Source of the DNA: a virus
DNA length: 39,428 nucleotides
Reading direction: 5' to 3' (one strand)
IMG/VR virus record: IMGVR_UViG_3300047557_001008
Span: 1 to 39,428 of that record
Below, in pieces: positions 1 to 39,428 of this stretch. The translations under genes and the position numbers were made by a program. The notes below the pieces were generated by a model. It had not been told where the DNA came from and did not search any database. It saw only the letters and a program-made list of their open reading frames with translations. Within the stretch, counting starts at the first letter, position 1. Every line of letters starts with the position of its first letter.

Positions 1-127
1 ACTGTGTATAGGGTTGTTGCTGTTGTTGCCGATGGGTTTGATTGCCCAAGGACTTTATAGGTTGTTGGCATTTATTTCTCCTTAGTTACATCCCACCGAA
101 CAGCAACGCTGTTGGTGTTGGGTCTGT
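1..127. repeat. Terminal direct repeat (left copy) of a circular assembly
   Basis: Bases 1-127 are identical to 39302-39428. A repeat of exactly 127 bp at both contig ends is what a k=127 de Bruijn assembler leaves on a circular contig, so this is read as assembly overlap and not as a biological terminal repeat. The unique circle is therefore 39,301 bp. The copy contains the first codons of the 109-aa gene whose full version lies at 39043-39372. Confidence 0.9.
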
Positions 128-1780
128 TGTAATTGTTGCCCACGAAGCGGTACTTCCGTCTGTGGTCAAATATTTTCCTGAGTTTCCTGTCTGGCTTGGT
201 AGAGCATCTACGCTTGCCCAAGAAGCGGCGCTTCCATTTGTTGTTAGATATTTACCAGATTGTCCTGTCTGGGTAGGTACAACATATACGCTAGTTGTAT
301 CAAGGCTAAGTGTAACAGCACCTGAAGTACCACCACCGCTAAGTCCTGTACCAGCAGTGACTCCTGTAATGTCGCCTTGATTAGGCGCTTGCCATTCAAG
401 TCCTGTTGCTGTCGCTGAGTTGACACTTAAGACATAACCGTTAGTTGCAGCAACTGTGAGTTGGTCAAAGGCTTGTGCTCCTGTACCTACTAGTAAATCT
501 CCCTTTGCATCAAAGGATGCAGCAACTGCAGCAGCAGCGCTGGCTGCACTTACAGCAGCAGAGTTAGCAGAAGTCAGAGCAGATGAAGCAGATGTACTTG
601 CGCTAGCAGCAGAGGTAGCAGCAGCAGTTGCACTGGCTGCAGCAGATGTTGCAGATGTTGCAGCAGCACTTGCTGATGTAGCCGAAGCAGTTGCCGAGTT
701 GGCTGCAGATGTAGCAGATGTGCTGGCTGAGTTAGCGCTAGTTAAAGCAGATGAGGCTGATGTTGCTGCTGAGGTAGCCGATGTGGCAGCAGCGGCAGCA
801 GAGTTAGAAGCCGTAGTAGCAGAGGCAGCAGCGCTTGTGGCGCTGGTTGCTGCTGCAGTCGCAGAAGCCGCTGCAGAGGTTGCAGAGGTGGCTGCTGCTG
901 TGGCTGAGGTAGATGCACTGTTGGCGCTAGTTAGGGCGCTAGAAGCACTTGTAGAGGCGCTAGAGGCACTCGTAGCGGCAGAGGCAGCACTAGTAGCAGC
1001 CGATGCTGCTGAGGTTGCTGCAGCCGTTGCTGAGCCTAGAATGCTATCTACATAATCTTTAGGTGTAGCAGAGGATGAAATCATTCCTGCGCTGGACAGA
1101 CCTGTAATTGTTGGCGTACCTGATATTACAGGGCTCGTCAAGGTTTTATTGGTCAGCGTCTGTGTAGCGTCAACGATGACTACCGTACCTGTGGTATTAG
1201 GTAGGGTGATTGTGTTGTCCTGTGTCGGGTCAACTACAGTCAGGGTTGTCTCGTAGGCATCTGCTGTAGAGCCTTCAAAGACTATGCTAGCTTCAGCAGA
1301 GGGTGTACCTGTAAGAGTAGGATTTGAAATTGTTGGAGAGGTAAGAGTCTTGTTGGTAAGGGTCTGTGTCTTGAGCGTACCTACAACAACACCCTCACCT
1401 GAACCAATACCGTGCATTGTGTGACCAGAGCCACTACCGTCATTGTAGTAAGCATCTGATTCTGCATGGAGGTTAGCATCGCGGAAGTCACGGCCGATAG
1501 CCATGTGGCGAACTACTGCACCTGCTGAGTGTTCCTGTGCCGATGAGCCGTCAATAGCACGAGTAACCGTAAAGGTATTAGTGGCAACCGCCGTGGCATC
1601 TACGATTTCTTCAAGAGCTGTATCTGGGTCGATGACCAATGTAAAGGTACGACCAGATGGGATTGTAACACCGCCTAACAATGTGGTACCTGATACAACT
1701 GTCATCGAGGTAGCACCCGATGTAATTGTTCCAGTCAGCGTAGTTTGCTGAGAGCGGGACGAGTATTGGCGAGTTGTCAT
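86..1780 (-). CDS. Tail fibre protein with long Ala/Ser/Thr repeat shaft
   Basis: A 564-aa protein. Residues 1-235 are Thr/Gly/Val-rich beta-type sequence with TNKTLTSP repeated near 142 and 210. Residues about 249-420 are a low-complexity shaft of Ala/Ser/Thr heptad-like units, as in trimeric phage side-tail fibres. Near 425 comes the module AKGDLLVG..LTV..GLEWQAP that recurs in the three other fibre genes of this genome. The C-terminus has two copies of QTGxSGKYLTTxGSxxSWA, which also suggests a trimeric tip. The start ATG lies 8 nt after the 308-aa gene. Its role is inferred as host attachment. The shaft is highly repetitive at DNA level (about 510-1030), so its length in the assembly may be unreliable. 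Confidence 0.8.
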   Translation of the reverse strand: MTTRQYSSRSQQTTLTGTITSGATSMTVVSGTTLLGGVTIPSGRTFTLVIDPDTALEEIVDATAVATNTFTVTRAIDGSSAQEHSAGAVVRHMAIGRDFRDANLHAESDAYYNDGSGSGHTMHGIGSGEGVVVGTLKTQTLTNKTLTSPTISNPTLTGTPSAEASIVFEGSTADAYETTLTVVDPTQDNTITLPNTTGTVVIVDATQTLTNKTLTSPVISGTPTITGLSSAGMISSSATPKDYVDSILGSATAAATSAASAATSAASAATSASSASTSASSALTSANSASTSATAAATSATSAAASATAAATSATSAAASATTASNSAAAAATSATSAATSASSALTSANSASTSATSAANSATASATSASAAATSATSAAASATAAATSAASASTSASSALTSANSAAVSAASAAAAVAASFDAKGDLLVGTGAQAFDQLTVAATNGYVLSVNSATATGLEWQAPNQGDITGVTAGTGLSGGGTSGAVTLSLDTTSVYVVPTQTGQSGKYLTTNGSAASWASVDALPSQTGNSGKYLTTDGSTASWATITTDPTPTALLFGGM

Positions 1781-1788
1781 TTAGGTTC

Positions 1789-2715
1789 CTATCGGCTGTA
1801 GTGAACTCGGGTTGGGAATTGACCCTGGAAGGCTGATATTTCTTCTTTAAGTCTTTGTTGATATAGTGCATAGATTTGACGAGCAGCGGAGTTGGCAGAG
1901 CCAAAGGAGCGCTTAGCATCAATCTCATCAGCTTGTGGAGCAATCTGGCTAGCACGAGCTGGGTCAAGATAAGTCAGTAGTCGGTATGCTGTACCAAGAG
2001 TTATAACATCTCTAACAGTTTCAGAATATCCTGTGGTTGTTGTGAAGACATCAGATGTGCTAGACATTGCTGATGGCTGCTTAAGATAGTTAACCTTTAC
2101 TGTTCGTCCAGCAGTGATGTAATCACCAACAGTAACTGTCTGGGCATTGTTGCCCCATGTAGCAGATTCAGCCTTGGCGTCCCATGTCCAACGGCGAACT
2201 GGAATCCATTCCTGGCTAGGACCAATATCTTGCCAAGACATAGTCAGTACATTCTCAATAAGACTTCCACCACTATCAGATACTTCATAAGTTGTAACTG
2301 ATGGGTTGAAGGTAAAGGTTGTTTGTCCGATAACCATTAGCTGTGTACCAACAGCACGGACTGTGTCATTGATAGCACGCTTGACGACAGCGCGTGGGAA
2401 GATTGGAGAGATAGTAACCTTGGTATCTTCTACATGTGTGGCAGGTGTAGTGCCTAGATATCCTCGTCCATATGGAGCAATAGTTGCTGTGTTACCTACA
2501 CGGTCAAAGGAAGATACCCACATCAATTCCTCGTCAACTTCAATGACACCCTTGCCCAAGTCTTGAGTAGAGCCTAGGCTCAGAATCGTTGGCGAGGAAC
2601 TAGGAGAAGTTAATGTGGTGACTGCAGCCGTAAGGTATGTGCTTCTGTCCTGCTGGTATGTATATCCTGATAGGTTAACAAGAACCTCATCAATCATTTC
2701 TGCAAGTGTTGTCAC
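1789..2715 (-). CDS. Structural protein, possible head-tail connector/adaptor
   Basis: A 308-aa soluble protein starting with a GTG that overlaps the previous stop as GTGA. It begins with an amphipathic helix (TLAEMIDEVLVNLSG), continues with beta-rich sequence and ends with a helical segment rich in Ala/Gln (about 235-300). It lies between small head-proximal genes and the long fibre gene, where a connector or fibre-attachment protein is expected. I do not recognise a specific family; the adaptor role is inference from position and length. Confidence 0.5.
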   Translation of the reverse strand: MTTLAEMIDEVLVNLSGYTYQQDRSTYLTAAVTTLTSPSSSPTILSLGSTQDLGKGVIEVDEELMWVSSFDRVGNTATIAPYGRGYLGTTPATHVEDTKVTISPIFPRAVVKRAINDTVRAVGTQLMVIGQTTFTFNPSVTTYEVSDSGGSLIENVLTMSWQDIGPSQEWIPVRRWTWDAKAESATWGNNAQTVTVGDYITAGRTVKVNYLKQPSAMSSTSDVFTTTTGYSETVRDVITLGTAYRLLTYLDPARASQIAPQADEIDAKRSFGSANSAARQIYALYQQRLKEEISAFQGQFPTRVHYSR

Positions 2716-2987
2716 AGGTTAATGCTCCTTAAAGCGTCAGTTGGGGATAAATCAGTTGTTCCTGCAAGTTCATTGCAGATACCGCCAAGTGCCTTGTATT
2801 CATTTGGCTGACGATTAGCGTCTGCTTTCTTATTAAGAGCACCAATCAAGGCTAGGCCTGTAGTTCCAGCATACACATTGGCAGCTTCAGTAGGTGCAAC
2901 ATATGCACTAATTGCCGGATATGTCCCACCATTAGCCAAGCGATTGAGTTCGCTAGTAAATGAACTACCTGCTGTTCCTGTCGCCAT
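2712..2987 (-). CDS. Hypothetical late protein, 91 aa
   Basis: A small Ala/Asn-rich protein with no cysteine motif beyond one Cys and no transmembrane segment. The sequence NRLANGGTYPAIS and a C-terminal L..TDALRSINL are visible. It overlaps the next gene by 4 nt and directly follows the basic 131-aa gene, so it is co-translated with virion genes. Function unknown; a small virion or assembly protein fits the position. Confidence 0.65.
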   Translation of the reverse strand: MATGTAGSSFTSELNRLANGGTYPAISAYVAPTEAANVYAGTTGLALIGALNKKADANRQPNEYKALGGICNELAGTTDLSPTDALRSINL

Positions 2988-3382
2988 TATCTATACCTCG
3001 AAGTTTTCTTTGCTATTGATTTAGGTTGCTTAGAGAATTGTTTACCCTTACGCAAGTCTTCTCGTTTCTTTTCTGAAGTCTTAGCATACTCAGCTGCTGA
3101 CAACTTCTCACGAGCTTTTTTAGGAAGGTAACGCTCACCTGTAGCCTTAGAGCCTTGTGTGCTAGGCTTACCTGACTTAGTACCCCAGTCCTCTTTAGTC
3201 CACTTGGACAAAGACTTCTGCTTGCTGGTCTTGCTACCTGTGTAGCCACCACCAGCCTTCTTATATTCTTGGGCTACTATCTGTGCTTTACGAGCAGACC
3301 ATTGACCAGCCTTGCCACCTTTTGTCCCAGCAAGTACACGGTTCTTGATACGCTCACGCAGTTCAGGTTTGGTGTATGACAT
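2987..3382 (-). CDS. Basic DUF5872-like protein, 131 aa
   Basis: The ATG at 3382 overlaps the upstream stop as TAATG and is preferred to an upstream in-frame GTG. The protein is very rich in Lys, Gly, Ser and Arg, starting SYTKPELRERIKNRVLAGTK and carrying GQWSARKAQIVAQEYKKAGG and KPSTQG.KATGERYLPKKAR. These are features of the DUF5872 family found in phages, giant viruses and some bacteria, whose function is not known. It sits in a run of six tiny basic genes behind the capsid gene. Binding to packaged DNA or RNA is possible but unproven. Confidence 0.75.
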   Translation of the reverse strand: MSYTKPELRERIKNRVLAGTKGGKAGQWSARKAQIVAQEYKKAGGGYTGSKTSKQKSLSKWTKEDWGTKSGKPSTQGSKATGERYLPKKAREKLSAAEYAKTSEKKREDLRKGKQFSKQPKSIAKKTSRYR

Positions 3383-3687
3383 TACCACTTAACCTTATCT
3401 GCCCAGTAAGCTGCACTCATCTTGCCTTTAGCAATATTCTTTGAATGGCGTGCTTTGAAAGATGCACGCTTCTTTTTCATTCTGTCAGACTCTCCAGCTT
3501 TAGGCTTGCCTGCAGTTTCTGCACCTTGCTCACCGAAACGGATAGTCTTTACTTTGTCCCCGACTTTAGCCACAACGACATGTGACTTCTTAGGATGGTT
3601 GGGAGTACGCTTAGGCTTGTTGAAACCTGAGACTCCAGCACGAGCTAACCGTGGGTCACGCTTGCTTTTGTTTTCCATACTCCCCAT
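3382..3687 (-). CDS. Small basic protein, 101 aa
   Basis: Highly basic: KRDPRLARAGVSGFNKPKRT at the N-terminus, a beta-like VVVAKVGDKVKTIRFGEQGA in the middle, and KRASFKARHSKNIAKGKM at the C-terminus. Similar small proteins occur in aquatic phages to my knowledge, without known function. The start at 3687 has AGGAAAG just upstream; an internal ATG at 3678 is the alternative. It overlaps the 47-aa gene by 32 nt and the DUF5872-like gene by one base. Confidence 0.7.
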   Translation of the reverse strand: MGSMENKSKRDPRLARAGVSGFNKPKRTPNHPKKSHVVVAKVGDKVKTIRFGEQGAETAGKPKAGESDRMKKKRASFKARHSKNIAKGKMSAAYWADKVKW

Positions 3688-3799
3688 ACTTTCCTAGAAC
3701 CGCTCGGATTCTACCATCTTTACGAAGTTTTACTACCATGCCATCTTTAATTTGAATCGGGTTAAATCTACGGTGTGGCTTGTATTTACCCGAAGACAT
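3656..3799 (-). CDS. Tiny basic late protein, 47 aa
   Basis: The reading frame runs ATG at 3799 to TGA at 3656 and encodes MSSGKYKPHRRFNPIQIKDG followed by MVVKLRKDGRIRAVLGKYG and a short tail. It is joined to the upstream gene by TAATG and overlaps the next gene by 32 nt, the usual spacing in this operon. The content matches its Lys/Arg-rich neighbours. Function unknown; a nucleic-acid-binding or small virion role is possible. Confidence 0.55.
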   Translation of the reverse strand: MSSGKYKPHRRFNPIQIKDGMVVKLRKDGRIRAVLGKYGEYGKQKQA

Positions 3800-3957
3800 T
3801 ACTTTTTCTTCTTAGCCATACCTGCTTGTGACAATGCAATTGCCACAGCTTGCTTCTTAGACTTTACTTTCTTGGAAGACTTACCAATGTTAAGCTCGCC
3901 CTTTTTGAACTCGCGCATAACCTTGGATACTTTCTTTTGCTTAGCAGTCTTCTTCAT
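3799..3957 (-). CDS. DUF6496-like small basic protein, 52 aa
   Basis: The 52-aa product contains KVMREFKKGELNIGKSSK and KSKKQAVAIALSQAGMAKKK. This resembles the small DUF6496 family (KVMREFK..G.L..G...VK.RKQAIAIALSEA), which is common in bacteria and phages and has no established function. The start at 3957 overlaps the upstream stop (ATGA) and its own stop overlaps the next start (TAATG). The tight coupling supports real expression. Confidence 0.7.
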   Translation of the reverse strand: MKKTAKQKKVSKVMREFKKGELNIGKSSKKVKSKKQAVAIALSQAGMAKKKK

Positions 3958-4127
3958 TTCTTCTTCTTCTCAATCAGGTTGCCGTTCTTATCATAACGAC
4001 GGCCCTGGAATAGAGCTCCATAGAACTGACCGGTGTTCTCTTCTGTTCGGCTAGAATCCCATTGCGAATATTCTTTTGCAACATTCTTAATGTATCTAGC
4101 AGCACGGCCATATGCGCTACCTGCCAT
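3954..4127 (-). CDS. Small late protein, 57 aa
   Basis: The frame begins with ATG at 4127 and ends in TGA overlapping the next start. It encodes MAGSAYGRAARYIKNVAKEY, then SQWDSSRTEENTGQFYGAL and a KKKK tail. An amphipathic N-terminal half is followed by an aromatic GQFYGALFQGRRYD segment. I do not recognise a family. It is part of the run of tiny basic genes between capsid and connector genes. Confidence 0.55.
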   Translation of the reverse strand: MAGSAYGRAARYIKNVAKEYSQWDSSRTEENTGQFYGALFQGRRYDKNGNLIEKKKK

Positions 4128-4128
4128 G

Positions 4129-4305
4129 TTACTTCTTCTTTCCCATTTTCTTCATTGAGCTTTTGGCAGCCATCTTCTTCATACCCTTTTTGGCTTCCAT
4201 CTTCTTCTCTGCTTTGGATTCCATCTTCTCACCCATAGCATAAGCCTTAGCTGCCTTCTTACCCTTAGCTGTGTAAGGGAACTTCTTATTGCCTACTTTT
4301 GGCAT
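4129..4305 (-). CDS. Lys/Met/Ala-rich small protein, 58 aa
   Basis: The ATG at 4305 follows AGGAGTATAAA, a strong ribosome site. The product starts MPKVGNKKFPYTAKGKKAAK and continues with alternating Lys, Ala, Met and Glu to a KKMGKKK end. It is close to half lysine plus alanine and predicted to be helical when bound to nucleic acid. This PKVGNKKFPY..KGKK style of protein occurs in other environmental phages. A DNA-condensing or packaged role is inference only. Confidence 0.65.
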   Translation of the reverse strand: MPKVGNKKFPYTAKGKKAAKAYAMGEKMESKAEKKMEAKKGMKKMAAKSSMKKMGKKK

Positions 4306-4306
4306 T

Positions 4307-4618
4307 TTATACTCCTAGTTCTTTCATTACCGCTGCTGATTTTTTATTGATTGCTGTAGCCGGAGGCATCTTGCCAGCATCATATGCTTTGCCCAATGTC
4401 TCACTAGCCTTTACTGCTTCCTGAATCTTCTTCATTGAAGTTCCAGATGGTTGAATGCCTTGTGCTCTAGCTTCTTTGTAGGCATCCAATTCTTTGTTGA
4501 ACGCTTTGTTAGTCATCTGTTTGCGACTGTCAGCGTCTCCTGCATTCATTTGTAAGCTTAGGCCTTTACACCCAAAGCAGCCGTCCACCGGCTCAGGATG
4601 ATGTTCCCAATGTTTCAT
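4307..4618 (-). CDS. Hypothetical late protein with CxxC near N-terminus, 103 aa
   Basis: The N-terminus MKHWEHHPEPVDGCFGCKGL combines His and Cys in a way that could bind a metal (H3, H6, H7, C14, C17). The rest is helical and charged, ending AVMKELGV. The start overlaps the stop of the 90-aa gene. The N-terminal pattern is familiar from other actinophage and aquatic phage proteins of unknown function. Position two genes after the capsid gene suggests a head-associated or head-completion role. Confidence 0.65.
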   Translation of the reverse strand: MKHWEHHPEPVDGCFGCKGLSLQMNAGDADSRKQMTNKAFNKELDAYKEARAQGIQPSGTSMKKIQEAVKASETLGKAYDAGKMPPATAINKKSAAVMKELGV

Positions 4619-4887
4619 AGCGCTGTAAAGTTATCCTCCGTGACACCGACTCCGCCAGCAATGAGTGCTGCCTTTGTTGTGTCATCTACTTCGTATGAGT
4701 AGCCACCACGATATACGGCTGGATATGTATCCAAGTCGTCATCTACAGGATAGCGTATCTGTGCGTATCCACCAGTAGGCTTTAGTACTATTGTAATACC
4801 TCTGTCAATTTTATAGAAGTAAAACAAACGGTGCTCACCAGCAGGCCCTTCCTCTACGGTTGGGGTTTTAAATAACCAGGTTGTCAT
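4615..4887 (-). CDS. Hypothetical late protein, 90 aa (first gene after capsid)
   Basis: The ATG at 4887 follows AAAGGGA and is preferred to an earlier start at 4929 that would lie inside the hairpin behind the capsid gene. The protein is beta-rich (HRLFYFYKIDRGITIVLKP, YPAVYRGGYSYEVDDTTKAA) with no cysteine. Its place directly after the major capsid gene suggests a capsid decoration or head-completion protein, but I recognise no family. Confidence 0.65.
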   Translation of the reverse strand: MTTWLFKTPTVEEGPAGEHRLFYFYKIDRGITIVLKPTGGYAQIRYPVDDDLDTYPAVYRGGYSYEVDDTTKAALIAGGVGVTEDNFTAL

Positions 4888-4916
4888 AAGTCCCTTTCTA
4901 GTGAACTCACCCCGAA

Positions 4917-4938
4917 GGGTAGGTTTCAAGGCCTACCC
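4917..4938 (-). terminator. Hairpin behind the major capsid gene (possible attenuator)
   Basis: GGGTAGG at 4917-4923 pairs with CCTACCC at 4932-4938. On the minus strand the 3' arm also begins a second, mutually exclusive hairpin, ACCC-TTCG-GGGT. No run of U follows, so full termination is unlikely; partial termination or mRNA protection that raises capsid expression over downstream genes is more plausible. Confidence 0.45.
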
Positions 4939-4953
4939 TGCAGAGTCAATCAA

Positions 4954-6156
4954 CTAGAGAGCAGCGATTGAGGAACCAGAGGTAATGCGATACAACGCTT
5001 CGTCGCGGTAGACTGCGAAGCCAAGTACGCCGTACCAGCCCATTGGGCGGAAGCGCATCAACTTATCAGTTACATTACCGATAACGATGTGTGGTTCTTC
5101 AGCAACGGCTTCTGCCATAGCTTGAGCACCGCACACGATTGTGTCGAATACACGGGTTACTGGAGTTACAGTAACAGTTGTGGTTGCAGTAACTGCACCA
5201 GTGTTTGCTGTATCTACAGTGAAGGTTGTGGTTGAGCCAGAGGTGCTGATTGCAGTAATCTTTGCACCAGAAGCAATACCAGTTCCAGCAATCTTATCGC
5301 CAACTTCTGCACGAGTTGCGATAACAGCAGAAGAAGCAACACCGAAGGTGAAGCCTGCTGATGTACCTGCAACGGTTACAGCGGTTGTAGCGAGAGCGGT
5401 CTGGTCTGCACCTGACTTAGCGCTGTAAAGGCGTGGAGATTCGATGAAGAATGCGCCTTCGTATTCTCCGATTTCTCCTGCCCATACTTTGTCTACAGCT
5501 GGAGAAGTCTGGATGTGTGTGAAGTTCCAGCCCATGTTTCCGGTTTCTGCACGAAGGTCGTGTGAAACTTCTGGGTGGATACCTGTCCAGTACAAGGAAC
5601 CACGGCGAGCCTTGGCCTTGTTTGCACGGAGCTTAGCAACAGCACGACGGATATCAGCTGAGTCAATTGTATCAGCAGCATCTACACCAGCAACAGAAGT
5701 TGCGTTACCTGCGTAGATGTTGTTGGAACCTGAGCGAAGAGTTGTCATAGCAACTGCATCGATGGAGTCAGCAAGGTTGTAAGCAATGATGTTTGCAATC
5801 GCTGGGTCTACATCTGCAAGTGAGAACAACTCAAGTGCACGGGTTACGAGTACTGCATTTCCGTACTCATTGAGAGTAACGGTGACAGTTGTAGGTGTTG
5901 ATAGAGAAACTGCATCTGGGTCAGTTGTCTCTGTCAGTGTTGAGGTTGCCTGGTCCAAATCGACATACTTCTGGAGTACGACGGTTTGTCCTGGGATTGC
6001 TTGGCGTGCAGGACGCTTATCTGCGACAGAACGAATTAGTGGTTCTGAACGGAGAGCGAACTCGAGAAGGCGGTCATACGCCTTCTGTACGAGACCTGCG
6101 CCACCAACTGTACCGCCGAGTGATGTACTCGCGGTAGAGGTATATTGGTTTGACAT
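4954..6156 (-). CDS. Major capsid protein, N4-gp56-like family
   Basis: A 400-aa protein that resembles the N4-gp56-type HK97-fold capsid family: an N-terminal QKAYDRLLEFALRSEPL helix, IPGQTVVLQKYVDL, LNEYGNAVLVTR near 95-106, and a C-terminal GWYGVLGFAVYRDEALYRI. Residues about 248-333 look like an inserted Ig-like or beta-sandwich surface domain (GDKIAGTGIASGAKITAI..STTTFTV) before the fold resumes at VFDTIVCGAQAMAEA. It follows the scaffold gene and precedes a hairpin. It forms the icosahedral shell. Confidence 0.88.
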   Translation of the reverse strand: MSNQYTSTASTSLGGTVGGAGLVQKAYDRLLEFALRSEPLIRSVADKRPARQAIPGQTVVLQKYVDLDQATSTLTETTDPDAVSLSTPTTVTVTLNEYGNAVLVTRALELFSLADVDPAIANIIAYNLADSIDAVAMTTLRSGSNNIYAGNATSVAGVDAADTIDSADIRRAVAKLRANKAKARRGSLYWTGIHPEVSHDLRAETGNMGWNFTHIQTSPAVDKVWAGEIGEYEGAFFIESPRLYSAKSGADQTALATTAVTVAGTSAGFTFGVASSAVIATRAEVGDKIAGTGIASGAKITAISTSGSTTTFTVDTANTGAVTATTTVTVTPVTRVFDTIVCGAQAMAEAVAEEPHIVIGNVTDKLMRFRPMGWYGVLGFAVYRDEALYRITSGSSIAAL

Positions 6157-6185
6157 TAGTTTTAGTCTCCTAGACTATGAACGGA

Positions 6186-6665
6186 TTATTGTTGTGATTG
6201 GAGAATTGACAGCAACTCTTCAGCAGAGTTTGCTTGATTTAAACGCTGGTCTAAATCCAATCCTCTATCAGGTGTCACGGCACCTTGTGTCAAGACATCT
6301 TGCTGGCGTAGCCGTGCAATGTCTTGTTGACTTACAGGGGCTTCTTCTTGCTGAACCTTGATTCCAAACAAGTCTGCGTTATCATCGAGCCAGTGTGATA
6401 CTGACTCCTCGTTAACATCATCCAAGTCTTTCAATACAAGGCGTGCAGCTTTTTCGTTGACACCCTTCTTTGCTAGGACTTCCTTAACGACTCGCTCACG
6501 CTGCACCTTGGATAGTGACTCAAGTTGCTCAGTAAGTTCCTTGATACGCTTCTCGTCAGCACGCTTGGCTTTGCGTAACTTCTTTAACAAGTCACTGCCA
6601 TCACCATTGTACTGCTCTTGTGTATCTAGGTCATCGTCTTCATCGTCCCAGTAGTTGTTGCTCAT
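6186..6665 (-). CDS. Capsid scaffolding protein
   Basis: A 159-aa acidic and helical protein: an N-terminal run of Asp/Glu (DDEDDDL), a coiled coil at about 27-65 (KRADEKRIKELTEQLESLSK), then KKGVNEKAARLVLKDLDD and a Gln-rich C-terminus. This size and composition, immediately upstream of the major capsid gene, is typical of phage scaffolding or head-assembly proteins. There is no catalytic motif. The scaffold is expected to sit inside the procapsid and leave or be digested, possibly by the protease encoded at 15266-15811. Confidence 0.8.
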   Translation of the reverse strand: MSNNYWDDEDDDLDTQEQYNGDGSDLLKKLRKAKRADEKRIKELTEQLESLSKVQRERVVKEVLAKKGVNEKAARLVLKDLDDVNEESVSHWLDDNADLFGIKVQQEEAPVSQQDIARLRQQDVLTQGAVTPDRGLDLDQRLNQANSAEELLSILQSQQ

Positions 6666-6736
6666 AGCAACCCACCCTTCTATTCGTTGTTAGTCGCAAG
6701 CCTCAGTTACCATTCGGGGAAATGGGCTGGCTCTTG

Positions 6737-6775
6737 CTATCGGTCTTCTACACCGACGGGGCCGATAGGTCCGTC
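6737..6775 (-). other. Overlapping inverted repeats in the gap before the scaffold gene
   Basis: CTATCGG (6737-6743) pairs with CCGATAG (6762-6768), while GACGG (6755-6759) can instead pair with CCGTC (6771-6775). The two hairpins exclude one another. They lie in the 116-nt gap between the 543-aa gene and the scaffold gene, where a step-up in capsid-module expression by RNA processing or a switch would make sense. No promoter of consensus quality is visible in this gap. Confidence 0.35.
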
Positions 6776-6781
6776 AGGATT

Positions 6782-8413
6782 CTATATCATACCGCCAATT
6801 GCTCGGCGTTGGGACTTAAGTCCACCATATTGTCCAGAGAATCTAGCTTCTTCTTGAGCTGCTAATTCTTCTATTTTCTTTTGTTTAGCAGAAAGTTTTT
6901 CAATTCTTGCTTGCTCTACATCAAGCTGTGTAAGTGGCGCTTGTTTAGAGAACTCTGCAAGTTGTTGGCCTCTGCCTAAGATGCTTGAAACTTCTCCAAA
7001 TTTAGCAAGTGCTTGAGTATAACCATAGCCCTGGGCAAATATATCTTGAGCCCTAGCCTGGCTAATTGTTAATCCTTGTTGTTTAGCGGCAGCTTGAACT
7101 CCAATTGTTTGAAATTCTTTTTCAAGTTGCTGAGCACCCTTCTCACCAAGTAGCAATGCGGTAGCTAATTTAGTACGCGTTGCATATGGGAATTGTTCTT
7201 GAATGGCTTTCTTCCATGCATCTGGCGCATTATCAACTAATGCAAACGCATCTGTAATAAGGGCTGTTGTTTCTGTTACAGACTTACCTGTTCCAATAAC
7301 CTGGCTTAATATTTGCTGAGTTGCTAACTCTCCAAGCCCAGCCCTATTAAATACATCAGCAAGCTTTTCTTCGGTTGCTACATATTCAGATATGGTTGGA
7401 ACATATACTGGCCTGCCAGCTCTTACCATGTCCTCAAGGGCGAATACTGCTTTAAATCTATCAGTAAACTTTGTGAGCTTAGGATTGTTACGGGCATCAC
7501 GAAGTGAAAGATTTATTGCCTCATCAATGGTAGAGCCTGTTTTGTAATAGCTAGAAACAAGACTGTATAACTCATCCATCCAAGGTTGATTAGCCTCTAA
7601 TGGGCCAAACAAAAGAGCCAGCGTATTCTTAAAAGTATTTACCGCTAGATTTCTGGTAGTTTCAGTATTGCTAGTTCCTGTTGGGCCAGGCCGAACATTA
7701 ACATCTACCCATCCGGCAGAGTCATCCCATGTGTACTGCTTGCCATCAGTCGGATATGATGGACGAACCCAAGTACCGCTAACTGAATCATATACAAATG
7801 CAGGAGGTGTCCCGACGGGCTTTGGTGGATTTACAACCTTACTGCCAGTCCCATCTTGGGTGCCATCAACTTTTGTTGAACCATCTGTTGGCTTACCAAT
7901 AGCCGTAGATGTTGTAACTCCCCCAGCGCTGAGGGTGTTTGCGCCAACCGCGCTACTAAAACTAGCTTTTGTTTGTCCACCTTCTGAACGAGCTTGAGCG
8001 CTAGCTACAGCCGATTCAGTTCCTGTCTTTGGTTGTTTGTATAACTTCCATTGACCAGTCGTCACTCCACCAATCCAGCTATAATAGTAAATATTATCCG
8101 CATCTTCGGCTGGGGCCTCTGGTCTATTGGTTGGGTCAAACATTGGATTAGATGCAGCACGAGACTCTGCAGCAGCAACAACGCGTTCTTCTCGTTCGCT
8201 CTTGAGTTGAGCCATGCGTTCTTCGCGAGTCACTGCTGAGAGTGACGCTACAGGGGTAACGCCTACTGGGGGTGCCGCTACAGGAGTAACGTCTTCTGGA
8301 GCTGCACCTTTAGGAACTGGCTTTTGCTCCGATGCAGGTTGCGTGACTGGAGTTTCAATTACATCTCCACCACCATCGATTAGCATTACTTCATAAGAAG
8401 GATTATACGGCAT
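6782..8413 (-). CDS. Putative virion protein, 543 aa, Pro/Thr-rich N-terminus
   Basis: Residues 1-90 are rich in Pro, Val, Ala and Thr and likely disordered; residues about 105-125 hold YYYSWIGGVTTGQWKLYKQ and about 205-235 hold WVRPSYPTDGKQYTWDDSAG, two aromatic beta-like segments. The C-terminal half is helical and ends with a coiled coil (QLDVEQARIEKLSAKQKKIE). It follows the 1,689-aa and 296-aa genes by a single base, forming a three-gene block. An internal virion or ejected protein is the best guess; I recognise no family. Confidence 0.6.
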   Translation of the reverse strand: MPYNPSYEVMLIDGGGDVIETPVTQPASEQKPVPKGAAPEDVTPVAAPPVGVTPVASLSAVTREERMAQLKSEREERVVAAAESRAASNPMFDPTNRPEAPAEDADNIYYYSWIGGVTTGQWKLYKQPKTGTESAVASAQARSEGGQTKASFSSAVGANTLSAGGVTTSTAIGKPTDGSTKVDGTQDGTGSKVVNPPKPVGTPPAFVYDSVSGTWVRPSYPTDGKQYTWDDSAGWVDVNVRPGPTGTSNTETTRNLAVNTFKNTLALLFGPLEANQPWMDELYSLVSSYYKTGSTIDEAINLSLRDARNNPKLTKFTDRFKAVFALEDMVRAGRPVYVPTISEYVATEEKLADVFNRAGLGELATQQILSQVIGTGKSVTETTALITDAFALVDNAPDAWKKAIQEQFPYATRTKLATALLLGEKGAQQLEKEFQTIGVQAAAKQQGLTISQARAQDIFAQGYGYTQALAKFGEVSSILGRGQQLAEFSKQAPLTQLDVEQARIEKLSAKQKKIEELAAQEEARFSGQYGGLKSQRRAIGGMI

Positions 8414-9304
8414 TTATACTCCAAATCCCCAGGCTCTGCCAAATGCGGTAGCAGCACTTCTTGCATCCTCATTGGACTGTCGCGTATTGTCGTAGTCAGG
8501 TGTATTTTTTAGCATAATAATAAAGTCCGATATTGACATTGGTAAAAGTTTTCCTGCGGCGCCGTCAGGTCTTAGAGCTTTATCTAGGTATAGATTATCT
8601 AACTGAATTTCATTAGGGTCTTTTTCCAGTACCTTAGCCATTGTATTGATATATGGGGAAAATATTTCTCTAGCTGAGGCATTAGGGTTATTCTTAAATC
8701 TATCGGCAAATTGTGGATAGTTTAAAATAACCTTTGCTTGTAGTGTGGCTCGGTATTCATCAAGCGTCATCTCACCACGAGCAATTTTCTTAGCAGTATT
8801 CTGAACTTCAATATCAGATACATCAAGGATTCCATTATTACGAATTAATGCTCTTACATCCTGGAGAGCGCTAAGCGATTTGCCACCAAGGGTTTTCTCA
8901 TCAGCAAAGTTAATCTTAGACCAGATGTAATCCTGTGCTAAATTCTTCGGGTCAAGGAAAGATAGACTTGTGGTGGTGACATAATTATTAATAATGTTTG
9001 TTATGTCTTCTGGTTTAGCTCCAGGCTTAATACGTTCAGTAATATTTCTAACAGCAACTTCGGCTTGCGCTTGGGCTCTCTTATTGAAGTCATTAACAAA
9101 AGCGGTTATGTCGTCTTTTGAAAGCTTCCCAGTATACTGAGCGTCTTTGGCGACTTGGTCAAGAAGTGTTTTAGCAGCCGTAGCATTGATGCTTAATATA
9201 TCTTTTGTGGTGGTTTTAGTATTAGTATTCTTTGCCTTACCACCAAGAAGTTGTTCAAGGATAGCGGTAAATGTTTCTATAAATACATCTAATTCATCTG
9301 CCAT
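8414..9304 (-). CDS. Putative internal virion protein, 296 aa
   Basis: A mainly helical protein without transmembrane segments or cysteines. It contains VDQVAKDAQ-type helices, a stretch LARGEMTLDEYRA-like (ARGEMTLDEYRATLQAKVI) and a C-terminal SAATAFGRAWGFGV. Its start overlaps the stop of the 1,689-aa gene by one base and it abuts the 543-aa gene, so the three are probably made and packaged together. The family is not recognised. Internal-core or tail-hub membership is inference. Confidence 0.6.
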   Translation of the reverse strand: MADELDVFIETFTAILEQLLGGKAKNTNTKTTTKDILSINATAAKTLLDQVAKDAQYTGKLSKDDITAFVNDFNKRAQAQAEVAVRNITERIKPGAKPEDITNIINNYVTTTSLSFLDPKNLAQDYIWSKINFADEKTLGGKSLSALQDVRALIRNNGILDVSDIEVQNTAKKIARGEMTLDEYRATLQAKVILNYPQFADRFKNNPNASAREIFSPYINTMAKVLEKDPNEIQLDNLYLDKALRPDGAAGKLLPMSISDFIIMLKNTPDYDNTRQSNEDARSAATAFGRAWGFGV

Positions 9305-12300
9305 TATCGCACCGCCTTTAGTCTATCGTTATCGAAATATCTCTTTATAACTTCTTGTAATTTTGGATGGTATGTTGTTATAAGTTCATCTACGGTTGCT
9401 AGATACGCCTCTCGTACTTTTGACTTACCTTGGAAATCAGAAGATAAAGAATTATATGCACTAGATATAGCTTCTCTAATCTGAATAAACTTCTTGGCAT
9501 CAGACCATAGTTTTGTATTGCCATACTTTTTCATAAAATTATCATCATTGGTTATATCCCAAAGACTAGATGCCCATACAAATGATTCATCTCTAGTCTC
9601 TGATTTCTTCCAACGTTTCCACCACTCCAGGTTTTCCTGCTTGAGTATGGTATCACCGTACTCACGTAACCCTGCCTGGAATTCATCTGGAGCCTTACGA
9701 AGTGATGTAACGTCGTAGAGCTCAATGGCTTTCTTTTCAAATCTATCTCGCATATCCCAGTACTTTTTCCAAGTACGATTTACCATACGCTCAGTTTCCT
9801 CTTCTTCTGGCGTAAGGGCAACCTCGTTTAAAAGTGTCCCTGTTGGAAGTTTTGTATCTGGGTCTTTCAGTAACCTATATACCGATAGACTAAAGTCCTC
9901 ACGATTTTCATCCAAATCCATTGTCATTAAACCAAGAGTCTCCAGTCCATTAGCCTGAATCTTCTTTATTAGCCCTGGATTTTCGACCATGACTCGGTTC
10001 CAAGCAGCAAGCGTTGGGGGGACAAAACCCTTTGCACTTGAACCTTTGTAGGTAAGTCTATCAAGAGGGAACGAAGGGTTTATATTTGCTAGAAACTCTT
10101 GTCCAGCTAGGTCTTTCGCTTGCTCGGTAGTTAATCCCGCGGAGCGATATTTATTTACTAGAATATCAAAGTATTGCTCAAAGACCAAAGTGGGACGTGT
10201 TTCTATTTTAGCTGGGACACCAAATAAAGATGATGACGTCCATTGAGCTTTAATTTTATATAGCTCTCTAGCATCTTTGCGTACCTGGTCCATGCCTGGA
10301 AATTTAGCAATACCCATTTCTTCAAGGGCTCGATAGTAATTTGCTACAGACTTGACTGAGCTTAAGTAGTCTTTACGGCCCTCATTGCCACTGGCGTAGG
10401 TGTAGAAGTCTCTTGCCCATGATGGAGTAAGTGATGCAAATGCACCTCCAACTCCTTCTGGTGGACCGTACGGGAAAAGAATATCATATGACGGTCCAAG
10501 AATATCCTTCATTGTTTGTTCTGAATCAGGATACTTCTCATATAGATAAGCAACAGGAACTGCTGATATGAACGATGGGGTTGGCCAGTTCAGCAAGAAT
10601 CCAATAGAACGAGCATTAAGTAGAACACCTTGGCCACCAAATAAACCAAGCTCTTTAGTTCCAGGAACTAAGATATGTGTTACTTTTAGCACATCATCGG
10701 TTGGGTTGCCATATTTATCGACACCGAATGATTGGAACATAGAGTGATAGGAGTGCATAAACCCAGCAAAGCGTGCAGGGTTTTTAATTGCAAATCTACC
10801 ATAACGGTAAAAGGCATTTAGTGTGGCTGTTGGGAACGCTACGAAAGCCCTTGCTGCAAATAGCCCACGATTCTGACGGCGTACGGTATAAAAGGTACGC
10901 TCTGTCTCCTGAAGCGCTTCTCTAGTGGCTGATGCACGCAGAGCATTCATGGAGTCAACTGTAATAGGAACGCCCTGTTCAGCTAATCTGTTTGCCTTAG
11001 ATGCCACAATGTCAGCAAATATATTTTCGGCATAATTCCAGCGAATAGGATTTTCTGGACTCGTAAGGTATCTCCATACCTTGCTCATGCCTTTGTTTAC
11101 TGCAGTTTCAAATGCGCCTAAACCGCGCACACCGAACACTTCAGATGCGAGATGATAGTTAAAATCAATTGGATGAATAGGACTAAGTCTACCCATATCC
11201 TTAGATAAAATCTTCTGTAAGTCTACAGAGGATACCTCTCGACTATTAACCAAAGCTCGCGCTTCAACATTAGGCAGGTATCTTTTTACAAATCCAATCC
11301 TGTCTCTGACGAAATCAGGAATCATGCCTTCTGTAATTTCACCAAACTGGTTAGCGTATGCCCTGCCCTCGGTAGATAAAGCCCATTCCAACACTTTTCT
11401 ATCTGGCTGTTCTTCTAAGACTAACTTAACCAATGGGTCGTTACGTAGAACTCGATTAGCAACATAAGCTAATTCTTCAAAATAGATTGGGCTAGACACA
11501 TCTGTTACGGTCTTAGGACCCTTACGCATTAGTGTACCCGTACGGGTTCCAATTGTGAGTTCATTTAGATATGTAGCCGCAATAGTGCGACCGTTTTCAA
11601 ACTCAGCACGAAGGGCGCTACCTAGTTGATTCTCATCGAACAAGGATTCAATCGGCATCCATTGACCATTGACCATTCGATAGCGTACATCTTTTCCATA
11701 GTAACGCTTCTTATAGGCTTCGCTTTTACCAAATACTACAGCTTGATTGTAACGTGCCTCACCAAGTTCATTAATAATTCTACTGTCAATCTCGTCATAA
11801 ATCTTAGTGATTTTAGAATAAATATTATTGAGAGCCTTTTGGTCAGGCATCAAGGTATTTATTTCACCCTTTGCTGTTGCAATTGCTGACTTTGCATTGG
11901 ATATAAGTCCAGCATTTTTTGCTTTAAAGTTTGAGTCTTTTTGCGACTCAATAAACTTTATACGTCGTTCTAGATTTGCAACTGTTGGAACCTGCCCTAC
12001 GGTTGCATAGGGTTTAGCAGCGTCTCGCAACTCTAGTTCTAAGTCGTCGACAAGTCTTTCAGCCGAACGCAAGCTGGCTTTTACGGCAGCTGAATTATCA
12101 CGTATTGTTGCTGGAGAAAGGTTTTTCTTTATAAAGAATTCATCAGCTTCCGCATACAGACCATCTAGGTTTTGAATGGCTGCATCAAGTTGGTCAGATA
12201 TATCTTCTACGGCACGGTTTACAGCCTTAAGTTCGCCTGCATTTAAAACCCTTGACGCTCTTTCTGCCACACGATTTTTCATATTTAACAAGAAATTTTT

Positions 12301-14373
12301 GTGAGCCATTGGAGCATCAGCCATTACTCTCCCGAAGCCCATACCTAGGCCAGCGCTCAAAATCGGTTCAGATATTGATTGCTTTGGAATATACATAGGG
12401 CGAGCAAGTACATCAAATGTCCAGTACTTATTAAACTGTTCTAGAACATTAGCTGCAACGTCTTGACTAATCATTGCACCGCGCTTAACCTTGCTACGGC
12501 TAGCAGCGCGAATGAGTTCCTTCTCGATGATATTCCATGGAACCATACGATGTGAATCTACAAGTTGGCTTTGAGTATAAGGGTCTGTTAAGACACCGCG
12601 GCCATTATAGTCCATGGCAAAACCGTCTCTACTGATATTCATCTGAGATTGAGTTATACGATTCTTTACATCTCTAACAAACTCTGTTATCTTTGGGCTA
12701 TAAATTTTAAGGGTGCGTGCAATATCTACGCCTATTTTCTCATCGAGTTCATCAAGTATTGCTTCGCGTTCGATATTATTTTTTGCACCAATCCATCGAG
12801 AACTAATAGCATTTCTGTACTCAGATGCAGTAATAAATTGATTAGGTGCTATTTCAATTTTATTTCTTCCATCACGAAATGTAATCAAATCGTCAAAGAA
12901 TGCATTAAGTTCGATTAGGCCGTCATTTGCTCTAGCCCCAGAGTATGTGACATATCCAAGTGGCTTATAACTTCCAACAAATCTTACTAATCTTACCTGT
13001 AAGCCATTAGGGCGAGCACTACCCAAAATGCGTTCAGCAATCCCGCCAACTTTGCTAAAGTCCCTTGATACTGCAGCAGCAGCTAGTTGATTGCTTCTTC
13101 CACGAATCTTAGATGTAAGTGCTGTACCAATTTTAGGCTCAATAGGGAAGTATCCTTCGCGCCCAAATACTGTTAGTTCGCCTTTTTCATTGAAGAATGC
13201 ATCACGTATTCTAATGTACTCAGGATTCTTGACAATAGTATCATCGAATGCTGCTCGAATGCGACCTAATGCTACGCCTTCTGGGTGATAGAGTTGGTTA
13301 TCTAAAGCATTCTTTGCTCTGACAAATGAGGGAAAATCTGCAAGTTCTGCTAAATCTGAGCTTCTATTCTGAGATAAGCGATTAAGTGCTGGGATATAAC
13401 CCTTGTCAGCAAGAATCAAATCTCTGACAACGGCAGGGTCGTCTGTCTGTTGAATAAGATAGATAAGATTTTCATTGTTACTGTATTTTGGGTTCTTTTC
13501 AGTTCCAATAATGACACGTTGAATATAATCTAAATCCTGTGTTTTTGATAACTGGTAGATTTCATCACCAGATACAGTCTGCCTACCCTTGGCGCCGCTA
13601 GTTTGATTAAATACTACGCCCTCATTTACTTCATTTTCAAACTGAGAAGCAGTTTTAGCTCTAGTTGATAGGCCAGCAATCTGGAATAGCTTTAATCCAG
13701 CCTTAGCAATCATGCTAGTGCCACCATAAACAGCGGCGTTTCCTACAACAAAGTCGCCAAACCCCGTATACCAGCGTCCGACTGGGTTATCTACGAAGTT
13801 CTTTTGTATATCCTCATCATCCCAGACGCTAAGTTGTGCACCATCAATATCACCTAGTTTGTATACCACTGATTGTAAGTCACCTAGCGGGGTGACATCC
13901 ATGACTATGGATTTTGTCAGTGCTTGAAAAGCAGAAACCTTCTCAGTTCTATTCCAAGCACGCTTAATATCTGTTACTTGGAAACCCTTTTCATACTCAC
14001 CTGGTTCATATAATGGAGAGTCTACGTCGGTGAGGAGCGCAGCGGTTCCAGCCGCTCGTGTAAACTTAGAAAATACATTTCTCTCTAAGGCAGCAGAAGT
14101 CTTAAGAAGGATATCGTTACTTTCGGCCTGGGAATAGACTTCGTATTGAAGGTTTTCCGCAATTCCTTTACGTGCCTTTTCTGATAATGCAATAGCGCCA
14201 GGTGTTTTAGCTACTCCAATATTAGTTGCTGCTGGTATCACAGCCTGAATAAGTGTTTGTGCAGGGGACATTAAGCCTCTGCCAACAAAACTTGCTGCTT
14301 GCTCAATTCCAGATACAAAAGATTTTGTAACAGGTTTAGCAATATTATTGAGGAAGTTGTCCCACAATGACAT
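9304..14373 (-). CDS. Giant putative internal virion (ejection) protein, 1,689 aa
   Basis: By far the largest gene. The sequence is largely helical with long charged stretches and several coiled-coil-like segments (about 690-850). A Gly/Pro-rich amphipathic N-terminus (SFVSGIEQAASFVGRGLMSP) and a more hydrophobic region around 1220-1350 (FYRYGRFAIKNPARFAGFMH, FISAVPVAYLYEKYP) could contact membrane. No lysozyme, transglycosylase or polymerase motif is visible. It is not a tape measure by composition. The size compares with the large ejected core proteins of podoviruses. Unusually, it lies between portal and scaffold rather than after the tail genes. Confidence 0.6.
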   Translation of the reverse strand: MSLWDNFLNNIAKPVTKSFVSGIEQAASFVGRGLMSPAQTLIQAVIPAATNIGVAKTPGAIALSEKARKGIAENLQYEVYSQAESNDILLKTSAALERNVFSKFTRAAGTAALLTDVDSPLYEPGEYEKGFQVTDIKRAWNRTEKVSAFQALTKSIVMDVTPLGDLQSVVYKLGDIDGAQLSVWDDEDIQKNFVDNPVGRWYTGFGDFVVGNAAVYGGTSMIAKAGLKLFQIAGLSTRAKTASQFENEVNEGVVFNQTSGAKGRQTVSGDEIYQLSKTQDLDYIQRVIIGTEKNPKYSNNENLIYLIQQTDDPAVVRDLILADKGYIPALNRLSQNRSSDLAELADFPSFVRAKNALDNQLYHPEGVALGRIRAAFDDTIVKNPEYIRIRDAFFNEKGELTVFGREGYFPIEPKIGTALTSKIRGRSNQLAAAAVSRDFSKVGGIAERILGSARPNGLQVRLVRFVGSYKPLGYVTYSGARANDGLIELNAFFDDLITFRDGRNKIEIAPNQFITASEYRNAISSRWIGAKNNIEREAILDELDEKIGVDIARTLKIYSPKITEFVRDVKNRITQSQMNISRDGFAMDYNGRGVLTDPYTQSQLVDSHRMVPWNIIEKELIRAASRSKVKRGAMISQDVAANVLEQFNKYWTFDVLARPMYIPKQSISEPILSAGLGMGFGRVMADAPMAHKNFLLNMKNRVAERASRVLNAGELKAVNRAVEDISDQLDAAIQNLDGLYAEADEFFIKKNLSPATIRDNSAAVKASLRSAERLVDDLELELRDAAKPYATVGQVPTVANLERRIKFIESQKDSNFKAKNAGLISNAKSAIATAKGEINTLMPDQKALNNIYSKITKIYDEIDSRIINELGEARYNQAVVFGKSEAYKKRYYGKDVRYRMVNGQWMPIESLFDENQLGSALRAEFENGRTIAATYLNELTIGTRTGTLMRKGPKTVTDVSSPIYFEELAYVANRVLRNDPLVKLVLEEQPDRKVLEWALSTEGRAYANQFGEITEGMIPDFVRDRIGFVKRYLPNVEARALVNSREVSSVDLQKILSKDMGRLSPIHPIDFNYHLASEVFGVRGLGAFETAVNKGMSKVWRYLTSPENPIRWNYAENIFADIVASKANRLAEQGVPITVDSMNALRASATREALQETERTFYTVRRQNRGLFAARAFVAFPTATLNAFYRYGRFAIKNPARFAGFMHSYHSMFQSFGVDKYGNPTDDVLKVTHILVPGTKELGLFGGQGVLLNARSIGFLLNWPTPSFISAVPVAYLYEKYPDSEQTMKDILGPSYDILFPYGPPEGVGGAFASLTPSWARDFYTYASGNEGRKDYLSSVKSVANYYRALEEMGIAKFPGMDQVRKDARELYKIKAQWTSSSLFGVPAKIETRPTLVFEQYFDILVNKYRSAGLTTEQAKDLAGQEFLANINPSFPLDRLTYKGSSAKGFVPPTLAAWNRVMVENPGLIKKIQANGLETLGLMTMDLDENREDFSLSVYRLLKDPDTKLPTGTLLNEVALTPEEEETERMVNRTWKKYWDMRDRFEKKAIELYDVTSLRKAPDEFQAGLREYGDTILKQENLEWWKRWKKSETRDESFVWASSLWDITNDDNFMKKYGNTKLWSDAKKFIQIREAISSAYNSLSSDFQGKSKVREAYLATVDELITTYHPKLQEVIKRYFDNDRLKAVR

Positions 14374-14585
14374 TATTTACCTGCTTTTCTTTTTGTTTTT
14401 AGTTTTTTTGTACCACCCTGAGGAGAGTTTTCAATAATTGAAGCAACAAATGCATCTCGTTCCTCTGGTGAATCCCATGGAACCATAGCTAGTTGCATTA
14501 CAATTGATGCATTTTCATATCCAAGTGAGTTAGATAGGACATCAATATTGTCGTATATGCTACCCTTAACCCAACTTACTCCCAC
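14373..14585 (-). CDS. Hypothetical late protein, 70 aa
   Basis: A GTG-start protein overlapping its upstream neighbour by 10 nt and the 1,689-aa gene by one base. The body is helical and acidic (DNIDVLSNSLGYENASIVMQ, WDSPEERDAFVASII) and the tail is basic (KKLKTKRKAGK). Such an acidic body with basic tail suits a small assembly factor or chaperone for the following large protein, but no family is recognised. Confidence 0.55.
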   Translation of the reverse strand: MGVSWVKGSIYDNIDVLSNSLGYENASIVMQLAMVPWDSPEERDAFVASIIENSPQGGTKKLKTKRKAGK

Positions 14586-15040
14586 AGCATACCCTCTACA
14601 TAGCTAACAAATTGTTTATATGAATCAGTTGCTCCAGGAATCTGTGTTCCCATGACTAAAAATGGAAGATACTTACGTGCTACATCCTGATTTTCAATTC
14701 GTCTAGCATTGCTTCTAAATATAGGTGGCAAGGCTGACTCGTTGTCGCCAGGGCCAACTGGCACCCCATTTGTTATAGGTTCAGCATCATTTATTGTATC
14801 AGAGAACAAATCACGAAAAGATTTCTGTACTTGTGCTTGAGAAACAGGCTTTTGGCCAGGCAGTGGTTCTGTTTCAATTGGAGCTGCTTCGCGTTGAGTA
14901 TTAACAGCCTTATTCATTGCATACCCAAATCCAGTATAATCAATATTACCGCTTTGGCCGTTTCCGCCAAGGCCATTAATGTTAGCTGGGTTGTATTGTG
15001 GGCCACCATTGGCGCCTCCGCGGTTTTCAGTTACTGCCAC
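14576..15040 (-). CDS. Hypothetical Gly/Asn/Pro-rich virion-associated protein, 154 aa
   Basis: The chosen start is the GTG at 15040, which lies six bases after a perfect GAGGAGG; an ATG at 15061 would add seven residues. The first 60 residues are Gly/Asn-rich (NRGGANGGPQYNPANINGLG). The middle has QAQVQKSFRDLFSD and the C-terminus YLPFLVMGTQIPGATDSYKQ. It overlaps the 80-aa gene by 14 nt. Function unknown; it is part of the block between the protease and the giant internal protein. Confidence 0.6.
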   Translation of the reverse strand: MAVTENRGGANGGPQYNPANINGLGGNGQSGNIDYTGFGYAMNKAVNTQREAAPIETEPLPGQKPVSQAQVQKSFRDLFSDTINDAEPITNGVPVGPGDNESALPPIFRSNARRIENQDVARKYLPFLVMGTQIPGATDSYKQFVSYVEGMLWE

Positions 15041-15269
15041 TGGTATCCTCCTCTGGAACATATGAATATTCTTCTGCTGATAGTAGCATTCCCTTGGCTA
15101 ACCAAGGATTCATGTTTTCACTTACATCTGTCATGAGATAGCGTGTACCTTCGTAGTCACTCCACTCACTTACTAATACCCATCCAGTACATATCTGACT
15201 ATCAGAGTCTTCTAATTCTTCTGCAAGTATACGCATTGCTTTTTCTATAGCTTCTGTAAACTTGCTCAC
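15027..15269 (-). CDS. Hypothetical small protein (WVLVSEWSDYEGTRYL type), 80 aa
   Basis: A small acidic protein with a helical N-terminus (FTEAIEKAMRILAEEL) followed by TGWVLVSEWSDYEGTRYLM and PWLAKGMLLSAEEYS. Related small proteins with the LVSEW.D..G.RYL pattern are frequent in actinobacteriophages, with no known function. It overlaps the protease gene by 4 nt, so the two are probably translationally coupled, which could hint that they act together. Confidence 0.65.
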   Translation of the reverse strand: MSKFTEAIEKAMRILAEELEDSDSQICTGWVLVSEWSDYEGTRYLMTDVSENMNPWLAKGMLLSAEEYSYVPEEDTSGSN

Positions 15270-15811
15270 TTGTATTGCTCTTCTACTTGGTATGGGGCTG
15301 CTGTGTAGGCACTGACTCTTGCGGCAACTTCCATTGCTGCGATGGCATCAGCACCTGCATAAAGAGCACCAAGGGCGTAAGAGCCTCCGCTGCCAATAGC
15401 GTAGAATCCTTCTCCACTCTTCATCACCGCCAAATCCTGGTCGACATCAAAGAGCTCGCCACCAACTGCGATGAGAAACTGGAATCTTAATCCATCTTTA
15501 TCTTTGTCGTGAGTTTCATCAAAGTTATAACCATTCTCTGTAAGGCACTTACGAAGAGAGGGCATAGCTTTTACAATCATGTAGCGATAGGCATCTTTCT
15601 TGTCCTTCGCTGAAAATACTGGTGGTACCCAGATGTTCTGGGCTATGTCGCAAGGAGCAACCTCACCAGCTCCTGCAATTAGTAACGCACCGCGTTGTGT
15701 AATCTTACGCATAACTGGATGTGAGTAAACTTTACCGCCATCATCAGTAATGCGACTATCGGCAACAATGACAGACTTGTCATCATATTCAACGCCAATA
15801 ATTGTTGTCAT
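15266..15811 (-). CDS. HslV/proteasome-beta-like Ntn-hydrolase protease
   Basis: A 181-aa protein, close to bacterial HslV (about 175 aa). After removal of Met it starts with Thr (TTIIGVEYDDKSVIVADSRI), giving T1 as nucleophile, D17 in VIVADSR and a lysine near 33-35 in VMRKI, the catalytic set of threonine Ntn-hydrolases. The later GSGGSYALGALYAG resembles the HslV GSGG.YA..A segment. No ATPase partner (HslU, ARC) is visible. The gene directly follows the portal gene in the packaging/head block. Capsid-maturation or scaffold degradation is a reasonable inference; an action on host proteins is the alternative. Confidence 0.8.
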   Translation of the reverse strand: MTTIIGVEYDDKSVIVADSRITDDGGKVYSHPVMRKITQRGALLIAGAGEVAPCDIAQNIWVPPVFSAKDKKDAYRYMIVKAMPSLRKCLTENGYNFDETHDKDKDGLRFQFLIAVGGELFDVDQDLAVMKSGEGFYAIGSGGSYALGALYAGADAIAAMEVAARVSAYTAAPYQVEEQYK

Positions 15812-15825
15812 CGTCCCCTCCTAGA

Positions 15826-17604
15826 TTATCGTCGACGAATAGTTCTTACGCTTGCGTTTATTTCGCCGCCTGATGTCAAACTTGAAAGAAGGCTTTGAAT
15901 TGATGGTGGAGCTGTTAGCGCTGCACCTGGTTCATTTTGTCCAGGAAGAGCGCCTTCTGCTGGCGCAGCGGGAGCAGGGGACGGTTGCTCAACCATAGGT
16001 GCACCAACAGAAGGAACCTGTTGTTGTGGCGCTGGGAAGATTTCTTCAATTGCATCTTCAATCGCCTGTCCCTTTTGGCGTGCTTTAATTACTTGAGCAA
16101 TCTTAGATACGATTTGACTTGGGTCTCCACCGCCAGCGGCAAGCTGAGGAATAGCTTGTGTGTAAGCTTGGAGCGAAGCAAGAAGAGCAGTACGCATCTC
16201 TTCAATCTCAATCTTTTCAACTTCTTGGCTAACATTGACGGTAAACGGTAGTTCACGCATAGCCATATCTTTAGAGATGAGTTTACCACCTAAAGCTTGG
16301 AGCATAAAGATAAGACCTTGGGCAGGGTTTAATCCTGCAAGCATTCCATAGCGTACATCTGCAGAGTAGTCACCCTTGATGTCTTTCTTAGGTGAGTATG
16401 TAATTTCATACGGAGCACCTGCATCTACACCACGGATTGTCTTCTCGTCTGGGAAAATCTTTTCATCAATTTCAAAGCAAATCTGAATTACATCACGGAG
16501 GGCGCTAGCAAAGATAGCCTGTGCAGATTTGACCTGGGTGTCGAACGCGCCCATGAGAGCCTGAACGCCCTGACCCGTGACAATAGATGCGTTGACATTT
16601 CCTGTGCGTCCCTCAGGATAACGAGCGCCAACGCGTAATTCCTGATTAAGAAGAGTTTGTTCTGTGAATGCACCTTGTGGTAGAGTAAGTTCTACACGGC
16701 GTACACCAGCTGGGTTTGAGGTACGGATAACTGCATCGCCACCAAGCTGTAGCTCCTGTACATCTTGTGGAAGTACGATTGGAGATTGTACAGACTTCTC
16801 TGCAGCTTCCATAGCAAGGAGTGCAAAGCGGTTGCGTAGCAACTGAATACCTAGAATGTCATCAAACTGTCCACGAAGTTCTCCATCAACAGATGGCTTG
16901 CGTGCTACAACAATCATCATCTTACCGAGTGGATTCTTTACAGATGACAAGACAAGATTATTTTTATCTGGTAAGTAGATTACCGATTGGTCTTTGTCAT
17001 AGTAGCGAACCATCTCAATGAGAGAGTTTAGTTCTTGCTTGTATCCAAGTCCACCGAGGAGCGAGCGCTCATACTCAGGGAATTGTGAAACGAGTTCGCC
17101 TAGCGTTAATTGATAACGCTTCGCAAATGCGATGCAACGACCATAACGGTCGAACTCTGGGTAAGCACCCACTGGGTTTTCTAGGCGAATACGAGGTAGT
17201 TTAGCTTCTGCGTCTAGCTCAATAACAAATGGCAAGAAGCCGTAGGTTAGGTACCAGTCCGCTCCCGAGTACATCTGAACGGATAAGTCAGAATGAGCAA
17301 AGTAATTGCTAGCAATGCGAGTACGCTTGTCAGCAAAAGCACGAGCACGGTCGCTCGTTTGGTTTGCTGCCGAGCAGTTGACGGCAGGCAGAGGCGCCAT
17401 AACTTCAGATAAGTCTCTAGCAACAATGTCAATAAAATTCGCAACGACATTTGCATCTACTCCATCTGGAAAGAAGTCAGGATATACGCTGGCAATCTGA
17501 CCTTTACGGACAGCAAGGACATCTAGATTACGGGCGTCCCTATCCGCGTTACGAAAGCGTAGCGAGTCAACTCGCGCTGCAATCTGTTCAATTGAAAGTG
17601 CCAT
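15826..17604 (-). CDS. Portal protein
   Basis: A 592-aa protein with portal-like content: N-terminal helical region, DIVARDLSEVMAPLPAV, the YLTYGFLPFVIELD segment, RIRLENPVGAYPEFDRYGR, and a long C-terminal helical region followed by a Gln/Pro/Ala-rich disordered tail (about 515-575). It lies between the terminase block and head genes, the usual portal location, and has the expected length. The dodecameric portal forms the DNA entry and exit vertex and docks the terminase. Confidence 0.85.
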   Translation of the reverse strand: MALSIEQIAARVDSLRFRNADRDARNLDVLAVRKGQIASVYPDFFPDGVDANVVANFIDIVARDLSEVMAPLPAVNCSAANQTSDRARAFADKRTRIASNYFAHSDLSVQMYSGADWYLTYGFLPFVIELDAEAKLPRIRLENPVGAYPEFDRYGRCIAFAKRYQLTLGELVSQFPEYERSLLGGLGYKQELNSLIEMVRYYDKDQSVIYLPDKNNLVLSSVKNPLGKMMIVVARKPSVDGELRGQFDDILGIQLLRNRFALLAMEAAEKSVQSPIVLPQDVQELQLGGDAVIRTSNPAGVRRVELTLPQGAFTEQTLLNQELRVGARYPEGRTGNVNASIVTGQGVQALMGAFDTQVKSAQAIFASALRDVIQICFEIDEKIFPDEKTIRGVDAGAPYEITYSPKKDIKGDYSADVRYGMLAGLNPAQGLIFMLQALGGKLISKDMAMRELPFTVNVSQEVEKIEIEEMRTALLASLQAYTQAIPQLAAGGGDPSQIVSKIAQVIKARQKGQAIEDAIEEIFPAPQQQVPSVGAPMVEQPSPAPAAPAEGALPGQNEPGAALTAPPSIQSLLSSLTSGGEINASVRTIRRR

Positions 17605-17623
17605 AATATCCTTTAGTTAAAAT

Positions 17624-17860
17624 TTATTTTCTTTTAGTATCTGGAAGAAATGTTCTTTTATTTTTCTTAGCCCAGTTAGTTAATTTTTTAGACATTGGAT
17701 TGTTATTGAATCCTTGGTCTATTGGAGGATTTCCAGAGTTGCGTGAGTATACCGGGTTTACGTTCGAATCATCTGGAAAGTTTGGATTAGCAGCGCCGCG
17801 ACCAGGTGCTTTACCTGAAATAATATCTCTTAAAATTTTACCAGCTTTGTTGTTTGGCAC
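17624..17860 (-). CDS. Hypothetical small basic protein, 78 aa
   Basis: A GTG start with TTAGGAATTAAA upstream. The protein is Asn, Pro, Lys and Gly-rich (MPNNKAGKILRDIISGKAPG, RNSGNPPIDQGFNNNPMSKK) and appears largely disordered apart from an N-terminal helix. It lies 19 nt before the portal start. No family is recognised. Disordered basic proteins beside the portal may take part in DNA packaging, but there is no direct evidence. Confidence 0.55.
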   Translation of the reverse strand: MPNNKAGKILRDIISGKAPGRGAANPNFPDDSNVNPVYSRNSGNPPIDQGFNNNPMSKKLTNWAKKNKRTFLPDTKRK

Positions 17861-17874
17861 TTTAATTCCTAATC

Positions 17875-18285
17875 TTAGTATGTGTTGTAAGTAGGGTTAA
17901 CGCTCTTGCCACCCTTACCAGTAATTCCACCAGATGAGCGACCTGTCATTCCTCTTTTAATTCTGGCTTGTTCAGCCTTTGCTTCTCCACGTTTTTCAGC
18001 AGATTTCGCTCGAGCTTCAGAGCGTGATAATTCTGCAGCACGAGAATTTGACATAAGTAGGGCAGCGGTTGATTCTTCTTTAGTAGGATATGAAAATCCT
18101 CTGGTAATTCTTCCTAGGCCCTTTGCTTTTCCTCTACTAAGATTCATAGCTGTTTCTTGTAGTTCCCATTCAGCTTCTGAACCACCGTACATTCCCGCAG
18201 ATGACGGTTTTTGTCCAGAGTATAATCTTGCTTTTTCTGCTTTGCGAGATACTTCACTAGCGCTTTGGCGCTTTACTTTTGCCAT
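17875..18285 (-). CDS. Hypothetical Ser/Arg/Lys-rich protein, 136 aa
   Basis: Very basic and helical in the middle (SEVSRKAEKARLYSGQKPSS, RAAELSRSEARAKSAEKRGE) with a Gly-rich C-terminal tail ending NPTYNTY. It lies 9 nt after the terminase. No small terminase is annotated elsewhere, but this protein lacks a recognisable helix-turn-helix, so I do not call it TerS. A virion DNA-binding or packaging accessory role is possible. Confidence 0.55.
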   Translation of the reverse strand: MAKVKRQSASEVSRKAEKARLYSGQKPSSAGMYGGSEAEWELQETAMNLSRGKAKGLGRITRGFSYPTKEESTAALLMSNSRAAELSRSEARAKSAEKRGEAKAEQARIKRGMTGRSSGGITGKGGKSVNPTYNTY

Positions 18286-18294
18286 AGCTGGCTC

Positions 18295-20163
18295 CTATCC
18301 GTATGTCTGTTGCCATTGTTCTGCAATGGCTTCATCTAAGTTAATTGAGAATCGTCTCTCTGTCTGTGCTCTAGTAGCCCAACGGTTTTGCATCCATCTG
18401 GCTGACTGTGAGTTCTGTTGCATCAACTCGCGTACACGAATCACTGCAAACCATAGAGCCATCACACAGTCGCTAGGGTTTCTAGTCTCAGGCTTCCAGG
18501 TAATCAACTGCTGTACCAGAGCCTTAAGTCCTTCGCTACCTTCATTGCTTGGTAGTTCTATTGAGTTGTTATCTTGGAATCTTCCATCTCTAAGGCTACC
18601 AAAAAGACTTGCCATAGAAGCCACACCAAAGCTAGTATCCCACTTATTCTTACCAGTGAAGTGAGAGTTGAGTTGGCACCCATACATCGAGAGCCAGTTA
18701 CGCAAGTCGTCATCGAGTGCGTATGCTTTCTGGTGTGCATTGATTTCAATTCTTAACTCTTGTGGTTTGTATCGCTGTACCCAATCTTCAATCAGGGCAC
18801 GAATCTTCATAGGTGTAGGCTCAGTCATGTTTACACAGTCGAGAATGTAAATCATACTGTCTTGTCGGTTATAGGTCAAGACCACCGCTGCCGTGTTACC
18901 CGTCATCGCAGGGTCAAGACCAATAACCGTATAAGCAGATTCTAAATGCTTGGGGTGGCCCGGAGTACCTGGTTTAAGCGGTCCGCGCTTTCGCATACCG
19001 TTGACACATCCTGCAACTGCTGCTGGCGAAAAGATAGCGTCTTCGACGACGTCTTCTTGTTGGTAAACCATTGCCCAGACAGAAGGCGCCACTTCGCTTC
19101 GTCTAGTGAAGAGAGAAGGGCCGTCCCACTTGGGGTAGAGTCCTTGTTCATTTGCTTCATCTTTCTCGCCTTCGGGCCTATCCGTCCATGGCCAAAGGGT
19201 TTTCCAATTCTTAGGTTTCTCATCAAACTCAAGTACGGCAGGTTGTGCAAAGTATGTGAACGGGGATTTGCCACCAGTCCATTGCTGACCGTCTCGAATC
19301 ATCTTATACAAGTCTACGGGAGCAACACGGGTCCCTACGATAAGTAGTTTCCCGTGTCGTCCTAAGCGTGTGATGACTTCTTTCTGAAGCCATTCAATTT
19401 GCTTCTCCCACTCGTGGGCATTGGAGTTCATCACAACATCGTCCAGGATAATCAAGTCGGCACGAGCACCGTAAATCTGTGAGCCAAAGCCTAGGGCTTG
19501 CACCGTAGGGTCTTTCTCGCCAGAGTCTCGTCCGCTTCCTAGATAAATCATGTCGGCAGACCACGTCTGTGAATCTGCTTTGTATCCACCATTCGGGCCA
19601 AAGGCCGTCTGGAGCTTAATCCAGTTAGGGTGGGAAAGTCGTGTCTTGATGGCGCTTAAGAACTTGCGGGCCATACCCTGAGTCTTAGAGACTACGATGA
19701 TTCTTACATTCGGGTCTATGGCTAGTCGGTAAGTCACATAGTTAATCGTGATGACGGTAGACTTAGCGTGCTCGGGTGGAACATTAATCAGGACTCGGTT
19801 AGCTGCGCCGGGCTCGTAAGTCATAGCTGGGTGTAGCCAGCGAGGCTCGCGCCCCTCAATCAAGTCTACCCAATCCTTATGATGGTCAAAGAGCTTGGTA
19901 TCAAGGAACTGCTCAGAGAACTCCTCAAAGGTTATATCCTTCAGGTTCTTCAAGTCAGCCTTGACGCCCTTGCCTTCTAGGCGGGCGGCATCGGCTCGTT
20001 GTTTAAAGTCTTCATCCTTCATCGTCCATTGACGGAAGGTAACCTCATTGCGGTTGACAGAGCCCATAGCCTGGGTGATGGTACTACCCTGGGCCAGCAT
20101 CAGGAGTACCTTCTCCTTAGCCTCGTGCATAGGGATGTCGACCTTACCTGGCTTTCGTCCCAT
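18295..20163 (-). CDS. terL: Terminase large subunit with N-terminal HTH-like segment
   Basis: A 622-aa packaging motor. Residues about 10-65 look like a helix-turn-helix DNA-recognition segment (VLLMLAQGSTITQAMGSVNR, TFRQWTMKD) of the sort usually found in small terminases. The ATPase has a Walker-A-like NVPPEHAKST (127-136) and Walker B LIILDD (237-242). The RNase H-like nuclease begins with GLDPAMTG (415-422, D417 catalytic). The start follows GGAGGACTGACT, a strong ribosome site. It is the first gene of the late leftward unit. The HTH segment may replace a separate TerS. Confidence 0.92.
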   Translation of the reverse strand: MGRKPGKVDIPMHEAKEKVLLMLAQGSTITQAMGSVNRNEVTFRQWTMKDEDFKQRADAARLEGKGVKADLKNLKDITFEEFSEQFLDTKLFDHHKDWVDLIEGREPRWLHPAMTYEPGAANRVLINVPPEHAKSTVITINYVTYRLAIDPNVRIIVVSKTQGMARKFLSAIKTRLSHPNWIKLQTAFGPNGGYKADSQTWSADMIYLGSGRDSGEKDPTVQALGFGSQIYGARADLIILDDVVMNSNAHEWEKQIEWLQKEVITRLGRHGKLLIVGTRVAPVDLYKMIRDGQQWTGGKSPFTYFAQPAVLEFDEKPKNWKTLWPWTDRPEGEKDEANEQGLYPKWDGPSLFTRRSEVAPSVWAMVYQQEDVVEDAIFSPAAVAGCVNGMRKRGPLKPGTPGHPKHLESAYTVIGLDPAMTGNTAAVVLTYNRQDSMIYILDCVNMTEPTPMKIRALIEDWVQRYKPQELRIEINAHQKAYALDDDLRNWLSMYGCQLNSHFTGKNKWDTSFGVASMASLFGSLRDGRFQDNNSIELPSNEGSEGLKALVQQLITWKPETRNPSDCVMALWFAVIRVRELMQQNSQSARWMQNRWATRAQTERRFSINLDEAIAEQWQQTYG

Positions 20164-20263
20164 AGTCAGTCCTCCAGTTAAATCACACTAATAACGCCGC
20201 CCATGAAACGGGCAGTATACCCCCATATAAGTTATATATAATTATATATAATATAATATAAGC

Positions 20264-20290
20264 GAGCGAGCCGAAGAGCGAAGCTCGCTC
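20264..20290. other. GAGCGAGC/GCTCGCTC hairpin with alternative pairing
   Basis: GAGCGAGC (20264-20271) pairs with GCTCGCTC (20283-20290) around an 11-nt loop. A second fold, GAGCGA pairing with TCGCTC across AGC (20276-20290), excludes the first. The element is embedded in TATA-rich sequence. It could be a protein site in DNA or a switch in the late leader RNA. Confidence 0.45.
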
Positions 20291-20316
20291 TATATATGGA
20301 ATTATTATTACATATA

Positions 20317-20353
20317 TAGAAAACCTGTTCAAATCGGGAAACCGAACAGGTTT
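20317..20353 (-). terminator. Intrinsic terminator-like hairpin in the late leader
   Basis: AAACCTGTTC (20321-20330) pairs with GAACAGGTTT (20344-20353), 10 bp around a 13-nt loop. Reading leftward, the stem is followed by TTTTCTATAT, an intrinsic-terminator shape. No rightward gene ends here, so if active it would stop late transcripts before the terminase unless antiterminated. In the rightward direction the tail is less U-rich. Confidence 0.5.
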
Positions 20354-20494
20354 CCCTAATATATTTTTATTTTAGGGGTATAATGTCCGATTTGTATATA
20401 TATGAGGGGGGCTTATAACAGAAATTTTTAGGGGGACTATATGTATATTATATGTCGCTGATTTATCAAATGCCCCCTCAAAGTTCCGCACCGA

Positions 20495-20527
20495 CCTGAG
20501 AGTTTCCTGAGAGTTTCCTGAGAAGGG
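20495..20527 (+). repeat. Three tandem 11-bp units at the late transcription start
   Basis: CCTGAGAGTTT occurs twice exactly and CCTGAGAAGGG once, at 20495, 20506 and 20517, with an 11-bp period. The third unit overlaps the expected start site (about 20523) of the leftward consensus promoter. The core CTGAGA is the same as in the far end of the ten-unit array at 20642-20751, where it lies on the other strand. Confidence 0.85.
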
Positions 20528-20529
20528 GC

Positions 20530-20558
20530 ATTATACCATGACTTCTGTATCTTGTCAA
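20530..20558 (-). promoter_or_regulatory. Late leftward promoter, perfect sigma70 consensus
   Basis: On the minus strand TTGACA (20558-20553) and TATAAT (20535-20530) are separated by exactly 17 bp, so both hexamers and the spacing match consensus. The direction and position fit the start of the late operon that begins with terminase. Repeat arrays on both sides suggest that this strong promoter is repressed early. Confidence 0.85.
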
Positions 20559-20582
20559 GCAATAAAAATGTGATTTCTGTCA

Positions 20583-20598
20583 TAGAACAAGTGTTCTA
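20583..20598. promoter_or_regulatory. Palindrome with GAAC-N4-GTTC core (SOS-box-like)
   Basis: TAGAACA-AG-TGTTCTA has 7-bp arms. Its core GAAC-AAGT-GTTC fits the LexA box form GAAC-N4-GTTC known from Gram-positive bacteria and actinobacteria. It lies 25 bp upstream of the -35 of the late promoter. A host LexA site is inferred; a site for another dimeric regulator is equally possible. Confidence 0.45.
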
Positions 20599-20641
20599 AT
20601 GATTGAGTGGGAGACACTCCCCCCATGCCCCTAGCCCCCCT

Positions 20642-20751
20642 ATATTCTCAGGTAATTCTCAGACTTCTCTCAGTATTTTCTCAGGTTCTATTTACCTACT
20701 GTTCACCTAGAGTTCACCAACACTTTACCTTCCGTTCACCTTCCGTTCATC
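20642..20751 (-). repeat. Ten tandem 11-bp units (iteron-like array)
   Basis: Read on the minus strand, 110 bp divide into ten units of exactly 11 bp. The first six nucleotides of the units are GATGAA, GGTGAA, GGTAAA, GGTGAA, GGTGAA, GGTAAA, CCTGAG, ACTGAG, TCTGAG, CCTGAG, each followed by five variable bases. All keep T-R-A at positions 3-5. There are no gaps, and the units on each side do not match. The helical phasing implies a protein binding one DNA face cooperatively. Confidence 0.85.
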
Positions 20752-20822
20752 TTGGGGGTCTAGTATGCGTCTTGTCATTGAATATCGGATAGATACTCAC
20801 GACACGCCGATTAGATTAGATT

Positions 20823-20850
20823 TTGCGAAATCGTAAAGTCATGATATAAT
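20823..20850 (+). promoter_or_regulatory. Rightward promoter, TTGCGA-N16-TATAAT
   Basis: The -10 TATAAT at 20845-20850 is perfect and the -35 TTGCGA at 20823-20828 matches four of six. It would start transcription near 20857 and give a roughly 180-nt structured leader before the GTG at 21041. It is the most likely first promoter of the rightward unit. Confidence 0.55.
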
Positions 20851-20869
20851 CGGATAGTAAAACTAAATA

Positions 20870-20976
20870 GGGGAAAGTTAGGCTAGTGATTCGCTAAACG
20901 CGATTCGCCTATTAGTAGCAACGGGTCGCCCGTGATAGGTACGCCATAAGTGACACGACACGCCGATACTTTCCCC
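20870..20976 (+). ncRNA. Structured leader element upstream of the rightward genes
   Basis: GGGGAAAGT (20870-20878) pairs with ACTTTCCCC (20968-20976), a 9-bp closing stem. Inside are TAGGC/GCCTA (20879-20883 with 20907-20911), holding TCGC-TAAAC-GCGA, and ACGGG-TCG-CCCGT (20921-20933). The branched arrangement resembles a cis-acting RNA or small ncRNA. It is not a tRNA: T-loop and D-arm signatures are absent. No known riboswitch class is recognised. Confidence 0.4.
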
Positions 20977-20979
20977 GAT

Positions 20980-21008
20980 TTTGGAATTACGATAGAATAT
21001 GATAGAAT
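20980..21008 (+). promoter_or_regulatory. Possible rightward promoter with TAGAAT -10
   Basis: TAGAAT at 21003-21008 (and another at 20993-20998) lies 16 bp after TTGGAA at 20981-20986, or 17 bp after TTTGGA at 20980. The -10 form TAGAAT is the same as in two stronger promoters downstream. The start would be near 21015, 26 nt before the first gene. Confidence 0.4.
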
Positions 21009-21040
21009 AGGGCACAACAAGGAAAGGAAAGGAGAGAGAA

Positions 21041-21370
21041 GTGACACGACCCTACGCGGGGTCGGGTGTAGGTGTAAGACAACTGCGTACTGTACGGGCT
21101 AGTCGCCCGTGGGGTAAGCGCAACTATAACCTAACGGGCGCACAATGCTCACCCGTTACAGTTACGGACAAGCACGGGCATACCCGTACTGTTGCGCCCC
21201 TAGTACATGGACAAGTCGTACGCCTAGCAAAACGCACTAACCGCGCCATCATGGCAGGAGAGCGCGTACTAACGCCCGACTTGACAGAAGCACAAGAGAG
21301 TGCTATACTAGCACAACTACACGCTAACGCGACACCACGCGCCAAAGCGTTCAACATACACGACAAGTAA
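21041..21370 (+). CDS. Hypothetical early protein, 109 aa
   Basis: A GTG start is preceded by AAGGAAAGGAGAGAGAA. The protein is basic and Thr/Arg-rich (VRQLRTVRASRPWGKRNYNL), with a middle that reads VTVTDKHGHTRTVAPLVHGQ and a C-terminal helix (EAQESAILAQLHANATPRAK). No cysteine cluster and no family recognised. As the first gene of the rightward unit it is a candidate immediate-early protein, perhaps the factor that binds the 11-bp arrays, but it shows no clear DNA-binding fold. Confidence 0.6.
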   Translation: MTRPYAGSGVGVRQLRTVRASRPWGKRNYNLTGAQCSPVTVTDKHGHTRTVAPLVHGQVVRLAKRTNRAIMAGERVLTPDLTEAQESAILAQLHANATPRAKAFNIHDK

Positions 21371-21382
21371 TAGGGGGTAGCC

Positions 21383-21547
21383 ATGACACCACGCATGGCA
21401 GAAATCCTAGCCCACTATGAGCGCCTAAACCGCGCCCTAGATAGGCAGGAGAAGCGAGAGATTTTCGGGCAGAAGGTACGCCTAGCACGGGCAGACTTGA
21501 AGCCAGCAAGTAAGCACACGCGACTTGTGGGCTTACAGGGTAATTAG
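21383..21547 (+). CDS. Small early protein, 54 aa
   Basis: The ATG at 21383 lies five bases after TAGGGGG, the ribosome-site form used repeatedly in this unit. The product, MTPRMAEILAHYERLNRALD then RQEKREIFGQKVRLARADLK and a short tail, is a charged helical peptide. It is too short for confident family assignment. Coding use and spacing match the neighbours. Confidence 0.5.
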   Translation: MTPRMAEILAHYERLNRALDRQEKREIFGQKVRLARADLKPASKHTRLVGLQGN

Positions 21548-21554
21548 TAGGGTA

Positions 21555-21598
21555 GTCGCGCACCGATAGACGGCAAGGGTTCATGACCCTAGCGCGAC
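21555..21598 (+). other. Two-helix stem-loop between small early genes
   Basis: GTCGCGC (21555-21561) pairs with GCGCGAC (21592-21598), and AGGGT-TCATG-ACCCT (21576-21590) forms an inner hairpin stacked next to the 3' arm. The shape recalls an acceptor/T-arm minihelix, but the invariant T-loop A58 and a CCA end are missing. It may end or stabilise the first short transcript. A second small inverted repeat, GCGGA-AAGTA-TCCGC, follows at 21601-21615. Confidence 0.4.
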
Positions 21599-21619
21599 AC
21601 GCGGAAAGTATCCGCATAC

Positions 21620-21648
21620 TTGACACGCCTTAGGGGGTGTGCTAGAAT
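21620..21648 (+). promoter_or_regulatory. Rightward promoter TTGACA-N17-TAGAAT
   Basis: The -35 at 21620-21625 is consensus, the spacer is 17 bp, and the -10 TAGAAT at 21643-21648 differs at one base. The start should fall near 21655, only a few bases before the ATG at 21658, so the mRNA of the 46-49-aa membrane protein may be leaderless or nearly so, as is common in actinobacteria. Confidence 0.75.
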
Positions 21649-21798
21649 ATGGACAACATGCTAGAACTTAGCGTGAGTTCTTGGGGGATAACTCTCTCAA
21701 CCGACCCACTATATTTCAACCTATCATGGGGCTTGACAATAGTGCTAATCGGTGCTATAATTGCCCGTAAGATAGTAAAGGTTAGGAGAAGCAAGTGA
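21649..21798 (+). CDS. Tiny single-span membrane protein, 49 aa
   Basis: ATG at 21649 (or 21658, better placed with respect to the promoter) to TGA at 21798. The product has a polar N-terminus, one transmembrane segment (YFNLSWGLTIVLIGAIIA) and a basic C-terminal anchor (RKIVKVRRSK). The stop overlaps the next start as GTGA. A consensus promoter lies just upstream and another lies inside the gene. Function unknown; a small early membrane protein such as an exclusion or host-takeover factor is conceivable. Confidence 0.55.
   Translation: MDNMLELSVSSWGITLSTDPLYFNLSWGLTIVLIGAIIARKIVKVRRSK
21733..21761 (+). promoter_or_regulatory. Rightward promoter, perfect TTGACA-N17-TATAAT
   Basis: Both hexamers (21733-21738 and 21756-21761) and the 17-bp spacing are exact consensus. 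The promoter lies inside the tiny membrane-protein gene and would start near 21768, 27 nt before the GTG at 21795. Confidence 0.8.
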
Positions 21799-21995
21799 GT
21801 GACAGCGACTACATGCTAGTGCTAACGCCATCAGAATTAGACACGCTACGCACAAGCCTACGCAACGAGAGCGCAAGGCTAAAGGCGCAAGGCTTCACAG
21901 GGCTTCAAGCCTATGTGGATAACCTACGCGATAAGATTTCCAACATGATGATTGACCAAAGTTATGCTAGGCTTGACAACAAGTCAAGCGTATGA
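21795..21995 (+). CDS. Hypothetical early protein, 66 aa
   Basis: A GTG start overlapping the previous stop, with AGGAGAAGCAA upstream. The protein is helical (TPSELDTLRTSLRNESARLK, GLQAYVDNLRDKISNMMIDQ) and resembles a small coiled-coil or helical-hairpin protein. The end of the gene contains the -35 and spacer of the next promoter. No family recognised. Confidence 0.6.
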   Translation: MSDSDYMLVLTPSELDTLRTSLRNESARLKAQGFTGLQAYVDNLRDKISNMMIDQSYARLDNKSSV

Positions 21996-22001
21996 TAGAA
22001 T
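21973..22001 (+). promoter_or_regulatory. Rightward promoter TTGACA-N17-TAGAAT before the amidoligase gene
   Basis: TTGACA at 21973-21978, a 17-bp spacer and TAGAAT at 21996-22001 overlap the last codons of the 66-aa gene. Transcription would start near 22008, about 20 nt before the amidoligase start, making this the dedicated promoter of the amidoligase/amidotransferase pair. Confidence 0.75.
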
Positions 22002-22029
22002 ACGGCAACAAGTAAATCACTAGGGGGTG

Positions 22030-23244
22030 ATGATAGTGCCGATAGATGATGAAGATACGCCCGAAGTAGTATCGTGCTCCGAGTGTCACAGCGAGATAAA
22101 CGCTGGCGACTCGCTCACGATAGACAACGGCGACTCTGTATGCCAAGATTGCTACCGCACATGCGAGCGTTGCGATTGGTCGGGTACAGATAGCGACTCA
22201 TGGTACACAGTACAGGATAGTTCATGGTGCGAAGGTTGCTGGGAGAATAACTCGTTCTACTGTGACAGGTGCGAAGAAACCTTTGACGACGACCGCACGG
22301 GTAGTTACAATGTAGAGCGTTCTCGCTGGTGCGAGTATTGTACTAACGACAATGCTTCGTATTGTGACGATTGTGAAGAATACTATGCTGACGGCGACAG
22401 TTGCCCATGTGGCGGTGGTGCTGGTAAGATACATCAGTATTCTTACAAGCCTAACCCTGCCTTTCATGGCGTTGACCCTAACGGGTTATACATGGGCTTT
22501 GAGTTAGAGATGACCTTCCCCGACATTACTAACAACCTATACAGCATGGCGGTTAGCGGTGTTGAGCCACTAGAGCAAGATAATGTGTGCTATCTCAAGT
22601 CGGACGGCTCTATTGAGGGTACGGGCTTTGAGTTAGTGACACACCCACATACGCTTGGTGCGTATGAGCAAGCCAAAGATTTATGGAATTACATTGAGCA
22701 CCTACGCACGAGCTACGGCGCTCGCTCATGGGATACCGAAAGTTGTGGGCTTCATGTCCATGTGTCCCGTGCTGCGTTCAAGTCGGGTGCTCACACGCAT
22801 AGGTTCTTATCACTAATCTATAAGAACCCACGCGAGATGATGAAGTTAGCAGGGCGTAAGAACTCACGCTTCGCTCGCTTTGATGATGTGTACAAGCCCG
22901 ACGAGTGGGGCTTACCACACTTCTCCTTACAGGAGAAAATACATAGGGGTTATCGCACCGAGCGTTATGGTGCGGTCAATACCAACAACGACTACACACT
23001 AGAGTTGCGCTTCTTTCGTGGCAACATGAAGCGCGAGGGCGTTATGACCGCCCTAGAATTGTGCCACGCTTCGGTAGAATATACCCGTGACTTGTCCGTG
23101 TCTGATGTAAAGTTAGGCATGCTCAAGTGGGAATGGTTCTACGATTGGGTGTCCGCTAACAACGGGCTATACCCTAACCTATACCTACGCATGTCCAAAG
23201 TGCCTAGCGTATCTCTTGACAGCAAGCCACTAATCAACGCCTAA
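22030..23244 (+). CDS. Amidoligase (COOH-NH2 ligase) with four N-terminal zinc modules
   Basis: A 404-aa protein. Residues about 16-127 hold eight regularly spaced Cys pairs, giving four C4 LIM/treble-clef-like zinc sites. The catalytic part has the marks of the glutamine-synthetase-like amidoligase family (Pfam Amidoligase_2): GFELEM near 156, KSDGSI near 190, FELVT near 200, GLHVHV near 240 and LELRFFRG near 326. These enzymes are predicted to use ATP to join a carboxyl group to an amine. The start is ATG 22030 after TAGGGGG; GTG 22036 is the alternative. It is followed after nine bases by a class-II glutamine amidotransferase, the association expected for this family. Substrate unknown. 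Confidence 0.8.
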   Translation: MIVPIDDEDTPEVVSCSECHSEINAGDSLTIDNGDSVCQDCYRTCERCDWSGTDSDSWYTVQDSSWCEGCWENNSFYCDRCEETFDDDRTGSYNVERSRWCEYCTNDNASYCDDCEEYYADGDSCPCGGGAGKIHQYSYKPNPAFHGVDPNGLYMGFELEMTFPDITNNLYSMAVSGVEPLEQDNVCYLKSDGSIEGTGFELVTHPHTLGAYEQAKDLWNYIEHLRTSYGARSWDTESCGLHVHVSRAAFKSGAHTHRFLSLIYKNPREMMKLAGRKNSRFARFDDVYKPDEWGLPHFSLQEKIHRGYRTERYGAVNTNNDYTLELRFFRGNMKREGVMTALELCHASVEYTRDLSVSDVKLGMLKWEWFYDWVSANNGLYPNLYLRMSKVPSVSLDSKPLINA

Positions 23245-23253
23245 GGGGGTGTT

Positions 23254-24150
23254 ATGTGTCTATTAGTTGTCTGTAAGCCTAACGCTATACCAAAGCGAGA
23301 GGAACTTACAGAAGGCGCATGTAGTAACCCACACGGATACGGGTTCGCCATGATAGTTGACGGAAAGATATTCCGTTATCGTACCATGTCTGCTCGTAAA
23401 GCCGTAACAAAGTTTCTTCACATGCGCGAGCAATACCCAAAGGGTTATGCTATATGGCATGCCCGTTACGCTACACATGGCGTAAAGAATGAAGATAATT
23501 GTCACCCATTCCAAGTGGGTGATGATGTTGATACTGTACTAGCGCACAATGGTGTGCTAGATACTTTCATAGGGAAAGATGACAAGCGTAGTGATACGCG
23601 TATCTTCGCAGAGGATACCCTACCTAAACTTGGTGGGGTTCGCGCTTTGGAAGATGAGAATCTGTACCGCATGATTGAGGGGTGGGCTAGCGGTTCTAAG
23701 ATAGCCGTGCTCACCGCCAATCCTAACGCTGAGTACCAACTCTATCTCATCAACGAGAGACTCGGTACTTGGGACGACAACGGAGTATGGTGGAGCAACT
23801 CAAGTTACAAGCGCACTACCTATACTACCTACAAGGCAGAGCCTAAGCCGTCAGTAGATACGACTTCACTAGACTACGACTTAGAGCAAGCCTATTACGC
23901 TGAGTTGTTAGAACATAACGACAGAGAAGGCTATCTCATCATAGACCAATGCCCTATGTGTGAAGCCTTAGTAGACATAGATGTATCCATAGAGTATTGC
24001 CAATACTGTGAAGCATGTATGTCTTGCCAAGCACACTTTATAAATTGTATGTGCTACACACCCAGCTCCGCTAAGCCTAAGCACAAAGAGTTAGACTTTG
24101 ATAATCAGTGGGTTAGGGTGTATAATAAGTACCAAGATACACTAATCTAA
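23254..24150 (+). CDS. Class-II glutamine amidotransferase with C-terminal zinc ribbons
   Basis: A 298-aa Ntn-hydrolase. Cys2 follows the initiator Met and would be the N-terminal nucleophile. Family features follow in order: HGYGFAM (27-33), WHARYATHG (68-76), HPF (84-86), LAHNGVL (96-102) and SDTRIFAE (113-120). Residues about 233-267 hold CPMC, CQYC, CMSC and CMC, two likely zinc sites not typical of GATases. It would release ammonia from glutamine, or remove or transfer a gamma-glutamyl amide. It lies directly behind the amidoligase with AAGGGGGTGTT before ATG, so a two-step pathway is likely. Confidence 0.8.
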   Translation: MCLLVVCKPNAIPKREELTEGACSNPHGYGFAMIVDGKIFRYRTMSARKAVTKFLHMREQYPKGYAIWHARYATHGVKNEDNCHPFQVGDDVDTVLAHNGVLDTFIGKDDKRSDTRIFAEDTLPKLGGVRALEDENLYRMIEGWASGSKIAVLTANPNAEYQLYLINERLGTWDDNGVWWSNSSYKRTTYTTYKAEPKPSVDTTSLDYDLEQAYYAELLEHNDREGYLIIDQCPMCEALVDIDVSIEYCQYCEACMSCQAHFINCMCYTPSSAKPKHKELDFDNQWVRVYNKYQDTLI

Positions 24151-24173
24151 ACACCAACTAGGAGAGCAATTAC

Positions 24174-24434
24174 ATGACAAAAGAACAACTCGTTGGCTTT
24201 GCTGACGAACTACGCGATATCGCCTATCTGCTAGAGCAGAAGGCAGATGAACAAGAGAACTACTACCCACGCGGTACAATTCTCAAGGCACTACCCGTAC
24301 AAGGACGCTTCAAGCCAAAGTCTATGTGGGTTTCACTAGGCGACGGCACATACCGCCATCTCAATGGTAAGAAGGGACTAGTCACCACACATGACAGACT
24401 CGACGGATACACAAGCGTTATCTTCAGCGCCTAA
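24174..24434 (+). CDS. Hypothetical protein downstream of the amidoligase pair, 86 aa
   Basis: The ATG follows TAGGAGAGCAATTAC. A helical N-terminus (KEQLVGFADELRDIAYLLEQ) is followed by a beta-rich part (GTILKALPVQGRFKPKSMWV, GTYRHLNGKKGLVTTHDRLD). No cysteines or membrane segments. Because it comes right after the amidotransferase it might be a partner or substrate, but nothing in the sequence proves that. Confidence 0.6.
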   Translation: MTKEQLVGFADELRDIAYLLEQKADEQENYYPRGTILKALPVQGRFKPKSMWVSLGDGTYRHLNGKKGLVTTHDRLDGYTSVIFSA

Positions 24435-24636
24435 TACAGATGTAGCAGTAGCCGAGCCACTAGCAGGTATGCTGGTGGCAGGTTACATTGTGCTCGTCTT
24501 TCCCAAAGAAACTTCAGAGCGCTCTGTATTTTATGGAGCCTTTGATACAATAGACGACGCTCGTAAGTGGGCGGAGTTGCTGACAGGGTTAGTTGTTATT
24601 CAACCCTTCTATTCACCAGCGATGAACAGAGGATAA
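24391..24636 (+). CDS. Hypothetical protein, 81 aa
   Basis: It overlaps the previous gene by 44 nt. The conserved-looking part starts near residue 30 (GYIVLVFPKETSERSVFYGA, FDTIDDARKWAEL) and ends FYSPAMNRG. Short proteins with Y..F.T.D.A..WA..L followed by Y.P..N.G are common in actinophages and seem to form a small alpha/beta fold of unknown role. The first 25 residues may be non-coding if a later start (ATG 24469) is used. Confidence 0.6.
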   Translation: MTDSTDTQALSSAPNTDVAVAEPLAGMLVAGYIVLVFPKETSERSVFYGAFDTIDDARKWAELLTGLVVIQPFYSPAMNRG

Positions 24637-24637
24637 C

Positions 24638-24967
24638 ATGAACGGACTATGTTCAACCCACCCCAATCCTGATATGTGGTTTCCTGAAGAGCAACCACTT
24701 CAGCGCAAGGGTGGTAGACCAAGCAGAGCTAACCACCGGCGACAGATTGAGAACGCAATCAAGGCGATAGCAATCTGTAGTTACTGCCCTACCCGTGCCC
24801 GTTGCCTTGAAGAGGGTATGAAAGAAGAGAACATAGAGCATGGTATCTGGGGTGGTATGCTTGCTGGAGACAGAATAATCTTGTCACGAACACGCAAGAC
24901 AGGTACAGTTAGAGAGCAAGCAATCAACTTCGCAGAGGGAGTAAAGGCATGGCAAAGTATCTCGTAA
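24638..24967 (+). CDS. whiB-like: WhiB-family iron-sulfur transcription regulator
   Basis: A 109-aa protein with the four conserved cysteines of WhiB proteins (C5, C47, C50, C56) and the turn GIWGG at 69-73, followed by a basic C-terminal region (SRTRKTG). N-terminal P.MWFPE also fits. WhiB proteins bind a 4Fe-4S cluster and act with the principal sigma factor of actinobacteria. The phage copy likely redirects or represses host or phage promoters, as shown for the mycobacteriophage TM4 WhiB. An unusually long Cys5-to-Cys47 insertion carries a basic GGRPSRANHRRQ. Confidence 0.85.
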   Translation: MNGLCSTHPNPDMWFPEEQPLQRKGGRPSRANHRRQIENAIKAIAICSYCPTRARCLEEGMKEENIEHGIWGGMLAGDRIILSRTRKTGTVREQAINFAEGVKAWQSIS

Positions 24968-25350
24968 GATATGGCATAGTGCTAGCGCTTGTTGCGCTAT
25001 TTACTGTGGTAATTGTCGAGCCATTGAAACCACCACATCAGTATAATCATCAGACTACTTGGTCTGTTGATGACAGTAAGGCTTACGCCTACGACCAGCT
25101 TGGCGTATGGCGTGACAAGCAGGTAGCATGTCTCAATAAATTGTGGGGTAAAGAATCAGCATGGAACCCTGAAGCATACAATAAAATAAAAGTCATGGGT
25201 AAAAATGCTGGCGGTATTCCACAACTACTTGGGCTCAACCCTGCGACACCCCCAACCAAGCAAATAGACAGGGGGCTTGAGTATATCTATCATAGATACT
25301 CAACCCCTTGTCGTGCTTGGGCACACTTCAAGAAACATGGGTGGCACTAA
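24949..25350 (+). CDS. Membrane-anchored lytic transglycosylase-like protein
   Basis: A 133-aa protein. Residues 5-24 form a hydrophobic signal anchor (VRYGIVLALVALFTVVIVE). The domain contains CLNKLWGKESAWNPEAYN with E69 as likely catalytic acid, NAGGIPQLLGLNPATPP and a C-terminal RYSTPCRAWAHFKKHGWH, the pattern of short actinobacterial SLT/RPF-like muramidases. It lies in the early rightward unit, far from the endolysin/holin cassette. It may be an accessory lysin acting from the membrane or a wall-remodelling enzyme. It overlaps the WhiB gene by 19 nt. Confidence 0.75.
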   Translation: MAKYLVRYGIVLALVALFTVVIVEPLKPPHQYNHQTTWSVDDSKAYAYDQLGVWRDKQVACLNKLWGKESAWNPEAYNKIKVMGKNAGGIPQLLGLNPATPPTKQIDRGLEYIYHRYSTPCRAWAHFKKHGWH

Positions 25351-25652
25351 TGGGTAAATCATATGGCTCTATCAGAGAGAGAATAAATCTTTGTTCTTCC
25401 TGTGGCAAGCCTGTCGTGGACGACAACTACTACACGATAACAACTAGATACAATAGCGGTAAGTACATGTACCACATGGACTCCGCAGCATGCGCCAACG
25501 CAGACGAGCTAGCAAAGGATTGGTATAGACAGAATGACAGAACAAGAACCAAGACATATAACAGAACTAAAACCCGACTACAAGACGGCGATGGATATAC
25601 GGGGGACACCGACGACAGTGTGCCCATGTGGCTCAGAGATATGGAACCTTAA
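25350..25652 (+). CDS. Hypothetical protein with N-terminal CxxC, 100 aa
   Basis: The start at 25350 overlaps the previous stop as TAATG and is preferred to an upstream in-frame start within the transglycosylase gene. The protein has LCSSCGKPVVDDNYY, resembling half a zinc ribbon, then YHMDSAAC, which could complete the site, and a polar tail rich in Arg, Lys and Thr. The 3' third overlaps the next gene in another frame. Function unknown. Confidence 0.6.
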   Translation: MGKSYGSIRERINLCSSCGKPVVDDNYYTITTRYNSGKYMYHMDSAACANADELAKDWYRQNDRTRTKTYNRTKTRLQDGDGYTGDTDDSVPMWLRDMEP

Positions 25653-25767
25653 GACTATCTTTGACAAAGATGATGGCACGATAGAGTTGTACTTTGTGGA
25701 TATGGAATGCGCTAACTGTGGTACATTAGCTACAGCACCCGTGCCCGAGAATGGTGTACTAGAATGA
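25534..25767 (+). CDS. Small zinc-ribbon protein, 77 aa
   Basis: The visible motif is CPCGSEIWNLKTIFDKDDG followed by ECANCGTLATAPVP, a CxC...CxxC zinc-binding knuckle pair. Very similar small proteins are widespread in actinobacteriophages. The function is unknown; nucleic-acid or protein binding is likely. It overlaps the previous gene by 119 nt in a different frame; both frames carry conserved-looking Cys motifs. A later start (ATG 25591) would reduce the overlap. Confidence 0.6.
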   Translation: MTEQEPRHITELKPDYKTAMDIRGTPTTVCPCGSEIWNLKTIFDKDDGTIELYFVDMECANCGTLATAPVPENGVLE

Positions 25768-25934
25768 CACCAACTAAAGTAGGATTGCCCGAGAATCGTA
25801 AAAGATTGAAGGGCTTAGGGCAAGAGAAGGCACAGAATAAATCCTTCGACGACGGCTGGAACGCTGGCTTTGACGCTGGCTTTAAGGCTGGAATCTTATG
25901 GGAAAGGGAGGGAAAAGACAATGCCGACTTATGA
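25764..25934 (+). CDS. Small early protein, 56 aa
   Basis: ATG at 25764 overlaps the previous stop (ATGA). It encodes MTPTKVGLPENRKRLKGLGQ, then EKAQNKSFDDGWNAGFDAGF and KAGILWEREGKDNADL. The repeated G-W/F-D/K-A-G-F pattern (GWNAGFDAGFKAG) is a typical feature of small phage proteins that form a short helical Gly-zipper-like segment. Function unknown. Confidence 0.6.
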   Translation: MTPTKVGLPENRKRLKGLGQEKAQNKSFDDGWNAGFDAGFKAGILWEREGKDNADL

Positions 25935-26094
25935 ATATAGATGTGGTAAGTGTGACTCACTTACTATACTTTCCCGTGCTGTAGATGACCGAGACGAACC
26001 AGTCTCGTGCGTCTGTGGCTTTGAGTCAACAAGAATATACAACGCTCCCGGTATCCAATTCAAGGGTACTGGATTCTACAAGACAGGAGGATAG
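25921..26094 (+). CDS. FmdB-like zinc-ribbon protein, 57 aa
   Basis: Starts MPTYEYRCGKCDSLTIL at ATG 25921 behind GGGAGGGAAAAGACA. The two knuckles C8-x2-C11 and C30-x-C32 (SCVCGFESTRIYNAPGIQFK) and the tail GTGFYKTGG are diagnostic of the FmdB/CxxC_CxxC_SSSS regulatory zinc-ribbon family, common in bacteria and phages. The family was first described as putative regulators; exact function is unknown. It overlaps the previous gene by 14 nt. Confidence 0.8.
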   Translation: MPTYEYRCGKCDSLTILSRAVDDRDEPVSCVCGFESTRIYNAPGIQFKGTGFYKTGG

Positions 26095-26095
26095 G

Positions 26096-26551
26096 GTGAT
26101 TACCCACCAACTCAACTCAGAAGAAGTAAGTAACCTAATCAAGTCGCACCTATGTGATGACTTGGAGATTGACAATGATGATAACTACTCATTGATACGT
26201 AGCCATGAAGATAAGTTCTATGGCATGGTCAAAGCATTCCCCAATACCAACATTGTAGTTACTAAAGCAGAGCACGATGATATAATCACAACCGCAGCAA
26301 GCGAGGAACTTAGTGCCCTGTTTATAGCAGCTACACCTGAAGGTGTATTCCAATTCAACCTATCGCTATTGCGACTAGAGTTTGAGGTATATACAGATGA
26401 AGGTACGGATACTATGGTTGCCGACCTAGATGTATCCAATGGTACTCAGATACTTGAATGGTATCCTGAGTTCGCAAGTGAAGATGATTACATCGACGCT
26501 CTTATGAGCAACGGAGATGCAATCGGATTCGATGAGAGTGAATCTTGGTAA
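26096..26551 (+). CDS. Hypothetical acidic protein, 151 aa
   Basis: The start is GTG 26096, five bases after a perfect AGGAGG; a longer frame back to 25985 would run through the zinc-ribbon gene and is rejected. The protein is very acidic (HLCDDLEIDNDDNYSLIRSH, YPEFASEDDYIDALMSNGDA) with beta-rich middle (GVFQFNLSLLRLEFEVYTDE). Strong negative charge is typical of DNA-mimic or inhibitor proteins, but no family is recognised. It is the last clear gene of the rightward unit. Confidence 0.6.
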   Translation: MITHQLNSEEVSNLIKSHLCDDLEIDNDDNYSLIRSHEDKFYGMVKAFPNTNIVVTKAEHDDIITTAASEELSALFIAATPEGVFQFNLSLLRLEFEVYTDEGTDTMVADLDVSNGTQILEWYPEFASEDDYIDALMSNGDAIGFDESESW

Positions 26552-26679
26552 AAATAAATAGATATATGCTAGCAGAATTGCTGCGTATGTCTCTTTATCT
26601 GATACCGCTATTCATGTTCACCAGTTTCTTCGGACTTGTTTTCGGAGTCTGGCTCTTCGCTATCTTGTTTGTCAGCTAA
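26545..26679 (+). CDS. Possible hydrophobic mini-protein antisense to the sigma-like gene
   Basis: An open frame runs from TTG 26545 (or ATG 26566) to TAA 26679. From the ATG it encodes 37 residues, MLAELLRMSLYLIPLFMFTS followed by FFGLVFGVWLFAILFVS, essentially one or two membrane spans. It overlaps the 3' end of the convergent sigma-like gene by about 72 nt. There is no strong ribosome site. It may be the last member of the rightward unit or a chance frame. Confidence 0.28.
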   Translation: MVKINRYMLAELLRMSLYLIPLFMFTSFFGLVFGVWLFAILFVS

Positions 26680-27294
26680 GTCTTCATCAAGGTACGGCTT
26701 ACGCCCACCCAACTTATTTACAAGACGCTGTATCGCTCGCTTGTGCCTCATGCGAGCAGCGTCCTCTGTACCAAGAGATAGATAGTTGGCTATCTCCTTG
26801 AAGTCTAATGACTCAGCATGGCGGAAGAATAAAATCTTTCTATCCTCCTTGGAAAGTTTCCAATATGCTGAGTCTACTTCAAGTAATAGCACCTGAATAT
26901 TGCCGCCCTCTGATGGGGCGGAAGGTCTACCACCAGCACTATTAAGATTCAACTTCGGTGCGATATGAAAGTTACCCATCAACACAGTAGGTAACAGCAC
27001 CTCAACTAATCCTGGTTCATAATAATATAAATCACTTACATCATAGCCAACAGTCTTGGCTTTCCACTTCTGACAATAATCCAACGCTTCATTACGCAGG
27101 CTACGATAGATAAGATTCTTAGCATCCTTCTCACCGATTGCTTCCCATGTATCTAACTTATTTGGGTGTTCAATGAACCATTTATATAATGCTTGTCTTA
27201 TATCTTCAAGCTCACATATGGGAAACTTCTTGTGGTATTCAGCAGCGACTGCGTCGACTACATACTGCCAGCGTTCTATTCTATCCCAGTTCAT
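26608..27294 (-). CDS. Sigma-factor-like protein (sigma70 regions 2 and 4)
   Basis: A 228-aa protein. ATG 27294 overlaps the upstream stop as ATGA, the usual coupling here, and is preferred to ATG 27312. The N-terminal half resembles sigma region 2 (ELEDIRQALYKWFIEHPNKL, NLIYRSLRNEALDYCQKWKA). Residues about 147-195 resemble region 4 with a helix-turn-helix (KLSKEDRKILFFRHAESLDF, KEIANYLSLGTEDAARMRHK). The C-terminus is an acidic tail (EEPDSENKSEETGEHE). It may direct host RNA polymerase to phage promoters or act as a non-sigma HTH regulator. It is the last gene of the leftward replication unit. Confidence 0.7.
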   Translation of the reverse strand: MNWDRIERWQYVVDAVAAEYHKKFPICELEDIRQALYKWFIEHPNKLDTWEAIGEKDAKNLIYRSLRNEALDYCQKWKAKTVGYDVSDLYYYEPGLVEVLLPTVLMGNFHIAPKLNLNSAGGRPSAPSEGGNIQVLLLEVDSAYWKLSKEDRKILFFRHAESLDFKEIANYLSLGTEDAARMRHKRAIQRLVNKLGGRKPYLDEDLADKQDSEEPDSENKSEETGEHE

Positions 27295-27683
27295 GGCTTG
27301 TCGTTCTTCCATTTCCTTGTACCAGTTAGCAAATCTTCTACAGTAATTAGATAACCTTTAGATTTATTCGGTGGTATCTCACACGAAATCTCCCTACCCA
27401 ATTGCTCAACAGTTTTCTTTAGGATATGAGTCGGCACAATAAATGTGGACTGTTCAAGTACGAACGCCCAGTATGCTGCCTCAGTTACAGATAATCCTGA
27501 AGGTTCCCATGAACCTGACTTCATATACCAACACTCAGTCTCAATGTAAATGTTGTTGGTAATCCACCACTTCCTGTCGCGCTTGACTTCTACTGTGCGC
27601 CCACCGGTAAGCAACTCTTCAACAAGTTGTTCACCCTTGCGCCCGTATCCAAAGTCAATATCGAATGAGGAGTTCTTTGCCAT
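27291..27683 (-). CDS. PD-(D/E)XK-like nuclease domain protein, 130 aa
   Basis: The N-terminus SSFDIDFGYGRKGEQLVEEL, then TVEVKRDRKWWITNNIYIET, contains a likely E-x-K catalytic motif (EVK) and a second acidic residue (IETE). Small proteins of this FD.D..YG..GE..V..LL type are frequent in actinophages and fit the restriction-endonuclease-like fold. It lies between the sigma-like gene and the Nmad1-like gene. It may process recombination or replication intermediates; catalytic activity is not proven. Confidence 0.65.
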   Translation of the reverse strand: MAKNSSFDIDFGYGRKGEQLVEELLTGGRTVEVKRDRKWWITNNIYIETECWYMKSGSWEPSGLSVTEAAYWAFVLEQSTFIVPTHILKKTVEQLGREISCEIPPNKSKGYLITVEDLLTGTRKWKNDKP

Positions 27684-28084
27684 TACTTATCCCACTTATC
27701 TCTCAGCACTAGTAGTGCAATGATTGCGTAGTTAGCTAGGTCTTTGAATGAATCTTCCAATGACTCGTACTGTGGTGCTCTGTTCTTGTCTATGAGATTA
27801 TTGATGCGAGCAATCTTATCATGAATCCTAACACGTAGTCCGTTGAGAGAACCACCAGGAGCATCAGCAATATTACGAGGGCCATAATCTTTGTGCTTTG
27901 CAAGTAGGACTGACATGAGTTCATCGTATACAATCCTTACATCGTCTTCGAACTGGGTGGTATGTAGTACGCGTGCTTCTTTGTCAGCAAAGGTACGCTT
28001 AGCGTTACTGTTAGGGTATCCGCTTCTGATTTTGTCTGCGTAATGTGGTAGCCCATCCCAGCTAGGTGTTCTATAATCTGCCAT
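27683..28084 (-). CDS. Nmad1/DUF1599-like nucleotide-associated protein, 133 aa
   Basis: Residues 55-130 contain LMSVLLAKHKDYGPRNIADA, then NGLRVRIHDKIARINNLID and YESLEDSFKDLANYAIIALL. This KHKDYG...N..R..DK..R..N L....ESLED...DLANYA pattern is that of the DUF1599 / nucleotide-modification-associated domain 1 family, seen in phages near modified-base or MazG-like genes. An all-helical nucleotide-binding role is likely, but no nucleotide hypermodification pathway is visible in this window. Confidence 0.7.
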   Translation of the reverse strand: MADYRTPSWDGLPHYADKIRSGYPNSNAKRTFADKEARVLHTTQFEDDVRIVYDELMSVLLAKHKDYGPRNIADAPGGSLNGLRVRIHDKIARINNLIDKNRAPQYESLEDSFKDLANYAIIALLVLRDKWDK

Positions 28085-28090
28085 ATCTCT

Positions 28091-28438
28091 TCACTCTCTA
28101 TTCTTGAATAGTTGTTTGAGTTCGTCATCAAAGTTCTCCATCGCATCTTCCACTAGTAAATCATTTAATACATTAGGTATAGCTTCAGGCATGAACTCTC
28201 CCATTGCAAGGGTAGCATAGCAATCCTGTGCTAACTCAGAGACAACATCGGGTTCATTCCTGCGTTGATATATATTCCACATAAGAGTACCTAACATAAG
28301 TCTTATGCCACCAGGTAGAATAAATGCTGGGTTAAACTCTTCATCGTCATCAAGCATATGTTCCACTGCGGTAAAGATATTATCAAACTTCTCTCCACAT
28401 TCAGGACAGGAGGGTATCCTTCCGTCTTCATTAAACAT
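28091..28438 (-). CDS. Hypothetical protein with C2H2-like zinc finger, 115 aa
   Basis: Begins MFNEDGRIPSCPECGEKFDN and continues IFTAVEHMLDDDEEF, a CPxC...H pattern similar to a classical zinc finger with a single clear His. The remainder is helical and acidic. The start overlaps the primase Toprim gene by 8 nt, so the protein is made together with primase. It may be a DNA-binding replication accessory. No family name is given. Confidence 0.6.
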   Translation of the reverse strand: MFNEDGRIPSCPECGEKFDNIFTAVEHMLDDDEEFNPAFILPGGIRLMLGTLMWNIYQRRNEPDVVSELAQDCYATLAMGEFMPEAIPNVLNDLLVEDAMENFDDELKQLFKNRE

Positions 28439-29054
28439 TTAATAGTCCCGCTTTCTGGAGTATTGCATTCGCCCCGTTGCTCGTAAAGAATGAGTTAGCA
28501 TCTTCGCCGTCGGGGAATTGGACGACAGTAACCGGTAGTTCTCGGGCAAGGGAGTTGGCAAATTCTTTTCCTGGCTGGTCTCCGTCTGCAAAGACAAAGA
28601 CTCTTTCGAAATCTGCGAGGAGTCTCGTGTAATGTTTCTTCCAACTATTAGCGCCTGGCACACCAACACAAGGAATGCCGACACAACTAGACATAGTAAG
28701 AGTATCCAACTCACCCTCACATACGCCAATGAAATCACCAGCCCGCTCAATATCAAGAACATTATACATTTTAGTATCAACGCCAGTGAGTCCCATGTAC
28801 TTAGGCTCCACTGCAGGATTGAGCGAACGAAACCGTAAGTCCACAACACCGGTCTTAGTAATGTATGGTATGCTAAGTCTGCCAGTATATATCTCATGTC
28901 CTACCTCAGCTTCCGCGACTACGCCTAATCGTGCCAACCGTGCTACTTCTATTGGAATACCCCTGCTTTTTAGGTAAGCTTCTGCCTGATAAATGTTTTC
29001 CTGGTACCTTGCTGTTGCTCGTTCCAGTAATTCTTTCTGCGAATTCTTTTGCAT
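28431..29054 (-). CDS. Primase Toprim subunit (C-terminal part of split primase)
   Basis: A 207-aa protein with a DnaG-like Toprim fold: VCEGELDTLT (E113 catalytic), GVPGANSWKK, and VFVFADGDQPGKEF (D157, D159 metal-binding). The N-terminus (ERATARYQENIYQAEAYLKS, RGIPIEVARLARLG) matches the linker that normally joins the zinc domain to Toprim. It starts at an ATG inside the zinc-domain gene, overlapping by 149 nt in a different frame. Together the two halves make one phage primase that lays RNA primers. Confidence 0.8.
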   Translation of the reverse strand: MQKNSQKELLERATARYQENIYQAEAYLKSRGIPIEVARLARLGVVAEAEVGHEIYTGRLSIPYITKTGVVDLRFRSLNPAVEPKYMGLTGVDTKMYNVLDIERAGDFIGVCEGELDTLTMSSCVGIPCVGVPGANSWKKHYTRLLADFERVFVFADGDQPGKEFANSLARELPVTVVQFPDGEDANSFFTSNGANAILQKAGLLNV

Positions 29055-29271
29055 CTCTTACCGTAATTCCTTCTTGTTGAGAAATGATTTGTAAACTATT
29101 TCCTTGAACTCCGCATGCAAAGCAGACGAAGACATTGCTGTCAAGGTTGGCGGTACCTGACTGGTGCGTATCTCCGTGGAATGGGCATCGGAGATTAACT
29201 TGCCCGTGGTTTCGTCCAACTTGTGCACCGTAGTGGATAAGCACATCTCTAATACTTGGTAAGTCATTCAT
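28906..29271 (-). CDS. Primase zinc-binding subunit (N-terminal part of split primase)
   Basis: A 121-aa protein with a CHC2 zinc finger: LRCPFHGDTHQSGTANLD (C29, H32) and NVFVCFACGVQGNSLQII (two Cys), as in DnaG. The conserved part ends near DAKEFAERI; the last 30 residues (GTSNSKVPGKHLSGRSLPKK onward) are low-complexity, basic and unlike primase, as expected if translation has left the ancestral frame. The Toprim partner starts within this gene. The start overlaps the upstream gene by 8 nt. Confidence 0.78.
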   Translation of the reverse strand: MNDLPSIRDVLIHYGAQVGRNHGQVNLRCPFHGDTHQSGTANLDSNVFVCFACGVQGNSLQIISQQEGITVRDAKEFAERITGTSNSKVPGKHLSGRSLPKKQGYSNRSSTVGTIRRSRGS

Positions 29272-29617
29272 ATCTCTCTCTCATCCACTGTCCTAAATCC
29301 TGTATAACCCATGACTTTTCTATGCCATGATTGCGACGCTTCACTATGACGAAGGCTGGAGGTATGGTCGCCAATCCCCTAGCCTTCGCATAGTTCTTTG
29401 CCTCAACCTGCGCTTCGTCCCAAAAGGCAGGCAAGTCTAACTTCTTTCTATTCTTTAACTCCATGATGTATGTCTGACCCTGGAGAAATACATACAAGTC
29501 ACCCTCATCTTTGGCACCAGCTTTAGTCAAGCGCTCTGCTACTGCCTCGTGTTCACGAAGCCATCGCATTACATCTGTTTCAAACTGTGCACCTTTGCGA
29601 CCATTAGGGTTAGCCAT
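29264..29617 (-). CDS. Holliday-junction-resolvase-like PD-(D/E)XK nuclease, 117 aa
   Basis: The sequence KGAQFETDVMRWLREHEA..ERLTKAGAKDEGDLYV..TYIMELKNRKKLDL has the E...D..ELK pattern of Hjc/VRR-NUC-like endonucleases: E at the first helix, D in EGDLYV, and E-x-K in MELKN. Length suits a single nuclease domain. It lies between primase and ATPase genes. It is likely to resolve or trim branched DNA during phage replication or packaging. Confidence 0.75.
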   Translation of the reverse strand: MANPNGRKGAQFETDVMRWLREHEAVAERLTKAGAKDEGDLYVFLQGQTYIMELKNRKKLDLPAFWDEAQVEAKNYAKARGLATIPPAFVIVKRRNHGIEKSWVIQDLGQWMRERYE

Positions 29618-29618
29618 A

Positions 29619-29831
29619 TTAAAATTTAACTCCTACGGATACGAACCCAAGATTTAAATCTACACTATAGTGTGAATCACTGAAGATAATATGTATCCCA
29701 AGGTTAAACTGATGGAAACTATAAAAAAATGTTAATCTTGCTTTATCAAACAAACTAACATTCAATGAACCGTATGTTTTATTACTATCCAAGTACACGC
29801 CATATGTATCTGTTGTCTTTATATATTCCAT
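29619..29831 (-). CDS. Hypothetical protein, 70 aa
   Basis: A short beta-rich protein with many aromatic residues (TDTYGVYLDSNKTYGSLNVS, LTFFYSFHQFNLGIHIIFSD). There are no cysteines or membrane segments. It overlaps the upstream gene by one base and precedes the resolvase-like gene by one base, so it is likely expressed. Function unknown. Confidence 0.5.
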   Translation of the reverse strand: MEYIKTTDTYGVYLDSNKTYGSLNVSLFDKARLTFFYSFHQFNLGIHIIFSDSHYSVDLNLGFVSVGVKF

Positions 29832-30019
29832 TAGTATGCGCTCTTATCTTTCTCTAGTATTCTTATTGCCCAGTCAAGTCCGTCCTGTACGCCTTGCGTA
29901 TAAGCATCCTTAGCTGGCGGTTTGGCATCATCAATCTTCTGTATGCACTTGGCAATATGTCTGAGATATTCAGACTGCGCCATCTCTTTAGCATGAATCT
30001 CCAAGTAATCGTCATCCAT
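29831..30019 (-). CDS. Hypothetical helical protein, 62 aa
   Basis: A small acidic-to-neutral helical protein (DDDYLEIHAKEMAQSEYLRH) with a C-terminal segment AYTQGVQDGLDWAIRILEKD. The G.QDGLDWA.R..E pattern recurs in small phage proteins near replication genes. It overlaps both neighbours by one base. Function unknown. Confidence 0.55.
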   Translation of the reverse strand: MDDDYLEIHAKEMAQSEYLRHIAKCIQKIDDAKPPAKDAYTQGVQDGLDWAIRILEKDKSAY

Positions 30020-30801
30020 TATACATTCTCCGGTATGTCATCAACGAACATATATTCAGGGTTGAATGCAATCCAAGTCATAAGCGTTCCGTTTGCGTCA
30101 GCCTTGCCATATCTGTTCTTGACAGGGGCCACGCCCATACTTGTTCCCACGACACCGAGGGTGCAAATAAGAGCAGGTAGTTGAGCAACCTTACCTTGAA
30201 TCGCAGAGCGAGGCTGGCACGGAGTGCCTTGTACAGCCTCAGAAGTATGATGAAGTACAACAACAGCAGCATTAGTAGCACGAGCAAGGTACTTCAACTC
30301 CTTCATAATAGCACGCATAGATGCGAACTCTTCGCCACCATCGGTGGCAACATCCATTAAGTTATCTACAACAATCAGCTGAGGTGGACATCCCCATAGT
30401 TCTTCAAATGCTTGTACCTCTTCATCAATATCCTGAAGTGTAGGTGCTGATTCAAATGACCATACAATGTGGCTACCCTTGGCGAGCACCGCCCTTGTCC
30501 AACCTAAATCAGTATTCAATAATTGTTCAACATCACCTTGATTCTTACCACTAATCATAGATGCTAGGCGCATGGCCATAGTGTGTGCGTTTGTATCAGC
30601 GCTAATGTACAGTGTGGGAACTTTCATCTTCAGCGCAATAGCAAGGGCAAGTGTTGACTTACCTACTCCTGGCGCTGCTGCGAACATCGACACTTCACTG
30701 CGCCTGACGATAATCTTGTTCGACTCAAACGCTTTGAAGCATGACGGTAGCGGTTCCCCACCGATACTTGGGCGACCAACGCTTCTGACAAGTGTACGCA
30801 A
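30019..30801 (-). CDS. RecA/DnaB-fold AAA ATPase (RepA-like helicase)
   Basis: A 260-aa ATPase: Walker A APGVGKST (43-50), YISADTNAHTMAMRL, Walker B QLIVVDNLMD (D146), and a sensor VVVLHHTSEA. The protein begins LVRSVGRPSIGGEPLPSCF. It resembles the compact DnaB/RepA-like helicase or RecA-like ATPase next to primase in many phages. The start is TTG 30801 behind GAAGAAGAA; an in-frame stop (TAG) lies 12 nt upstream. The likely role is replicative helicase or recombinase at the fork. Confidence 0.78.
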   Translation of the reverse strand: MRTLVRSVGRPSIGGEPLPSCFKAFESNKIIVRRSEVSMFAAAPGVGKSTLALAIALKMKVPTLYISADTNAHTMAMRLASMISGKNQGDVEQLLNTDLGWTRAVLAKGSHIVWSFESAPTLQDIDEEVQAFEELWGCPPQLIVVDNLMDVATDGGEEFASMRAIMKELKYLARATNAAVVVLHHTSEAVQGTPCQPRSAIQGKVAQLPALICTLGVVGTSMGVAPVKNRYGKADANGTLMTWIAFNPEYMFVDDIPENV

Positions 30802-30822
30802 TTCTTCTTCTTTCTAAAGAGA

Positions 30823-30857
30823 AGCCGTAGCCAATCCATGACTAACTGACTACGGCT
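30823..30857 (-). terminator. Hairpin between zinc-ribbon and ATPase genes
   Basis: AGCCGTAG (30823-30830) pairs with CTACGGCT (30850-30857) around a 19-nt loop; on the minus strand the stem is followed by TCTCTTT. It could act as a weak terminator that reduces ATPase expression relative to the upstream gene, or as a processing site. The ATPase uses a TTG start right behind it. Confidence 0.4.
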
Positions 30858-30873
30858 CACTGGTTTCATTTAT

Positions 30874-31260
30874 TTAGTTGACAGGCTTGCACTGGTCGAC
30901 TGTACCTTGCGGTGTAGGACATGCCCAAAACGCATAGGGTTTGCCAGTGTTCTTACTGATACCGCTACGATAGATGCGAGCTCCGTGCTTACATGTGGGA
31001 GCTGCGGTACCTGACGCTTCCGACACCGGGGTTGGCGGTAAGGAGGATGGAGGCGTTGTGTTTGTAGTGGAATTTGTAGTCGATAAAGGGGCTACATTAT
31101 ACGCTGCTGCTAGCATCTTGTTTGTTGCAGCAATCTGCGTAGCGTAGTCACCTACACCTTCAAGCAGCACACTGAGTTCATCTGCAGTATTGGCACGGAT
31201 ATTAATCATGTCACCAGTACCAGTCTTATACGAGACTTGCAGTTTCCATTCTTCGTTCAT
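30874..31260 (-). CDS. Hypothetical zinc-ribbon protein, 128 aa (possible ssDNA-binding accessory)
   Basis: ATG 31260 overlaps the stop of the nuclease gene as ATGA. The N-terminal half is helical/beta (EWKLQVSYKTGTGDMINIRA, NTADELSVLLEGVGDYATQI), followed by a Thr/Pro/Ser-rich linker and a C-terminal CKHGARIYRSGISKNTGKPY..WACPTPQGTVDQC, a Cys/His metal-binding module like those in topoisomerase or primase tails. It precedes the ATPase. The single-stranded DNA-binding role is inference. Confidence 0.6.
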   Translation of the reverse strand: MNEEWKLQVSYKTGTGDMINIRANTADELSVLLEGVGDYATQIAATNKMLAAAYNVAPLSTTNSTTNTTPPSSLPPTPVSEASGTAAPTCKHGARIYRSGISKNTGKPYAFWACPTPQGTVDQCKPVN

Positions 31261-31868
31261 TGCTTCTCTTTCTTCGAAGTAAACGGGCAGTGCTCCGTGA
31301 GCCCACACCGATTACAGTTGTTTGTGTTTGGTAAGAATACACCATTCCTGCGTGCTTTGTCAAAGTTTTCTACGAAGTATGTAATCATATCTTCGGTATA
31401 CTTTGATAGGTCAACCATGCTACCAGTACCCGACTGACGAGCCATCCAGTAGTTACCATACTTGACATCAACACCAAATATCTTTTTCAGTCCTGCTTTG
31501 TAGAACCCAAGCTGTAAGCTTGAGTCAGGTGTGCGCTGTGAAGTCTTCAAGTCTACAACAACTAGGTCGCCATCAACTTCAAAGACTCTATCGATAACCA
31601 TCTTGACTGGAACTCCAGCAAACTCAGGTATGATACCTAGTTCAATCGCAGGAACGCCTTGAGGCGTTTTCCAAATCTTCCAGTTCGTGTTAGTCGTGCG
31701 CCAATCAATGTAACTTTGTACCCACTCGGGGCCTGCAACTTGCCAGAACTCTGCGTCTTCTTTGTTAGGACGCTCCTTCGTAGCCCTGCCACCAACCCTA
31801 AGCGTTGAGAGGTCGATATCTTTCGTGTACTCATGCCACGCTTCTTCCCATAGTTGCTTACTCAACAT
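31257..31868 (-). CDS. Cas4/RecB-like PD-(D/E)XK nuclease, C-terminal part
   Basis: Starting at ATG 31868 (MLSKQLWEEAWHEYTKD), it carries VIDRVFEVDGDLVVVDLKTS with D and D-x-K metal-binding residues, a QxxxY-like region (LQLGFYKAGLKKIFG) and C-terminal CNRCGLTEHC, three cysteines of a Cas4/AddB-type 4Fe-4S cluster. The first cysteine and N-terminal helices are in the separate frame at 31858-32055. Either both parts assemble, a ribosomal shift joins them, or the gene is broken. It would process DNA ends in recombination-dependent replication. Confidence 0.75.
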   Translation of the reverse strand: MLSKQLWEEAWHEYTKDIDLSTLRVGGRATKERPNKEDAEFWQVAGPEWVQSYIDWRTTNTNWKIWKTPQGVPAIELGIIPEFAGVPVKMVIDRVFEVDGDLVVVDLKTSQRTPDSSLQLGFYKAGLKKIFGVDVKYGNYWMARQSGTGSMVDLSKYTEDMITYFVENFDKARRNGVFLPNTNNCNRCGLTEHCPFTSKKEKQ

Positions 31869-32055
31869 GTGCTTTATCCCATTCTTCGGTAGCCTTATGG
31901 AACGCAGAACCACCAGCTGACCAAACAGCAGGTTGTTCAGGTATCTCCAATAGTCGTCCGAGGTAGTAGAGGTAACCACAGTCGATGTATGTAGTCAGGG
32001 CTGAGTATGACACATGCCCCGGTATCTTGTAATCATCGGTAAGGTATACTCCCAT
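31858..32055 (-). CDS. Cas4/RecB-like nuclease, N-terminal part (split frame)
   Basis: A 65-aa product from ATG 32055 (AAAGGA upstream) to TAA 31858. It reads HVSYSALTTYIDCGYLYYLG and SAGGSAFHKATEEWDKAHVE. This is the standard start of phage RecB/Cas4-like nucleases, with the first Fe-S cysteine in YIDCG and a G.A.H..E helix. The homologous reading continues in the next frame without loss, the two frames overlapping by 11 nt. By itself this fragment has no nuclease active site. Confidence 0.7.
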   Translation of the reverse strand: MGVYLTDDYKIPGHVSYSALTTYIDCGYLYYLGRLLEIPEQPAVWSAGGSAFHKATEEWDKAHVE

Positions 32056-32121
32056 GATTCCTTTCAATAAACTTGCATAGTATATTTATATATATTATAA
32101 TTATATTTATATATATTATAT

Positions 32122-32140
32122 AAGACCCCTTCGGGGTCTT
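32122..32140. terminator. AAGACCCC-TTC-GGGGTCTT hairpin in AT-rich block
   Basis: A perfect 8-bp stem with 3-nt loop between long A/T tracts. Rightward it is followed by TATATTATTT; leftward by ATATAATATA. It lies between the leftward promoter at 32169-32197 and the nuclease start at 32055, so it sits in that mRNA leader as a possible attenuator, or acts as a boundary terminator in both directions. Confidence 0.5.
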
Positions 32141-32168
32141 TATATTATTTATATTATATAATATATAT

Positions 32169-32197
32169 ATTATAACTGAGCGGAGGAGAAGCCGCAA
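32169..32197 (-). promoter_or_regulatory. Leftward promoter of the replication unit, TTGCGG-N17-TATAAT
   Basis: On the minus strand TTGCGG (32197-32192) is 17 bp from a perfect TATAAT (32174-32169). Transcription would start near 32162 and read into the nuclease, ATPase and primase genes. It lies just downstream of the late-operon terminator, so the two leftward units are separated here. Confidence 0.6.
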
Positions 32198-32225
32198 GGT
32201 TATTTTATCGGACTCGGAACAGCAC

Positions 32226-32272
32226 AAAAGACCCCCCTTCCTAAGGTAATCACCTTAAGTCGGGGGGTTTCT
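32226..32272 (-). terminator. Strong terminator at the end of the late unit
   Basis: ACCCCCC pairs with GGGGGGT (32231-32268) and TAAGGT pairs with ACCTTA in an upper stem closed by a four-base loop. On the minus strand the hairpin is followed by CTTTTG. It comes 46 nt after the last late gene (holin) and before the promoter of the replication unit. Confidence 0.8.
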
Positions 32273-32317
32273 TGTCTCTAAAGGGCGTTTAAAGCCGTTT
32301 AAAGGGTATTCTACGGG

Positions 32318-32503
32318 CTAGCGTGCGCCTCTTCCAAACTCTGTAGCCGATGGGTCGAGCCACTTTAGGACAGGCCCGAGGAACCCAGCGAGGGCTGCCA
32401 TTCCGAGTGTCTTGAAGTCAGTCTCTCCTGCTAGGTAGAGTGCGATTGCAGCTGAGGCTGCAGCACGGAACCATGTCAGCGATACTTGCTTTAGTGCTTC
32501 CAT
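32318..32503 (-). CDS. Holin
   Basis: A 61-aa protein with two short hydrophobic segments (LTWFRAAASAAIALYLAGET and LGMAALAGFLGPVLKWLDP) and a charged end EFGRGAR. The LDP...FGRG ending is typical of small actinophage holins. It directly follows the endolysin gene. It would form membrane holes at the set time to release the endolysin. It is the last gene before the late terminator. Confidence 0.75.
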   Translation of the reverse strand: MEALKQVSLTWFRAAASAAIALYLAGETDFKTLGMAALAGFLGPVLKWLDPSATEFGRGAR

Positions 32504-33025
32504 TTATTTTGCCTTTCGTTTTGTGTTGTGAACCTTACAGCAGGTGCACACCGCTGGTACCTCAGGAAGCGGAAGCTTCTTGGTAGGTACAGGTGCTAGC
32601 TTTGCAGCTAACTGATTCACAATCTTTGGTTGATTCATCCACCAGAACCAAGGGCTAGTATCATTAGCCATATCAGGGTTGATAGAAATATGAAGGTGCT
32701 TAGTATGGCCGTTGCTACCAGTGTAAACACGATTGCCAGACTTAGCATGCTTGCGCGACCAAATTTTTTTATTGAAGATAAGGTAGGAAACCCGCTCATC
32801 TTCTTTAAGCTTCTCGAATATCTGGGCACAGTCAACCCCGTTCTTGGGGTCGTGTGTCAAATCAACAGCAAGACCCGTGTTGTGGTCGGAATTCGGACTG
32901 GCTTTCTGATGTGCCAGTGATGGTAATAATCCGTCGGACAGTTTCTTGCGCTTCGGCCAGAGTGCTGTCGCCTGACGGAGAACAGCAATAGCAGCAGGAC
33001 TCGCGGCCTTTACTACATGTTTCAT
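32504..33025 (-). CDS. Endolysin, M15-type peptidase
   Basis: A 173-aa protein with the zinc-peptidase signature of VanY/M15 enzymes: SDHNTGLAVDL (H48, D55) and HTKHLHISI (H110 or H112), plus YLIFNKKIWS between them. It lacks a signal peptide, as expected for holin-dependent release. The Pro/Lys tail ends with CTCCKVHNTKRKAK, a possible metal- or wall-binding end. It would cut a peptide bond in peptidoglycan (L-Ala-D-Glu or D-Ala-D-Ala type). It lies between two membrane-protein genes. Confidence 0.82.
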   Translation of the reverse strand: MKHVVKAASPAAIAVLRQATALWPKRKKLSDGLLPSLAHQKASPNSDHNTGLAVDLTHDPKNGVDCAQIFEKLKEDERVSYLIFNKKIWSRKHAKSGNRVYTGSNGHTKHLHISINPDMANDTSPWFWWMNQPKIVNQLAAKLAPVPTKKLPLPEVPAVCTCCKVHNTKRKAK

Positions 33026-33229
33026 TCATTTCCTCAATGCTTCCTTGACTAACTCTGTTAGTAAATCTACTTTGTCTTCCAAGGCATTAACCTTGTCTTT
33101 GATACTTGACCCACCGTTGGGCTTTAGTTCCGACAGATAATGTTTAGTTAAATGTTTAACACCCATTGCCAAAGCAGTAGCAAGGGTAGTAATGGATACG
33201 GCTAATCCAGCCCAATCAGCAGGTGACAT
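33026..33229 (-). CDS. Small membrane protein of the lysis cassette (holin-like)
   Basis: A 67-aa protein with one N-terminal membrane span (WAGLAVSITTLATALAMGV) and a C-terminal coiled coil (SSIKDKVNALEDKVDLLTEL). It is immediately before the endolysin gene. The topology fits a second holin or antiholin, such as the XhlA-like single-span class. The distinction cannot be made from sequence alone. Confidence 0.6.
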   Translation of the reverse strand: MSPADWAGLAVSITTLATALAMGVKHLTKHYLSELKPNGGSSIKDKVNALEDKVDLLTELVKEALRK

Positions 33230-33230
33230 T

Positions 33231-35213
33231 TTATACGGTCCTTATAGTCATAGTTAAGATACCACCATAACCGGTAAACCCTCTGTCAGGTGGTGTCATG
33301 CGAGTGAATGTGATTTGTTCAATGATACATTGGCGTGACTCACCAGTGGTTAAGTCTTGCCATGTGACAACATCCCCATTCTGTTCAATCTCTTCAAGCT
33401 GACCGATTCTGTCAAAGGCTCGTCCTTCATAACCAACCATGACATTGTACTTGTCAGTCTCTACATCGAAACAGTATACAGGGAATCTTACTACTCGCTG
33501 GCGAGGTGTAGCAATTGTCGCCTTAGCTTGATAGCCCTTAAAGATAGGGCCCTTAGTTGTATCAGTTCCGTCCCGGTACATAATAAACTTATAGGCTATG
33601 TATTCTTGTGAGCCAGTAGGCTGAGATGTAGTTACCTCAACAGGTGGCACTGTTGCATCATATGAGATGACATCGTACTCAGTTCCGTCTGCGTCTACAG
33701 TTTCTAGTGTCATAGAACCGTAGGTGAAATCACCACGTCCAAGTAAACGCTTGAAGTTCTTAGGTTCTAAAGTGTTATAACGAATATAGCCTGTAGTTAT
33801 GTAGCCACTAGTAAGCAAAGTACTAGCAGATTGCGAGTAAACATAACCACTAGTTGCACCCGTGATAGCAGTTGTGCAGTATGCAAGTCGGTCAGTTGTA
33901 CCCAAAAAACCACAAGAGGTAGTCTGATGACCAGTTACTCCCGTGTAATACAGGTCGTTAGCATAGGCAAAACGTAGTGGTGATAGCTCATTATATAAAT
34001 CAATGCGGATTACTCCAGGATTACCATCAACACCAGTAGCACACCAAATAAAATTCTCACGGGCAGCAAAGTCATAGCAAGGCTGAGTAGTTTCTACCAT
34101 TAGTGGACCGTATGTTAATGAACCATCTTGGTCATTAACTGTGGCAATACGAATGCCTTTGCTAGTACCAATAGCCATATAGCCTAGGTAGTAGTAAATT
34201 CTATGGACAATTTCACCAACTGGTAGTTCTGCTGCTACTACTGCTGAAGATAGCGTGGGCATAGCCCCCGCTGTAGTAAGTGTAAACTTCTGAATAGTTG
34301 ACTGAATGCCATTGAAACCTGCTATGTAGATTGCAGGACCTGATGCTGTAATACTGGTATATACGTGGCTAGTATCAGGATGTGTATAAACTGCTGTAGG
34401 CAGTGCTGATGTTGCTGATGTAAATTCGTAGACGCCATTATTAGCACACATAATGATACGTTCTTTAATGAACTCCATCACTGCATTGGTTACAGTAATA
34501 CCGTTAGCCGTAAACATAACTGTTGGAGATGTAGTAGATGTGCCAGTCAATGCTTTCTTGTTTACTTCTAGTTTACCTGATGGTCCAGTATCATTAGTTA
34601 CCCAGTATGCAGTAACACCATCATCGCAGATAGCGTAGACCTTATCGTCAGTGCCAGAATTATAATCAATAAAATGCGTGACAGTTCCAGCAGTATCAAT
34701 CTTATCTACGTCATACTCATCGTGTAGTAAAATACCGTTAGTTCCACTCCACTGAATAGAACGAATAAACTGATTAGAACGAGCATTAGATGCAATTGCT
34801 CCAGTTACTTCGTGTCCCTGTGTGCTGCTAGGAAGAAGCGTAGCTTCACCTTTAGTCCAGACATCTACGCCTTTGCTATCAGCAAATTGGAATGTACCTT
34901 CCCCTGGAATTAAAGCAGGGTCATAGAATACAATACCCGTCCCATCATGGAAGGATGACTGGCTTCGTAGCCACCAACCAGTAAGTGATTGCTCGCCTGG
35001 CTCTGTCTGATTATCAAATTGGTCTTTACGATAAGGCGCAGTCTGACGGATATAAGGGTTCTGGTCGCTAATAGCGTAGATAAACGGCATGCCACCAATA
35101 GCTACATCGTATGCTATATCAGTGTTCTGCCAAATGGAAGCATCCGAAAGTACGCCAACATCTACCGCAACGGCACGCGTTGCACGACCTTCGGTAATAT
35201 CACGACCAGCCAC
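33231..35213 (-). CDS. Large beta-rich tail protein (nozzle or hub-like), 660 aa
   Basis: Almost entirely beta-rich with repeated aromatic and Gly-containing strands. Segments such as GTDDKVYAICDDGVTAYWVT, ERIIMCANNGVYEFTSATS and ENFIWCATGVDGNPGVIRID recur at about 50-residue intervals, as in beta-propellers. The C-terminus has VTWQDLTTGESRQCIIEQIT. The size and propeller-like pattern fit a podoviral tail nozzle protein. It lies at the end of the fibre block before the lysis genes. Role inferred. Confidence 0.55.
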   Translation of the reverse strand: MAGRDITEGRATRAVAVDVGVLSDASIWQNTDIAYDVAIGGMPFIYAISDQNPYIRQTAPYRKDQFDNQTEPGEQSLTGWWLRSQSSFHDGTGIVFYDPALIPGEGTFQFADSKGVDVWTKGEATLLPSSTQGHEVTGAIASNARSNQFIRSIQWSGTNGILLHDEYDVDKIDTAGTVTHFIDYNSGTDDKVYAICDDGVTAYWVTNDTGPSGKLEVNKKALTGTSTTSPTVMFTANGITVTNAVMEFIKERIIMCANNGVYEFTSATSALPTAVYTHPDTSHVYTSITASGPAIYIAGFNGIQSTIQKFTLTTAGAMPTLSSAVVAAELPVGEIVHRIYYYLGYMAIGTSKGIRIATVNDQDGSLTYGPLMVETTQPCYDFAARENFIWCATGVDGNPGVIRIDLYNELSPLRFAYANDLYYTGVTGHQTTSCGFLGTTDRLAYCTTAITGATSGYVYSQSASTLLTSGYITTGYIRYNTLEPKNFKRLLGRGDFTYGSMTLETVDADGTEYDVISYDATVPPVEVTTSQPTGSQEYIAYKFIMYRDGTDTTKGPIFKGYQAKATIATPRQRVVRFPVYCFDVETDKYNVMVGYEGRAFDRIGQLEEIEQNGDVVTWQDLTTGESRQCIIEQITFTRMTPPDRGFTGYGGILTMTIRTV

Positions 35214-35221
35214 TTATTCTC

Positions 35222-35944
35222 CTAGCCTTGTTGTTCTTTTAATTTTTCTTTCAACTGCTCATTAGTCCAGTACATAGCATAGTAGTCATAGTCTAAGCTA
35301 AAGCGCTTCATATGCTTGACTAGCGCCCCAGTGTGGGCGTGTAGTGGAATACCTGCTGCCTTCATTCTGCGGAAGAAGATGATGTCCTCGCCGATGAACT
35401 TATCGTCATCGCCGTCTCCGCGTTCCATAAACATAGACTGTCCCGGGAACTTCTCACGCATCTTTGGTATGATAGACTTATGCATTAGCACAAACCCAAA
35501 GCCAGCTGAGTCACACTTGATGACTTCATCATGAGGTAGTGGGTGATGGTACTTAACCTGGAACTCACTGATGTCATCAAAGAGTACAGGGAAAGGACGC
35601 ATAAGCGTACTCTCATTCTCCTTGGAGATGAAGTACACACCACTGACGACAGGACGGTTAATCTTATCTGCTGTCTGCCATAACTTCTTCATTGACTCTA
35701 GGTTCAGTACTATGTCTGAGTCTACCCAGAGCAGCCAATCTGTCTTTATCTTATCTGCCCAATGGTCAAAGAGTACTTGGCGTTGTCTGCCAATCTGATT
35801 GCCCTGGACTCGGATACTGGTGTGAATCGGCATACCATTGATTGGGCCAGCGAGTACTGCTGTCATCAACCCTTCGGTAAACTTACCGTCGGTAGTGCCA
35901 TTATCGCACCAGCCAATTGCTACTGTGTCGTTCTTTCCTATCAT
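35222..35944 (-). CDS. GT-A-type glycosyltransferase
   Basis: A 240-aa protein with the nucleotide-sugar motif WLLWVDSDIVL (D75-S-D77), NQIGRQRQVLFDHW before it, CDSAGFGFVLMHKSIIP in the acceptor half and GEDIIFFRRMKAAG followed by HAHTGALVKH, typical of phage GT2-like enzymes. It lies directly between the fibre array and the large tail protein. It may glycosylate a fibre or capsid protein or modify host surface sugars. No sugar-biosynthesis genes accompany it. Confidence 0.78.
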   Translation of the reverse strand: MIGKNDTVAIGWCDNGTTDGKFTEGLMTAVLAGPINGMPIHTSIRVQGNQIGRQRQVLFDHWADKIKTDWLLWVDSDIVLNLESMKKLWQTADKINRPVVSGVYFISKENESTLMRPFPVLFDDISEFQVKYHHPLPHDEVIKCDSAGFGFVLMHKSIIPKMREKFPGQSMFMERGDGDDDKFIGEDIIFFRRMKAAGIPLHAHTGALVKHMKRFSLDYDYYAMYWTNEQLKEKLKEQQG

Positions 35945-35962
35945 TGTCCCCTACTTTCGTTT

Positions 35963-36091
35963 CTAAATTGATGTCCAACCACGAATACTGCCGCCCTCTA
36001 TAGGGCAGATAAATGCTAGGTGCTTGCCGTCTAGAATCCACTGACGATGGGCTGCATTTGCAGCAGCCCAGTCAATATCTGAGTTAAGCAT
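35963..36091 (-). CDS. Tiny late protein, 42 aa
   Basis: ATG 36091 overlaps the previous stop as TAATG; the frame ends at 35963. It encodes MLNSDIDWAAANAAHRQWIL, then DGKHLAFICPIEGGSIRGWT and SI. Trp, Cys and Gly-containing sequence with no repeats looks like real protein rather than filler. It comes between the fibre-assembly-like gene and the glycosyltransferase. Function unknown. Confidence 0.6.
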   Translation of the reverse strand: MLNSDIDWAAANAAHRQWILDGKHLAFICPIEGGSIRGWTSI

Positions 36092-36291
36092 TACGAAAGA
36101 AGTAGTCTGGCTTCTTCTTCGGTTATACCTAACTTGTTTAACAGGGCTTGGCGTTTTGTGGTTGCTTCTATTTCTTGATTTTTTAAACGCAATAATTCTG
36201 CTTGGTCTTTTTCAATTTGTTGCAATTCCTGTGGCGTGAAATCTCTTTCAATGATTTCATCAGTTTCAACATTATGAATAATTTTTTTCAT
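36091..36291 (-). CDS. Fibre-assembly-chaperone-like protein, 66 aa
   Basis: A charged helical protein with a coiled coil (QELQQIEKDQAELLRLKNQE) and the C-terminal motif RQALLNKLGITEEEARLLLS. The LLxxLGITxEEAxLLL ending is common to small phage proteins next to fibre genes and similar in pattern to the ends of the 83- and 87-aa genes nearby. It directly follows the 222-aa fibre-tip gene with a one-base overlap. Chaperone role is inferred. Confidence 0.6.
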   Translation of the reverse strand: MKKIIHNVETDEIIERDFTPQELQQIEKDQAELLRLKNQEIEATTKRQALLNKLGITEEEARLLLS

Positions 36292-36959
36292 TATTTGACT
36301 CCATATAGAACATAAGTGCCGCCAGTAAAATTACCGCCACCAGTAAATATTTCAATAGAAGAAATTGCGGCAGAGGTGCCAACCCAAGCGTGTGTTGCTT
36401 GGACTACTGTTTTAAATCCACTGTTACTTACCCAATAAGATGACGAACGCACTGATTTTTTTCCAGTAGATATTGCATAATTGGGAAAATACATCACTAC
36501 ATTACCATCGGCGTTATTGTCAGGAGTTGTTTCGCCAACTGTGCTGATTAAAGTTGTAAAACCGCTTGTATTGTAAGCATTACCACCTAAAGCATTATTG
36601 TAAAAACGATGATAAAGCCCACCATAATTGGAACCGCTATCTCCATTTAATCTAATAAAGCAACCATTCGCATTTGTATTAACTGCATACAAATATAAAT
36701 GCAAATCAACATAAGAACCAGAAATGCTTGATATTGTTATGGAAGAAGAACCATTTAATGAACCAGTTGCTAATGATGTCATACCACCACTACTTGGCGC
36801 AGCCCACTTCAATCCTGTAGTCGTTGACGAGTCAACAGTGAGGACCTGATTGGCGCTACCTACTGCAAGGATGCCAGAGTCATTGGTGGTAGTACCAACT
36901 ACCAAGTCGCCTTTTGCTGCTGGAGCAACGGCGTTAGATGATGCTTTTGATATTGGCAT
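36291..36959 (-). CDS. Fibre / receptor-binding protein, 222 aa
   Basis: The first 60 residues hold the shared module AKGDLVVGTTTNDSGILAVG..NQVLTVDSSTTTGLKWAAP. The rest is a beta-rich domain with many aromatic residues (YVDLHLYLYAVNTNANGCFI, SSYWVSNSGFKTVVQATHAW) and a Gly-rich end (TGGGNFTGGTYVLYGVK). This is how alternative fibre tips look: constant N-terminal attachment and a diverged C-terminal binding domain. It is followed by the 66-aa chaperone-like gene. Confidence 0.7.
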   Translation of the reverse strand: MPISKASSNAVAPAAKGDLVVGTTTNDSGILAVGSANQVLTVDSSTTTGLKWAAPSSGGMTSLATGSLNGSSSITISSISGSYVDLHLYLYAVNTNANGCFIRLNGDSGSNYGGLYHRFYNNALGGNAYNTSGFTTLISTVGETTPDNNADGNVVMYFPNYAISTGKKSVRSSSYWVSNSGFKTVVQATHAWVGTSAAISSIEIFTGGGNFTGGTYVLYGVK

Positions 36960-37222
36960 TAGTTACCCCCCAGGGCTGCTCTGAGTTCATCCAAGGACAG
37001 TCCTACGGATGCTAACTTTTCTTCAATAGTAGGTTGTGGAACTGGTTGTGCAATATGAGAATTGACTGCACTTTCAAGTTCTTCTTGAGTCACGGTTGAT
37101 AAGTCTGCAGTTTGAATAATTTTATTTGCTGGGTCATTCAAATCAGCAGATAGTCCTTGACTACCAAGTTCTTTATCAAGTTGCGACAGATTAATTTCTT
37201 TTGAAGTTATTACTCTAGCCAT
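36959..37222 (-). CDS. Fibre-associated small protein, paralogue A (87 aa)
   Basis: Begins MARVITSKEINLSQLDKELG and ends with PTIEEKLASVGLSLDELRAA. It is a clear paralogue of the 83-aa gene at 38071-38322: KEINLSQLDKELG, a HIxQPxPQPT linker and KLASVGLSLxELxAALGGN are shared. Each copy directly follows a fibre gene. A tail-fibre assembly or capping chaperone is the likely role, from position and from the C-terminal motif. Confidence 0.65.
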   Translation of the reverse strand: MARVITSKEINLSQLDKELGSQGLSADLNDPANKIIQTADLSTVTQEELESAVNSHIAQPVPQPTIEEKLASVGLSLDELRAALGGN

Positions 37223-37223
37223 T

Positions 37224-38069
37224 TTATGACCCCAAATCTACGACGGAAATTGAACGACGTTCAAAAAATGCTGTTGTTGATGCTCCGCCACCAGCCGCGG
37301 AAAATTTTAGAGTGAATGTATTACTCCCTGCTGTTAATCCAGTTACTACAAAAGCAGCACCCGCTTCAACAATATTGTTATTCGCTGCTTGATGATAAGC
37401 AGAAATGGAACGTTCGTCAGATGCGGAAATCGTTGTTGCTCCACTTACTGCAAAAGAACAATGTTCCCAAACATTTGAAACACCATTATTACCCATCATT
37501 GCCTTAATCGTTACAAGAGCCTTGGTTCCAGTTGTAACAGTTACGGATGTGACGGTAGACAAATCCGTGTAGGAAGTGGAAGTCGTGGTCTGACTGCTTG
37601 ATGTGTATGCGTAGCCAGTATTGAAAGCAGTAGCGCCCCAAGCAGGAATACCACCAGATACCTTGAGTACTTGGTCTGTTGAACCAATACCTAATCTTGC
37701 TGGAGTGTTAGCAGCAGAGGCATAGATGATGTCGCCAGTGGTGGTAGTCAACGTATTGTTGATGAACTTACCATTGGCTTGAGACTGTGTGTAGGTATCA
37801 GTCAGAGCAATCGTAGCGTTAGCGATGACTTCAATAATGTCGCCAGCAAGAGTGGCATCTATCAAAGTGATGCTGGTGCCGTTTGTGGCTGTGTAGTCAT
37901 TGCCACGTGAGAGCAATGTACCGTTGCGATATACCTGTTCGTACCCTACTGAATAGACCAGCGATACTGAGTTATCGTCTAGTCCAGACAGGCTGGTAGT
38001 ACCTGCTGCTGGTGCCTTAGACCAGCGAACTGTCAGTACTGGTGTAGTACCGATTCTACCTGTAGCCAA
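37224..38069 (-). CDS. Fibre / receptor-binding protein, 281 aa
   Basis: The N-terminal 100 residues form a beta-rich attachment region (SLVYSVGYEQVYRNGTLLSR, GTSITLIDATLAGDIIEVIA) as in many phage fibre adaptors. Then comes the shared module TTGDIIYASAANTPARLGIG..DQVLKVSGGIPAWGA, and finally a unique beta-rich tip of about 130 residues (VTVTTGTKALVTIKAMMG, TTISASDERSISAYHQ). It alternates with the small chaperone-like genes. Confidence 0.7.
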   Translation of the reverse strand: MATGRIGTTPVLTVRWSKAPAAGTTSLSGLDDNSVSLVYSVGYEQVYRNGTLLSRGNDYTATNGTSITLIDATLAGDIIEVIANATIALTDTYTQSQANGKFINNTLTTTTGDIIYASAANTPARLGIGSTDQVLKVSGGIPAWGATAFNTGYAYTSSSQTTTSTSYTDLSTVTSVTVTTGTKALVTIKAMMGNNGVSNVWEHCSFAVSGATTISASDERSISAYHQAANNNIVEAGAAFVVTGLTAGSNTFTLKFSAAGGGASTTAFFERRSISVVDLGS

Positions 38070-38070
38070 T

Positions 38071-38322
38071 TTAGTTTCCTCCTAGTGCTGCTTTGAGTTC
38101 TTCTAAAGAAAGACCAACTGAGGCAAGTTTGTCAGCAACAGTTGGTTGAGGATTAGGCTGGGAAATGTGGGACTCTATTGCGTTCAGCAATGCTTGGTCA
38201 TCGGGTCTTCCATCAGCATATGAAATTTCCCATTCACCATCTTTACTTGCAGCATTTAGTCCAACTACACCAAGTTCTTTATCTAATTGTGATAAATTGA
38301 TTTCTTTGTTTGTTTTTGCCAT
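38071..38322 (-). CDS. Fibre-associated small protein, paralogue B (83 aa)
   Basis: MAKTNKEINLSQLDKELGVV at the start and PTVADKLASVGLSLEELKAA at the end match the 87-aa paralogue closely; the middle (DGEWEISYADGRPDDQALL) differs. It follows the 239-aa fibre gene with a one-base overlap. The pair looks like an ancient duplication of a fibre plus chaperone unit. Confidence 0.65.
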   Translation of the reverse strand: MAKTNKEINLSQLDKELGVVGLNAASKDGEWEISYADGRPDDQALLNAIESHISQPNPQPTVADKLASVGLSLEELKAALGGN

Positions 38323-39041
38323 TATCCTAATACCACCATTCTTGGATAAGCATTTGTACTATCGCCAATTATTTGAGCGGCCTGAGCAGCATTGCTTGTT
38401 CTGTATGTCCAATCAACGTTATATGCAGTATTAGCAGATAAACCAGTAACAATATGTACAGTGCAGGCTTCATTTACTCCAATATAACTGCTATCGCAAG
38501 CAACCATTTCGTAAGTTGTTCCTGCTCCTAATGATACGCTCCACGTATTTACTCCACCACCAGCGATTTGTGCTCTACCCTTCAGAATTACAATAATGGT
38601 CGTGCTTGACCCTGTAGTAATAGAAACCCTAAAGTTTGTTGTGTTTACTGCAGTTTGAGTAGTAGATGTTGTTGTGTAATTAGTTCCCGCTGTTATTGTT
38701 TTTGAACCAAGAATAGAGATACCTGACGAAGCAGAAGCCCACGTAGGAACGCCACCAGATACGCTAAGAACCTGACCTGTTGAGCCAATACCCAACCTTG
38801 CTGGTGTATTTGCACTTGACGCATATAGCAAATCACCTGTTGCAGTCATTAGAGACTGTGGTGAAGAACCCCATTTTAGTCCAGTAGCCTGGGCAGAGTC
38901 TGCAAGTAATGTTTGGTTAGCGCTACCCACCGCCAATCGTGCTGGCGTATCAGCAGCAGTTGCTGTAAGCAAATCGCCCTTAGCATCTACGATTGTAGAT
39001 TGAATTGCGGAATCACCCGCACCTAATCTTCCTGTTGACAT
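38322..39041 (-). CDS. Fibre / receptor-binding protein, 239 aa
   Basis: ATG 39041 lies just after the previous stop; a longer frame would start inside the upstream gene. Two copies of the shared module are visible: VDAKGDLLTATAADTPARLA..NQTLLADSAQATGLKWG and MTATGDLLYASSANTPARLG..GQVLSVSGGVPTWAS. The remaining 130 residues are a Thr/Ser-rich beta domain (GSKTITAGTNYTTTSTTQTA, EACTVHIVTGLSANTAYNVD). The end is AYPRMVVLG. Confidence 0.7.
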   Translation of the reverse strand: MSTGRLGAGDSAIQSTIVDAKGDLLTATAADTPARLAVGSANQTLLADSAQATGLKWGSSPQSLMTATGDLLYASSANTPARLGIGSTGQVLSVSGGVPTWASASSGISILGSKTITAGTNYTTTSTTQTAVNTTNFRVSITTGSSTTIIVILKGRAQIAGGGVNTWSVSLGAGTTYEMVACDSSYIGVNEACTVHIVTGLSANTAYNVDWTYRTSNAAQAAQIIGDSTNAYPRMVVLG

Positions 39042-39042
39042 A

Positions 39043-39372
39043 CTATGATAACTCGCTTCCGAACGCTGCGAATGAGAAGTTTGCGGATGAGGCATAGACA
39101 GTAACTACATCTGTCGCAGCCAAGGTAACACCCAAAGTCAAGGTGTCAGTTGTATTAGCAGGCAGTGATACATCGTAAGCAACGTACTGGCTTGCAGCCA
39201 AGGCTGCACCAGCAACGCGTACTGCGATGCGGTAGGTACCAGCAGTTGCTGCTTGGTTACAGACAGTAATGGTTGACACAATAGCCTGTGTTGCTGAGGG
39301 AACTGTGTATAGGGTTGTTGCTGTTGTTGCCGATGGGTTTGATTGCCCAAGGACTTTATAGGTTGTTGGCAT
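39043..39372 (-). CDS. Small beta-rich fibre-module protein, 109 aa
   Basis: Starts MPTTYKVLGQSNPSATTATT behind CTAAGGAGAAATAA. It is beta-rich and hydrophobic-Thr alternating (VSTITVCNQAATAGTYRIAV, TTDTLTLGVTLAATDVVTVY), similar to small phage proteins of the form TYKVLGQ..P...T...LYTVP that sit beside fibre genes. In the circle it follows the 564-aa fibre by 14 nt. A structural trimming or fibre-connector role is inferred. Confidence 0.65.
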   Translation of the reverse strand: MPTTYKVLGQSNPSATTATTLYTVPSATQAIVSTITVCNQAATAGTYRIAVRVAGAALAASQYVAYDVSLPANTTDTLTLGVTLAATDVVTVYASSANFSFAAFGSELS

Positions 39373-39428
39373 TTATTTCTCCTTAGTTACATCCCACCGA
39401 ACAGCAACGCTGTTGGTGTTGGGTCTGT
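39302..39428. repeat. Terminal direct repeat (right copy)
   Basis: This is the same 127 bp as positions 1-127. It carries the start of the 109-aa late gene and the last codons of the fibre gene that ends at position 86 in the left copy. It shows that the late operon is continuous across the junction. Confidence 0.9.

Follow-up and report, generated by a model that had tools for sequence, protein, structure and literature searches.

Results

A divergent phage control region with candidate operators of host regulators

The gap between the terminase gene and a rightward gene block in a relative of the 'Ca. Planktophila' phages probably serves as a divergent control region, in which operators for the host regulators PhoP, RegX3 and LexA set the choice of transcript according to the phosphate and stress state of the cell. 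Judged by the motifs that it shares with bacterial genomes, the best reading of the region is that of a panel of host-regulator operators, not of a phage-repressor site. The window (the whole stretch of DNA analysed, 39,428 nucleotides) is a virus record of 39.4 kb, whose closest annotated relatives are the Planktophila phages LanE43AprE7/F5 (72% over the terminase); the bacterium lysed by these phages is 'Ca. Planktophila landstejnensis'. Genes to the left of 20163 are read leftward, beginning with the terminase, followed by portal and capsid, and ending with the tail. A rightward block (21041-26551) carries genes for an amidoligase, a glutamine amidotransferase, WhiB and proteins without known function, and the genes from 26608 to 39095, among them replication genes and one for a sigma factor, are once more read leftward. 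The phage showed no lysogeny genes, the OmpR-type DNA-binding domain (PF00486) is absent from its record, and Rfam gave 0 matches. The arrays, promoter and palindrome lie in the divergent gap between the terminase and the rightward block, among the following features.

18295..20163, minus strand: terminase large subunit (phrog_38), which opens the leftward virion operon
20495..20523, minus strand: array A, three TCTCAGG-N4 units (CCTGAGA on the plus strand), putative PhoP-type response-regulator operator
20530..20558, minus strand: promoter P_L, TTGACA-N17-TATAAT with TG ahead of the -10, 12/12 consensus
20583..20598, no strand: palindrome TAGAACAAGTGTTCTA, candidate LexA (SOS) box
20646..20685, plus strand: array B1, four TCTCAG(N)-N4 units, candidate PhoP-type operators facing rightward
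20690..20751, plus strand: array B2, six PHO-box units with an 11-bp period, candidate RegX3/PhoP-type operators facing rightward
20761..20766, plus strand: possible -10, TAGTAT, directly 3' of B2, weak and not kept in most relatives
20823..20850, plus strand: rightward promoter-like site from a promoter scan, TTGCGA-N16-TATAAT
22027..24150, plus strand: amidoligase and class-II glutamine amidotransferase genes, within the rightward block

A first-pass annotation had described three plus-strand units covering the likely start of a leftward transcript, and CCTGAGA is indeed found on that strand at 20495, 20506 and 20517; array A spans the predicted +1 (near 20523) to +29 of P_L. The perfect-consensus promoter of that annotation was confirmed at 12 of 12 positions (20558-20530, minus strand), and the opposed ten-unit 11-bp array and the palindrome between the arrays are both present as well. 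B1 and B2 form one unbroken 11-bp register, with 7-mers starting at 20646, 20657, 20668, 20679, 20690, 20701, 20712, 20723, 20734 and 20745; the B2 units read, in order, ATTTACC, GTTCACC twice, CTTTACC, GTTCACC and GTTCATC. The core said to be common to both orientations is shared by the three units of array A and four opposed units, and does not extend to all ten, because the remaining six carry a different motif, GTTCACC/TTTACC.

Both motifs are repeated at this period far beyond chance. The window contains five CTCAG pairs at spacing 11 (shuffle mean, 0.0006) and five TTYAYC pairs at the same spacing (shuffle mean, 0.0022), and for each pattern 0 of 5000 shuffles reached five. Exact matches to CTCAG at period 11 and to a GTTCAYC pair occur within the whole window only at 20496-20751. 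P_L is one of only six promoters in the window with at least 11 of 12 consensus positions; the other five all point rightward and lie in the rightward block (21281-24126), four of them within 21281-22001. P_L had been called a late promoter, a label not borne out, since it belongs, as do the five strong rightward promoters, to the host sigma-70 type, and a P_L-like promoter with full consensus is found in only about 7 of 101 relatives, a set that was partly chosen by these motifs and whose members are not independent.

Two further elements were observed nearby. A short hairpin (GGGAGACACTCCC, 20609-20621) lies between P_L and array B, and relatives have similar G-rich stretches. The leader from the arrays to the terminase (20164-20490) looks conserved, even in array-less relatives, and contains a hairpin at about 20330-20362, an AT-rich stretch and TTTGA-N11-TAAA (20482-20462, minus strand), an element seen in 19 of 50 relatives; this leader might serve as a site for packaging or as a phage-sigma promoter.

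TCTCAGG units match a putative operator at a probable-host PhoP-type regulator gene

Since a tandem pattern of 7-bp motifs with 4-bp spacers is typical of OmpR/PhoB-family response regulators, we examined the genomes of probable hosts for the same motifs. A first class search, around L090, returned small-genome actinobacteria unlike Nanopelagicales; the search was hence made in the class around a Streptomyces genome, which led to rhodopsin-bearing genomes, many of 1.2-1.5 Mb, and 25 of that size were chosen. Their size, GC, rhodopsin and class suggest a placement in Nanopelagicales, the GC of the rhodopsin loci being mostly 41-49% in the part of the 25 for which it was available.

CTCAG-N6-CTCAG occurred 58 times in the probable-host genomes, compared with 23 for the reversed control, and its intergenic places fell repeatedly before one response-regulator/kinase pair or before a reductase-like/ApbE-like operon. 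The best PDB match of the probable-host regulator is M. tuberculosis PhoP (E ~1e-85), followed by PrrA (2e-52). The gene for this PhoP-type regulator is present in 15 of the 25 genomes, and all 14 readable upstream regions have, on the strand of the gene, a CTCAG/NNCAG pair with a spacing of exactly 11 bp; another spacing was met in one case, at 14, and the opposite strand never carried such a pair. The probable hosts thus have the operator, with spacing 11, before the gene of its cognate regulator, where an autoregulatory site is expected. Over two units, the three best host sites (TCTCAGGAAACCCTCAGG and two alike) equal the phage TCTCAGGAAACTCTCAGG at 17 of 18 positions.

M. tuberculosis PhoP recognizes TCACAGC-N4-TCACAGC and binds cooperatively in tandem, in a manner extendable to trimers and tetramers (PMC4832192). 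The phage arrays resemble this operator in their 7-bp motif and 4-bp spacer, and the host protein is a PhoP orthologue by best match; they differ in being arrays of three and four and in reading TCTCAGG, as does the probable-host phoP-like operator, instead of the consensus TCACAGC. In the recognition helix, the probable-host protein keeps, in identical or similar form, five of the six residues by which M. tuberculosis PhoP contacts bases; N212, the contact to the motif centre, is replaced by G, a change that may go with the one from TCACAGC to TCTCAGG. From these matches we infer that the TCTCAGG-N4 units are sites for a host PhoP-type response regulator of the OmpR family.

Other regulators were considered for these units. 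CutR was rejected, its motif being TAWATAAA and not CTCAG, as was BldC, whose 9-bp repeats with AATT gave no match, and the literature searched offered no usable motif for MprA.

TCTCAG repeats were also seen at other bacterial loci. In L258, L268 and L277, pairs precede the operon for a reductase-like membrane protein and an ApbE-like FMN transferase, which is a candidate member of the PhoP regulon in the probable hosts. An Anaerolineae locus (L142:1429-1551) has opposed arrays between histidine-kinase-like and membrane-protein genes, in an arrangement like that of an autoregulated two-component system, and Streptomyces loci including L084, L102, L127 and L128 have triple TCTCAG at 11 bp shortly before a tRNA-like gene.

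GTTCACC units and the palindrome match host PHO and LexA boxes

The Streptomyces PHO box, GTTCACC-N4-GTTCACC, is built of tandem 11-nt units, each with seven conserved and four variable bases (PMC6283541). Array B2 follows this pattern with three exact GTTCACC, one GTTCATC and two TTTACC at an 11-bp period; core, length and tandem order are alike, the differences being that B2 has six units and lies on a phage. In the probable hosts, GTTCACC-N4-GTTCANC was found at 10 places in 10 genomes, compared with one for the reversed control. Four of these places lie directly before pstC-pstA (pstC = TIGR02138) and one lies between phoU (TIGR02135) and a PhoR-like kinase/regulator pair; the unit at this last place, GTTCACCTTCCGTTCACC, is present in the phage too, with one base different. 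We infer that the GTTCACC-N4 units are PHO boxes for the RegX3/PhoP phosphate regulator of the host.

The palindrome also has a counterpart in these genomes. GAAC-N4-GTTC occurs close to lexA in 24 of the 25, and the 12-mer GAACAAGTGTTC, which is the core of the palindrome at 20583-20598, is found unchanged at lexA in several of them. The palindrome is presumably a LexA (SOS) box.

Arrays in relatives and in viral collections

For an unselected comparison, a deduplicated set of 50 was assembled from relatives found by their terminase plus E7, F5 and the window itself. CTCAG pairs in this set cluster at a spacing of 11 bp and multiples thereof (43 at spacing 11, 22 at 22 and 7 at 33, with none at 6-10 or 12-16), as befits a direct repeat of a 7-bp motif with a 4-bp spacer. 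TCTCAG arrays are carried by only 20 of the 50 (shuffle mean, 0.035), and the isolates E7 and F5, for which the host is known, have neither array. Scans of viral collections for three TCTCAG units returned 101 stretches, compared with 11 for the reversed pattern, and those for three GTTCAYC units returned 35, compared with 10. Most of the 101 TCTCAG stretches are relatives, in which the array typically lies 335-560 nt from the terminase. The two motifs are also joined in L353 (95.8 kb), which has no detectable similarity to the window proteins used and in which four TCTCAG units run in register into two GTTCATC units; an opposed GTTCACC array was seen there as well (L353:6256-6476).

In the window, L002, L416 and L436, a 12/12 promoter has its predicted +1 at the start of the TCTCAG array or directly beside it. 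Many relatives have TCTCAG arrays in either orientation, terL-facing ones included, with no strong promoter nearby. Of 16 relatives with PHO arrays, a set partly motif-chosen, 15 have them facing away from terL, and a -10 at a fixed distance after the PHO arrays was not found across relatives.

Palindromes of other kinds were observed in the control regions of relatives. Fur-like ones (TGAGAATCGTTCTCA, TGATAATGATAATCATTCTCA) lie upstream of the terminase in some of them (L012, L013 and L016). CRP-like ones, GTGA-N6-TCAC, are present in 58 of the 101 relatives, about 500-700 nt upstream of the terminase; TGTGA-N6-TCACA was not enriched in the probable-host genomes (four places, compared with nine in the control), and two of these four places are near CTCAG pairs that lie within coding genes.

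Proposed mechanism and alternative explanations

If the region is a panel of host-regulator operators, phosphorylated host PhoP bound to array A over the start site would block P_L, as suggested by the position of the array, whose start coincides with the predicted +1. Bound to array B, PhoP and RegX3 would favour rightward transcription. This activation is suggested by the way in which array B shares the strand of the rightward genes and faces them, like host operators relative to their genes, and it is a guess from orientation, because no fixed -10 follows the arrays across relatives. LexA at the palindrome would add an input from DNA damage, and the phosphate and stress state of the host would then decide between the leftward and the rightward transcript.

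PhoP and RegX3 could instead be activators only, switching on rightward transcription, and leftward transcription where the arrays face terL, with array A left as a relic or weak modulator. The position of host operators, upstream and on the gene's own strand, is activator-like, and some relatives have terL-facing arrays and lack a strong promoter. The array nevertheless starts exactly at the +1 of a perfect promoter in several relatives, where a bound protein should block, and the missing fixed -10 speaks against activation too. We consider this explanation unlikely.

The density of sites, 13 units in 257 bp where host promoters have two or three, would suit a decoy that titrates host PhoP and RegX3 as the phage DNA multiplies and so disables the responses of the host, with no role in cis. 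Such a sponge would need neither a location on the terL side, nor a start at the +1 of P_L in several relatives, nor the 15:1 orientation of the PHO arrays, and we regard it as improbable.

The first-pass annotation had favoured a phage-encoded early protein bound to both opposed arrays, in a looped or wrapped complex that silences the virion operon until late infection. The opposed TCTCAG arrays do flank P_L, one of them over the start site, as fits repression of P_L, and phage proteins without known function are available in the rightward block. The binder that this explanation calls for is hard to reconcile with near-identical operators before host phoP-like, pst/pho and lexA genes, with two different motifs, and with a phage that has no OmpR-type DNA-binding domain; moreover, the strong promoter or the opposed layout is missing in most relatives, and no evidence of looping was found. 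A phage repressor is accordingly very improbable. What we retain of this explanation is a repression complex over P_L, its putative binders now being host regulators.

Finally, 11-bp repeats flank a promoter in the R1 parC centromere, and direct repeats of this length stand on either side of the promoter here, yet we reject partition or replication iterons as extremely improbable, because both motif classes match host operators, the neighbouring genes, for terminase and amidoligase, are unrelated, and the scanned proteins include nothing ParM/ParR-like.

Discussion

Phage arrays of CtrA sites in Alphaproteobacteria have been shown to be bound, and 'lytic deferment', in which the state of the host times lysis, has been proposed (PMC9437464). 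The panel of host-regulator operators proposed here is similar in that dense sites for host OmpR-family regulators are clustered in one intergenic control region and recur in several phage lineages. It is unlike the CtrA arrays in its regulators, which would be of the PhoP and RegX3/PhoP types with LexA in addition, in its strict 11-bp tandem arrays, and in its hosts, which are Actinobacteria and not CtrA-bearing Alphaproteobacteria (the relatives infect 'Ca. Planktophila'); moreover, it is predicted from sequence. Cyanophage promoters are bound by host PhoB (PMC10976474), a case in which phage promoters read the phosphate regulator of the host, as they may here. The cyanophage boxes are single and precede metabolic and replication genes, unlike the six-unit array found here in a divergent region beside putative arrays for a second regulator. 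In the temperate phage GIL01, LexA represses the lysogenic promoter (PMC4551915); an SOS box at a phage promoter would be common to both, and here the one candidate LexA box lies among response-regulator arrays. Operators for PhoP or RegX3 on actinophages were not described in the literature searched, which covered few of the subscription journals.

For this group of phages of freshwater actinobacteria as a whole, we suggest, more tentatively, that a combined gate at the divergent promoters, formed by two host two-component regulators (the phosphate one and the PhoP-type one) and LexA, might delay or start virion production according to the nutrient and stress state of the host. Streamlined actinobacteria of fresh water have abundant phages, and little is known of the response of these phages to nutrient-poor hosts. 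Should the arrays act as proposed, lysis of these bacteria would be tuned by the supply of phosphate, and the operators would name the signals, an idea open to testing in cultured 'Ca. Planktophila'. Control of phages by host response regulators, as with CtrA and PhoB, would then extend to Actinobacteria, with several regulators acting at one region, and the virus may sense the condition of its host cell before it commits to making virions.

Follow-up and report, generated by a model that had tools for sequence, protein, structure and literature searches.

Results

The window, by which we mean the whole 39,428-bp virus record analysed here, carries a 110-bp repeat array between a late operon read leftward and a WhiB-containing gene block read rightward, with promoter-like sequences on either side of the array and, towards the terminase gene, a LexA box and a second, shorter array (Table 1). 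A sigma-factor-like protein is encoded further along, at 26608-27312. The closest named relatives are the isolated phages LanE43AprE7 and AprF5 (terminase 78% identical), for both of which a 'Ca. Planktophila' bacterium ('Ca. Nanopelagicales' order) served as isolation host (PMC10202952); going by these relatives, the host of the window phage would belong to the same group. An array at the corresponding place is not recognisable in either isolate. For comparison with host regulation we searched 121 genomes of one order of small-genome actinomycetes (all 1.0-2.2 Mb, with loci mostly of 44-50% GC), an order that, from the size, GC content and relatedness of its genomes, appears to be Nanopelagicales.

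Table 1. Positions of the array, its constituent units and the surrounding genes and signals in the window.
Feature	Position	Strand	Details
Terminase large subunit, first gene of leftward late operon	18295..20163	-	phrog_38, E 2e-65
Second PhoP-type array, three TCTCAGG units	20495..20523	-	starts at inferred +1 of leftward terminase promoter
Consensus sigma-70 promoter TTGACA-17-TATAAT, toward terminase operon	20530..20558	-	12/12 consensus matches
LexA box TAGAACAAGTGTTCTA	20583..20598		upstream of leftward promoter, ~25 bp from terminase -35
Ten gapless 11-mers	20751-20642	-	GATGAACGGAA, GGTGAACGGAA, GGTAAAGTGTT, GGTGAACTCTA, GGTGAACAGTA, GGTAAATAGAA, CCTGAGAAAAT, ACTGAGAGAAG, TCTGAGAATTA, CCTGAGAATAT
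Four PhoP-type (M. tuberculosis PhoP orthologue) units, TCTCAGN-N4; predicted	20646..20685	+	cores 20646, 20657, 20668, 20679
Six PHO-box direct repeat units (RegX3/Streptomyces-PhoP type), GTTCACC-N4; predicted	20690..20751	+	cores 20690, 20701, 20712, 20723, 20734, 20745
-10 hexamer TAGTAT	20761..20766	+	exactly 9 nt past last core; inferred activator-dependent rightward promoter
Second rightward promoter-like site TTGCGA-16-TATAAT	20823..20850	+	10/12 matches; downstream of array
Rightward block: small ORFs, amidoligase-like, class II glutamine amidotransferase, WhiB, transglycosylase-like	21041..25767	+	

The ten gapless 11-bp units that a first-pass annotation had described are borne out by a read-out of the minus strand, where T-R-A stands at positions 3-5 of every unit (10/10) and the division into classes of six and four holds as claimed. 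Identity at lag 11 within the array is 0.667, compared with 0.291 +/- 0.044 in 2000 dinucleotide-preserving shuffles scanned over lags 5 to 30, none of which matched the observed value at any of these lags (0/2000), and the array gives the strongest lag-11 signal within the 39-kb window. While the 11-bp period stands, the proposed split of each unit into six fixed and five variable bases does not, the units consisting instead of a 7-bp core and a 4-bp spacer; likewise, the minus-strand reading describes the units correctly, but the meaningful strand is the plus strand, on which TCTCAGG-N4 occurs four times and is followed by GTTCACC-N4 six times (cores 20646-20751).

The latter six units correspond to the PHO box of S. 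coelicolor, which was defined as 11-nt direct repeat units, GTTCACC (PMC4415409). Scored with weight matrices built from host promoters only, they reach 59.4 bits with the host pstC/pstS/ppk promoter matrix, where the best of 60 shuffled windows gives -3.0. In the 121 host-order genomes the GTTYAYC triple is found at 45 sites as opposed to 16 for the reversed pattern, and nearly all of the 37 host-order loci examined carry it directly 5' of pstC, pstS or ppk, the exceptions being three aquaporin loci and one further locus. A RegX3 orthologue is present in each of the six host genomes inspected (best PDB match RegX3, E 2e-103). Judged by sequence, these units form a PHO box, predicted to be bound by the host phosphate-starvation regulator. 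Across all viral contigs the plain PHO pattern is in modest excess over its reversed control (36 vs 21), and matches to the strict GTTCACC triple in general genome contigs come mostly from other taxa. Among the latter, Leeuwenhoekiella genomes (Bacteroidota, L084-L138) are rich in GTTCACC-N4 triple repeats, which are spread over many loci and represent an unrelated use of the repeat. Two further PHO-like accumulations were encountered: one 39.6-kb viral contig has eleven near-identical units at its edge (L172:9-129), and another viral contig has four arrays inside 1 kb (L145:8428-9334).

RegX3 is the mycobacterial name of the phosphate regulator known as PhoP in Streptomyces; the M. tuberculosis-type PhoP, despite its name, is not that phosphate regulator. 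It is this second regulator to which the four TCTCAGG units point: they score 45.6 bits with the host phoP promoter matrix (best of 60 shuffled windows, 13.9). The pair TCTCAG-N5-TCTCAG occurs at 10 sites in the host order versus 2 for the reversed pattern, and six of the ten lie 5' of a response-regulator gene, a PhoP orthologue, whose product has M. tuberculosis PhoP as its best structural match (PDB 3r0j/5ed4, E 9e-90; next family 1e-52). Since the pair pattern was taken from the phage arrays, the six phoP promoters selected by motif are not independent members of the PhoP matrix; the independent members are the promoters of four host phoP orthologues found by domain search alone, all four of which have the TCTCAG repeat in the same place. 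In all, the motif precedes 10 of 10 PhoP orthologues inspected, four of them found without it. It was the pair pattern, a two-unit form of the phage-derived consensus, that recovered host phoP promoters; sets of three CTCAG units, one mismatch allowed, had produced 5 matches in the host order, about the chance expectation. No gene of the PhoP cluster was found in two of the six host genomes inspected (G151 and G190), in which RegX3 and MtrA orthologues are present; hosts lacking PhoP could alter the behaviour of array-bearing phages.

M. tuberculosis PhoP binds as a cooperative tandem dimer to directly repeated 7-bp TCACAGC motifs whose 4-bp spacer is strict, and binds three to four motifs more tightly than two (PMC4832192). 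The recognition helix of host PhoP is that of M. tuberculosis bar a few changes, including Asn212->Gly and Ser216->Thr, both invariant in ten orthologues. In the PhoP crystal structure Asn212 and Ser216 jointly contact, through water, the A of motif position 3 (PMC4832192), the position at which the host motif has T and the M. tuberculosis motif A; this covariation of helix residues 212 and 216 with motif position 3 is suggestive rather than conclusive. MprA was also considered as the TCTCAG regulator, for which the literature gave no useful support and sequence comparison indicated PhoP. We thus take the four units to be sites for the host orthologue of M. tuberculosis PhoP, again with binding predicted. 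Each of the ten array units scores high for one host regulator matrix and low for the other, so that the split into six and four is a split between two regulators.

Downstream of the PHO units, the hexamer TAGTAT is weak as a -10 element, and it lies at a preferred position. In six phages that each have six PHO units (the window, L011, L015, L140, L159 and L171) the -10 score is maximal at a gap of 9, with the hexamers TAGTAT, TACTCT, TAGGGT, TAGTAT, CATTAT and TATTAT located 9 nt past the last core; among host promoters, the -10 of ppk peaks at the same gap and that of pst at 31, which is 9+22 nt. The PHO part consequently has the position of an activator site relative to the -10 in six phages as well as in host ppk promoters. 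The order of array and then -10 is common to the window and its five relatives, and in L171 the six-unit array is followed, as in the window, by the amidoligase-like, amidotransferase and WhiB block. Across the six phages the spacing and the cores are kept and the spacer letters drift (90% core identity, 56% for spacers), in line with the first-pass expectation for related phages; differences within the cores comprise 60 transitions and 5 transversions, mostly at positions where the motif is tolerant. The array had originally been placed next to the late promoter, and a promoter does lie nearby, but the PHO part faces the rightward operon, away from the late (terminase) promoter.

On the terminase side, the three-unit array at 20495-20523, which the first-pass annotation had not connected with the ten-unit array, scores 36.0 bits with the host PhoP matrix against a shuffle maximum of 21.5, and its first unit starts 7 nt past the last base of TATAAT. 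The LexA-box pattern GAACANNTGTTC occurs in 118 of the 121 host-order genomes compared with 2 for the reversed pattern, the host palindrome adjoins lexA and recA in the loci checked, and LexA-like boxes similar to that of the window occur in many relatives; the late promoter of this presumably lytic phage may thereby sense host DNA damage. Two other features of the region were noted. Upstream of the terminase gene, many relatives (L002-L083) have CRP-like TGTGA-N6-TCACA palindromes, degenerate in the window at about 20568-20583; ten host genomes show no enrichment of this motif (1 palindromic site vs 2 for the control), for which reason we make no claim for host CRP as their binder. Between the arrays and the terminase gene, window positions 20406-20436 and 20460-20483 are strongly conserved blocks in the relatives inspected, reading CTTTGA-N12-TAAA and CACCCNAAAATTTTCTGTTATA on the minus strand, and are candidates for a late promoter element or cos site.

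Arrays of the CTCAG type extend well beyond the window: they are found in 12 of 13 relatives with a terminase of ~90% identity or more and enough upstream sequence, and the array pattern is strongly enriched in viral sequence, with 104 stretches vs 8 for the reversed control. TCTCAG arrays stand alone in many phages and are flipped in others, and PHO units are absent at the corresponding place in many close relatives. In-register junctions of PhoP and then PHO units, exactly 11 bp apart, recur in L141 (twice), L234 and L291, with an overlapping version in L278. L141, a 95.8-kb phage contig, has several CTCAG arrays, two of which end in PHO units, and may possibly possess a phage-wide PhoP/RegX3 regulon. 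The presence of several arrays in a single phage, and of lone or flipped arrays in others, led us to drop the idea of CTCAG as a cos or terminase site. In the 121 host-order genomes no hybrid was found that joins a full TCTCAG core to two intact PHO units, matches to the hybrid-array search being mostly ordinary PHO triples, and we found no report of a two-regulator in-register phage array in the open-access literature searched. As a separate observation, eight stretches (L012, L013, L016, L246, L252, L263, L275 and L303) show Fur/DtxR-like palindromes (TGAGAATCGTTCTCA, ATGATAATCAT, TATGATNATCATA) beside or in place of CTCAG arrays, which suggests that further host regulators have been plugged in.

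Discussion

Here we propose that the 110 bp form a composite operator for two host OmpR/PhoB-family response regulators that would activate the rightward operon under phosphate starvation or stress, a reading to which we give a probability of roughly 80%. It draws on motif identity, host context, the regulator orthologues, promoter geometry and conservation, as laid out above. The array does have the appearance of the helical-period, cooperative-binding type of operator beside a promoter that the first-pass annotation envisaged, but the predicted binders are host proteins rather than the small early proteins and sigma-like protein of the phage, which that annotation had put forward for binding assays.

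With regard to binding, the direction of the effect and the conditions, we infer the following course. The host RegX3 orthologue would occupy the six GTTCACC-N4 units and the host PhoP orthologue the four TCTCAGG-N4 units, both in a head-to-tail arrangement in which each 11 bp takes one subunit, so that phosphorylated regulators would line the array without a break. They would recruit RNA polymerase to the -10 box, which follows the last unit at 9 nt, and the WhiB-containing operon would be switched on when the host is phosphate-starved or stressed. At the terminase start site, PhoP bound to the three units there may hold back or retime late transcription, together with LexA. The phage, in other words, probably reads the nutrient and stress state of its host before expressing one gene block. 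In cyanophage S-PM2d some predicted PHO boxes failed in EMSA (PMC10976474); predicted boxes are thus not always bound, and those described here call for the same caution. More tentatively, and with the balance somewhat against it, RegX3 and PhoP might co-assemble in register as one mixed filament on phage DNA, constituting a two-input gate for phosphate starvation and a second stress, a phage-made hybrid not found in the host genomes searched.

Could a single regulator suffice? RegX3 alone might occupy the whole row of ten, in which case the four TCTCAG units would be weak PHO units at the flank of a 'complex operator'; indeed, one phase runs across the junction, a TCA core is common to both unit types, and complex PHO operators with variable units are known in Streptomyces (PMC4415409). 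Yet the PHO matrix gives the TCTCAG units -3.9 to -7.8 bits, the PhoP matrix 10.6 to 12.0, and TCTCAG arrays also stand by themselves in many phages and 5' of host phoP genes, which makes this reading improbable. Somewhat better placed, though still unlikely, is the idea that the array is a repressor site or a decoy, through which the phage titrates host regulators or stays silenced under stress. The three PhoP units over the inferred leftward start site would suit repression, as PhoP's own repeats in the M. tuberculosis phoP promoter lie downstream of +1 (PMC3413638), but the PHO part has activator geometry, the -10 following at 9 nt both in the six phages and in ppk promoters of the host group, and a decoy would not need a fixed distance to a -10.

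The first-pass annotation had instead drawn a parallel to ParR and parC and suggested an origin or segregation role. A run of 11-bp units close to a promoter and a terminase gene would indeed fit a phage-protein target such as a parC-like centromere, a replication origin or a packaging site, but we consider this very improbable: the units match host PHO and PhoP boxes, with a host-promoter context and response-regulator orthologues to go with them, several such arrays occur in one 95.8-kb phage, PHO units are missing from the corresponding place in many close relatives, and no ParR/ParM-like genes were found among the window proteins scanned against Pfam and PHROGs. The composite operator for RegX3 and PhoP remains the reading that we favour.

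If the composite operator acts as proposed, at least three host switches (RegX3, PhoP and LexA) feed into the control of these phages, and infection should then depend on phosphate and stress, which would tie phage activity to lake chemistry in a way that can be tested. Few freshwater bacteria are as abundant as the Nanopelagicales, and the timing of gene expression in their phages has hardly been studied. Furthermore, the in-register hybrid array offers a natural test of whether two OmpR-family regulators co-assemble on DNA, and the TCTCAG motif supplies a predicted DNA target for a PhoP-type regulator of the host order.

With parC of plasmid R1, the array shares 11-bp direct repeats beside a promoter but differs in sequence and in predicted binder, and the host-regulon match explains its units. 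Closer in biology are the PHO boxes of cyanophages P-SSM2 and S-PM2d, lytic aquatic phages that likewise use the host PhoB/PhoR system via PHO boxes (PMC10976474); those boxes are short, variable and located before pstS and other genes, whereas here an actinophage carries a ten-unit, two-regulator array. The M. tuberculosis PhoP repeat (TCACAGC-N4-TCACAGC) is similar in its 7-bp motif, strict 4-bp spacer, tandem copies and orthologous regulator, and in that the host motif also precedes the regulator's own gene; the core here, TCTCAGG, departs from it at positions 3 and 7, and in the recognition helix of the host protein Asn212 is replaced by G and Ser216 by T. The actinobacterial PHO box (Streptomyces PhoP, mycobacterial RegX3) has the same GTTCACC core in 11-nt direct repeats upstream of a -10, and the array's motif is also found 5' of the pst and ppk genes of the host group; unlike it, the array resides in a phage, runs to six units before a WhiB-containing operon rather than phosphate genes, and is fused in register to the predicted sites of a second regulator. 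By its sequence, then, the array is a PHO box plus a PhoP operator on every testable feature, and while the use of host PHO boxes by phages is already known from cyanophages, the pairing of predicted sites for two regulators in one array appears to be new.

Follow-up and report, generated by a model that had tools for sequence, protein, structure and literature searches.

A paired amidoligase and class-II glutamine amidotransferase with LIM-like zinc modules in a Beephvirinae-related phage and other mobile elements: a candidate amidating system

Two adjacent enzyme genes in the early plus-strand region of a phage, here called ORF A and ORF B, raise the question which reaction their products may catalyse together, on which target, and to whose benefit. 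The window analysed is the whole of an IMG/VR virus record of 39,428 bases, in which ORF B begins 9 bp after the end of ORF A. By similarity of its terminase, which shares 47% identity with its counterpart in Streptomyces phage Immanuel3 (Beephvirinae) and 78% with the one in uncultured phage ct2KA10, the phage is a relative of the Beephvirinae phages of Streptomyces, and this kinship, together with an early-region gene of WhiB-like type, makes an actinobacterial host likely. The following features of the locus are referred to below.

21795-21995, + strand: small ORF just upstream of the pair (66 aa)
21971-21989, no strand: 7-bp inverted repeat GCTTGAC-AACAA-GTCAAGC, over the -35 box
21973-22001, + strand: sigma-70-like promoter of the pair, TTGACA-17 nt-TAGAAT, with TG before the -10 box
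22027-23244, + strand: ORF A, zinc-module amidoligase (405 aa), predicted from Pfam PF12224, AlphaFold2 and Foldseek
22075-22239, + strand: ORF A zinc sites 1 and 2 (C17-C71), Cx2C-18-Cx2C-3-Cx2C-18-Cx2C, LIM-like spacing
22261-22410, + strand: ORF A zinc sites 3 and 4 (C79-C128), Cx2C-19-Cx2C-7-Cx2C-9-CxC
22477-23106, + strand: ORF A glutamine synthetase (GS)-like catalytic domain, active-site residues invariant or 99% conserved in 93 non-redundant pairs
23254-24150, + strand: ORF B, class-II glutamine amidotransferase with zinc tail (298 aa), predicted from Pfam and Foldseek
23254-23808, + strand: ORF B glutaminase domain, with nucleophile C2 and glutamine pocket R71, N99-G100 and D114
23950-24054, + strand: two C4 zinc sites of ORF B (C233-C252 and C255-C267)
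24174-24434, + strand: small ORF just downstream of the pair (86 aa)

Several other genes of the record can be assigned. The WhiB-like regulator (24638-24967, + strand) is shared by the majority of phages in the group, whether or not they carry the amidoligase pair, and a small transglycosylase-like (SLT) protein of the early region (24949-25350, + strand) was found at 102 loci and is kept in siblings that lack the pair. A sigma-factor-like gene (26608-27312, - strand; PHROG 354, E 2e-12, with a weak sigma-70 region 4) is conserved beside the early region. A proteasome/HslV-family Ntn-hydrolase gene (15266-15811, - strand; PHROG 1040 at E 1.5e-27, and above the cut-off for Pfam Proteasome) adjoins the portal gene and probably encodes the head-maturation protease, and a glycosyltransferase-like gene (35222-35944, - strand; PHROG 34859, E 3e-104) lies among the tail genes.

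The start of ORF A is ambiguous, with three candidates (GTG at 22027, ATG at 22030, GTG at 22036), of which 22036 has the best Shine-Dalgarno spacing. The protein had been called an amidoligase from its motifs alone, and this assignment is borne out by a match to the Amidoligase_2 family (PF12224) of 22.9 bits (22.8 in a repeat search; Pfam cut-off 22) and by the presence of all four signatures GFELEM, KSDGSI, GLHVHV and LELRFFRG. It carries the conserved GxExE motif and the Glu, His and Arg residues expected of the Amidoligase_2 active site. In an alignment of 93 non-redundant pairs of viral, actinobacterial and clostridial origin, residues E159, E161, D193, E202, H243, H245, R248, R277, R313, N318, E326 and R328 are conserved at 100%, and K191 is near-invariant. 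The AlphaFold2 model (pLDDT 89) has the GS superfamily as its structural neighbourhood, in that the 20 best PDB matches in Foldseek all belong to it, albeit with a best E-value of 2e-5 and a TM-score of only about 0.3; these neighbours include GmaS, glutamine synthetase, the Pup ligase PafA, the depupylase Dop and YbdK. PDB profile matches of ORF A to casein kinase II, all with E-values of 0.03 or higher, were discarded as chance. Taken from sequence and model, ORF A is predicted to be an Amidoligase_2 member, i.e. a glutamine-synthetase-like ligase, with an intact active site.

ORF B had likewise been recognised as a class-II glutamine amidotransferase (GATase), and here the Pfam evidence agrees, with scores above the cut-offs for both GATase_6 (29.2 bits, cut-off 27) and GATase_4 (27.5 bits, cut-off 23), the motifs HGYGFAM, WHARYATHG and HNG, and a cysteine directly after the initiator methionine. 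Residues C2, H69, R71, T74, G76, N82, H84, H98, N99 and G100 are conserved at 100% in the 93 non-redundant pairs, and D114 is invariant in a separate alignment of relatives. Alignment with E. coli GlmS places the residues of its glutamine pocket on R71, N99-G100 and D114 of ORF B. The AlphaFold2 model (pLDDT 79) matches the glutaminase domain of GlmS (E 2e-7), PurF and EgtC (E 5e-5). Sequence and model therefore characterize ORF B as a predicted class-II GATase with an intact glutamine pocket.

Viral contigs yielded 43 loci of relatives for A and 75 for B, and bacterial genomes yielded 80 loci; pairing was scored only where the contig had room. ORF A was followed by ORF B, adjacent and on the same strand, at 105 of 107 viral, 22 of 22 actinobacterial and 59 of 62 clostridial loci. 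Fragments or split frames account for four of the misses. The genuine exceptions are one locus (L163) with a DUF932 gene in the place of B, and a C. difficile phage with its plasmid relatives, whose amidoligase has no GATase neighbour and also no zinc module. In the latter (L004, 3677-5866; L289, 3674-5863) the amidoligase gene is preceded by a DUF1653 gene and followed by a gene for an RlaP-like RNA-repair nucleotidyltransferase. The pairing is thus near-obligate. A and B diverge in step (rho 0.82 overall, 0.92 for viral pairs), a pattern that linkage alone would also produce. The original prediction had been staked on conservation of the active site and on co-occurrence of the genes in related phages; the catalytic residues are invariant throughout the 93 pairs, and A and B abut wherever this could be scored, with the two clear exceptions above.

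We propose, with a probability of about 0.42, that the pair is an early-expressed, two-subunit, glutamine-dependent amide synthetase that amidates a target selected by its zinc modules. ORF A and ORF B would form one early-expressed unit, in which the N-terminal cysteine of ORF B would free ammonia from glutamine, and ORF A would use ATP to activate a carboxylate of the target as an acyl phosphate and transfer the ammonia to it, leaving a carboxamide, as in the change of Glu to Gln or of Asp to Asn or in the amidation of a C-terminus. The tandem LIM-like zinc modules of ORF A, together with the zinc tail of ORF B in the actinobacterial versions, would hold the target, which is most likely a host protein. 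The role of the pair would lie in host takeover or in the defeat of host defence, and would serve mobile elements of many kinds. What we infer here is that ORF B is active as a glutaminase and ORF A as a ligase, that ammonia passes from one subunit to the other, that the target is a protein and that the phage benefits. Ammonia is what a GATase supplies when its glutamine pocket is intact, so that amidation with a mass shift of -0.98 Da is the first expectation; the adducts of +128 or +129 that had been suggested earlier do not follow from this chemistry, since they would need ligation of an amino acid. Points against the proposal are that the TM-scores of ORF A to solved GS-fold enzymes are low, and that the class-II GATase fold can also be that of a gamma-glutamyl amide hydrolase, as in EgtC, and not of an ammonia donor.

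This last point leads to a different view of the two enzymes, in which ORF A would join glutamate or another amine by an amide bond, and an EgtC-like ORF B would remove gamma-glutamyl groups or trim the product. Precedents exist, as EgtA is a GS-like ligase that is coupled to EgtC, a hydrolase with the class-II GATase fold, and as PafA and Dop carry out a ligation and its reversal on one fold; EgtC is moreover among the structural matches of ORF B. The glutaminase domains of GlmS and PurF match ORF B better than EgtC does, as the E-values of GlmS and EgtC given above illustrate, the glutamine pocket is invariant, and the strict one-to-one pairing more simply fits a complex of ammonia donor and acceptor. 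We consider such a cycle of making and removing improbable.

Two-subunit amidation of the kind that we propose has a parallel in MurT/GatD, which also performs glutamine-dependent amidation, but GatD is a class I enzyme and MurT is a Mur ligase. PafA and Dop show that GS-fold enzymes can work on proteins; they need Pup and have neither a GATase nor a LIM-like module.

The nature of the target is bound up with the zinc modules. The four C4 sites that had been read in ORF A and the two in ORF B are present, and are formed by sixteen cysteines in ORF A (C17/20/39/42, C46/49/68/71, C79/82/102/105 and C113/116/126/128) and eight in ORF B (C233/236/249/252 and C255/258/265/267). Among non-redundant relatives each cysteine is conserved in at least 88% (ORF A) or at least 93% (ORF B), and so these sites are not due to chance. 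For the zinc region of ORF A, LIM proteins are the best PDB profile match (E 0.0016), and they dominate the Foldseek matches of the N-terminal part of the model (best E 0.026). The spacing of sites 1 and 2 is 18/3/18, with Cys for His, compared to Cx2C-16/23-(H/C)x2C-2-Cx2C-16/21-Cx2(C/H/D) in the LIM consensus. The Pfam LIM model gave no match to ORF A at E up to 1, and sites 1 and 2 are for that reason called LIM-like rather than LIM.

The zinc modules were originally described as additions, and a view of them as special to this locus does not hold: they are a family feature also of the actinobacterial and clostridial copies, so that a peculiarity of one phage can be rejected. The number of knuckles per amidoligase is 5-11 in actinobacterial copies and mostly 6-7 in clostridial ones. 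The zinc tail of the GATase occurs only in the actinobacterial and actinophage branch, and is absent from the clostridial and Methylophilales GATases.

Away from the cysteines, column identity is 0.28 in the zinc region of ORF A versus 0.52 in its catalytic domain, a divergence that is about twice as fast. Tandem pairs within one Nocardia genome show the same, with an identity of 0.25-0.39 in the zinc region versus 0.55-0.65 in the catalytic domain. The earlier suggestion that the zinc modules choose the target gains from this fast divergence outside the cysteines, which fits recognition, and loses from the fact that any surface-exposed module would diverge likewise; a role as target choosers is consistent with the alignments but unproved, and the modules could also be purely structural. 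That the target may be a protein is suggested by the LIM-like modules, by their fast divergence and by the use of the GS fold on proteins in pupylation.

Judged by sequence comparison, the true relatives of the pair are that of mycobacteriophage Marvin and the copies in uncultured phages and mobile elements that are already annotated as amidoligase. Marvin gp105 and gp106, like their counterparts in other Marvinvirus phages, have the same gene order, are about 34% (gp105) and 29% (gp106) identical to ORF A and ORF B, respectively, and both carry zinc knuckles; gp105 differs in having four knuckles instead of eight and a longer C-terminus, and the phage genus is unrelated. These two proteins are already annotated as glutamine amidotransferase domain proteins. 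An 'Amidoligase enzyme' of an uncultured Caudovirales phage (A0A6J7X5D3, BFVD/UniProt) is 49% identical to ORF A over its full length, and a 'LIM domain containing protein' (A0A6J7X2B6, BFVD/UniProt) is a structural match that was independently so named; both descriptions are database names only. Methylophilales (OM43) phages MEP401 and MEP402 have a homologous adjacent pair with few or no zinc sites and an amidoligase with a long, unrelated N-terminus. The copies on actinobacterial and clostridial mobile elements ('amidoligase family protein' plus GATase) share genes, gene order, catalytic residues and the LIM-like zinc sites in A, but hosts and elements differ, the clostridial GATases have no zinc tail, and Nocardia has up to three pairs in tandem.

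A more distant comparison is with the cassette of the podoviruses LUZ24, phiEco32 and RIO-1, which comprises a COOH-NH2 ligase, an amidoligase, a GATase, a RimK-type ATP-grasp enzyme and a GGCT. LUZ24 gp18 and gp19 are an early-region amidoligase adjoining a class-II GATase, as in the A-B pair, but gp18 scores only 3.0 bits (E 0.012) against a model of ORF A and, unlike ORF A, is without a zinc module. In the 39.4-kb record no match was found to the RimK-type ATP-grasp family (PF08443; controls positive in 13 of 14 genomes) or to GGCT (PF06094; controls positive in 9 of 14 genomes); COOH-NH2_lig (PF14395) gave no match either, its control being equally silent. Membership of the LUZ24/phiEco32 cassette was rejected, as neither ATP-grasp nor GGCT is present and the amidoligase is only remotely similar.

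The comparison matters for the possibility that the pair amidates or decorates cytosolic peptidoglycan precursors, which would block superinfection or protect the infected cell. A glutamine-dependent pair that amidates peptidoglycan is already known in MurT/GatD. Iyer et al. in 2009 are said to have proposed cell-wall modification for phiEco32, and later authors have followed this for similar podovirus cassettes. Cell-wall modification against superinfection is the published reading of phage amidoligase and GATase genes such as those in the cassettes of phiEco32, LUZ24-like and RIO-1-like phages (PMC5498523, PMC10580990, PMC11318856). That reading is likewise a prediction, and for the present pair it meets with the absence of the extra cassette enzymes, the remoteness of gp18, the lack of any cell-wall gene family recurring near the cellular copies, and the LIM-like zinc array, which would be unexpected in a lipid II ligase. 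We therefore regard action on the cell wall as a serious but unlikely alternative.

The proposal draws also on the promoter data. The near-consensus promoter that had been noted for the pair was found again as TTGACA-17-TAGAAT, and a promoter, called at 10 or more of 12 consensus matches, precedes A in 32 of 45 relatives (shuffled sequences: mean 1.7, maximum 4) and B in 0 of 37. The region 20200-26700 contains 21 promoter-like sites versus 11.1 expected; five promoters of the extended -10 type, which match TTGACA-17-TAnnnT plus TG perfectly or nearly so, lie at 20558 (- strand), 21281, 21620, 21733 and 21973. The inverted repeat over the -35 box was rejected as an operator, since it is not kept in most relatives.

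A small gene had been expected to travel with the pair, and none does so universally. The upstream small ORF is present in 12 of 16 pair-bearing and 0 of 5 pair-less phages of the group, a small and phylogenetically confounded sample, and the downstream one in 8 of 16 and 0 of 5, which is not significant alone. Neither was found in the cellular loci, nor does either accompany the pair outside the phage group, in which both are confined to members with the pair. An obligate third gene was rejected, none being shared across groups; DUF4192, DUF3846, DUF960 and serine recombinase genes look like neighbours belonging to the elements.

The pair was found in Marvin-type mycobacteriophages, Methylophilales phages and dozens of related phage contigs, on large mycobacterial plasmids, and patchily in Actinomycetota and Clostridia. 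It is absent from five phages of the same group that have the same flanking genes (L221, L226, L241, L255 and L124), and is therefore accessory. No recognisable replacement module occupies the site in these siblings, where the genes found are small ORFs without relation to each other or to the pair and one for an SprT-like protein. The accessory genes at the site, on the minus strand at 3137-3580 in L221 and 8405-9055 in L226, encode a protein without Pfam match (MATRSNIGVLQDDG...) and an SprT-like protein. Bacterial copies occur in 2 of 151 and 16 of 87 genomes of two families, with several copies in some genomes; three Nocardia genomes (L132, L135 and L133) have two or three amidoligase-GATase pairs in direct tandem. 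The clostridial neighbours are serine recombinases, DUF3846, DUF960 and HTH repressors, and those in Actinomycetota are DUF4192 (at about half of the actinobacterial loci), ArdC, TrwC relaxase, SSB and primase-polymerase; the cellular copies are thus surrounded by mobile-element genes. None of seven proteins, of which six belong to the family of the pair, matched a model in PADLOC 2.0.0, and a known anti-phage defence system was rejected on this basis.

The gene neighbourhoods also bear on a role in small-molecule synthesis, in which the pair would amidate a metabolite or build a peptide-like compound as an auxiliary metabolic function. Cellular GS-like ligases and class-II GATases act mostly on small molecules, and a role of this kind has reportedly been suggested for mycobacteriophage Marvin. 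Amidoligase and GATase genes have been called auxiliary metabolic genes (PMC10580990), which we count in favour of this role. No recurrent biosynthetic partner gene was found around the pair in any of the groups, and a fast-evolving LIM-like zinc array would be unusual in a metabolic enzyme, and we hold synthesis of a small molecule to be quite improbable.

Returning to amidation of a host protein, carriage by phages, plasmids and integrative elements suggests a function that is useful to any incoming DNA. Such carriage fits many functions, however, and host takeover or counter-defence as the benefit is suggested by what is the weakest step of the argument. No biochemical work on any family member was found, the reachable literature giving predicted functions only. 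In a wider and more speculative form, which we think unlikely, the LIM-like zinc amidoligase and its glutaminase would be a general protein-amidating effector common to the phages, plasmids and integrative elements that occur in Actinomycetota and Clostridia. It would turn one specific acidic residue into its amide, in a host protein that serves defence or gene expression, with a zinc array that would choose the protein and diversify by tandem duplication.

The pair is already annotated in many phages and mobile elements, and what is new here is the picture at the level of the family. The subfamily can be narrowed to two genes with their own promoter, intact active sites and a fast-diverging LIM-like array, found on mobile elements of very different kinds. 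Modification of a host protein can be tested in laboratory strains by way of the predicted mass shift. If a host protein is indeed modified, mobile DNA would have in this pair a new enzymatic means of overriding its host.
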